A stretch of 35,874 nucleotides of DNA from Ruminococcus sp. (lineage in GTDB: Bacteria > Bacillota > Clostridia > Oscillospirales > Ruminococcaceae), in NCBI GenBank assembly GCA_022641595.1, contig JALCDN010000012.1, positions 1 through 35,874 on the forward strand, written 5' to 3'. The translations under genes and the position numbers were made by a program. The notes beneath the pieces are model-generated. The model ran no database searches. It was given only the letters and a program-made list of their open reading frames with translations, and was not told where the DNA came from. Within the stretch, counting starts at the first letter, position 1; each line of letters opens with the position of its first letter. This document shows positions 1 through 35,874 of this stretch, piece after piece.

Positions 1-45
1 AGAGATGCTTTATGTTCCCCTTATGATTTGGTTATAGATATTATC

Positions 46-83
46 AACGGCAAGGCCTGGTGACCTTGCCGTTTGGCTTTTTG
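46..83 (+). terminator. Rho-independent terminator at the end of an IS66-type remnant
   Basis: A perfect 10-bp stem (46-55 with 64-73, AACGGCAAGG / CCTTGCCGTT) is followed by a T-rich stretch. It lies just inside an IS66-type terminal repeat at 88-111, so it probably closed the transposase operon of a lost or upstream element. The sequence before it (1-45) is too short to assign. Confidence 0.7.
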
Positions 84-87
84 TAAA

Positions 88-111
88 GACACGGGATTAT
101 TTGGCGGGTAC
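88..111 (+). repeat. IS66-type terminal repeat (first copy)
   Basis: About 17 of 24 bases match the terminal repeat at 1040-1063 in the same orientation; both contain GGGATTATTTG and end in TAC. I read it as the right end of a second IS66-type element whose body lies before the window. Elements of this family share ends of this kind. Confidence 0.55.
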
Positions 112-120
112 ACTATAAAA

Positions 121-336
121 ATGGAAATTAAACAATACGGTAAAAGAATAAATGGGAATGTGGTAGTAGGTTGGAATATTGTAAATCTTTTCATTCCAGA
201 AGAAATTTGGGATAAAAAGAAATGCATCATTGACACAATAAAAAAAGCACTAAGCGTATACCGCTATGTTAAAAATGAAGAAATGTTAGAACCGAGGATT
301 TCATGTGAACCTCAAAAAGTGAAGGAGTTATTATGA
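121..336 (+). CDS. Small unknown protein, 71 aa, possibly 5'-truncated
   Basis: I do not recognise this protein. The frame is open back to 73 with a TTG start, but 73-111 belongs to an IS66-type end, so the native N-terminus may have been lost. The ATG at 121 is only nine bases past that end and has no good ribosome binding site. The product is soluble, rich in Lys and Ile, and has no signal peptide or membrane segment. Its stop overlaps the ATG of the next ORF as ATGA, which suggests translational coupling of two host genes caught between IS66 pieces. Local base composition is very AT-rich compared with the rest of the window. Confidence 0.45.
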   Translation: MEIKQYGKRINGNVVVGWNIVNLFIPEEIWDKKKCIIDTIKKALSVYRYVKNEEMLEPRISCEPQKVKELL

Positions 337-617
337 GGGATAATTTAACAAAGAATCAGGAAGATATATTAGATGAATTAATAGATGATATAGAAAAATG
401 GAGAAAAAATATTTCTCATTCAGGTAAATTAGAAAAATCAGAATTGATACAATTTGTGGATTGGTTGCAAAACGATGCGGGTGCTGGACACACACGAGAA
501 GAAATTTTGTGGAAGCATTGCCCAAAATCAAATCTGCTTACAGTACATCTGTTGCAGCAAAAGCTGTTAATTTCTGTGACAGAATCTACCATGAAGAAAA
601 ACAACTGGAAGATCTGA
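333..617 (+). pseudogene. Small acidic ORF truncated by IS66 sequence
   Basis: The first 45 or so residues, from MRDNLTKNQEDILDELIDD, look like a genuine small charged, probably helical protein. It starts on the ATGA overlap with the preceding ORF. From about 465 the DNA is the C-terminal coding part of an IS66 transposase read in a different frame, so the last half of this 94-residue ORF is artificial. The original protein was therefore cut off by the insertion or by a later deletion. Function is unknown. A coupled pair of tiny genes could be an immunity or toxin-antitoxin type pair, but nothing in the sequence proves it. Confidence 0.4.
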
Positions 618-1006
618 CAGCAACTGAAAGATATGAGCAGCGTCTTGTAAAGGTCAAACCCTTACTTGATGCTTTATTCTCATGGCTTGATGAGCAAAAC
701 GTCAGTGGGAAAGGCAATCTCGCTGACGCAGTCCGATATGCACGAAATGAGAAAAAGTATCTCTACACTTTTTTAGAAGACGGCAATGTCCCAATCGACA
801 ACAATCGTGCCGAAAATGCGATAAGACCTTTTGCAGTCGGACGAAAAAACTGGTTATTCAACAATACCGAGCGTGGTGCAAAATGCAGTGCGCTTATATA
901 TTCGATTGTATCCACAGCTCAGGCTAACGGTTTGGATGCAGAGAAATACCTGACTGAGCTGTTCTCAAAACCGCCCGGTACATTGCTGATGCCGTGGAAA
1001 GACTAA
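461..1006 (+). pseudogene. tnpC: IS66-family transposase, C-terminal fragment
   Basis: The frame opens with a fortuitous TTG and soon shows GCWTHTRRNFVEALP, the block found in the middle of IS66 transposases. It continues through DNNRAENAIRPFAVGRKNWL and a YSIV..AQANGL block, both standard C-terminal landmarks, to a stop at 1004-1006. About 178 residues remain of a family that is usually near 500, so the N-terminal DNA-binding part and the first catalytic Asp are missing. The intact right end of the element follows at 1040-1063. It cannot be active by itself. It is fused in another frame to a small host ORF upstream. Confidence 0.85.
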
Positions 1007-1039
1007 TATTTCAGTTATCTCGCCGAGTTTTTTTATTGG

Positions 1040-1063
1040 GTACGGGGATTATTTGACGCTTAC
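1040..1063 (+). repeat. IS66-type right terminal repeat
   Basis: Bases 1040-1063 read as an IS66 end (GGGGATTATTTGACGCTTAC in its inner part), 34 bases after the transposase stop. It pairs by similarity with the repeat at 88-111. It marks the boundary between mobile sequence and the ssrA-smpB region. Confidence 0.7.
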
Positions 1064-1116
1064 GTCTTTAAAGATGACGTGGTATATTTAAGGGTTCTAT
1101 ACTTAACATTATTAGA

Positions 1117-1157
1117 TAAAAAAAGTCCAGAGAGCATATAAACTCCCTGGACTTTTT
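1117..1157 (-). terminator. Terminator of ssrA
   Basis: The stem AAAAGTCCAG (1121-1130) pairs with CTGGACTTTT (1147-1156). Read on the minus strand it ends in a run of seven Ts. It lies about 70 bases past the mature tmRNA 3' end. Confidence 0.75.
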
Positions 1158-1223
1158 ACATTACAACCAAACCGTAACGGCAAAGCCGCCTACAAAGAAG
1201 AAGGGTTTTGTGTAATATTGTAT

Positions 1224-1590
1224 TGGTGGAGGCGAGGAGAATTGAACTCCTGTCCGAAAACACGTTCATGAAACTTTCTACGAGTGTAGGTTACTGAAAA
1301 GATTCCCTGAGCCTAAGGACAGTAAACGAACCGAAGGGAGAGGTAGTCCGAATACGAGATACCGGCACGGACACTCCGGTAAGACGTTCACCACTAATCG
1401 ACGCCCAAACTCAAGCCGTGGTAGTCAAGAGGAGGACGGAAGCAGACTTAAGCTGCTACCTGTAAGTTGTTTCTGCTTACAGTAATGTTATTTCTAGCGT
1501 TTAAAATTAAACGTGAAGCAGATTAAAGAGTTACTTCAGCTCTACTCGCTTATTTCACTTCGGTATCCCCGTCGAAACCTTTACGCCCCC
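1224..1590 (-). ncRNA. ssrA: tmRNA (transfer-messenger RNA)
   Basis: This RNA rescues stalled ribosomes and tags the unfinished protein for degradation. The 5' end GGGGGCG at 1590 pairs with CGCCTCC near 1228-1234, followed by ACCA ending at 1224, so the tRNA-like acceptor stem is complete and CCA is encoded. The 5' block AAAGGTTTCGACGGGGAT is the signature tmRNA sequence. The tag reading frame starts at a GCT at 1496-1498 and stops with TAA at 1448-1450. It encodes ARNNITVSRNNLQVAA, ending in the hydrophobic V-A-A expected of a ClpXP degron. A hairpin (CTGTAAG / CTTACAG) sits inside the tag region, as in other tmRNAs. The 5' end is three bases after the smpB stop codon. Confidence 0.95.
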
Positions 1591-1593
1591 TGA

Positions 1594-2055
1594 TTAAATG
1601 TGAGATTTTAAAGAACGTTGAATTTCGCGATTGGCGTCACGTTTTGCAGCGGAGTCACGTTTGTCGTAGAGTTTTTTGCCTTTGCAAAGACCGAGTTTGA
1701 CTTTTACTTTGGAATCCTTAAAATAAAGTGCAAGTGGGATGAGGGTAAGACCGTCCTGTTTAACTGAAGACAGGAGTCTGATAATTTCACGGTGGTGCAT
1801 CAGAAGTCTGCGGACTCTTAGAGGATTTACATTAAAGATGTTACCTTTTTCATAAGGGGAGATATGCATACCTTTGATAAAGATCTGGTTATTTTCTATA
1901 GAGCACCAGCTATCTTTGAGGTTGACGTTACCGAGACGGATAGATTTAACTTCGGTGCCGACGAGTTCGAGACCTGCTTCATAATCTTCGATAACGAAAT
2001 ATTCGTGGTAAGCCTTTCTGTTATCAGCGATAGACTTAGTACCTTTAGTACGCAT
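1594..2055 (-). CDS. smpB: SsrA-binding protein SmpB
   Basis: SmpB binds the tRNA-like part of tmRNA and brings it to stalled ribosomes for trans-translation. The 153-residue protein has the family core (N-terminal ADNRKAYHEYFVIEDYEAG, then LVGTEVKSIR and SPYEKGNIFN) and the basic C-terminal tail KKLYDKRDSAAKRDANREI that enters the ribosomal A site. I chose the ATG at 2055 because AGAGGTG precedes it by six bases; the GTG nine bases upstream overlaps this binding site. A promoter lies at 2078-2106. Its partner RNA, ssrA, follows after three bases, so the two are probably made as one transcript and the tmRNA cut out. Confidence 0.96.
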   Translation of the reverse strand: MRTKGTKSIADNRKAYHEYFVIEDYEAGLELVGTEVKSIRLGNVNLKDSWCSIENNQIFIKGMHISPYEKGNIFNVNPLRVRRLLMHHREIIRLLSSVKQDGLTLIPLALYFKDSKVKVKLGLCKGKKLYDKRDSAAKRDANREIQRSLKSHI

Positions 2056-2077
2056 TATAATCACCTCTGTTTAATAA

Positions 2078-2106
2078 ATTATACTACGTTTGCGAAGCTT
2101 TGTCAA
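2078..2106 (-). promoter_or_regulatory. Promoter of smpB-ssrA
   Basis: On the minus strand TTGACA (2101-2106) and TATAAT (2078-2083) are perfect consensus boxes separated by 17 bases, about 22 bases before the smpB start. Confidence 0.85.
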
Positions 2107-2160
2107 TAGAGAAAAATGTAAAAATGTGAAGGCATTGTGAGAAAATGGTGGGAGGCAGAG

Positions 2161-2194
2161 AAAAAAATAAAGTCTGATCGAAATCAGACTTTAT
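2161..2194 (-). terminator. Terminator of the tRNA operon
   Basis: A perfect 12-bp stem (2167-2178 with 2183-2194) with a four-base loop, followed on the minus strand by seven Ts. It separates the four-tRNA transcript from smpB. Confidence 0.85.
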
Positions 2195-2201
2195 CAGGAT
2201 C

Positions 2202-2275
2202 TGGAGGCGCCACCCAGATTTGAACTGGGGATCAGGGTGTTGCAGACCCACGCCTTACCACTTGGCTATAGCGCC
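2202..2275 (-). tRNA. tRNA-Cys (GCA)
   Basis: 74 bases with encoded CCA. The acceptor pair GGCGCTA / TGGCGCC closes fully. The seven-base anticodon loop is CTGCAAC, giving GCA. It is the last gene of the four-tRNA transcript. Confidence 0.95.
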
Positions 2276-2277
2276 GT

Positions 2278-2353
2278 TGGAGCGGATTACGAGGTTCGAA
2301 CTCGCTACCTCCACCTTGGCAAGGTGGCGCTCTACCAAATGAGCTAAATCCGC
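2278..2353 (-). tRNA. tRNA-Gly (GCC)
   Basis: 76 bases with encoded CCA. Acceptor GCGGATT pairs with AATCCGC. The anticodon loop contains GCC. Two bases separate it from tRNA-Cys. Confidence 0.95.
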
Positions 2354-2355
2354 AA

Positions 2356-2432
2356 TGGCGACCCGGATGAGGCTCGAACTCACGACCTCTAGCGTGACAG
2401 GCTAGCGTTCTAACCAACTGAACTACCGGGCC
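2356..2432 (-). tRNA. tRNA-Asp (GTC)
   Basis: 77 bases with encoded CCA. Acceptor GGCCCGG pairs with CCGGGTC. The anticodon loop CTGTCAC gives GTC. Confidence 0.95.
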
Positions 2433-2437
2433 AAGAA

Positions 2438-2513
2438 TGGTGGGAACTATAGGGCTCGAACCTATGACCCTCTGCTTGTAAGGCAGATGCTCTCCCAGCT
2501 GAGCTAAGCTCCC
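2438..2513 (-). tRNA. tRNA-Val (TAC)
   Basis: 76 bases with encoded CCA. Acceptor GGGAGCT pairs with AGTTCCC (one G-T pair). The anticodon loop CTTACAA gives TAC. It is the first gene of the tRNA transcript. Confidence 0.95.
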
Positions 2514-2552
2514 ATTCAACTTGTAAACCATGCCGTCCCTGACGACTATTTA

Positions 2553-2581
2553 ATTTTATCACAACTCAAGTCATTTGTCAA
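2553..2581 (-). promoter_or_regulatory. Promoter of the tRNA operon
   Basis: TTGACA (2576-2581) and TAAAAT (2553-2558) on the minus strand, 17 bases apart, about 40 bases before tRNA-Val. Confidence 0.8.
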
Positions 2582-2673
2582 GGGGTTTTCTGAAAAAAAT
2601 TCAAAAAGTTTTCAAAGGCAAATTTTCGAGAAAATACCATCTTAATTTGGCAATTAAAAATGTATCGTAAATA

Positions 2674-2702
2674 TTGACAAAAGCTTATTTATGATGTACA
2701 AT
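2674..2702 (+). promoter_or_regulatory. Promoter upstream of the acyltransferase
   Basis: TTGACA (2674-2679) and TACAAT (2697-2702), 17 bases apart. A repeated TGTACA motif (2696-2701 and 2709-2714) overlaps and follows the -10 box and could be an operator. The next gene on this strand starts about 500 bases on, so the leader would be long. Confidence 0.65.
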
Positions 2703-3006
2703 GTAAATGTACAGAATTATACTTTGTGTGCAGCAATGCTATGGCATTGCCATTCTATGGCATTGCCATTCATAATTAATTGAGTCTGAGAAGAATGAAA
2801 GTTATTTCAGAAGCTTTTGTTGTGCCATAAATTAAAATCTGGCATATTGAATTATGATGATGCTATTTTTTGCTGCAGATAAATGTATGAACTTACATAT
2901 ATCGGAATATATATTTTTGAAACCATGACTGTAAGCTTATGTATCAGTATTGCACTGCTACTGATATTCATAGAATTTAAAAGCTTTCAGACTGTACGAT
3001 AAAATA
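2703..3006 (+). other. Long non-coding leader with a tandem 16-bp repeat
   Basis: No gene is visible here. At about 2739-2771 the unit CTATGGCATTGCCATT occurs twice in tandem, and each copy can fold as a small hairpin (ATGGCA / TGCCAT). The rest is AT-rich. A twelve-codon ORF at 2797 with a weak binding site is probably chance. Confidence 0.4.
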
Positions 3007-3169
3007 AGGAATTGTCTTCACAAGAATAGATGCACGCCTTTTTAGCAATTTCAGCTGCTGTCTGCGTTAAAAATTCTTGTAGGGCGACAGCCCAACTGCA
3101 AATTTTTGCCTTGACATTAACTAAAATGTGCTTGAAAATTTGCACATATTTCTTATGAATACAAGTTCT
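3007..3169 (+). mobile_element. MITE family A, copy 1 (163 bp)
   Basis: This block is closely similar over its whole length to 32386-32547 (my hand alignment suggests close to nine in ten bases). The ends form imperfect inverted repeats: left AGGAATTGTCTTCACAAGAA, right TTCTTATGAATACAAGTTCT. Both copies hold the same internal GCTGTCTGCG ... GGGCGACAG arms and code for nothing. AATA flanks this copy on both sides and may be a target duplication. It ends 38 bases before the acyltransferase ATG, so it lies in that gene's leader. No transposase with these ends is in the window. Confidence 0.75.
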
Positions 3170-3207
3170 AATATCCGAAATTTTATTTATTTGGGAGGAA
3201 TACGCTC

Positions 3208-4383
3208 ATGCCTGTCGAGCAAAAGAAAAGAAGCCTGTCGCTTGACATTATTCGTATCATTGCATTTATTTCTGTACCGTGTGTACATTTTTTTCTGCAC
3301 AACGGATTCTATGGAACTCCTGTCGTAGGTGGAAAAATGTATGCGATGACTATTGTAAGAAACTTTTTTATGATTTGCGTACCTATGTTTATGATTATAA
3401 CCGGTTACCTTATGGTCGGAAAAAAAGTGGAGCTTAACAAGAAAAGTCTCTTGAAATTTTATTTTAAGCTTTCAAAAGTATTGTCTACATATTTGTTAGC
3501 TACTGTGATTTTGCTGCTGTTCAGGATATATTATTCAAAAGAAGATTTGTCGTTGTTTGATTGTATAATAAATATCCTTACTTTTCAGCAGTATTCGTGG
3601 TATGTCAATATGTACATAGGTACATTTCTGCTTATACCTCTGCTGAATGCGATGTGGCATTCGACTGATTCAAAGGAATCACATTTTGCAGCAGTAATTA
3701 TTATGTGCCTTCTCACTGTTGTTCCAACAGTTTTAAATATTTACGACTTGACGACAAAAGGCGCATTGACTCAGCCATGGAAGTCAACTACAGCTACATT
3801 AACTCAGATATATCCAGGTTGGTGGGGAAGCATTTATCCGATTACTTATTATTTTATTGGTGCATATATGAAGTCTCATGTTGATGCAAGCAAGCTTCAT
3901 GCAAGCAAAATAGCACTTATGCTTATTTTCTCGGTTATGGTTTTCGGAATTTACAACATATGGAGAAGTTATTCAGTAATTTTTTCATGGGGTCAGTGGT
4001 GTGATTGGCCAAGTCTGCAAAATACTGTAAATGCAACTCTTGTATTTCTGCTTGTGCTGTCATTTCATGTTCCAGATAAGGAAAATTTTGGAAGTAAGGC
4101 ATTGAAGTCCATTTCAAATCTTACTTTTGGTGCATATTTGTTATCATGGGGAAGTGATGTATATATTTATCCTAAATTAATTGTCAAGGTTCCTGTGATG
4201 CAAGACAGATTTGCATATATGCCTCTGTGCGTTGGTACATCAGTTCTGATGGCACTTACTTGTTCGTTCCTGTTAAATATTATAAAATGGCTTATTAACA
4301 AATTAATAACTATAATTAAAAACAAAGTAAAGCCACCTGTAAAACCTGATGTTGTTCCTGACAAGCAAAAAGTAAAAGCATGA
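3208..4383 (+). CDS. Membrane acyltransferase, acyltransferase-3 family
   Basis: A 391-residue integral membrane protein of the acyltransferase-3 type, which moves acyl groups (often acetyl) to sugars of surface polymers or other exported molecules. About ten hydrophobic segments span most of the chain. The first carries the family pattern, with Arg16 and His27 (RIIAFISVPCVHFF). The loop with WYVNMYIG near residues 130-140 also fits the family. The cytosolic C-terminus is basic with PPVKP. The ATG at 3208 follows GGGAGGA by eight bases. The gene stands alone between the tRNA and ychF regions, behind a MITE and a promoter at 2674. The substrate cannot be read from the sequence. Confidence 0.85.
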   Translation: MPVEQKKRSLSLDIIRIIAFISVPCVHFFLHNGFYGTPVVGGKMYAMTIVRNFFMICVPMFMIITGYLMVGKKVELNKKSLLKFYFKLSKVLSTYLLATVILLLFRIYYSKEDLSLFDCIINILTFQQYSWYVNMYIGTFLLIPLLNAMWHSTDSKESHFAAVIIMCLLTVVPTVLNIYDLTTKGALTQPWKSTTATLTQIYPGWWGSIYPITYYFIGAYMKSHVDASKLHASKIALMLIFSVMVFGIYNIWRSYSVIFSWGQWCDWPSLQNTVNATLVFLLVLSFHVPDKENFGSKALKSISNLTFGAYLLSWGSDVYIYPKLIVKVPVMQDRFAYMPLCVGTSVLMALTCSFLLNIIKWLINKLITIIKNKVKPPVKPDVVPDKQKVKA

Positions 4384-4401
4384 TGCAATACAAATAAAAA
4401 C

Positions 4402-4429
4402 AAAGCTCAGAGAATCTTCTCTGAGCTTT
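4402..4429. terminator. Bidirectional terminator between acyltransferase and ychF
   Basis: A perfect 13-bp inverted repeat (AAAGCTCAGAGAA, 4402-4414, with 4417-4429) lies between two converging genes, with A- and T-rich flanks on both sides. Confidence 0.8.
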
Positions 4430-4500
4430 AATTTTACCTTAGTTGATAATATGTGAGACGCAAATGTGTATTTAAAACCATTTATATTGAGACATAAGGA

Positions 4501-5595
4501 TTATAAGTTAAATCTGAAAAGAACGATGTCGCCGTCTTGCATAACGTAGTCTTTACCCTCAAGTCTTACGAGACCTTTTTCCTTTGCGGCTGACATAGAG
4601 CCACAGCTTACGAGGTCTGAGAACGAGATGACTTCTGCACGGATAAAGCCTTTTTCAAAGTCTGTGTGAATTTTTCCGGCGGCCTGAGGAGCTTTAGTAC
4701 CCTTAGTGATAGTCCATGCTCTTACCTCCTGTTTTCCTGCTGTGAGGTAAGATATAAGACCGAGCAGAGCGTAGCCTTCTTTGATTATTCTGTTAAGACC
4801 GGAGACTTCAAGACCGAGGTCAGCAAGGAACATATCCTTGTCTTCCTGAGGCATATCAGAAATTTCAGCTTCAATCTGAGCGCAGATAGGAAGAACAGCC
4901 GAATGCTCAGTCTGAGCGATTTCTTTTACGGTCAGGTAATTTTTGTTTGTGTCGATGTTATTTCTGAAATCGTCCTCACAGAGGTTTGCGGCGTAGATGA
5001 TAGGCTTGGCTGAAAGCAGGGGAGTATCCTTTATGACCTCACGTTCGTCATCGGAGAAATCGAAGCTTCTTGCGGAGTTACCGTTTTCGAGGTGTTCCTT
5101 GAGCTTTTCGAGGAAGTCAACGGCAGCAAGGAGTTTTTTATCGCCCTTGGCAGCTTTTTTTGTTCTGTCAATTTTTCTGTCGATGAGTTCGATATCTGAA
5201 AAGATGAGTTCAAGGTTAATGGTTTCGATGTCACGGGCAGGGTTTATGCTGCCGTCAACGTGAATTACGTCGGTATTTTCGAAGCATCTTACAACGTGGA
5301 CGATAGCGTCGACTTCTCTTATGTCGGCAAGAAATTTATTACCGAGACCTTCACCCTTTGAAGCACCTTTAACCAAACCTGCGATGTCAACAAATTCGAG
5401 TGTTGCCGGAGTAAACTTATCCGGTTCGTACATTTTTGCGAGAACGTCGAGTCTTTCGTCAGGAACTGAAACTATGCCGACATTTTTTTCAATAGTGCAG
5501 AAAGGGTAGTTTGCTGATTCAGCACCTGCATTTGTAAGAGCGTTGAACAATGTACTTTTACCTACGTTCGGAAGACCGACCATACCTAATTTCAT
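4501..5595 (-). CDS. ychF: YchF, Obg-type ATPase
   Basis: A 364-residue P-loop protein of the Obg group that binds ribosomes and, in studied species, takes part in stress responses. Residues 7-15 (GLPNVGKST) form the P-loop and DIAGLVKGASKGEGLGN near 70-86 is the switch II region. The specificity motif is N204-x-x-E207 (NLCE) in place of NKxD, which in this family makes ATP preferred over GTP. The C-terminal 80 or so residues are a TGS domain. Length is standard. AGTGAGG lies seven bases before the ATG at 5595. It follows the EAL/beta-helix gene after 45 bases on the same strand with no clear promoter of its own, so it may be cotranscribed. Confidence 0.95.
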   Translation of the reverse strand: MKLGMVGLPNVGKSTLFNALTNAGAESANYPFCTIEKNVGIVSVPDERLDVLAKMYEPDKFTPATLEFVDIAGLVKGASKGEGLGNKFLADIREVDAIVHVVRCFENTDVIHVDGSINPARDIETINLELIFSDIELIDRKIDRTKKAAKGDKKLLAAVDFLEKLKEHLENGNSARSFDFSDDEREVIKDTPLLSAKPIIYAANLCEDDFRNNIDTNKNYLTVKEIAQTEHSAVLPICAQIEAEISDMPQEDKDMFLADLGLEVSGLNRIIKEGYALLGLISYLTAGKQEVRAWTITKGTKAPQAAGKIHTDFEKGFIRAEVISFSDLVSCGSMSAAKEKGLVRLEGKDYVMQDGDIVLFRFNL

Positions 5596-5640
5596 AAAAA
5601 AACCTCACTTTAAATATTATATATAGCAGATAGTATCATA

Positions 5641-8373
5641 TTAGATATCTCTGACTGTTTTTTCGTTTATTACGGAGTGTATTTTGCAATTATGAATAGC
5701 TGGTGAATCGTCATTTGAAGCGATGTCTACAGGAGTAGCGGCAGAAATTATGATATCAATATTTGAGTCTGAAACAGAAATGCTGCCATTTGCGAGTGAA
5801 TCACCAATGCCTACAGCATCGTCGCCCTCTGAGTTGATATTAACGGAGCAGTTTCTGATATGTGACGAAATATTACCATTTATTGTACCGATGCACGAAT
5901 GTTTAGCGGAACGCATACGGACATCTATTTCACCTGCTGATACATTAATAGAGCCTTCGCCGTTTTCGACAGAACCAATGCCCACGGCCTGAGCGCCGGA
6001 ACAGGTGATATTTATTTCTGAAGCGGAAGAAATTTCGGTTGAGCCGCAGAAGCTGCCGATGCCGCCAATTTTAATTCCTGCAATGCTGATGTTAGCTTTG
6101 AAGCTTTCTGACAGTTCAATTATTGAGTTGCCGTTGAAAGAACCTACAGCAAGACCGTTTCTTGCGTGAAGATCAATATCGAGAGCACCTGAAATGAGTT
6201 TGATTTCTGAATCGTCATAGTTGAATCCGCCGCCGATGCAGACGATGTTATCGCCGTTTGCGATGATGCTGAGTGAGCCGGACATATTGATAAAAATGTC
6301 GCCATAAGGGTGTTCAAAGTCGTTACCGACAGTAACGCCATTTGGAGTGCAGGTGTCGATGATAAGTTCACCGCCGCCTTTGATTTCGAGTTGAGAGCCT
6401 TGTGGGACGTAAATACCTGATTCACTGATGAAATTTTTCTTGATGATATTAAGCTCAAGTCTTGAATATTCGCCGAGTGAAATTGTAGGTTTGTCGTTGC
6501 CGCTTGCGATGTTGACATTTTTGAGGGTAAGCTCGCAGCTTGAGTTATCCATAACCGAGATATTCATAATGACCTGTTTGCTTATGTCGCCGTTAATAGT
6601 AAGTTTGCTTTGTTGAATCTGGATATCGGTATATTTTTCGAGAGCGAGTTTAACGAGGTCAATTTCCTTGTCATTTCTTGCGGTATAGATTTTTTTAGAG
6701 CCGATAGAGCGGGCTTCGAGGTTAGTTTTGATAATTTCGTCGAAAACGTCCGAGGAAATTTTATCAAGGAAGAGTGGTTTAGGTTTTGAAGTATAATAGC
6801 CCTGAATGAAATCGACGCCCATTCTTATAACGGTTTTCATTTCGGCAGAAGTTTCAACGCCTTCGGCGAGAGAGAGAAGCTGATTATCATGGCAGAAAGC
6901 GACAACTGAAGCGACAAGCTGTTGTTTTTTGAGGTCGTTATTGATGTCGCAGATAAGTGAGCGGTCGATTTTGATGTAATCAGGGGTATATTTAAGGAGA
7001 TTTGCACTGTTTGAGTAGCCCTTGCCGTAGTCGTCGATAGCAAGCTGAGAGTGAACGAATTTGCAGCGACGTTTAATAGTTTCGATATTAGTTGAGTCAG
7101 CCTGAGCGTTTTCTGTGATTTCAATGACAACTTTTTCGAATAGCTCACCATAGGTGATGTAAAGTTCATTGAAGTCATCGTCGTTTAGTAGGCAGTCTGA
7201 GATGCAGTTGATAAAGAGTTTTCTGTCAGCGAAGAATTGCTGATTGTCGCTGAGGAACTTGAGAGTATTGGTGAAAGTAGCTTTTTCTACGGCATAGAGA
7301 CTGTTTTGTTCAGCAGCAATTTTAAGTAGCTGAAGTGGTGGCATACTAATGTCGCCCGTAGTACGCATAAAGGCTTCATATGCTATAATAGAGCCTGTTT
7401 TGGCGTCAACAACCGGCTGAACGTGGTATGTAAGAAGATTCTTGTGAATAATTTTATTAAAGATCTGAGCATTTCTGTAGGCATCTTTTTCGCTGATATA
7501 GTTGTCTTCATTGAACCAGTTTACGACGCTTCTTTTGTATGAGCGAGCTTCATAGAGGGCAAATTCGGAGTAATTAACGAGCATATTGAATTCGTAAGCC
7601 TGATCCGGGAAAGAGCAGCAGCCGATGGAAAGGCTTAGAGTAGTTTTATCGGAGATATCGATAATTTCGCCGAAATCGTCAGCAGGAATGCAGCTTTGAA
7701 CGGCTTCGTCCATACTGTTGAGGAGGTTGTTGACAGACATTCTGTCATAATCGACGAACAGGATACAGATTTCGTGGTGTGATTTAGCACCGATTATAAT
7801 TCTGTCGGAAGCGAATTGATTGATAGCTTCTGCGACGGAGGTAATGCAGTGATTTGTGTTTTCGACAGTCAGGAAAGTGCCGAGTTTGTCAATGTTATTG
7901 AGGTGAATAGTTGCGAGACAGCAGGTTTTTGCGGCAGGCAGCATTTCTCTTACCCTGTATGTAAAAGAAGAGTAAGAGAGAAGTCTTGTAAGCTGGTCGC
8001 AGTCAGAAGCACTTCGTTCACGGCGGCTGTCGTAGATTTGTCTTGTATAGTCCTGAACGAAACCGAGCCAGACATCGCTGTTTTCGAAGATATTCATTTT
8101 GATGAAATAAGTTTTGCTGTCTGTTGAGTAAGAATATATATGTTTTTGACCCTCGACGGGTTTTTTAGAAATTTTGTCAAGGAGGTTAAAAAATTCATAT
8201 TCATTAATTTTCTCGTGACTGCAATTAAGAATTTTGCATGACATAGCGTCCATATAAGCAGTCTTTTCTTTGGCTATGTAAGTGAAAGCGCCTATATTGC
8301 CCATAAATTTCTGAAAAAGCTCCCAGTCGCCGCTGAGTGAGACATTATTTTTTTCAAAATTAAAAATACTCAT
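5641..8373 (-). CDS. PAS-like/degenerate GGDEF/EAL protein with C-terminal beta-helix-like region
   Basis: A 910-residue cytosolic protein with no signal peptide or membrane segment. Residues 1-118 look PAS-like. Residues 119-290 are GGDEF-like, but the motif is SHHEI (198-202), so diguanylate cyclase activity is unlikely. Residues 305-545 are an EAL phosphodiesterase domain: the motif is EAF (333-335), while N389, E418, D447-D448 (DDYG), K468, E504 and Q524 (QGY) are in place, so c-di-GMP hydrolysis is plausible. Residues 585-905 are repetitive, with GIG or VG turns about every 20-28 residues and short Ser/Asn beta strands, as in right-handed beta-helix surface proteins. The ATG at 8373 follows AAGGAGCC; the frame's earlier start lacks one. 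It leads into ychF. The beta-helix reading is inference. Confidence 0.85.
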   Translation of the reverse strand: MSIFNFEKNNVSLSGDWELFQKFMGNIGAFTYIAKEKTAYMDAMSCKILNCSHEKINEYEFFNLLDKISKKPVEGQKHIYSYSTDSKTYFIKMNIFENSDVWLGFVQDYTRQIYDSRRERSASDCDQLTRLLSYSSFTYRVREMLPAAKTCCLATIHLNNIDKLGTFLTVENTNHCITSVAEAINQFASDRIIIGAKSHHEICILFVDYDRMSVNNLLNSMDEAVQSCIPADDFGEIIDISDKTTLSLSIGCCSFPDQAYEFNMLVNYSEFALYEARSYKRSVVNWFNEDNYISEKDAYRNAQIFNKIIHKNLLTYHVQPVVDAKTGSIIAYEAFMRTTGDISMPPLQLLKIAAEQNSLYAVEKATFTNTLKFLSDNQQFFADRKLFINCISDCLLNDDDFNELYITYGELFEKVVIEITENAQADSTNIETIKRRCKFVHSQLAIDDYGKGYSNSANLLKYTPDYIKIDRSLICDINNDLKKQQLVASVVAFCHDNQLLSLAEGVETSAEMKTVIRMGVDFIQGYYTSKPKPLFLDKISSDVFDEIIKTNLEARSIGSKKIYTARNDKEIDLVKLALEKYTDIQIQQSKLTINGDISKQVIMNISVMDNSSCELTLKNVNIASGNDKPTISLGEYSRLELNIIKKNFISESGIYVPQGSQLEIKGGGELIIDTCTPNGVTVGNDFEHPYGDIFINMSGSLSIIANGDNIVCIGGGFNYDDSEIKLISGALDIDLHARNGLAVGSFNGNSIIELSESFKANISIAGIKIGGIGSFCGSTEISSASEINITCSGAQAVGIGSVENGEGSINVSAGEIDVRMRSAKHSCIGTINGNISSHIRNCSVNINSEGDDAVGIGDSLANGSISVSDSNIDIIISAATPVDIASNDDSPAIHNCKIHSVINEKTVRDI

Positions 8374-8660
8374 TTGAGGCTCCTTTATACTATAGCAGTT
8401 CGACAAAATAATGCAAGTAATAGAGTAAATAAAGCTTTCTGATGATTATATACAATTATGAAAGTCAGCGATATTTTATTTTTCATTTCTGCGTTATTTT
8501 ATTGGATTGCTATAAAAATCGTTATCAAAATAATTATACCTCATTTTGCAAAAGAAGTCAACGGAAAATACAAATTTTACGGTTTAGAAATAATTTAATT
8601 TGTGTGAAATGTTAAAACAAGTTCATATAAATGATGTGATATTTTAAATTTAAATATGAA
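8374..8660. other. AT-rich intergenic stretch
   Basis: About 290 bases without a gene between the EAL gene start and the padR terminator. I see only poor candidates for the EAL gene promoter, such as TATAAT on the minus strand near 8447 without a convincing -35 box. Confidence 0.4.
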
Positions 8661-8699
8661 AATAATAAAAGCGTTACATAAAGTAACGCTTTTATTATT
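8661..8699 (-). terminator. Terminator of padR
   Basis: A perfect 17-bp stem (AATAATAAAAGCGTTAC at 8661-8677 with 8683-8699) with an ATAAA loop. It lies about 60 bases after the padR stop in the direction of transcription. Confidence 0.85.
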
Positions 8700-8761
8700 T
8701 TTTAGCAGCTGATGCTGTGAAAATCAGCTGAATTTTCGGGAAATGCGATGATGCTGCTGAA

Positions 8762-9112
8762 TTATTCAGCCTTAGCGTCAGAAATAGTACCGTTAAGGAT
8801 GTTAGCAATACCGGCAGCGATAGAAGAATAATCAGTCTTCATATTTTCGAGGGCTTCAAGACCTTCTTTTTCAACGTGGTAGTAGATACGAGTTCTTTTT
8901 TTGCCAACGAGTTCTGACTTGCATGAGATGTAGTTCTTTTCGATCATTCTGTAGAGTGAAGGGTAAAGAGTACCTTCTTTAATGATGAAAAGACCGCCGC
9001 TTTTTTCGTTAAGTTCATGAACGAGCTGATAGCCGTACATATCGCTGTCCTTTAAAAGCTGGAGCACAACCATTTCTACTGCACCTTTTTTGAAATTCTC
9101 TTTTGTTTTCAT
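8762..9112 (-). CDS. PadR-family transcriptional regulator
   Basis: A 116-residue winged-helix DNA-binding protein of the short PadR class. The N-terminal half carries the family pattern: EMVVLQLLKDSDMYGYQLV, then GTLYPSLYRMIEKN in the recognition helix, then the wing RTRIYYHVEKEG. The C-terminal helix is short, as in the small dimeric members. The ATG at 9112 is chosen because GAGG stands nine bases before it; the ATG at 9127 overlaps that site. A consensus promoter precedes it. PadR proteins usually repress their own gene and a neighbouring transporter or stress gene. None is adjacent here, so this is an orphan regulator with an unknown ligand. Confidence 0.92.
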   Translation of the reverse strand: MKTKENFKKGAVEMVVLQLLKDSDMYGYQLVHELNEKSGGLFIIKEGTLYPSLYRMIEKNYISCKSELVGKKRTRIYYHVEKEGLEALENMKTDYSSIAAGIANILNGTISDAKAE

Positions 9113-9144
9113 AAGTATATACCTCATTTTCTATTAGTTTACTT

Positions 9145-9173
9145 ATTGTAACATAATAAAACTGATATGTCAA
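9145..9173 (-). promoter_or_regulatory. Promoter of padR with possible operator
   Basis: TTGACA (9168-9173) and TACAAT (9145-9150) on the minus strand, 17 bases apart. An ATGT (9167-9170) overlaps the -35 box and is followed by three ACAT motifs between 9175 and 9188. PadR operators use ATGT/ACAT halves, but the spacing here is not the usual one, so autoregulation is only suggested. Confidence 0.7.
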
Positions 9174-9224
9174 TACATAACATAACATTTTATGCTTGCT
9201 TTGCTATGTTTTGTAGGCATGACC

Positions 9225-9253
9225 AAAAAACAAGTGAACCTATATAAGGTTCA
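9225..9253 (-). terminator. Terminator of manA-glcK
   Basis: The stem TGAACCT / AGGTTCA (9235-9241 with 9247-9253) is followed on the minus strand by CTTG and six Ts. It lies about 55 bases past the glcK stop. Confidence 0.65.
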
Positions 9254-9306
9254 TGTGCAATTTTACACAAGTACACGTTCAGAATACTATGCTGCAAATA
9301 AATATT

Positions 9307-10260
9307 TTATTTAGCTTTTCCCAAGAAAGCTGCACCGATGATTCCCGCATCGTTTCCGAGTTTAGCGATAACGATTTCGGTATTTTTAGGTGAATTTTTA
9401 GTATAAACCTCCTGCTTTACGAGAGCCTTTACCGGAAGAAGAAGAGGATCGCCCTCATTGCAAACGCCGCCTCCTATGCAGAGAACGTCTGGCTGGAAGA
9501 TATTGATAGTATTTGTAATTCCTGCTGCAAGGTATTTTATGTATTTATCAACAACAGCCTTAGCTGAAGCGTCACCGGCTCTCATAGCATCGAAAGATGT
9601 TCTTGCAGTGACCTTGCCTTTTTCTTCTGCCATTGAGTTCATAATGCTGTCTGGATTTTCAGCCATAGCCTCTTTAGTCATTCTTATCAGACCTGTGGCT
9701 GATGAGTAAGCTTCAAAGCAGCCTTTTCTGCCGCACGAGCATTGAGCGCCGTCAACTTCGATAACAGTGTGACCTATTTCAGCACCTGCGAAGTTAGAGC
9801 CTGCGTAAATTTTTCCGTTGATTATAATGCCGCCGCCAACGCCTGTGCCGAGAGTGATACATACAGCGTTAGCAGCATTTTTTGCTGCACCTGCGACGTA
9901 TTCGCCGTAAGCAGCTGCATTAGCGTCATTTTCAATGAAGACGGGTTTATTGATAGTACGCTGGATATATTTTACCATAGGAGTGTCTTTGAATCCAAGA
10001 TTATTGGAGTATTCGATGATACCTGTTTCGCTGTTTGCGATACCCGGTGTACCGACGCCGATCCATTGGATATCGTCGATTGAAAGATTGGCATTTTCCA
10101 CAGACTGAAGAGCCATTTTAGCCATATCGTCAGCGATTTCAGAGTCTGGGCGAGGGCAGTTTGTTTTAGTGCTTGCCTTAGCGATGATGTTATAATTTTC
10201 GTCAACGACACCGGCAACGATGTTGGTACCGCCAAGGTCAATTCCGATATAGTATTTCAT
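9307..10260 (-). CDS. glcK: ROK-family glucokinase
   Basis: Phosphorylates glucose, and possibly other hexoses, to the 6-phosphate with ATP in the cytosol. The 317-residue protein starts with the phosphate-binding IGIDLGGTNI, has END at 110-112 with the catalytic Asp112, LGTGVGGG, then EIGHTV with His164, and the ROK zinc signature CSCGRKGCFE (Cys174, Cys176, Cys181). I chose the ATG at 10260 because GGAGGA precedes it by six bases; the frame extends 25 codons further but that part overlaps manA. It follows manA by 16 bases, so the two form an operon. Specificity for glucose over mannose or fructose is inferred from family resemblance only. Confidence 0.9.
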   Translation of the reverse strand: MKYYIGIDLGGTNIVAGVVDENYNIIAKASTKTNCPRPDSEIADDMAKMALQSVENANLSIDDIQWIGVGTPGIANSETGIIEYSNNLGFKDTPMVKYIQRTINKPVFIENDANAAAYGEYVAGAAKNAANAVCITLGTGVGGGIIINGKIYAGSNFAGAEIGHTVIEVDGAQCSCGRKGCFEAYSSATGLIRMTKEAMAENPDSIMNSMAEEKGKVTARTSFDAMRAGDASAKAVVDKYIKYLAAGITNTINIFQPDVLCIGGGVCNEGDPLLLPVKALVKQEVYTKNSPKNTEIVIAKLGNDAGIIGAAFLGKAK

Positions 10261-10276
10261 AAAAAGTCCTCCGTAA

Positions 10277-11254
10277 TTAAATAGTATTGATATCAGTAAA
10301 AATAATACTGCATTTTCCGTTAAAGGAAGCCTCACCGGCTGAGGCGGGGATAAAGACGCTTGAGCCTTTATTGAGTGTAAGAGTTTTGTTACAGCAGGAA
10401 AGCTCAGTGCAGCCGTCTATTACCAGAGCGTGCAGGAAAGAGCGTTTGCTGACGTTTGCGAAATATGATGAATTATCGAGAGTTGCGAGTGAAGCGGTGA
10501 AGTATTCGCAGTCAGCGAGAATGCGTACGACAGTGCCTTTTGATTTGCCTTCGAGAGTGAGGGAAGGAAAATTGGCTTGTTGCTGAGCCGGTTTAAGTTC
10601 GGTTACATCGATAGCTTTTTCTATGTGCAGCTGACGTGGTTTGCCGTCAGTACCGAGTCTGCCGTAGTCATAGACACGGTAAGTGGTGTTTGAATTTTGT
10701 TGAATTTCGGCGATAAGAATGCCTTTGCCGATAGCATGGAGCGTACCTGATTTAATGAAGAAAACATCGCCTTTTTTTACACGGACACGGTTTACCTTGT
10801 CGAGAAGTGTATTGTTCTGGATAGCATTGCGGAAATCATCTTTTGAAATTTTTTCCTTGAAGCCGTAGATAAGTTCAGCATTTTCGTCGCAGTCGACGAT
10901 ATACCACATTTCTGTTTTGCCGTATTCGCCCTCAACACGTTTAGCGTAGTCGTTATCCGGGTGAACCTGAACAGATAGGTTATCGCAGGCATCGATCAAT
11001 TTGATAAGTACCGGAAAGTACTCAAAATGTTTGCAGGAAGTACCGAGAGCGTCAGGGTTTGCTGATAAATATTCGCTTAATGTTTTGCCTTTAAATTCGC
11101 CGTCAGCGATTATGCTTTGACCGTCCTTGTGGCATGAAAGCTCCCAGCTTTCGGCGAGTCTTGGAAGGTCTGAGATTTTTCCGAAGTCGGTTCTGAGTTT
11201 TGTTCCGCCCCAGATATAGTCTTTTATAGGGGAAATTAGAATAAGAGGTTCCAT
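10277..11254 (-). CDS. manA: Mannose-6-phosphate isomerase, class I
   Basis: Interconverts mannose 6-phosphate and fructose 6-phosphate, which joins mannose use (or mannose-sugar synthesis) to glycolysis. The 325-residue, short bacterial form has the zinc ligands in QVHPDND (Gln96, His98), GKTEMWYI (Glu115) and SGTLHAIGKG (His173). The N-terminal YIWGGTKL motif is also typical. GGAG lies six bases before the ATG at 11254. It is the first gene of an operon with glcK. A TATAAT at 11287-11292 may be its -10 box, but no good -35 box accompanies it and the region overlaps a small inverted-repeat element. A mannanase gene elsewhere in the window gives a source of mannose. Confidence 0.93.
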   Translation of the reverse strand: MEPLILISPIKDYIWGGTKLRTDFGKISDLPRLAESWELSCHKDGQSIIADGEFKGKTLSEYLSANPDALGTSCKHFEYFPVLIKLIDACDNLSVQVHPDNDYAKRVEGEYGKTEMWYIVDCDENAELIYGFKEKISKDDFRNAIQNNTLLDKVNRVRVKKGDVFFIKSGTLHAIGKGILIAEIQQNSNTTYRVYDYGRLGTDGKPRQLHIEKAIDVTELKPAQQQANFPSLTLEGKSKGTVVRILADCEYFTASLATLDNSSYFANVSKRSFLHALVIDGCTELSCCNKTLTLNKGSSVFIPASAGEASFNGKCSIIFTDINTI

Positions 11255-11288
11255 ATAAAGCTCCGATCTGCCGTATAAGGCGTTATAT

Positions 11289-11341
11289 TATAGGGCATTT
11301 CTAAAAATTTTATCGAATCGGTTTTCCGAGGTGTCCTATAG
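11289..11341. repeat. Short inverted-repeat element at the end of the GH25 gene
   Basis: Starting GGGCATTTCTAAAAA and ending TTTTCCGAGGTGTCC, flanked by TATA on both sides. The ends resemble the IS5-type ends at 35778 and in the MITEs at 21418 and 32123, but less exactly. The lysozyme stop codon (11336-11338) lies inside it and the manA -10 candidate overlaps its other edge. It may be a worn MITE or simply the terminator-like hairpin of the lysozyme gene. Confidence 0.4.
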
Positions 11342-12046
11342 AAATTGTGATTTAAATTCATTAATAGTTCCGTTATAAACATTGAGGTCTATATATTTTT
11401 CATTGCCGTTATAGCCGGATAGGAGACCTTTTCCTGAGTACTGCCAGAAAGACCAATTAAGCATAAATGGTTCACATCTGACATTGCGTATCCAGAGTGG
11501 GTAGTCTGAAAAGGAATTTTTAATATACATTAAATATACAGGAAGAGTAGTATAGATAATAGGTTTTTTACCGTAGTAATTTTCGAGACCGTTAAGAAGC
11601 TGACTTAATATTTCAGTTGTTTCGCTGACATTTGGGGGGTTTTTTGATTTACCGCCATAAAATTCCACATCGACAACAGGAGGCAGAGAAATTTGATTTT
11701 TGCCGACAGTATTTATGAAATTCTGAGCCTGAGTTTTACCGGAGCTGTCGAAGCTGAAGAAGTGGTAAGCCGAGAAATAAATATTTGTATCTGCGGCATT
11801 TTTAAGATTTGAGGCAATGAAGCTGTCTTTAAAGCTGCTGCCCTCAGTAGCTTTTATGAAAGCAAATTTAACGCCTTGCTGTTGAAGCATATGCCAGTTT
11901 ATGTCGCCTTGATATGAAGAAACGTCAACGCCGAGAACGTCATACTTTTTATGATTTACAATAGCCTCTGAGAAATAAAATGAAGCACAGTTAGCTGCAA
12001 GCAGCATAATAATTCCGAAAACGGCGAAAAAGGTTTTAGGCTTCAT
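11336..12046 (-). CDS. GH25 lysozyme, membrane-anchored
   Basis: Cuts the beta-1,4 link of peptidoglycan between N-acetylmuramic acid and N-acetylglucosamine, outside the membrane. The 236-residue protein has one hydrophobic segment (residues 5-27), then a GH25 barrel: VLGVDVSSYQGDINW with Asp41, FAFIKATEG, and PPVVDVEF with Asp126 and Glu128, the acidic residues expected in the active site. Cys20 is not in a proper lipobox (N precedes it), so the segment is an anchor or signal peptide. The ATG at 12046 follows AAAGGA. A promoter lies at 12106-12134. It is back to back with the sporulation operon, but nothing ties it to spores. No cell-wall-binding domain follows. Confidence 0.92.
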   Translation of the reverse strand: MKPKTFFAVFGIIMLLAANCASFYFSEAIVNHKKYDVLGVDVSSYQGDINWHMLQQQGVKFAFIKATEGSSFKDSFIASNLKNAADTNIYFSAYHFFSFDSSGKTQAQNFINTVGKNQISLPPVVDVEFYGGKSKNPPNVSETTEILSQLLNGLENYYGKKPIIYTTLPVYLMYIKNSFSDYPLWIRNVRCEPFMLNWSFWQYSGKGLLSGYNGNEKYIDLNVYNGTINEFKSQFL

Positions 12047-12105
12047 ATGGAATATCCTTTCGGTATCAAAGTTTGCTTCTTTAAAACAGGCAATATACAC
12101 TTTTA

Positions 12106-12134
12106 ATAATATACCATAAATTCTGATTAGTCAA
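12106..12134 (-). promoter_or_regulatory. Promoter of the GH25 lysozyme gene
   Basis: TTGACT (12129-12134) and TATTAT (12106-12111) on the minus strand, 17 bases apart, about 60 bases before the start. Confidence 0.7.
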
Positions 12135-12260
12135 CAGTATTTTTAAATTTTTCTATAAAACGGGTACCTTTAAAAGCTCATTTTGAGAGATGCGAAAAAA
12201 AGTCATAACGTTAAATGCGAGTGAATATGAATGTACAAAGCAAACTTCAAGGAGGTAAAT

Positions 12261-13814
12261 ATGGATTTCAAAATAAACAGAGAAACGATTTCAGCATCGG
12301 AGTGCATTTACGAGGGCGTTCAGGAGCAGGGTCTTGAGCTTGATTATATTCTGCCCGATTATTTTCCCGATGTATTTAAGCTTGTAAAGTGTGAGGCAGT
12401 GCCGGTAGTGTCTGATTACTCGATAAACGGAGATAAGCTTTCATACGAATTAAGGTGTGACATTCGCATTTTATATTGCAGTGAAAGCGGAAGCGTGCTG
12501 CAATGTGTAAACCAGAAGCAGACATTTTCAAAGACACTTGACCTTGGAAAGTACTGTGAAAATCCGGTAATTACGCTCCAACCAAAAACAGATTACGTCA
12601 ACTGCCGTGCGGTAAATAAAAGGCGGCTTGATTTAAGAGGAGCAATATCAATAAAAATAAAGGTTGTAGGGGAGAAAAAGCAGGAGGTAATAAGTGATGC
12701 ATTCGGACTTAACGTGCAGATGAGGAAGGTTCCGATAAAATATGCAGCAAAGAAAGTTTCAGCAAGAAAGCTTGTTCAGCTTAGCGAAGATGTAGAGCTT
12801 AGCAGCACACAAGCATCTGTAATCAGCATAATCCGATGCCGATGTATGTCAATAAGCTGTGAGAAGAAGATGATATCCGGAAAGCTTCTTGCAAAGGGCG
12901 AAGTATCAGTTCAGGTGATGTACTCGTGCGAAAAGGACGGAAGCGGCGGTCTTGAGCATATGGAGTTTGCGATGCCGTACAGTCAGATAATTGATCTTGA
13001 CGGCATAGATGACACATATGAATGCGACGTTCGGGCAGAGGCTATGCTTTGCGACGTTACACCTGTTCAGGGACGTGACGGCGAAAGCCGTATGCTAAAA
13101 TGTGAATCTGAGATAAGACTTGACTGCAATGCGGTGAAAACTGCACAGATAGAGCTTGGGGCAGATGCGTATTCTACAACGTATCCATGCAGCACAGCGG
13201 TCAGTGAGATAAAAGCCGAGCAGATACCGGTAAAAATCATTCACACTATACATCACAGTGCAAAGCTGTATGAGGGAGATGACGTACCGTCTAAAATATA
13301 TTATATGTGGTGTACGCCTAAAAATGTAAATGCCGTAATACTATCCGGAGAAAACAAGCTTTCGCTCAGTGGAATGCTGACATATACAATGGCTGCTCAG
13401 GACAGTACGGAAATGATAATAATGCCAGACAAGGACGAAGCTTTTGAAGAAGTGATAGAGCTTGACAGCGAAAATGCAGGCGATTCAGCGTCGGCTGAGA
13501 TAACCGTATCAGCGGTCTCGTACAATATATCCACTGATAACGTTCTTACTGCTAAGGCAGAGATAAATGCGGAAATATCATTATTCAGCAGTTCAAGCGT
13601 CAAAGCACTGTCAGACATAGCAGTTGACGGAAGTGTAAAGAAAGTCCGTGACGGAGACTATGCGATAAAGCTATATTACGGAACAGAAAATGAAGATGTG
13701 TGGGAAATAGCAAAGCGTTACAGCACATCCGTAGATGCGATAATCGAAGAAAATGAACTTGACAGCGACAAGCTTTCGCAGAGTGGAATGCTTATAATTC
13801 CCATAGTTTCATAA
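12261..13814 (+). CDS. sipL: SPOCS (DUF3794) and LysM protein, SipL-like
   Basis: In Clostridioides difficile, SipL (SPOCS repeats plus a C-terminal LysM) binds the spore-coat ATPase SpoIVA and is needed to place the coat around the forespore. This 517-residue protein begins with a SPOCS-type segment (LDYILPDYFPDVFKLVKCEA), has further beta-rich repeats through residue 460, and ends in a LysM-like segment (YYGTENEDVWEIAKRYSTS ... LIIPIVS). No signal peptide, as expected for a mother-cell protein. AAGGAGG lies five bases before the ATG at 12261; the frame's earlier start lacks one. spoIVA follows after 22 bases. A GTCATAA element near 12203 with ATATGAAT about 15 bases on loosely resembles a sigma-E promoter. 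The SipL name rests on architecture and neighbour. Confidence 0.82.
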   Translation: MDFKINRETISASECIYEGVQEQGLELDYILPDYFPDVFKLVKCEAVPVVSDYSINGDKLSYELRCDIRILYCSESGSVLQCVNQKQTFSKTLDLGKYCENPVITLQPKTDYVNCRAVNKRRLDLRGAISIKIKVVGEKKQEVISDAFGLNVQMRKVPIKYAAKKVSARKLVQLSEDVELSSTQASVISIIRCRCMSISCEKKMISGKLLAKGEVSVQVMYSCEKDGSGGLEHMEFAMPYSQIIDLDGIDDTYECDVRAEAMLCDVTPVQGRDGESRMLKCESEIRLDCNAVKTAQIELGADAYSTTYPCSTAVSEIKAEQIPVKIIHTIHHSAKLYEGDDVPSKIYYMWCTPKNVNAVILSGENKLSLSGMLTYTMAAQDSTEMIIMPDKDEAFEEVIELDSENAGDSASAEITVSAVSYNISTDNVLTAKAEINAEISLFSSSSVKALSDIAVDGSVKKVRDGDYAIKLYYGTENEDVWEIAKRYSTSVDAIIEENELDSDKLSQSGMLIIPIVS

Positions 13815-13836
13815 GAATCATAATAAGGAGTTAAAT

Positions 13837-15312
13837 ATGACGAAAGATATTTACAGCGATATCGCCGAAAGAACCGACGGAGATATTTATATTGGAATTG
13901 TAGGACCTGTAAGAACCGGAAAATCTACGTTTATCAAGCGATTTATGGAGTCACTTGTAATACCGAATATAGAAAGTGAGTTCAAGCGTGAGCGTGCGAT
14001 AGATGAGCTTCCCCAGTCGGCAGCAGGCAAAACGATAATGACAACCGAACCTAAATTTATACCCGAGGAAGCGGTTGAAATAAGTCTTGGAAGCGGAGCA
14101 AGGTTCAATGTCAGAATGATAGACTGTGTAGGCTACATAGTACCGAGTTCGCTTGGCTATATTGAGAATGAGATGCCGAGAATGGTAATGACATCATGGT
14201 TTGATGAAGAAATACCGTTTAATATGGCAGCAGAGATTGGTACTCAGAAAGTAATAAGCGAGCATTCTACCATAGGACTTGTGGTTACGACCGATGGCAG
14301 CATTTCTGATATTCCCCGAAGCGAATATGAGGAGTGTGAAGAGCGTGTCATTAACGAGCTTAAAGAGCTTGGAAAACCGTTTGTTGTTGTAATGAATTCA
14401 GTAAATCCGTCAACTGATGCGGTAAAAGAGCTTTGTGAGCGTATGAGCGAGAAATACGGAACAACCGTTCTCCCGGTGAACTGTCTTGAGCTCGGTGAAG
14501 ATGACATAAAGAAAATAATGCGTGAAATACTTTTCTCGTTCCCGATAAAGGAAATAAATATAAAGACAGCAAAGTGGATAAATTCGCTTGAAAAGGGACA
14601 TTGGCTGAGAACGGCAATAATGGACTGCATAAGAAGCAGTGCTATGGATATAAAGCTTGTCAGGGAAGCAGATGAAGCCGCAAAATCAATGGGAGAATGT
14701 GAGTATATAACCAAAGCAGAGGTAAGTGACATAAATCTTGGTGAGGGAAGTGTAACACTTACCGCCGAACTTGACCCGAGTCTTTTTTACAAGATACTTG
14801 GCGAAGAAACCGGTATCGAAATAGAGAGCGAAAGCGACCTTATGCCGATGCTGATGGAGCTAAACCGAATCAAGAAGGCATACAGCCGTATTGAGCCTGC
14901 ACTTGCTGAGGTAGAGGCAACAGGTTACGGAATAGTAATGCCTGAGCTTGAGGAACTTTCGCTTGAAGAACCAAAGATAATAAAGCAGGGCGGAAAATAT
15001 GGAGTAAAGCTTAAAGCATCTGCACCGTCGATACATTTGATGAAAGCAAATATAAATACTGTAATAAGTCCGATAGTAGGCTCTGAGAAGCAAAGTGAGG
15101 AGCTTATAATGTATCTTCTTGAGGGCTTTGAGGAGAATCCTAAGAAGATATGGGAGTCTAATATCTTTGGCAAATCGCTTCATGAGCTTGTAAATGAGGG
15201 ATTACACAATAAGCTGTTCAAGATGCCTGCCGATGCCAGAATGAAGCTTCAGGAGACACTTGAGCGTGTAATAAATGAGGGATGCAGCGGACTTATCTGT
15301 TTCATTCTTTAA
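13837..15312 (+). CDS. spoIVA: Stage IV sporulation protein A
   Basis: SpoIVA is a mother-cell ATPase that polymerises on the forespore surface and forms the base layer of the spore coat. The 491-residue length equals the family norm. Residues 22-31 (GPVRTGKSTF) are the Walker A motif, ERAIDELPQSAAGKTIMTTEP carries the switch region, and IDCVGY is the Walker B-like segment. The C-terminus (INEGCSGLICFIL) is the hydrophobic end that anchors the protein to the membrane and to SpoVM in Bacillus. The ATG follows AAGGAG by seven bases. It is cotranscribed with the SPOCS-LysM gene. It is strong evidence that this organism carries a sporulation programme. Confidence 0.97.
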   Translation: MTKDIYSDIAERTDGDIYIGIVGPVRTGKSTFIKRFMESLVIPNIESEFKRERAIDELPQSAAGKTIMTTEPKFIPEEAVEISLGSGARFNVRMIDCVGYIVPSSLGYIENEMPRMVMTSWFDEEIPFNMAAEIGTQKVISEHSTIGLVVTTDGSISDIPRSEYEECEERVINELKELGKPFVVVMNSVNPSTDAVKELCERMSEKYGTTVLPVNCLELGEDDIKKIMREILFSFPIKEINIKTAKWINSLEKGHWLRTAIMDCIRSSAMDIKLVREADEAAKSMGECEYITKAEVSDINLGEGSVTLTAELDPSLFYKILGEETGIEIESESDLMPMLMELNRIKKAYSRIEPALAEVEATGYGIVMPELEELSLEEPKIIKQGGKYGVKLKASAPSIHLMKANINTVISPIVGSEKQSEELIMYLLEGFEENPKKIWESNIFGKSLHELVNEGLHNKLFKMPADARMKLQETLERVINEGCSGLICFIL

Positions 15313-15331
15313 GCATACGGAGAAGCGAAAA

Positions 15332-15370
15332 AAGGCAAGTCAGCATAGAAAATGATATGCGACTTGCCTT
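15332..15370. terminator. Terminator after spoIVA, also facing the GGDEF gene
   Basis: AAGGCAAGTC (15332-15341) pairs with GACTTGCCTT (15361-15370), with a second short stem GCAT / ATGC inside. It lies between two converging genes and is A-rich on one side, T-rich on the other. Confidence 0.75.
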
Positions 15371-15377
15371 ATTTGTG

Positions 15378-16985
15378 TTATGCCGAACGTTGGTCATATA
15401 TTTTGAAAGCACTTTTTTCAAATTTATGTTTTACGTCATACATTGCGATATCTGAAAATTTAAGAAGCTCATCAACGCTGATTGATTGCTGTGGATAGAG
15501 GGCAATTCCGATGCTTGATGAAAGTCTGAATGTCAGGTGCGGATTGCCGTCATCATCGTAATTGATGACAGGGGAGTCAGTTTTTTCGCAAATGGAGCAG
15601 GCTATTGAGTTTACTGAGCTTAAAAAGTCATCATCTGAATTTTTATTGAAGATAAAAACAATCATAAATTCGTCGCCGCCCATACGGAAAGCGGTGCAGT
15701 TTTCGGGTGATACAGACATAAGTCTTTTTCCGATTTCTCTGAGAACGAAATCGCCCATATCGTGACCGAATTTATCATTTATGGGTTTGAAGAAGTTTAA
15801 GTCGAGTGAGAAGAAAGCGAGCTTTACTGAATTGTCTTTTTCAATTAGTTCTTTTATAAACATTGTGAAATAGTGTCTGTTGAAAAGACCGGTTAGTGAA
15901 TCGATAGTGGCGATTTTTTCGAGATACTTGTTTATGTCACGAAGCTCACGGGTTTTTTCGGCGACAATTTTTTCAAGACGAGCGTTTTCAGTTTTCTGAG
16001 TTTCGAGAAGTTTGCTGTAAAGTTCGCCTGATTCAAGACTTTTATGTGCAACAACGTATGCAAGTGAAATTATAAGCATACTGTAAAGCTCAGATGATGA
16101 TATATATGAAAGCGAGTATAGAACAATTGAAATAGCGGAAATAATGAAGACATTTATCCATATGAATTTATTAGCTGATTTTATATCGTATCTGATTTTA
16201 AGTTTATGGAAGTTGTCTTTGATGTTAATGTTTACGTTTGCATTTGAAATACATAGAGCGTAAATCATAATACTGCCGAGGTAAATTATATCGATGTAAA
16301 TGCTTTCAGCGTCTTTTGACTGGGTTACATAGTATGAGTATCTTGCTTCGAATATATTATAAATAGTGAAAAAAATTGCAATAATGTGATATTGTTTGCT
16401 TTTGTTGCGAAGTCCTGTCTGAACGATAAGCAGAATCATCATAATTGTAGCAAAAAGTATAGCAAAGAAGTAAAACATAGTGCTGAGAATTTCGAAATTC
16501 ACACCGCTTTTAGGATTCGGGTCTACTTTTAAGGCAGTAATAACGAAGGCGAAAGAAACGTAAGTAAGCATAAATGTGTCGATTAGGAGTCTGTAGAAAT
16601 CGGTTTTATCCAAACCAGTTTTAGCGTAGAGAACAACAACTGTGAAGAACATATAGTCAGGCAGAAGGTACATTTTGTCAGTAAGAGCCATAAGAAAAGG
16701 ATTATCAACAGCTATATATGTATAGGAAAATAAAAGAACATCGGAAATAAACCAGAAAAAGAATCCCAAAGCAAATGTTATACCGCAAGGCTTCAGTGGG
16801 CCAAGCTTTTTTAGTGAAGCTAATGTAATAACGGATGCAGTTAAGGCTGTAAGAGGAGAAAAGACGTTATAAATCTTATCTTTATTAGCCAATACAGCTA
16901 TTGAATATACAAACCATAATATAACGAGCAAAATTCTTAAGGTTTTAATTAAAGGTATTTTTTGTTGCACTTTAGTTTTATCCAA
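15378..16985 (-). CDS. Membrane diguanylate cyclase (GGDEF)
   Basis: A 535-residue sensor-like enzyme that should make c-di-GMP. Residues 12-310 hold about nine or ten hydrophobic segments, residues 318-358 a coiled-coil linker, and residues 359-530 a GGDEF domain with intact GGDEF (436-440), DSLTGLFNRH and SLDLNFFKPINDKFGH. No RxxD inhibitory site stands before the motif, so product inhibition may be absent. The start is TTG at 16985, placed by GGGAGGAA just before it; there is no nearby ATG in frame. A promoter lies at 17073-17101. The gene stands alone downstream of the phosphodiesterase operon. The signal sensed by the membrane part is unknown. Confidence 0.92.
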   Translation of the reverse strand: MDKTKVQQKIPLIKTLRILLVILWFVYSIAVLANKDKIYNVFSPLTALTASVITLASLKKLGPLKPCGITFALGFFFWFISDVLLFSYTYIAVDNPFLMALTDKMYLLPDYMFFTVVVLYAKTGLDKTDFYRLLIDTFMLTYVSFAFVITALKVDPNPKSGVNFEILSTMFYFFAILFATIMMILLIVQTGLRNKSKQYHIIAIFFTIYNIFEARYSYYVTQSKDAESIYIDIIYLGSIMIYALCISNANVNINIKDNFHKLKIRYDIKSANKFIWINVFIISAISIVLYSLSYISSSELYSMLIISLAYVVAHKSLESGELYSKLLETQKTENARLEKIVAEKTRELRDINKYLEKIATIDSLTGLFNRHYFTMFIKELIEKDNSVKLAFFSLDLNFFKPINDKFGHDMGDFVLREIGKRLMSVSPENCTAFRMGGDEFMIVFIFNKNSDDDFLSSVNSIACSICEKTDSPVINYDDDGNPHLTFRLSSSIGIALYPQQSISVDELLKFSDIAMYDVKHKFEKSAFKIYDQRSA

Positions 16986-17072
16986 AAAAATTCCTCCCTT
17001 TATTTAAAATATACTACGCAATAAATTATATACATTATTATTTAATACAAATCTAAAATGTATTACATTTTT

Positions 17073-17101
17073 ATTATATCATATCTAAAACTTAATTTCA
17101 A
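17073..17101 (-). promoter_or_regulatory. Promoter of the membrane GGDEF gene
   Basis: TTGAAA (17096-17101) and TATAAT (17073-17078) on the minus strand, 17 bases apart, with a leader of about 80 bases. Confidence 0.75.
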
Positions 17102-17161
17102 TAGTATAAGTAAACTTTTTCACAAAAATCGTAAATAGAAAAAAATTAAATTTATGCAAAA

Positions 17162-17196
17162 GAGCCTTTACACTTATGCTGAAAGTGTAAAGACTC
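17162..17196 (-). terminator. Terminator of the phosphodiesterase-hlyIII-pfkA operon
   Basis: CTTTACACTT (17166-17175) pairs with AAGTGTAAAG (17183-17192), extended by GAG / CTC outside. The minus-strand tail is moderately T-rich. Confidence 0.6.
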
Positions 17197-17226
17197 CATA
17201 TTTGAATTATTAAGCTGAGCTGGTTT

Positions 17227-18309
17227 TCAGTCACCGAAAGAAACTCCGAGGTCTTTAGCTGTTATTACAAGTTCATCGTCAGGCTGTACGAATTTAGTTT
17301 TTCCTGCTATATCATCGAGTTTGTTTGAAGTGATTTTGTTGCCGACAGCAGCAACGGTTCTGCCGTAATTTTCGTCTGCAATGAGTTTTGCAGCGTGAAC
17401 GCCGAACTTAGTAGCAAGAATGCGGTCGTAAGCACTTGGACTTCCTCCACGGAGCATATGACCTGGAACACAGACACGAGCTTCAAAGCCTGTATTATTC
17501 TGGATTTGCACAGCGATGCTGTTTGTAGCCGTAAGCATACCTGCTTCTGCACGTTTTGCTGCACGTTCCTTCTTTTTGAGCTTAGCCTCCTCGACATCGA
17601 AAACGCCTTCAGCGACAGCGAGAATTGAGAATGATTTTCCCGAGGTACTTCTTGCGATTACAGCGTCGCAAACCTTATCGATATCGTAAGGGATTTCAGG
17701 TATAAGAATAATGTCGGCACCGCCTGCAACGCCTGCATTAAGAGTAAGCCAACCGGCTTTGTTGCCCATAATTTCGCAGAGCATGATGCGTGAGTGGCTT
17801 GCGGCAGTTGTATGCAGACGGTCGAGAGCGTCGGTAGCTATGTCGACAGCCGTGTGGAAACCGAAAGTAACGTCAGTACCATATATATCGTTGTCGATAG
17901 TTTTTGGAAGACCTATTATGTTAAGGCCCTCGTCAGCGAGGAGCTTTGAAGTTTTGTGAGTACCGTTTCCGCCGAGGGTAAGCAGACAGTCGAGTTTTTG
18001 TTTTTTGTAGGTTTCCTTCATATTTTTGACCTTGTCGATGTTGTCTTCACCTATAACCTGCATCATTTTGAACGGCTGACGTTTAGTGCCGAATATAGTT
18101 CCGCCACGGGTAAGGATACCTGAGAAGTCGGAAGGGTTCATATCCTTGCACAGGTTATTGATAAGACCGTAGTAGCCGTTTGAGATGCCGACGATTTCGA
18201 CATTGTCCTCACCGAAGCGTTCAAAGCAGGCTTTTGCAACACCTCTTATAGTAGCGTTAAGACCGGGGCAGTCGCCGCCGCTTGTTAAAATACCGATTCT
18301 TCTTTTCAT
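17227..18309 (-). CDS. pfkA: 6-phosphofructokinase, mixed-type
   Basis: Phosphorylates fructose 6-phosphate at C1, the committed step of glycolysis. The 360-residue protein has GILTSGGDCPGLNATIRG at the phosphoryl-donor site, GGNGT (113-117), PKTIDND (135-141, catalytic Asp) and MLRGG near the C-terminal third. Classical ATP enzymes read GGDGS and PGTIDND; Lys in PKTIDND is usual in pyrophosphate users, while Gly in GGNGT favours ATP. This mixed pattern belongs to a known clostridial and actinobacterial subgroup, so the donor (ATP or PPi) is left open. AAAGGA lies 11 bases before the ATG. It is the last gene of an operon behind an EAL phosphodiesterase and a HlyIII protein. Confidence 0.93.
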   Translation of the reverse strand: MKRRIGILTSGGDCPGLNATIRGVAKACFERFGEDNVEIVGISNGYYGLINNLCKDMNPSDFSGILTRGGTIFGTKRQPFKMMQVIGEDNIDKVKNMKETYKKQKLDCLLTLGGNGTHKTSKLLADEGLNIIGLPKTIDNDIYGTDVTFGFHTAVDIATDALDRLHTTAASHSRIMLCEIMGNKAGWLTLNAGVAGGADIILIPEIPYDIDKVCDAVIARSTSGKSFSILAVAEGVFDVEEAKLKKKERAAKRAEAGMLTATNSIAVQIQNNTGFEARVCVPGHMLRGGSPSAYDRILATKFGVHAAKLIADENYGRTVAAVGNKITSNKLDDIAGKTKFVQPDDELVITAKDLGVSFGD

Positions 18310-18354
18310 AGTAAAACAAATCCTTTCGGTCTCAGGTAATTTAGTAAGCCTGAG

Positions 18355-18999
18355 TTAATGAATGATAGCGAACAGAACTGAAAAATATTGTAGAATGCAG
18401 CCGCAAAGAACGAAAAGGTGCCAGATTGAGTGCATATATCTGATTTCTTTTTTGGCACAGAAGAAAATGCCTGATGAGTACATAATACCGCCTGCAATGA
18501 GCATAATGAGCGATGAGGAAGGCAGACAGTGGTAAAGTGGATTTATGGCGAAAAGCATAGCCCAGCCCATAATACAGTAGATGACAGTAAGAGTTTTACG
18601 GTATTTGCCGAGGCTTAGTGAGGAAAAGATAATTCCGCCGATAGCTGCTGCCCAGATTATGCCGAATATAGTCCAGCCGAGCGAGCCGCCGACAGCAGAA
18701 AGTGCGATTGGAGTATAAGTACCTGCAATCAGTAGAAAAATCATATTGACGTTCAGTATACGGAAGATTTTTTTTGCGGATTCATTCCTGATTGCGTGGT
18801 AAAGCGTTGATGTAATAAACAAGAGAATTAGTGAAGCACCATAAATTGATGAAGCAGCAACGTCTGTAGCCGAGCCTTTTAAAGCACTCAGTGTGACTAT
18901 AATGCTGCATCCGGCGATGGAAAGAGCAGAGCCGATACCGTGTGTTACGGAGCTGAAAACTTCCTCACCGTGAGTAAATTTCCTTTCGAGGAAATCCAT
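18355..18999 (-). CDS. HlyIII/PAQR-family membrane protein
   Basis: A 214-residue protein with seven hydrophobic segments of the hemolysin III (PAQR) family. These carry a metal-binding site like that of adiponectin receptors; a true haemolysin role in such bacteria is unproven, and roles in membrane lipid balance are discussed. The family markers are present: FTHGEEVFSSVTHGIG at the N-terminus, STLYHA after the second helix, and HSIWHLFV near the end. The ATG follows the TAA of the phosphodiesterase gene with no base between, so translation is probably coupled. pfkA follows after 45 bases. Confidence 0.92.
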   Translation of the reverse strand: MDFLERKFTHGEEVFSSVTHGIGSALSIAGCSIIVTLSALKGSATDVAASSIYGASLILLFITSTLYHAIRNESAKKIFRILNVNMIFLLIAGTYTPIALSAVGGSLGWTIFGIIWAAAIGGIIFSSLSLGKYRKTLTVIYCIMGWAMLFAINPLYHCLPSSSLIMLIAGGIMYSSGIFFCAKKEIRYMHSIWHLFVLCGCILQYFSVLFAIIH

Positions 19000-21240
19000 T
19001 TAAAAAACCTGCCTTTCTGAAGCATTGTGTTCAAAGAAAGCTGGAATCTCATCAGCAGGCATAGGCTTGCCGTAAAGGTAGCCCTGAGCGTAGTCGCAGC
19101 CTGTTTCACGAAGAATAGTGGCTTGACGAGGAGATTCTATGCCTTCAGCAATTGTTTCGATTTTTTTGGATTTGGCGATTTTTATGACAGCGGAAACGAT
19201 TTCGTAAGCGATAGGGTCGTTTTCGATATCTATTATGAAAGAACGGTCGAGCTTCAGCAGGGTAATTGGGAGTATCTGGATATAGCTCAGTGATGAGTAG
19301 CCGGTTCCGAAGTCGTCCATAGCGAGCTTTACGCCGAGGTCACGGAGCTGGTTCATTTGAAATACTGCATAGTCAACGTCACGCAGAGCCATTCTTTCGG
19401 TAAGCTCTACCTCAAGCCATTCCGGATTAAGACCTGAGCGGACGAGGGCATCGAAAACACGTTCCTTGAGGTCTTTTTTGTAGAAGTCGTCCGAGGTAAA
19501 ATTGATTGACATAATTATGGGAGGGTATCCCATACGTTGCCAGAGCATATTCTGGTCGCAGGCTTCATTGAGGACGAAGTCGCTGATTTTTCCGATAAGG
19601 TGAGAGCTTTCGGCGATAGGTACGAAATAGCTTGGAGCGATGATTGTACCGTCTGGTTTTATCCAGCGAACGAGAGCTTCAACGCCCATAAATTTGCCTG
19701 TAGCGATTTCGATTTTAGGCTGATAGAAAAGTTTGAGTTCGTTGTTGTCGATAGCATCTGAGAGAGCTTTTTCGAGTTCGTTGTCGCCGATAATAGCGTC
19801 GTGCATACTGCTTTCGTAGGCGCAGATGCTGCATCTTGAGTCTATGCCTGATTTAAGGGCAAATTCGGCGTGTTCGAGGACATCGAGGAAGCAGTTTCCG
19901 TCGGACGGCATTTTTGAGTAGCCTGCCGAGCAGGTAAATGACTGATTTGAAAATTCGTCAACAGCGAGGTCTGCAAAGTCTTTTTGCAGAAGTTCGATTG
20001 TACGTTGAGGGAGGTCATCATCGCCGTAGTCTCTTATGATAATAGCGAAGTTATCGCCGCTGATTCTTGCGGCGAGACCGCCTATAGAGATGTATTTATA
20101 GAGGTTGTGGGCGAAATTTTTGAGTAATTTGTTACCGCTTTCGTAGCCGCAGGTGTCATTGACGATATGGAAACGGTCGATATCTATAACGATAACCCAG
20201 TAAGCATAATTCAGAGCGTTGCAGCATTCGTAAGTTTCCTGACCTATTTTGACGAGTTTGTTTCTGTTTGGAATATCTGTAATCTCGTCGACGTAGGCAA
20301 GTTTTTCAATAAGCAGGTCTTTTTCACGTTCCATAGTGATATCGAGGAAAGCACCGCCGATGACAGGAAAGTCAGAATTTACGTCTTCGATTGCCTTGAA
20401 TCTGTATGAGTACCAGCGATAGGTGCCGTCATGAGATTTCACTCTGATTTCGATGCAGGATATTTCGGCAGAAAGGGCGGTATCTGAAAGAAGAAGTTTT
20501 ATATGTCTGTCATAATTTGAGCGGTCGTTCGGGTGAATGAGGCATCTGAATTCATTAAAAGAGATTTCGGGTTTTTTCAGACCGAGCATACGCATCATTT
20601 CGGGTGAAGCGAAGTATTTCTGAGAGCCTTGACTTATAAGTATACCTATTTCTGAAAGCTCCATAGAAAGGTTGAATCTTTCGCTTGTGTCTGATAGACG
20701 GGATTGAACCTGTTTGAGTTGAGTGATATTAAAGCCGGTGCTGAAATACAGAGAAAATTTTTTGTTTTGTTTCAGAATTGATGTACTCCAGATTATGCAT
20801 TGTTGTGTTCCGTCAGCACCGCAGAAATGGCATTCTCCGTAATTGTCCATTATAGCGGAATTTATGCTTTTAGGGTTTATTTCATCGAGGCAGAAGATTT
20901 TTTTAATTATCTCCTCGTTATTGAAGTCACTTGTAGTAATTCCGAGAAGTTCACGGAGTTTTTTATTAAGGAAAACGGCAGAGCAGTCATTAGTCCATAG
21001 AACGATTTCGGTATTAAGGTCTTCAATGATTTCAGATATTTCGTTAGTATTGATAGAGGTATGCGAAAGACTGAAGATGTAGTTAGCTGTGGCGAAAATA
21101 ATCCAGAGAATTATTACGGTAGTGGTAAATACTGAAAGAATCAGTGAAGATTCATCACTGTGAATTTTTGAGTAAGCGATGACGATAGCTGTTGCAGCAG
21201 ACATAACGAGTGAAATAATTAATGAAGATTTTGGTTTCAT
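19000..21240 (-). CDS. PAS-GGDEF-EAL c-di-GMP phosphodiesterase
   Basis: A 746-residue membrane-bound signalling enzyme that should break down c-di-GMP. Two hydrophobic segments (7-24, 33-56) are followed by two PAS-like domains (about 68-175 and 185-305; the second ends in the GTYRWYSYRFKAI pattern). A GGDEF domain with SGDNF (394-398) cannot be a normal cyclase but may bind GTP. The EAL domain (486-735) is complete: EAL (521-523), N580, E612, DDFGTGYSS (642-650), K663, E699 and QGY (719-721). GGGGAGGAA stands before the ATG at 21240. A consensus promoter lies at 21305-21333. It heads an operon with hlyIII and pfkA. Confidence 0.95.
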   Translation of the reverse strand: MKPKSSLIISLVMSAATAIVIAYSKIHSDESSLILSVFTTTVIILWIIFATANYIFSLSHTSINTNEISEIIEDLNTEIVLWTNDCSAVFLNKKLRELLGITTSDFNNEEIIKKIFCLDEINPKSINSAIMDNYGECHFCGADGTQQCIIWSTSILKQNKKFSLYFSTGFNITQLKQVQSRLSDTSERFNLSMELSEIGILISQGSQKYFASPEMMRMLGLKKPEISFNEFRCLIHPNDRSNYDRHIKLLLSDTALSAEISCIEIRVKSHDGTYRWYSYRFKAIEDVNSDFPVIGGAFLDITMEREKDLLIEKLAYVDEITDIPNRNKLVKIGQETYECCNALNYAYWVIVIDIDRFHIVNDTCGYESGNKLLKNFAHNLYKYISIGGLAARISGDNFAIIIRDYGDDDLPQRTIELLQKDFADLAVDEFSNQSFTCSAGYSKMPSDGNCFLDVLEHAEFALKSGIDSRCSICAYESSMHDAIIGDNELEKALSDAIDNNELKLFYQPKIEIATGKFMGVEALVRWIKPDGTIIAPSYFVPIAESSHLIGKISDFVLNEACDQNMLWQRMGYPPIIMSINFTSDDFYKKDLKERVFDALVRSGLNPEWLEVELTERMALRDVDYAVFQMNQLRDLGVKLAMDDFGTGYSSLSYIQILPITLLKLDRSFIIDIENDPIAYEIVSAVIKIAKSKKIETIAEGIESPRQATILRETGCDYAQGYLYGKPMPADEIPAFFEHNASERQVF

Positions 21241-21304
21241 TTGATTCCTCCCCTACAGAACATATGAAATACCACATTCTGGTTTCATACACATCTATAA
21301 AAAT

Positions 21305-21333
21305 ATTATATCAAGATTCCAATAAAATGTCAA
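21305..21333 (-). promoter_or_regulatory. Promoter of the phosphodiesterase-hlyIII-pfkA operon
   Basis: Perfect TTGACA (21328-21333) and TATAAT (21305-21310) on the minus strand, 17 bases apart. The leader of about 58 bases contains an ATGAAACCA / TGGTATTTCAT hairpin just before the ribosome binding site. Confidence 0.85.
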
Positions 21334-21417
21334 TTAAATTTTCCAATTATATAAACAGCTTTTTGCAGGATAATTTATGCAAAATCACTGAAAAATTGAT
21401 TTACATTGCTGAATCTA

Positions 21418-21505
21418 TTGGCATTTCTAAAAACCTAATTAAAAAAGAAAAAATCAGATGATGTGCAAATGTGATTTTTTGAAAAGAGGTTTTTAGAGAT
21501 GCCAA
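21418..21505. mobile_element. MITE family B, short copy (88 bp)
   Basis: Inverted ends TTGGCATTTCTAAAAACC and GGTTTTTAGAGATGCCAA match at 17 of 18 positions. The inside is AT-rich and shares GAAAAATCAGAT with the longer copy at 32123. The core of the ends equals the end of the IS5-type element at 35778. No coding sequence. It sits between the two small RNA units and the promoter of the phosphodiesterase operon. Confidence 0.7.
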
Positions 21506-21529
21506 TATGTTAATTAGGGATAAATTGGC

Positions 21530-21652
21530 AAAAAAAAAGCTCCTGTAAGGAGCTTTTAAATAAAAAGGGGAATTGGAAAATATGAACTTAATGTTGGGGT
21601 GGGAAACATTAAGTAACAATGAAAATAAAAACGTAGCTGAGTACCTCAGCAC
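21530..21652 (-). ncRNA. Candidate small RNA, unit 1 (C-rich loop)
   Basis: Read on the minus strand: a 5' hairpin (GCTGAG GTA CTCAGC), a second hairpin (CTTAATGTT / AACATTAAG) whose loop is TCCCACCCC, an unpaired CCCC stretch, and a strong terminator (AAAGCTCC / GGAGCTTT plus eight Ts). No ORF with a binding site. The order of parts matches unit 2 at 21768-21899. A TATTAT (21659-21664) could be the -10 box. C-rich loops of this kind act as anti-Shine-Dalgarno sequences in known Firmicute sRNAs; that role here is inference. Confidence 0.55.
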
Positions 21653-21767
21653 TCTTAAATAATAAAGCCTGAGTGTGAAATCTGAGTGAAATAATACTGA
21701 TATATAAATGAAAGAAAAAATCAAAGCTTTCATAGGTGCTATAATATGGATTCATATATATGACAAA

Positions 21768-21899
21768 ATAACACAAAAGCCTCCGTAAAGGAAGCTTTTG
21801 TGCCATGATATAGGGATTATTGGGGATTTTATATAATTTAACGCTGGGGTAAACGTTAAATTATCGATAGTTGAGAGTACCTGAATTCTTTTCAAGTAC
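21768..21899 (-). ncRNA. Candidate small RNA, unit 2 (C-rich loop)
   Basis: On the minus strand: an AGGTACTC segment shared with unit 1, a hairpin (ATTTAACG / CGTTAAAT) with ACCCC in its loop, an unpaired stretch with CCCC and CCC, then a terminator-type stem with CACAAAAGC paired to GCTTTTGTG. Its T-run is weaker than in unit 1. TATAAT at 21906-21911 is the -10 candidate; the -35 region is not consensus. It lies 178 bases after the kinase stop, so a processed 3' UTR is the main alternative. Confidence 0.5.
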
Positions 21900-21911
21900 A
21901 GCTACATTATA

Positions 21912-22076
21912 TCTGCCTGATGTGTGCAAGGTGTGAAATAAGCTTGACAATTCTCTGAAAAGCAATTGACAGTTAAAAGAAAAGCAGATAGTTGTAATAA
22001 ATTTGTTGGTTAAGTAAACACTTATAAATGATGTTTCATAACGAAAATTTATTAAAATTTGGAAGATGAATTGCTT
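21912..22076. other. AT-rich spacer between small RNA unit 2 and the kinase gene
   Basis: No gene. It holds the upstream promoter region of unit 2 (ATTTCAC on the minus strand near 21934-21940) and two TTGACA hexamers on the plus strand (21943, 21965) without matching -10 boxes. I see no terminator for the kinase operon. Confidence 0.4.
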
Positions 22077-23519
22077 TTACGGTTGAATTTCATTATTATC
22101 CTGAGGAGCAGGGCAGTTTTTGATAACGAACCAGAAGACTGAGCCTTCACCGATAACGCTGTTTACACCGTAATCGTAATTGTGAAGTTTAAGTATAGCC
22201 TTAACAATAGATAGTCCAAGACCTGTTCCAACAACTTCACGTTTATGATTTTCTGAGCGATAGTACTTATCGAAAATGAGTTTGATTTTGTCTTCTTCGA
22301 TGCCGTCGCCTGTGTCTTTGATTTCGATTCTTACGCCGTCGTCGAGGTTTACCTGTGTAACGAATACCTGTTTGTCGGCACCGGTGTAATTTATTGCATT
22401 GTTGATCAGGTTGTATATGACCTGTTCAATTTTCACGACGTCACAGCATACGATTCTTTCCTCATCGGGATTGAAGTGTATATGGTAGTCCATTTTGCCT
22501 GAGACGCCCTTGTATCTGTCGATAATTTCGCTTAATTTGCCTCTTATTCCGAATTCGGACGGATTAAGTTTTTGTCTGCCGCTTTCGAGCTTGGAGAGGT
22601 CGAGCATATCGTTTACAAGCAGAGCGAGTCTGTCGGTTTCCTCAATAATTATGTTAAGGTGCTGCTGACGTTTCTGAGGATTGTCACCTGAAAGGTCACG
22701 AATCATTTCGGCGTACGCCTTGAGCATAGTAAGAGGTGTTCTTAGGTCGTGTGAAACATTGGCAATCAGGTCACGCTGAAGCGTATCGACCTTTGAAATT
22801 TCCTTACCCGCATAATTAAGTGTATCTGCAAGAAGTTGAGCTTCGGCATAGCCGCCGCCTTCAAAGTGTATATCATAGTTACCGGTAGCCATTTTTCGTG
22901 CAGATTTTGTAATTTTTGTGATAGGTTTGGCAATTTTGTAGGAAACGTAAAGAGAGATTATGAAAGCTAAAACAATTAGAATGAAAGTGATTATCATAAG
23001 CTGACGTTTTATAATTGAAACGGTTGAGCCTACAGGAGCGAGCATTCCGTTAAGAAAAAGGTAAGCCTCAGGGTTTTCCGTACCGCCTATAGCGTAGCCA
23101 TAAAGGAGTACCTCGTTGCCCATATTACTTTGGGCCTTGTAGTAAATTTCTCCGCCGTCCGCGCTTAATATTTCGGGTATATATTTGCGAACAACATTGC
23201 CTCTGCCGTGTATAAGGCAGTCGCCCATAACTTCACGGGAGTACTTACTTCTGCCGTATTTATCGAGGATTTCGATACACAAGTCGTTATCGTTTGCAAC
23301 TTTAGTAAGGACATCTTCATAGTTACTGGAGCCGTATTCATCGATTAGCTCCTCAGCAGCTTGTTTAACGTCAACTACCTTCATTTTTTCGTAGAAGTGT
23401 TCGAGGAAGAGAACCTGAAATATCCAAAGCAGAATGAAGACGAGGACGGTAAAAAGAACGAAGTACAGCCATATTTTAAGACGAAGAGACATATTGTTCA
23501 GTTTATTGAGCAGCTTCAA
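22077..23519 (-). CDS. Sensor histidine kinase, HAMP type
   Basis: The membrane sensor of a two-component system; it should phosphorylate the response regulator encoded just upstream. The 480 residues hold a transmembrane segment (14-38), an extracellular part of about 130 residues, a second segment (173-195), HAMP (196-250), the phosphoacceptor region ANVSHDLRTPLT with His257, and the ATPase boxes NLINNAINY (N), DTGDGI (G1), IFDKYYR (F) and GTGLGLS (G2). The start is read as TTG at 23519, inside the regulator gene (17-base overlap); ATG at 23492 is an alternative and neither has a strong binding site, so coupling is likely. Signal unknown. Confidence 0.92.
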   Translation of the reverse strand: MKLLNKLNNMSLRLKIWLYFVLFTVLVFILLWIFQVLFLEHFYEKMKVVDVKQAAEELIDEYGSSNYEDVLTKVANDNDLCIEILDKYGRSKYSREVMGDCLIHGRGNVVRKYIPEILSADGGEIYYKAQSNMGNEVLLYGYAIGGTENPEAYLFLNGMLAPVGSTVSIIKRQLMIITFILIVLAFIISLYVSYKIAKPITKITKSARKMATGNYDIHFEGGGYAEAQLLADTLNYAGKEISKVDTLQRDLIANVSHDLRTPLTMLKAYAEMIRDLSGDNPQKRQQHLNIIIEETDRLALLVNDMLDLSKLESGRQKLNPSEFGIRGKLSEIIDRYKGVSGKMDYHIHFNPDEERIVCCDVVKIEQVIYNLINNAINYTGADKQVFVTQVNLDDGVRIEIKDTGDGIEEDKIKLIFDKYYRSENHKREVVGTGLGLSIVKAILKLHNYDYGVNSVIGEGSVFWFVIKNCPAPQDNNEIQP

Positions 23520-24183
23520 ATTTATAACCCATGCCTCTTAGCGTAACGATGAATTTACGGTATTCTCCGAGGCTGTTTCTCAGCATTTTTATGTGAGTGT
23601 CAACGGTTCTGTCATCGCCGAAGAAGTCGTAGCCCCAGACTTCTTCAAGTAGCTTGTCACGGCTAAGGGCGATATTTTTGTTCTTGACGAGGTAAAAAAG
23701 TAAATCATATTCTTTAGGCGTCATGGAGGCTTTCTGACCGTTTACATAAACCTCACGACCTGAGAGGTCTATATCCAGACCTTCAAAGGAGATTCTGTCG
23801 TCAGATGCAGATTTTTCAGGAGCAGCTCTGCGTTTCAGTACGGCTTTTACTCTTGCCATTAGTTCTTTTGGCGAAAACGGCTTGACTACATAGTCATCGA
23901 CACCGATTTCAAATCCGAAGAGCTTGTCGTATTCTTCTCCACGGGCGGAGAGCATAATAACCGGAATATTTTTTGTTTTATGGATTTCCTTGCAGGCGGA
24001 GTAGCCGTCGAGTCTTGGCATCATAACGTCCATAATGATGAGGTCGAAGTCCTTATCCTTGCAGATATTGACAGCTTCCATACCGTTTTCGGCTTCGTCA
24101 ACCTCATATTCTTCAAATTCAGCGTATTCCCTGACAACCTTGCGTATATTTATTTCGTCATCGACTATGAGAATTCTTGCCAT
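23503..24183 (-). CDS. OmpR-family response regulator
   Basis: A 226-residue DNA-binding regulator controlled by phosphorylation. The receiver domain (1-120) has acidic Asp8-Asp9, the phospho-acceptor Asp52 in IIMDVMMPR, and the conserved Lys in VVKPFSPKEL. The winged-helix domain (130-224) shows MTPKEYDLLFYLVKN, the recognition helix DDRTVDTHIKMLRNSL and the terminal RGMGYKF. AAGGAGG lies seven bases before the ATG at 24183. Its gene overlaps that of the histidine kinase, its evident partner. A TATAAT near 24214 on the minus strand is a -10 candidate with a poor -35 box, so activation by a regulator, perhaps itself, is possible. Confidence 0.95.
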   Translation of the reverse strand: MARILIVDDEINIRKVVREYAEFEEYEVDEAENGMEAVNICKDKDFDLIIMDVMMPRLDGYSACKEIHKTKNIPVIMLSARGEEYDKLFGFEIGVDDYVVKPFSPKELMARVKAVLKRRAAPEKSASDDRISFEGLDIDLSGREVYVNGQKASMTPKEYDLLFYLVKNKNIALSRDKLLEEVWGYDFFGDDRTVDTHIKMLRNSLGEYRKFIVTLRGMGYKFEAAQ

Positions 24184-24352
24184 ATAAAAACCTCCTTAAA
24201 ATATCGTTGCGTTTATTATAACATAATACAGCATAAAAGTGTACATTTTGTGAAAACTTTTTGCATTTTTATAATTATTCAGTGAAATTGAACGAATAAT
24301 CGTGTGAATCCGCTTTGCACTTGTTTAAAAGATTAAAATATTGCATATTCTC

Positions 24353-24381
24353 TTGACAAATTCAAGTTATTATGATAAAAT
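24353..24381 (+). promoter_or_regulatory. Promoter of tRNA-Ala
   Basis: TTGACA (24353-24358) and TAAAAT (24376-24381), 17 bases apart, about 22 bases before the tRNA. Confidence 0.8.
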
Positions 24382-24403
24382 TCTTTTATCGAATATTGCT
24401 TTT

Positions 24404-24479
24404 GGGGCATTAGCGCAGTTGGGAGCGCACAACACTGGCAGTGTTGGGGTCAGGGGTTCAAGTCCCCTATGCTCCACCA
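24404..24479 (+). tRNA. tRNA-Ala (GGC)
   Basis: 76 bases with encoded CCA. The acceptor GGGGCAT pairs with ATGCTCC and includes the G3-U70 pair that marks alanine tRNAs. The anticodon loop CTGGCAG gives GGC. Confidence 0.95.
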
Positions 24480-24487
24480 AATTTAAT

Positions 24488-24530
24488 ATCTCGCAAATAA
24501 CGATATTTCGTTGTTTGCGAGATTTTTATT
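24488..24530. terminator. Terminator of tRNA-Ala
   Basis: ATCTCGCAAA (24488-24497) pairs with TTTGCGAGAT (24514-24523), with AACGA / TCGTT continuing inside, followed by Ts. It may also stop dinB transcription from the other side. Confidence 0.8.
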
Positions 24531-24543
24531 TTTAGAGGTGCCC
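24529..24543. repeat. Solitary IS5/MITE-B type end
   Basis: TTTTTAGAGGTGCCC is identical to the right end of the MITE at 32123-32280 and is the inverse of the IS5-type left end at 35778. I find no partner end to its left within the tRNA-Ala region, so it is a remnant or a chance match. Confidence 0.4.
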
Positions 24544-24581
24544 TTTAGTAGTTTTGTCAACAATATGGTCATCGCTGAAAA

Positions 24582-25814
24582 TCATCTGAAAGAACCGGGG
24601 AGGGTATTTGCGGTTAATTTTGGATTAAAATCGGACAATTGCACATCCTGCATAAGAATGCCACGTTTAACAATTCCGTAACCGAATTTTTTACGCACAT
24701 TATCAACGGCACGGTTTATGCTCTCACGTCGCAGTGATTTTTCGGCAGCTCCGCAGAAATCGAGCTGAACGCATTCAGAATACGGAACAATATCGGCAGC
24801 GCATACAGAAAGACTTCTTAATGTGATATCTGTTTTGCAGTTTTCCTTATAAAGTCGGAAAGCTGTTTCGGCAATTTCTCCACCGTCAGCAACAATTCCT
24901 GAAAATTTGCATTGAAATGAAAAATGTTCAAGAGCTGAGGTTCTTATGTGCAGCGAAACAGTACGGCAGATAAGGTCTTTTATTCTCAGACGCATGGCGA
25001 CGCCCTCACTTAATGAGTATATCAGTGTTTTCACATCGTCATCGTTTACAAGGTCACGATATGGCGTAACGCCGTTGCTAACTGACTTTACGACAGAGAT
25101 TTCATCATATCTTCGTACAGGAGATTTATCAAGACCGTTGGCATACAGCCATAAATATTCGCCTGATTTTCCAAGCCAGCGTTTAAGCTTTTCAGGATTG
25201 GCTGTGGCGACATCGCCGATTGTCAGAATATAGTGGTCCGAGAGCTTTTTGACTGTTGATTTTCCTGCACCGATCATATCGGATATCGGAAGAGGAAAAA
25301 TTTTCTCCTTAAAATTGTCTTTTGGAATCACAGTTATTGCGTCCGGTTTTTTCATGTCAGATGCGAGCTTTGCAAAAATCTTATTGAAGCTTATACCGAT
25401 TGATACGGTAAGTCCGAGTTCTGATTTTACACGCTGTCTTATAGCTTCTGCAATTTCAATAGGGCTTTTTCTGTTGAAAGTCACGTCCAGCCAGCATTCG
25501 TCAATACCAAAGCTTTCAAGTCTGTCTGAATATTCAAAACATATTGATTTGAAAAGTCTCGAATATTTATAATATCTGGCAAAATTCGGAGTAACCGTTA
25601 TAAGTGACGGACATTTTCTCTTTGCCTCCCAGATTGCTTCTCCGGTTGATACCGAGAATTTTTTTGCAAGTTCATTTTTAGCAAGTATAATTCCGTGACG
25701 TGCCTCTGTACTGCCTGCAACAGCCATAGGTACGTTTTTTAATTTTGGATTGTAAATACATTCAACCGAAGCAAAAAAATTATTGCAGTCTATATGCAGA
25801 ACAGTTCTTTCCAT
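24582..25814 (-). CDS. dinB: DNA polymerase IV (Y family)
   Basis: A low-fidelity polymerase that copies past damaged DNA. The 410-residue protein has the Y-family catalytic motifs LHIDCNNFFASVE (first acidic residue Asp9) and SFGIDECWLDV (second acidic pair; usually SIDE), the GIGISFNKIFAKLASDMKKPD block, and the helix-hairpin-helix IGAGKSTVKKLSDHYI. The little-finger domain fills the rest, but no clear sliding-clamp-binding motif is seen at the C-terminus. I chose the ATG at 25814, preceded by AAAGGTG; the longer TTG start overlaps it. Its promoter is embedded in a double LexA-like palindrome, so SOS induction is expected. Confidence 0.93.
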   Translation of the reverse strand: MERTVLHIDCNNFFASVECIYNPKLKNVPMAVAGSTEARHGIILAKNELAKKFSVSTGEAIWEAKRKCPSLITVTPNFARYYKYSRLFKSICFEYSDRLESFGIDECWLDVTFNRKSPIEIAEAIRQRVKSELGLTVSIGISFNKIFAKLASDMKKPDAITVIPKDNFKEKIFPLPISDMIGAGKSTVKKLSDHYILTIGDVATANPEKLKRWLGKSGEYLWLYANGLDKSPVRRYDEISVVKSVSNGVTPYRDLVNDDDVKTLIYSLSEGVAMRLRIKDLICRTVSLHIRTSALEHFSFQCKFSGIVADGGEIAETAFRLYKENCKTDITLRSLSVCAADIVPYSECVQLDFCGAAEKSLRRESINRAVDNVRKKFGYGIVKRGILMQDVQLSDFNPKLTANTLPGSFR

Positions 25815-25831
25815 AATAACAGCACCTTTCA

Positions 25832-25875
25832 AAAACGTATGTTCTCATTATAGAACATACGTTTTAATTTGTCAA
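25832..25875 (-). promoter_or_regulatory. SOS-type promoter and operator of dinB
   Basis: On the minus strand TTGACA (25870-25875) and TATAAT (25847-25852) are perfect and 17 bases apart. A perfect 14-bp inverted repeat, AAAACGTATGTTCT (25832-25845) and AGAACATACGTTTT (25852-25865), frames the -10 box. Each arm is one base from the Firmicute LexA box GAAC-N4-GTTC. Two repressor dimers could thus cover the promoter. Confidence 0.8.
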
Positions 25876-26022
25876 TAGTTTTTTGCTTCTAAATTTATAA
25901 ACTTTATTTTCCTGAGACTGTTGATAAATCAGAAACTAATTAAAGGGTACCTCTTAGGAATACTGCATAAAGCTACATTTAATGAAAATACTTGTAAATT
26001 TATTTATTTTTTGTGTGAAGTG

Positions 26023-26051
26023 TTGCAATCAGCATTGCATGATGTTATAAT
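26023..26051 (+). promoter_or_regulatory. Promoter of the GH26-PL10-GH9 operon
   Basis: TTGCAA (26023-26028) and TATAAT (26046-26051), 17 bases apart. The leader to the GH26 start is about 200 bases and holds two palindromes, listed next. Confidence 0.65.
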
Positions 26052-26136
26052 TATGTGTGAATGATGAAAATTGTGGGATATTGTACAGTAATATGTTACC
26101 AGAGATATAGTGAACACAATTTTCTTGAAATGTCAG

Positions 26137-26201
26137 TTATATCTCAGGCAAGATATAATAACTTGTTTTCATAAACCTATGAGTGCACCTTTTAAAAGGT
26201 G
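26137..26201 (+). promoter_or_regulatory. Two palindromes in the GH26 leader
   Basis: TTATATCT (26137-26144) and AGATATAA (26151-26158) form a perfect 8-bp inverted repeat with a six-base spacer and overlap a second TATAAT (26154-26159). Next, CACCTTTTAAAAGGTG (26186-26201) is a perfect 16-base palindrome. They may be operator sites or RNA hairpins controlling the cellulosomal operon; no regulator gene is adjacent. Confidence 0.45.
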
Positions 26202-26260
26202 TGTATTTCATAGCTATAGGCAAAATAATAGGCAAATTGTTAATTTTGGAGGAATACAAT

Positions 26261-28093
26261 ATGAATATCAGAACGGCAAAAAAGCTGCTCTGCACATTTA
26301 TTGCGGCTGCTATGACTATAGGCGGTACAGGCAGCTCAGCTATTTTTGAATGCTTCGGTGCAGAAACCAGCACAATAACGGCAGAATTTGAAAAAGGTAC
26401 AACAAGTGGCGGAAAAATTTATTCAGAGGGTTGGTCTGGCAAAAATGAAGCAGGTGATGCTTATGACCTTACAAACGCTTCAGGTGGAGCTTTCTCTTAT
26501 CTTGATCAGAAAGGTACTAAAGTCAGCGTTGAGGTTACAGTACCCGAAACAGGTCTCTATAATCTCAATATCTGTTACTGTCAGCCAAATGATACAAATA
26601 AAAAAGTACAGTATCTCAATGTAAACGGTAAAAATCAAGGCGAAGTAACTTTTCCGTATAATCTTAAATTCGAGGAAACTTCAGCTGGCATTGTTATGCT
26701 TCAGAAAGGCTCTAATACAATAGAATTTGAGGGCTACTGGGGTTACACCTATTTTGATTATCTTAAAGTCTCTCCTGCTGATGAAAGCGTAACTTCACTT
26801 AAACCTTCAAGGACACTATCAAATGCAAAGGCTTCAGATTCAACAAAACGTCTTTATAACTACCTTTGCGATACATATGGCAAGCACATAATCTCAGGTC
26901 AGCAGGAATATTGCGGCTCTCATAACTATAACCTCTATGCTGACCCAACTAATTTTATTAAGGACAATGAAGCTGAATTTACTTATATAAAAGAAAAAAC
27001 AGGCAAAATGTGTGCTATAAGAGGCATAGATTTTCTGAATTACGGTACTTGCTCAGGTTGGGACGATAATGCTGCTGAACGTGCTGCTCAATGGGTTAAT
27101 GAGTATAAGGGAATTGCCACAATTACATGGCATCTCAGCGTTCCGTCCAAAGAGGGCGATACAACAGGTGCTTTTTACGTTAAATCCGCAAGTGCAACAT
27201 ATACAACATTTAGTATCTCAAATGCTCTTAAAGAGGGTACTTGGGAAAATAAAGTACTGATGAAAGACATAGAAATAATTGCAGGCAAACTCAAAATTCT
27301 AAAGGACGCCGATGTTCCTGTGCTGTGGCGTCCATTACACGAGGCCGAGGGCGGCTGGTTCTGGTGGGGTGCAGAGGGTGCTGAGCCTTGCAAAAAGCTC
27401 TATCGTCTGCTTTATGACCAGCTTACAAATGTATACGGTCTTGATAACCTTATCTGGGTATGGACAGGTTCAACTTCTCCTAATGCCTCAAAATGGTACC
27501 CGGGTGACGATGTTGTCGATATAGTCGGCTACGATAAGTATAATGCAAAGGACGGTCTGCCAAACTTAAGTGCAATAAGTGCAACATTCTACAGCCTTGT
27601 AAGTGGTGTAAACGGTAACAAAATGGTCACGATGTCCGAAAACGACACCATTCCGTCTCTTGATAACCTCACAAGCGAAAAAGCAGGTTGGCTCTATTTC
27701 TGCCCTTGGTATATGAATTATCTGACATCTGAACAGAATAATCCTGTTGACAATCTTGTCGAAGTCTATAATAGTGACTACTGCATAACTCTCGACGAGC
27801 TTCCAGACCTCAAAACATACCCTATGGCTTCCGAACAGCCGTCAGCTACAACTTCTACAACATCTTCTTCTGCAACTACGGCTTCAAAATCGGCTACTAT
27901 GCTTGGCGATGCCAATTGCGACGGAAAAATTGATATCTCAGATGTAGTTGCTGTAAGAAGATTCCTTATAAATTCGGAAAAATTTTCGCTTTCTGCAAAT
28001 GGCTTGGCAAATGCCGATGTACATGAAAGCGGTAACGGCATCAATGCTCAGGACGCTGTTGCAATTCAGAAAACTGTATTTGGCTTAAAATAA
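26261..28093 (+). CDS. Dockerin-bearing GH26 beta-mannanase with CBM35
   Basis: A secreted cellulosomal endo-beta-1,4-mannanase. The 610 residues comprise a signal peptide (1 to about 35), a CBM35-like domain (39-174, ending GYTYFDYLKV), a GH26 barrel (about 190-520), a Ser/Thr linker (527-545) and a type I dockerin (548-610). The barrel has LWRPLHEAEGGWFWWG with acid/base Glu361, and VTMSEND with nucleophile Glu460. Dockerin loop 1 is DANCDGKIDISD; loop 2, DVHESGNGINAQD, has the extra residue seen in all four dockerins here. I chose the ATG at 26261 because GGAGG precedes it by eight bases; the longer frame lacks one. PL10 follows after 18 bases. manA in the same window can use released mannose after phosphorylation. 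Confidence 0.93.
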   Translation: MNIRTAKKLLCTFIAAAMTIGGTGSSAIFECFGAETSTITAEFEKGTTSGGKIYSEGWSGKNEAGDAYDLTNASGGAFSYLDQKGTKVSVEVTVPETGLYNLNICYCQPNDTNKKVQYLNVNGKNQGEVTFPYNLKFEETSAGIVMLQKGSNTIEFEGYWGYTYFDYLKVSPADESVTSLKPSRTLSNAKASDSTKRLYNYLCDTYGKHIISGQQEYCGSHNYNLYADPTNFIKDNEAEFTYIKEKTGKMCAIRGIDFLNYGTCSGWDDNAAERAAQWVNEYKGIATITWHLSVPSKEGDTTGAFYVKSASATYTTFSISNALKEGTWENKVLMKDIEIIAGKLKILKDADVPVLWRPLHEAEGGWFWWGAEGAEPCKKLYRLLYDQLTNVYGLDNLIWVWTGSTSPNASKWYPGDDVVDIVGYDKYNAKDGLPNLSAISATFYSLVSGVNGNKMVTMSENDTIPSLDNLTSEKAGWLYFCPWYMNYLTSEQNNPVDNLVEVYNSDYCITLDELPDLKTYPMASEQPSATTSTTSSSATTASKSATMLGDANCDGKIDISDVVAVRRFLINSEKFSLSANGLANADVHESGNGINAQDAVAIQKTVFGLK

Positions 28094-28111
28094 ATTTGAA
28101 GGGGTTTATTT

Positions 28112-29449
28112 ATGAAGAAAGCATTTAAGTTTTGTACTGCAATTCTTGCCGTAATGGCAATAACAGTTGCTCCTGCAAGCGGTCAAATGTACAAAAGCCT
28201 GTCTGTTTCGCCAATAACTGCATCTGCCGCTGACAAAACCGCATATGACTGGAGTGGTATGCTTAAAAAAGACGACAGTTGGTTCAACTCATCTGACGCA
28301 ATTTCAGTTGCCGAGGATATTCTCAAATATCAAAACAGCGATGGCGGCTGGAAAAAAGTTATGGAAGGCAATGCTTCAGGCGACTGGTCAAAATCAACAA
28401 TTGATAATGAAGGCACAACTTCAGAAATCAGATTTCTTGCAAGAGTTTACAAACAAACAGGAACTGAAAAATATAAAAATGCGTGCCTTAAAGCTATAGA
28501 TTTACTTTTAAAATCTCAGTACGATAACGGGGGCTGGCCTCAGTGCTTCGGACTTACAAACGGTTACCACATTCACATAACCTACAATGATGACGCAATG
28601 ATTCATGTTTTACAGATTATGCGTGAAATTGCATCAACAAGCGGAGATTTTACTTTCGTTGACGAAAACTATGCCAACCTCGCAAATAAATCTGTAGAAA
28701 AAGGCATACGTTGCATTCTTGATACACAAATTACTTCTCAAGGTGTTAAAACTGCATGGTGTCAGCAGCATAACGAGAAAACACTTAAACCTGATTCCGC
28801 AAGAGCGTATGAACTTCCGTCAATATGTACAGGCGAAAGTGTAGGTATAGTGAATTTTCTTTTGTCAGTCAAAAATCCTTCAAACGAAATTAAGGAAAGC
28901 ATAAATTCTGCTATCTTATGGATGAAAAAATCTCAGCTTGACGGTATTAAAATAGTTGAGGAAAATGGCGACAAAAAAGTAGTTCAGGACGTAAACGCAA
29001 GCCCTGTCTGGGCAAGATTCTATGAGCTTGATACTAATAAACCTATGTTCGTAGATCGTGACGGCTCAAAGCATTATGACTGGTCCGAAATAAGTCAGGA
29101 ACGCCGTACAGGCTACGCATGGTATGGCTCATGGCCTAACACACTTGTAAAAATGAATACTCTGCCTATTGACGATACAGAGAAAACTACTTATGAAACT
29201 GCTGCTACAACCACTGTGACAACATCATCTTCCTTGTCAAAAATCATCAGAGGAGATTCTAACAATGATGGCAATGTAGATATCTCTGATGTCGTAGCTT
29301 TGCGTAGGTATCTTCTGAATAAGAGTACATATGCACTTTCAGATGAGGCAATCGCTAATTCAGATGTTTCCGGAGACGGTAACGGCATTAACGCTCAGGA
29401 CGCCGTTGCAATTCAGCAGTTCATTATCGGGCTGACAGATTCATTATAA
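28112..29449 (+). CDS. Dockerin-bearing PL10 pectate lyase
   Basis: A secreted lyase that cleaves polygalacturonate (the pectin backbone) by beta-elimination, normally with calcium. The 445 residues comprise a signal peptide (1 to about 39), a PL10 catalytic domain (about 44-352), a short Thr/Ser linker, and a type I dockerin (380-440). PL10 features are YQNSDGGW, NGGWPQ, HITYNDDAM, TAWCQQHN, SARAYELPS and PVWARFYEL; Arg302 in the last is a likely catalytic residue. Dockerin loops are DSNNDGNVDISD and DVSGDGNGINAQD. AAGGGG lies before the ATG. It is the middle gene of the operon with GH26 and GH9, so one transcript supplies enzymes for mannan, pectin and cellulose. Confidence 0.9.
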   Translation: MKKAFKFCTAILAVMAITVAPASGQMYKSLSVSPITASAADKTAYDWSGMLKKDDSWFNSSDAISVAEDILKYQNSDGGWKKVMEGNASGDWSKSTIDNEGTTSEIRFLARVYKQTGTEKYKNACLKAIDLLLKSQYDNGGWPQCFGLTNGYHIHITYNDDAMIHVLQIMREIASTSGDFTFVDENYANLANKSVEKGIRCILDTQITSQGVKTAWCQQHNEKTLKPDSARAYELPSICTGESVGIVNFLLSVKNPSNEIKESINSAILWMKKSQLDGIKIVEENGDKKVVQDVNASPVWARFYELDTNKPMFVDRDGSKHYDWSEISQERRTGYAWYGSWPNTLVKMNTLPIDDTEKTTYETAATTTVTTSSSLSKIIRGDSNNDGNVDISDVVALRRYLLNKSTYALSDEAIANSDVSGDGNGINAQDAVAIQQFIIGLTDSL

Positions 29450-29526
29450 TTTTAGGCAACATTGTGTATATCAGGGACTTTCCTACGAAATTCCCAAAAA
29501 TATTTATTAAAACAGGAGGAAAAATA

Positions 29527-31995
29527 ATGACAAGCAAATCGATCTTCAAAAGAGTGAAAACAATTGCTATATGTGCAGCGGTAGCTTCATCTGCTCTTGT
29601 TTTCCCGTCCGGTTCGGCAAGTGCAACAGCTGATGTCAACTTTGCAAAAGCTTTGCAATATTCAATTTACTTCTATGACGCAAATATGTGCGGAACAGGT
29701 GTAAGTGAAAACAATCGCTACAAATGGAGAGGTGACTGCCACACATATGATGCAAAAGTTCCGCTTCAACCTATGGACGCATCAAGCGTCGGCACAAACC
29801 TTTCACAAACTTTTATCGACAAGTATAAAGACGTACTTGACCCGGATGGTGACGGATGTGTAGACGTTTCAGGCGGCTTTCACGATGCAGGTGACCACGT
29901 TAAATTCGGTATGCCTGAAAACTACTCTGCTGCAACTCTCGGCTGGGGCTACTACGAATTCAGAGATTCATATGTAAAAACCGGTCAGGACGACCACATC
30001 GAAACAATTCTGCGTTACTTCAATGACTACCTTATGAAATGCACTTTCCGTGACAAAAGCGGAAACGTTGTTGCTCACTGCTATCAGGTAGGCGATGGCG
30101 ACATCGACCATAAATATTGGGAAGCTCCGGAAATTGATGAAATGGCAAGACCTGCATTTTTCCTTACAGGTGACAAGCCTCAGACCGATTATGTTGCTTC
30201 GGCAGCAGCTTCACTTGCAATAAATTATCTCAATTTCAAGGACACAGACCCGGATTATGCTGCAAAATCACTTGATTATGCAAAGGCACTTTTCTCGTTT
30301 GCTCAGTCACACGAAAAACAACTAAGCGATAATGGCGACGGTCCAAAATCTTATTATAATTCCTCTAAGTGGCAGGACGACTACTGTTGGGCTGCGGCAT
30401 GGCTTTTCAAGATAACCGGTGATCACAGCTACCTTGAGGAAATTTACCCTAATTACGATTTCTACGCTGCTCCTTGTTATGTTTACTGCTGGAACGATAT
30501 GTGGGGCGGAGTACAGTGTCTGCTCGGCGAAATATCAGCAAAAACTCCTGCTAAACCTGGCGAACATACATACCCTAATTTCATCGATGAGTTTAAGGTT
30601 GCTGCCAAAAAAAGTCCTTATGAAGAAATGAACTGCTGGGACTCAGTTGCAAAGGCTATGGGTGCATATATGACCGGAGGAGTAGGAACAATTACTCCGG
30701 CAGGCTATTTTTGGCTCAATACATGGGGCTCGGCAAGATACAATACTGCCGCTCAGCTTATAGGCCTTGTTTATGATAAGTACAACGGAACAAAAAAATT
30801 CAGCGACTGGGCTGAAGGTCAGATGAAGTACCTTATGGGTGATAATCCTATTGACAGATGCTATATCGTTGGTTACAGCGCAAATTCAGCTAAATTTCCT
30901 CACCACAGAGCAGCCTCCGGTCTTTCTAAATGTGAGGACACTGCCGATCAGCTTCACGTTCTGTATGGTGCACTCGTAGGCGGTCCTGATGCTAAGGATC
31001 AGCATAACGATATCACTAAGGACTGGATCTACAACGAAGTTACAATTGACTATAATGCAGCTTTTGTAGGTGCTTGTGCAGGTCTATACAATAGCTATGC
31101 AACTTCTGATATGACCGTTACTCCTGATTTTCCTCCTGTTGAAAAAAGCAACGGCAAAACAGGCGGAAATAATTTCTGGGTTAACGCTTATGCTGCCGAT
31201 GACTTCCAGACAACAGGCTCAGGCGTTACTAAAATTGCTTCACTTATGATGACTGACTCTATTTCACCTAAAACTGACCTTTCAATGAGATATTTCTTCA
31301 GTATAAAAGAAATGTCAAATAAAGCAAATATCAGTCTTGTAAAAGCTACGGAGCTTTATGACCAGTCTTCTGTTGAGGCTGCTCCGGCTGACGGCGTAAT
31401 ATCAGGTCCTTTCCAGTACAATGCCGCTTATGACCCTGATATTTACTACGTTGAGGTAAAATGGGACGGTTACAAAATCGCAAATGCAAATAAAAAATAT
31501 CAGTTCTCATTAGGCTTTTACTACGGCGACAAATGGGATCCTACAAACGACTGGAGCTATCAGGGAATTACAAAATGTCCTGATACCTACAGCGACGGCA
31601 GCGAAACTAAAACCGACCATATCTGCGTTTATTCAAACGGAGTTCTTGTTGGCGGTATCGAGCCTGACGGAACTACTGTAACCGAACCAGCTACAGATCC
31701 GACAACAACTACAAATATTACTACCACAAAGGCTGCTGTAACTACAACCAAAACTGTTACAACAACTGCTGCAAGTTCAAATGTCTACGGCGATGCCAAC
31801 GCTGATGGAAAGGTTGATATCTCAGATGTTGTTCTTATAAGACGCTATCTTATAAATTCAAAGAAATATCCGATAACCGCCAAAGGCTTGGTAAATTGCG
31901 ATGTTCACAGTCAAGGAAACGGCATAAATGCTCAGGACGCTGTTGCAGTACAGCAATTCGTTTTCGGTACAGTAAAGGCTCTCCCTGTAAGCTGA
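29527..31995 (+). CDS. Dockerin-bearing GH9-CBM3c cellulase
   Basis: A secreted, probably processive endoglucanase of the GH9 type with a fused CBM3c, which feeds the cellulose chain to the active site. The 822 residues comprise a signal peptide (to about 33), a GH9 (alpha/alpha)6 barrel (36-525), CBM3c (about 545-690, starting FWVNAYAADDFQTTG), a Thr-rich linker (about 718-753) and a type I dockerin (755-822). Catalytic features are SGGFHDAGDHVKFG with Asp120 and Asp123 and YNEVTIDYNAAF with acid Glu504; FPHHRAAS is also present. The ATG at 29527 follows GGAGG; the longer frame lacks a binding site. Its dockerin is nearly the same as that of the gene at 32568. Last gene of the operon. Confidence 0.95.
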   Translation: MTSKSIFKRVKTIAICAAVASSALVFPSGSASATADVNFAKALQYSIYFYDANMCGTGVSENNRYKWRGDCHTYDAKVPLQPMDASSVGTNLSQTFIDKYKDVLDPDGDGCVDVSGGFHDAGDHVKFGMPENYSAATLGWGYYEFRDSYVKTGQDDHIETILRYFNDYLMKCTFRDKSGNVVAHCYQVGDGDIDHKYWEAPEIDEMARPAFFLTGDKPQTDYVASAAASLAINYLNFKDTDPDYAAKSLDYAKALFSFAQSHEKQLSDNGDGPKSYYNSSKWQDDYCWAAAWLFKITGDHSYLEEIYPNYDFYAAPCYVYCWNDMWGGVQCLLGEISAKTPAKPGEHTYPNFIDEFKVAAKKSPYEEMNCWDSVAKAMGAYMTGGVGTITPAGYFWLNTWGSARYNTAAQLIGLVYDKYNGTKKFSDWAEGQMKYLMGDNPIDRCYIVGYSANSAKFPHHRAASGLSKCEDTADQLHVLYGALVGGPDAKDQHNDITKDWIYNEVTIDYNAAFVGACAGLYNSYATSDMTVTPDFPPVEKSNGKTGGNNFWVNAYAADDFQTTGSGVTKIASLMMTDSISPKTDLSMRYFFSIKEMSNKANISLVKATELYDQSSVEAAPADGVISGPFQYNAAYDPDIYYVEVKWDGYKIANANKKYQFSLGFYYGDKWDPTNDWSYQGITKCPDTYSDGSETKTDHICVYSNGVLVGGIEPDGTTVTEPATDPTTTTNITTTKAAVTTTKTVTTTAASSNVYGDANADGKVDISDVVLIRRYLINSKKYPITAKGLVNCDVHSQGNGINAQDAVAVQQFVFGTVKALPVS

Positions 31996-32025
31996 AACAT
32001 ACGCAAGTAAATTAATAAAATAAAC

Positions 32026-32065
32026 GCTTAAGGGCTGCATGAATTATTTCTTGCAGCTTTTAAGC
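32026..32065 (+). terminator. Hairpin after the GH9 gene
   Basis: A 14-bp stem (32026-32039 with 32052-32065, including two G-U pairs) about 30 bases past the stop. No T-run follows, so it may protect the transcript end rather than terminate strongly. Confidence 0.5.
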
Positions 32066-32122
32066 ATATAAAAATTTTGTGTATTTTTAGAAATCAATAC
32101 AAATATGTTTGAAATTTATTTT

Positions 32123-32280
32123 GGGCATCTCTAAAAACTCGTTTGATTAAGGAAAAATCAGATAGGTGCGGCAGCTGCAAGGAAACCTTCCGAAAGCGTG
32201 CTGTCGCACTATGATGGAGGTTGATACAGTAGATGTCGTGTATAGCTGTTTTTTCTCAAAAGGAATTTTTAGAGGTGCCC
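32123..32280. mobile_element. MITE family B, long copy (158 bp)
   Basis: Ends GGGCATCTCTAAAAA and TTTTTAGAGGTGCCC match at 14 of 15 positions and are those of the IS5-type element that starts at 35778. TTTT stands on both flanks and may be a target duplication, though the region is AT-rich. It has no ORF of its own, so it is a non-autonomous derivative. It lies between the GH9 gene and the dockerin metallopeptidase-like gene. Confidence 0.75.
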
Positions 32281-32385
32281 TTTTGTTAACAGATAGTAAA
32301 ATATCAGCATCGTCAAAGCTTTTCAATGCAAATAGAATATGCTATTATATGGCTAAGCGTAAATAAAAATGCCATTATAATATTA

Positions 32386-32547
32386 AGAACTTGTATTCAC
32401 AAGAATCCATGCACGTCTTTTCAGCAATTTCAGTTGCTGTCTGCGTTAAAAATTCTTTTAGGGCGACAGTCCAACTGCAAATTTTTGCCTTGATATCAAC
32501 TAAAATATGCTTGAAAATTCGCACATATTTCTTATGAAACAAGTTCT
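32386..32547 (+). mobile_element. MITE family A, copy 2 (162 bp)
   Basis: Ends AGAACTTGTATTCACAAGAA and TTCTTATGAAACAAGTTCT form a long imperfect inverted repeat. It is highly similar to 3007-3169 and lies in the same orientation relative to the next gene. It ends 20 bases before the ATG at 32568, so the ribosome binding site is the first host sequence after it. The transcript leader of that gene must run through or start within the element. Confidence 0.75.
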
Positions 32548-32567
32548 AAATTTTTGGGGGGAAATTT

Positions 32568-35288
32568 ATGAAAAAAATGATTTCACTTATGTCAGCTGCG
32601 GCAATTACATTTTGCTCTATTCCGGGTATTGTTTGTGAATCGTATGTAAAAGCAGAAGATTCGCTTATGACTCGTGATGTGTGGTGCAATAATGAAGACG
32701 TTAACCGATGGGAATCAGAGCATTTTCAGTTCATCTGGGGCAAAAACGGTTCGGATTCTGCAAAAATAACACAGTCGTTTCTGGAGGAAAATGCTCGCCA
32801 TCTTGAAGCCTGCTGGGACGTTTACATGAATGAGCTGTCAATGGAGCCGCCTACACAGTCGGTAAATTCGTCTCTGCGTGATGGCAATAAGTACAAGGTG
32901 AATTTTTACATTTCCGGCACAGGTCTTTCAGCGTTTAAAGATGACTGGGCATATATGGGTTATGATAGTCAAGGCTATGCGTTTATGTTCTGCTGCGTTG
33001 GTGCAATGCAGAATAGCCCGAATCCTTCGTGGGTTCTGCCACATGAATTTGGTCATGTGGTAACAGCACATCAGCTTGGCTGGAACAGCAATAAATATGT
33101 TCAGGCATGGTGGGAGGCTATCGGCAACTGGTATCGTGAACAGTTTCTTTATTCCAATTATTACAACCAATGGGTAACCGATCAGTCAAGTGGTACGGAC
33201 TATTTCGAGACATATATGAAAAACCTCCATTTTACACCAATTCTTGGACGTGACAACTACGCTTCGTGGGCATTTCTTGAGTACCTCACGGAAAATCCTG
33301 ATAATCTTCCCGGATATGGCAGCAGCTTTGTGAAAGACCTTATGCAGCAGGGACAACATGACGAATATCCGTATCTTGAAATAGAGCGGATTTCCGGTGC
33401 TGACATCAAGGATACGCTTGGCAATTATGCAAAGCGTATGGCTACGCTTGACTTGAAAAAACAGGCTTCTTATCGTGCAAAACAGAACGAGCTTCTCTCT
33501 CGTGGTGAGTGGAATTGGGGACAGATATTTACTGTCCTTGAAAATAACGGCGATAATTATTACACCGTTCCTACCGAAAGAGCACCACAGCAGTTTGGAT
33601 TGAATATTGTGCCGCTGAAAGTGACCGGCGATAAGATTTCCACTACGCTTCATGGACTTACCAATGTAAAGGGTGCTGACTGGAGAGCTTGTATCGCTAT
33701 TGAGCAAAAAGACGGAAAAACCAGATATTCTGACCTTTTCAGCAATGGTCAGACAGCCGAAATGACATACGACCCACAAAATGATTCAGCCGCATATCTG
33801 ACTGTTACGGCAACTCCTGATTCAGATACATGGGTGAAGTGCGGTGTGCCGTGGGCTTATGGTGATGGTGAATTTGACGAGAATAATTTTCCGTTTCTTA
33901 GCAAAACACGCTATCCATATGCTGTTACGCTGACAGGTGCTGATGTTCAGAAAAGTGGCAATAATTCGGCTGATGACGGACATATTCACTCCAACGGCGG
34001 CGGTTTTGTTTCTAACTCTGCACAGGTTGATGATTCCGTATATGTTGGCAAAAACGCAAAGGTACTTGGCAATGCAACTGTAACTGGAAATGCTGTAATT
34101 GACGGATATGCAATTGTCAGCGGAAATGCGTCTGTTTCGGGTCATGCAGTTGTGACAGGTCACGCAGTAGTTTCTGAAAGAGCCAATGTAAAAGATAATG
34201 CTATAATCGCTGATTCCGCCGGAGTTATGGGAAATTCAGTGGTTTCAAACTACGGCAGAGTAATTGAAAGCGGTCTTGTATATGATAATTACACTGTCAG
34301 CGGAAATGCAACAGTAAAAGGTACAGCATTCTGTATGGTCAATGGTTCGGCTACAGGTCAGGCAATGCCGGATGGCGATTATTATGACGATTCAAGCCGC
34401 ACAGTTAAGGCAGGTTCAATGTTCGGTTGGACAAGCCCAGACAGCTATGTAAATAGTCGTAAGTACAACGACGGTCAGGGTGCTGGACTTGAATTTGAAA
34501 CACCAAGTTCGTTCGTTGCGGAGGATAAGTTTACATCTACATATGGCACAGTTGCCGGTTCGCCGGTCTGGGACAATGTGAAAACAAGTGGAAATGGCGT
34601 ACTTACATTCAATGGCAAGGATCAGTATGTAATCGCCGACAGCTCCTACGCAATGTTACATGATGCCGAGTATCAGACGGCTGTTCTGCTCCGTGACAAT
34701 AATGAAAACGTTGTATTTAATTTTGGAAATGCTAAAAAATATATGAAACTGACAGCTAAAGACGGTACGTTCACGTTTGCTGTAAACGACGGAAACTCCG
34801 TTAAGACCGTTGAAGCAAAGAATGCGTATGAGCTTGGAAAATGGACAGATGTAAGCGTGTCACTTATTGGTGATACGGCTTCTGTAACAGTCAACGGACA
34901 AACTGCTGCAACGGCAAATATAACTGCCGACCCTATTGATATAACATCCGAATCAGCAAAATATCGCATTGCAGATGGTATGAACGGCTCAATGGATTTC
35001 TTCCGTGTCAATTTTAAAGATACCGCTGAACCTTCATATTATTATACAGAATCTGAAGATGTTTCAAAGCAAGTTTCGATAATGGGTGATGCAAATGTTG
35101 ACGGCAAGGTTGATATCTCAGACGTTGTTCTTATAAGACGCTATCTTACAAATTCAAAGAAATACCCGATAACCGCAAAAGGCTTGGAAAACAGCGATGT
35201 TCACGGTCAAGGAAACGGCATAAATGCTCAGGATGCTGTTACAGTACAGCAGTTTGTCCTTGGAAATATCTCGGCACTTGCACTATAA
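32568..35288 (+). CDS. Dockerin-bearing gluzincin-like protein with left-handed beta-helix and LamG-like domain
   Basis: A 906-residue secreted cellulosomal protein of unknown function. Order: signal peptide (1 to about 28), a zincin-like domain (about 40-320) with HEFGH (159-163) and candidate third ligand Glu183 (WWEAIGNWY), resembling what I recall as DUF6055, a beta-sandwich-like region (about 340-460), a left-handed beta-helix (484-600) of hexapeptides such as NATVTG, NAVIDG and HAVVTG, a LamG/concanavalin-like domain (about 645-818) and a type I dockerin (838-906). HEFGH plus a downstream Glu suggests a zinc metallopeptidase; no substrate can be named. Hexapeptide helices are mostly cytosolic acyltransferases, so a secreted one is odd. 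The ATG follows GGGGGG by eight bases. Two MITEs separate it from the GH9 operon. Confidence 0.82.
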   Translation: MKKMISLMSAAAITFCSIPGIVCESYVKAEDSLMTRDVWCNNEDVNRWESEHFQFIWGKNGSDSAKITQSFLEENARHLEACWDVYMNELSMEPPTQSVNSSLRDGNKYKVNFYISGTGLSAFKDDWAYMGYDSQGYAFMFCCVGAMQNSPNPSWVLPHEFGHVVTAHQLGWNSNKYVQAWWEAIGNWYREQFLYSNYYNQWVTDQSSGTDYFETYMKNLHFTPILGRDNYASWAFLEYLTENPDNLPGYGSSFVKDLMQQGQHDEYPYLEIERISGADIKDTLGNYAKRMATLDLKKQASYRAKQNELLSRGEWNWGQIFTVLENNGDNYYTVPTERAPQQFGLNIVPLKVTGDKISTTLHGLTNVKGADWRACIAIEQKDGKTRYSDLFSNGQTAEMTYDPQNDSAAYLTVTATPDSDTWVKCGVPWAYGDGEFDENNFPFLSKTRYPYAVTLTGADVQKSGNNSADDGHIHSNGGGFVSNSAQVDDSVYVGKNAKVLGNATVTGNAVIDGYAIVSGNASVSGHAVVTGHAVVSERANVKDNAIIADSAGVMGNSVVSNYGRVIESGLVYDNYTVSGNATVKGTAFCMVNGSATGQAMPDGDYYDDSSRTVKAGSMFGWTSPDSYVNSRKYNDGQGAGLEFETPSSFVAEDKFTSTYGTVAGSPVWDNVKTSGNGVLTFNGKDQYVIADSSYAMLHDAEYQTAVLLRDNNENVVFNFGNAKKYMKLTAKDGTFTFAVNDGNSVKTVEAKNAYELGKWTDVSVSLIGDTASVTVNGQTAATANITADPIDITSESAKYRIADGMNGSMDFFRVNFKDTAEPSYYYTESEDVSKQVSIMGDANVDGKVDISDVVLIRRYLTNSKKYPITAKGLENSDVHGQGNGINAQDAVTVQQFVLGNISALAL

Positions 35289-35339
35289 TCACTTTCTCAA
35301 CAATAATTGGTTTTTCAATTTGATGCTGTATAATAAAAC

Positions 35340-35773
35340 TTGACACATATCAACAAGATAAAGTAAAATAAAAAAAGAATGGGAGTGTCATGAATGAGTA
35401 CAGAAAGAAAATACGATGATGAATTCAAAAGGCAAGCAGTAAAATTGGCAAAAGAAGTGGGAACAAAGGCGGCTATTGCGGAACGGTGTATTCCAAAAAG
35501 CACTTTACTGGCGTGGGTACGCAATGCAAATAATGGATTGATAGATATGGGTTCTGGCACACGTACATCGGAAGAATCGCTTAACCTTGCACAGCAGCTC
35601 CAAGTCGCAAATAAACACATAAAAGAGCTTGAAGAATTAAATGAGTTTTTGGAGGAAGCATCCGCTTTTTTCGCCGCGAACCGTTGGAAGTCGGCAAAGA
35701 AGAACGTATGAGATACATTGCCATAAAGACTGAAGTTGATTTCTTTATATCCGGAACTTTGATTCGAATTCAC
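35340..35773 (+). mobile_element. IS3-family element remnant
   Basis: The segment from about 35340 (a TTGACACATATCAACAAG left-end-like start, also a -35 box) through the orfA gene to 35773 looks like the left part of an IS3-family element. Only the start of orfB remains in the -1 frame (EERMRYIAIKTEV), ending at a stop at 35771-35773. An IS5-type end follows at 35778, so the rest was lost or displaced. Confidence 0.6.
35394..35711 (+). CDS. IS3-family transposase OrfA
   Basis: A 105-residue helix-turn-helix protein that binds the ends of an IS3-type element and is normally fused to OrfB by ribosomal frameshifting. It starts KYDDEFKRQAVKLAKEVGTK, has the recognition-helix part CIPKSTLLAWVR, and a leucine-zipper-like helix (LAQQLQVANKHIKELEELN) ending EEASAFFAANR. 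A T-rich run (CTTTTTTC) near the end is a possible slip site. The matching orfB is reduced to about 20 residues in the -1 frame, so no active transposase can be made from this copy. The start at 35394 is preceded by GGGAG. Confidence 0.85.
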   Translation: MSTERKYDDEFKRQAVKLAKEVGTKAAIAERCIPKSTLLAWVRNANNGLIDMGSGTRTSEESLNLAQQLQVANKHIKELEELNEFLEEASAFFAANRWKSAKKNV

Positions 35774-35777
35774 TAAT

Positions 35778-35874
35778 GGGCACCTCTAAAAACCCATATT
35801 ATCTATTGAAGAAATCTTCAGAATGTGGTATAATAAAAGCATGAAAGTACGAATGAGAAGTTTCTTTGATGAAG
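35778..35874 (+). mobile_element. Left end of an IS5-type element, partial
   Basis: Begins GGGCACCTCTAAAAACCC, the same end as MITE family B. It contains a promoter (TTGAAG 35806-35811, TATAAT 35829-35834, 17-base spacer) and the first codons of a transposase. It is cut off by the window edge. Confidence 0.7.
35841..35874 (+). CDS. IS5-type transposase, first 11 codons
   Basis: ATG at 35841 encodes MKVRMRSFFDE and continues past the window. The start resembles that of some IS5-group transposases, but so few residues give only modest support. No ribosome binding site is seen. The ATG is about where transcription from the TATAAT at 35829 would begin, so the message may be leaderless. This element would be the natural source of transposase for the family B MITEs in the window. 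Confidence 0.5.
   Translation, partial: MKVRMRSFFDE

What the first reader, a model, noticed from the sequence alone, without database searches (positions are those of the whole stretch)
32568..35288. Cellulosomal protein with a zinc-peptidase motif, left-handed beta-helix and LamG-like domain
Most dockerin proteins are carbohydrate enzymes. This one has HEFGH (159-163) with Glu183 at gluzincin spacing, then a hexapeptide left-handed beta-helix, a lectin-like domain and a dockerin. It would place a protease or protein-binding module on the cellulosome, perhaps for plant wall glycoproteins, cellulosome processing, or defence. The beta-helix type is mainly known from intracellular acyltransferases.
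Basis: partly seen in the sequence, partly recalled or inferred. Interest (0 to 1): 0.75.

Follow-up and report, generated by a model that had tools for sequence, protein, structure and literature searches.

The report
Cellulosome-docked Svx-type zinc peptidase
A fibre-degrading gut bacterium appears to bolt a protein-cutting enzyme, of a kind known from plant-rotting bacteria that cut plant wall glycoproteins, onto its cellulose-degrading machine, which would explain an unknown part listed in that machine's inventory.

Summary
ORF 32568-35288 encodes 906 aa: signal-like start, DUF6055 with HEFGH (159-163) and Glu183, left-handed beta-helix, LamG domain, dockerin. DUF6055 plus beta-helix is the layout of Svx/AvrXca gluzincin peptidases (NF040510, E 1e-38 across both domains, though below its equivalog cut-off). 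Svx is a proven zinc peptidase that cleaves plant extensin and needs its beta-helix for that (PMC9266454, PMC13164431). The motif is kept in 14 of 14 family relatives and in 80 further loci, one residue being masked in one of them. 69 of 79 scanned tails hold a dockerin. R. flavefaciens FD-1 has a listed 'UNK(LbetaH-LamGL)-Doc' protein whose dockerin bound the ScaC cohesin (PMC5301203); this family probably is that 'UNK'. Best reading: a cellulosome-borne Svx-type peptidase cutting wall hydroxyproline-rich glycoproteins. Homology supports the peptidase; the substrate is inferred. A new variant of a known kind: the published Svx-like set is all Proteobacteria, and I found no paper naming a dockerin-bearing member.

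The parts
32568..35288 (+). gene for the 906-aa dockerin-bearing DUF6055/Svx-type protein
   Evidence: ORF; domains
32568..32654 (+). signal-peptide-like N-terminus (residues 1-29)
   Evidence: read by eye from the sequence; no predictor run
32709..33950 (+). DUF6055 peptidase domain (residues 48-461)
   Evidence: PF19527 E 5.7e-41; one search gives the same coordinates
33030..33032 (+). Trp155, four residues before the first His; same offset as Svx W136 (predicted sugar pocket)
   Evidence: mapped by offset from HExxH, no Svx sequence aligned
33042..33056 (+). HEFGH zinc/catalytic motif (residues 159-163)
33114..33116 (+). Glu183, third zinc ligand by gluzincin spacing (x19)
33126..33128 (+). 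Asn187, four residues after Glu183; same offset as Svx N171 (predicted sugar pocket)
   Evidence: mapped by offset
33999..34280 (+). left-handed beta-helix (about residues 478-571)
   Evidence: YdcK, LpxD-type models; profile to 2f9c 1.1e-12
34710..35003 (+). LamG / concanavalin-A-like domain (residues 715-812)
   Evidence: PF13385 4.2e-8; 4qvs 1.5e-7
35085..35258 (+). type I dockerin (residues 840-897)
29464..31995 (+). upstream neighbour: GH9 enzyme with a dockerin 81% identical to this protein's dockerin
28112..29449 (+). neighbour: pectic acid lyase (PF09492) with dockerin
26183..28093 (+). neighbour: GH26-CBM35 protein with dockerin

Best explanation
A secreted Svx-type (DUF6055; MEROPS M106) gluzincin metallopeptidase plugged by its dockerin into the ruminococcal cellulosome. 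His159, His163 and Glu183 hold zinc and Glu160 is the catalytic base (inferred from homology to Svx, where mutating either motif glutamate lowered activity 3.1- and 3.5-fold). The beta-helix, with Trp155 and Asn187 near the active site, selects glycosylated rod-like substrate; the LamG domain adds sugar or wall binding (inferred). The substrate is most likely extensin or another hydroxyproline-rich glycoprotein of the plant wall (inferred). Cutting that cross-linked protein net beside cellulases, mannanases and pectin lyases would open the wall to them (inferred). Shown here: domains, motif conservation, homology to Svx over both domains, dockerin. Shown in print for relatives: zinc peptidase activity, extensin cleavage and need for the beta-helix (Svx); cohesin binding by the dockerin of the FD-1 look-alike.
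For: DUF6055 5.7e-41; NF040510 Svx/AvrXca 1e-38 over 45-556, peptidase and beta-helix together, and matched by 15 of 15 family members; a 'putative metalloprotease' model, NF045524, by 4 of 15. HExxH, Glu183 and Asn187 in 14 of 14 relatives, which come from 13 other genomes among 247 searched; over 80 further loci plus the window, E160, H163, E183 and N187 in 81 of 81 and H159 in 80 of 81 (one masked X). Svx biochemistry: PMC9266454, PMC13164431. Trp155 and Asn187 sit at the offsets of Svx W136 and N171. Dockerin in 69 of 79 scanned tails at E up to 0.01. Own genome has 52 dockerin and 2 cohesin matches over the Pfam cut-offs. The dockerin of FD-1 UNK(LbetaH-LamGL)-Doc bound ScaC and none of the other cohesins tested. 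Neighbours GH26, pectic acid lyase and GH9 all carry dockerins; in relatives, dockerin is the commonest family among flanking ORFs (20 of 107; no formal background was computed).
Against: No activity or structure tested; prediction switched off. The NF040510 score is 133 against an equivalog cut-off of 625, so it is not an Svx equivalog and its specificity may differ. The third predicted sugar-pocket residue, Svx G137, is Val156 here (Val in 80 of 81 and Ile in 1), and Trp155 is Leu in 5 of 15 family members. The Svx residues docked to arabinan on the beta-helix lie at 551-570, beyond the aligned stretch (profile 39-543), so they could not be compared. GH127 arabinofuranosidase genes are not enriched with the family: over cut-off in 6 of 14 carriers against 92 of 247 genomes in all; the own genome has only a weak match (8.5e-4). 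No single neighbouring gene is conserved.
Confidence: 0.6

Rival explanations
1. A cellulosomal peptidase of broad specificity that frees amino acids from plant protein or processes cellulosome parts, with the beta-helix and LamG only as wall anchors.
For: Svx also degrades azocasein. The FD-1 survey totals 16 'peptidase' modules on dockerin proteins, of which 10 are transglutaminase-like.
Against: In Svx the beta-helix is dispensable for azocasein but essential for extensin; here the whole peptidase-helix-LamG core is conserved together, which suggests selection for a particular substrate (inference).
Confidence: 0.17
2. An M60-like O-glycopeptidase for host mucin in the animal gut.
For: M60 genes show the same W-x3-HExxH and E-x3-N spacing; many record titles of relatives name gut, rumen or faecal samples.
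Against: Profile comparison with M60 matches only 13-27 columns around the motif (probability 62%); Svx did not degrade porcine mucin; the protein carries a dockerin and lies next to plant-wall enzymes; true M60 genes occur separately in 10 of 99 relatives searched and not in the own genome.
Confidence: 0.1
3. A catalytically dead scaffold or binding protein that keeps the fold.
For: I saw no report of activity for any ruminococcal member.
Against: HExxH and Glu are complete in the relatives examined, apart from one masked residue.
Confidence: 0.05
4. A peptidase against rival microbes or protozoa in the rumen, docked at the cell surface.
For: An FD-1 dockerin peptidase of group 4a binds the cell-surface ScaE cohesin.
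Against: The dockerin of the FD-1 look-alike bound ScaC, not ScaE; this dockerin is closest to group 1-type ones and to the neighbouring GH9 dockerin.
Confidence: 0.05

Closest known systems
Svx / AvrXca peptidases (NCBIfam NF040510; Pfam DUF6055, which a passage of PMC11241649 links to MEROPS M106)
   Same: Secreted; DUF6055 gluzincin domain followed by a left-handed beta-helix; HExxH...E; Trp and Asn at the same offsets.
   Different: Spacing x19 rather than x22; Val for Svx G137; LamG and dockerin added; Bacillota rather than Proteobacteria; 133 bits against a cut-off of 625.
R. flavefaciens FD-1 ORF01965 / ZP_06143476, UNK(LbetaH-LamGL)-Doc (PMC2930009, PMC5301203)
   Same: Same order of modules: unknown region, beta-helix, LamG-like, dockerin.
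   Different: Group 6a dockerin that binds ScaC; the window's dockerin resembles group 1. I did not see the FD-1 sequence: that its UNK is DUF6055, and that the two identifiers are one protein, is inferred.
M60 (enhancin-like) O-glycopeptidases
   Same: W-x3-HExxH and E-x3-N signature.
   Different: Similarity limited to 13-27 columns; the C. perfringens enzyme has no beta-helix domain according to PMC13164431.
R. flavefaciens papain-like dockerin peptidase (PMC3573020; search listing and start of abstract only)
   Same: Peptidase fold on a cellulosome-related protein.
   Different: Cysteine-peptidase fold; docks to ScaE.

Membership tests
DUF6055 (PF19527) / MEROPS M106 | Profile match over the curated Pfam cut-off | tested here: met
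   141.3 bits against 27; the M106 label is from one passage of PMC11241649
Svx/AvrXca equivalog (NF040510) | Score over the curated cut-off of 625 bits | tested here: not met
   133.4 bits; a homologue, not an equivalog
Svx-type two-domain peptidase | Gluzincin domain followed by a left-handed beta-helix | tested here: met
Gluzincin metallopeptidase | HExxHx(8,28)E, conserved in homologues | tested here: met
Gluzincin metallopeptidase | His, His and Glu meet at one zinc | not testable with these tools
   structure prediction switched off
Svx-type extensin specificity | Predicted sugar-pocket residues W136, G137, N171 | tested here: inconclusive
   W and N present, G is V; mapped by offset, no Svx sequence was aligned
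Svx-type extensin specificity | Docked arabinan residues 551-570 at the end of the beta-helix | not testable with these tools
   outside the profile stretch aligned
Peptidase family M60 | Pfam M60 match | tested here: not met
   no PF13402 among hits at E up to 10, although HMMER drops most matches above 0.1; no M60 match in the own genome; motif-level similarity only
Cellulosomal protein | Dockerin over cut-off in a genome that has cohesins | tested here: met
Cellulosomal protein | Dockerin binds a cohesin of the same organism | not testable with these tools
   shown in print only for the FD-1 look-alike

The most novel reading that the evidence does not exclude
Ruminococcal cellulosomes carry a dedicated extensin peptidase: a fourth wall-opening activity (against the protein network) beside cellulose, hemicellulose and pectin enzymes. 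Its core is kept while its plug is exchanged to fit the local scaffold: dockerin sequences differ strongly between orthologues, and in the R. albus lineage the dockerin is replaced by an fn3-like tail. The same enzyme type would serve as a virulence factor in plant-rotting bacteria and as a fibre-digesting part in gut bacteria.
Probability: 0.45. Interest if true: 0.75.

Novelty: new variant of a known kind. Interest (0 to 1): 0.5.

Why it matters
The FD-1 cellulosome survey left 118 dockerin proteins with regions of unknown function (PMC2930009). This work ties one such architecture to a peptidase type with a measured substrate, extensin. If right, protein cross-links in plant walls are a direct target of the rumen cellulosome, which bears on fibre digestibility and on designed enzyme mixtures, and it can be tested with one purified protein and a carrot extensin preparation.

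Tried and rejected
Structure prediction: switched off, so no zinc geometry and no fold search.

Hexapeptide register as a test of the beta-helix: not significant alone (257 of 5000 shuffles); profile matches were used instead.

M60 membership: rejected as membership; the similarity is 13-27 columns around the motif (62%, E 7e-5 for a single comparison), against 1.3% and 0.1% for the beta-helix and LamG controls.

Extensin-sugar catabolism as supporting context: GH127 is not enriched in carriers (6 of 14 against 92 of 247; the match list is cut, and the genome list was used).

Conserved gene neighbourhood: no single neighbour is conserved. The 107 ORFs were the immediate flanking ORFs of at least 180 aa; eight near-duplicate loci and ORFs with masked letters were left out beforehand, and long ORFs were cut to their last 600 aa. 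Dockerin is the commonest family (20 of 107); AraC-type HTH follows (12).

Wider spread: of 398 phylum genomes 3 pass the DUF6055 cut-off, one of them the own genome and the other two by partial matches; so within the phylum it looks like a family-level trait. Other phyla were not searched, apart from the control genomes (Bacteroides ihuae rang).

One search was a faulty first pass (minus-strand loci were read on the wrong strand) and was replaced. One search covered an irrelevant family and gave nothing.

The sets overlap: six genes, judged by equal contig lengths, occur in both (set aside). One search kept the best 80 of 208 relatives, and one of its two retrieval patterns contains Asn187, so the count for that residue is partly selected; HExxH and Glu183 are not in the patterns.

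In one search the own-genome scores are tblastn bits typed and the orthologue scores are blastp bits, so that comparison is approximate.

Paper searches were seen as listings only; none of their papers was opened for this question, except PMC13164431, already read in part.

Full report
What is there. The window lies in an incomplete assembly (own genome 1.97 Mb, 82 contigs, 81% complete) whose nearest relatives for this gene are mostly labelled Ruminococcus or Oscillospiraceae. ORF 32568-35288 encodes 906 aa. From the N-terminus: a signal-like stretch (by eye); DUF6055 at 48-461 (E 5.7e-41); a left-handed beta-helix at about 478-571; LamG at 715-812 (4.2e-8); a type I dockerin at 840-897 (1.6e-6). 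HEFGH lies at 159-163 and Glu183 follows after 19 residues.

Is it more than chance? The motif alone arises in 42 of 5000 shuffles, but the domain match settles the family. Of 247 genomes of the same family, 14 hold DUF6055 over the cut-off, the own genome among them; the other 13 give 14 proteins. All 14 keep His159, Glu160, His163, Glu183 and Asn187; Trp155 is kept in 10 of 15 including the window, the other five having Leu and forming one side of a fully supported branch. A scan of genome contigs found 208 relatives, of which the best 80 were kept. Over these 80 and the window, E160, H163, E183 and N187 are present in 81 of 81, and H159 and W155 in 80 of 81 with one masked residue each.

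What it is. NCBIfam's Svx/AvrXca model matches residues 45-556, covering peptidase and beta-helix in the same order, at 1e-38, and matches 15 of 15 family members; a 'putative metalloprotease' model (NF045524) matches 4 of 15. The score, 133 bits, is far below the equivalog cut-off of 625, so this is a homologue and not an Svx proper. A passage of PMC11241649 notes DUF6055 in a fungal peptidase of family M106 and calls the domain functionally uncharacterised. Svx of Pectobacterium atrosepticum is a zinc gluzincin: EDTA inhibits it, zinc restores it, and mutating either motif glutamate lowers activity 3.1- and 3.5-fold (PMC9266454, passages). It degrades carrot extensin but, under the same conditions, not porcine mucin or concanavalin A, and it loses extensin but not azocasein cleavage when its beta-helix is removed (PMC13164431: abstract, Results section, and part 1 of 2 of the Discussion). 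Its predicted sugar pocket uses W136, G137 and N171 (PMC9266454, section read). By offset from HExxH and the glutamate, W and N are present here (155, 187) and G is Val156. The profile of M60 glycopeptidases shares the W-x3-HExxH and E-x3-N pattern, but the profile alignment covers only 13-27 columns: a motif-level likeness, not membership.

How it is attached. The own genome has 53 dockerin matches (52 over cut-off) and 2 cohesin matches over cut-off. Of 79 C-terminal stretches scanned, window included (of 81; two were too short or masked), 72 have Laminin_G_3 and 69 a dockerin at E up to 0.01; at least three of the rest are cut by contig ends (L066, L069, L098). Ruminococcus albus 8, strain YE71 and one MAG (L061, itself cut by the contig end) have an fn3-like tail instead; the fn3 scores, 23, 24 and 16.5 bits, are below Pfam's cut-off of 25. 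These three form one group with full support inside the dockerin-bearing tree. Core identity to the window has a median of 67% and tail identity a median of 37% over 76 loci, while the window's dockerin is 81% identical to that of the adjacent GH9 enzyme and 61-62% to those of the adjacent pectic acid lyase and GH26. By approximate score, 26 of 33 other dockerin matches of the own genome are closer to it than any of 76 orthologue tails. I read this as a core that is inherited while the plug is exchanged, or homogenised, to suit the genome's own sockets.

What was already in print. R. flavefaciens FD-1 ORF01965 is listed as SIGN-UNK(LbetaH-LamGL)-Doc, group 6a (PMC2930009, passages). In PMC5301203 (passages, and part 1 of 2 of figures and tables), Table 1 entry 50 (ZP_06143476, the same architecture) is positive for the ScaC cohesin and negative for the others marked, B3 being blank. 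I did not see that sequence; that its UNK is DUF6055 is inferred from the architecture and from close relatives in named R. flavefaciens strains (L040, L048, L049, L077). The same survey totals 16 'peptidase' modules, 10 of them transglutaminase-like, among 222 dockerin proteins, so a peptidase on a cellulosome is not new in itself. The published set of 69 Svx-like proteins, gathered at 76% coverage and about 41% identity or more, is from Proteobacteria only (PMC9266454, section read), and the held main texts of the three Svx papers contain no mention of dockerin, cellulosome or Ruminococcus. Searches for DUF6055 (one paper), AvrXca with dockerin (none), dockerin with extensin and cellulosome (one paper, where extensin is mentioned for GH127), and two of Svx, cellulosome, Ruminococcus (354 papers, ten listed, none of the ten with Svx) showed no earlier link. 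This library lacks most subscription papers.

Mechanism. Most likely the dockerin brings a zinc peptidase beside cellulases, mannanase and pectin lyase; the beta-helix and the pocket residues favour glycosylated rod-like protein; cutting extensin or a similar hydroxyproline-rich protein loosens the wall. The peptidase step rests on homology and conservation, the substrate on Svx biochemistry, and the benefit to fibre degradation is inference.

What speaks against it. No structure or assay; below the equivalog cut-off; one pocket residue differs; the arabinan-docking stretch of Svx could not be compared; GH127 arabinofuranosidases are not enriched in carriers (6 of 14 against 92 of 247). No single neighbouring gene is conserved, although dockerin is the commonest family among flanking ORFs (20 of 107, no background computed).

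Changes on checking the draft: the group-1 dockerin naming, the make-up of the 16 peptidases, the sub-cut-off fn3 scores and the reading of the flanking dockerins were corrected. None of these called for a change in the odds.

Verdict. A real, conserved, ruminococcal, cellulosome-type branch of the Svx/DUF6055 peptidases: a new variant of a known kind, with a direct bench test.

Noticed in passing
L031:2829-5471 (+): A second DUF6055-LamG-dockerin gene (with a weak beta-helix hit, E 4e-4) lies just upstream of the orthologue: a tandem pair.
   Followed up: partly
L059, L060, L061 C-terminal tails: In Ruminococcus albus 8, strain YE71 and one MAG (contig-cut) the dockerin is replaced by an fn3-like tail (below Pfam's cut-off), as one supported clade inside dockerin-bearing ones.
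   Followed up: partly
L062 and L091: Two records labelled Alistipes fall inside Ruminococcus clades in the tree; probably mis-binned or mislabelled MAG contigs.
   Followed up: no
window 461-1006 and 35394-35711: IS66 transposase piece near the left end and an HTH_Tnp_1 transposase ORF near the right end.
   Followed up: no
window 1224-2513: tmRNA next to smpB and four tRNA genes in a row, all on the - strand.
   Followed up: no
L048:9319-11721 (-): An LRR-dockerin gene lies convergent to the R. flavefaciens ATCC 19208 orthologue; FD-1 lists an LRR-Doc gene (ORF01964) numbered next to the look-alike ORF01965.
   Followed up: partly
L122-L131 and L133-L141: Large open frames (1427-2086 aa) with M60 glycopeptidase domains over cut-off in 10 of 99 relatives searched; whether they carry dockerins was not looked at.
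   Followed up: no
window 5641-8406, 15378-16985, 19000-21240: Three GGDEF and/or EAL proteins within 16 kb.
   Followed up: no
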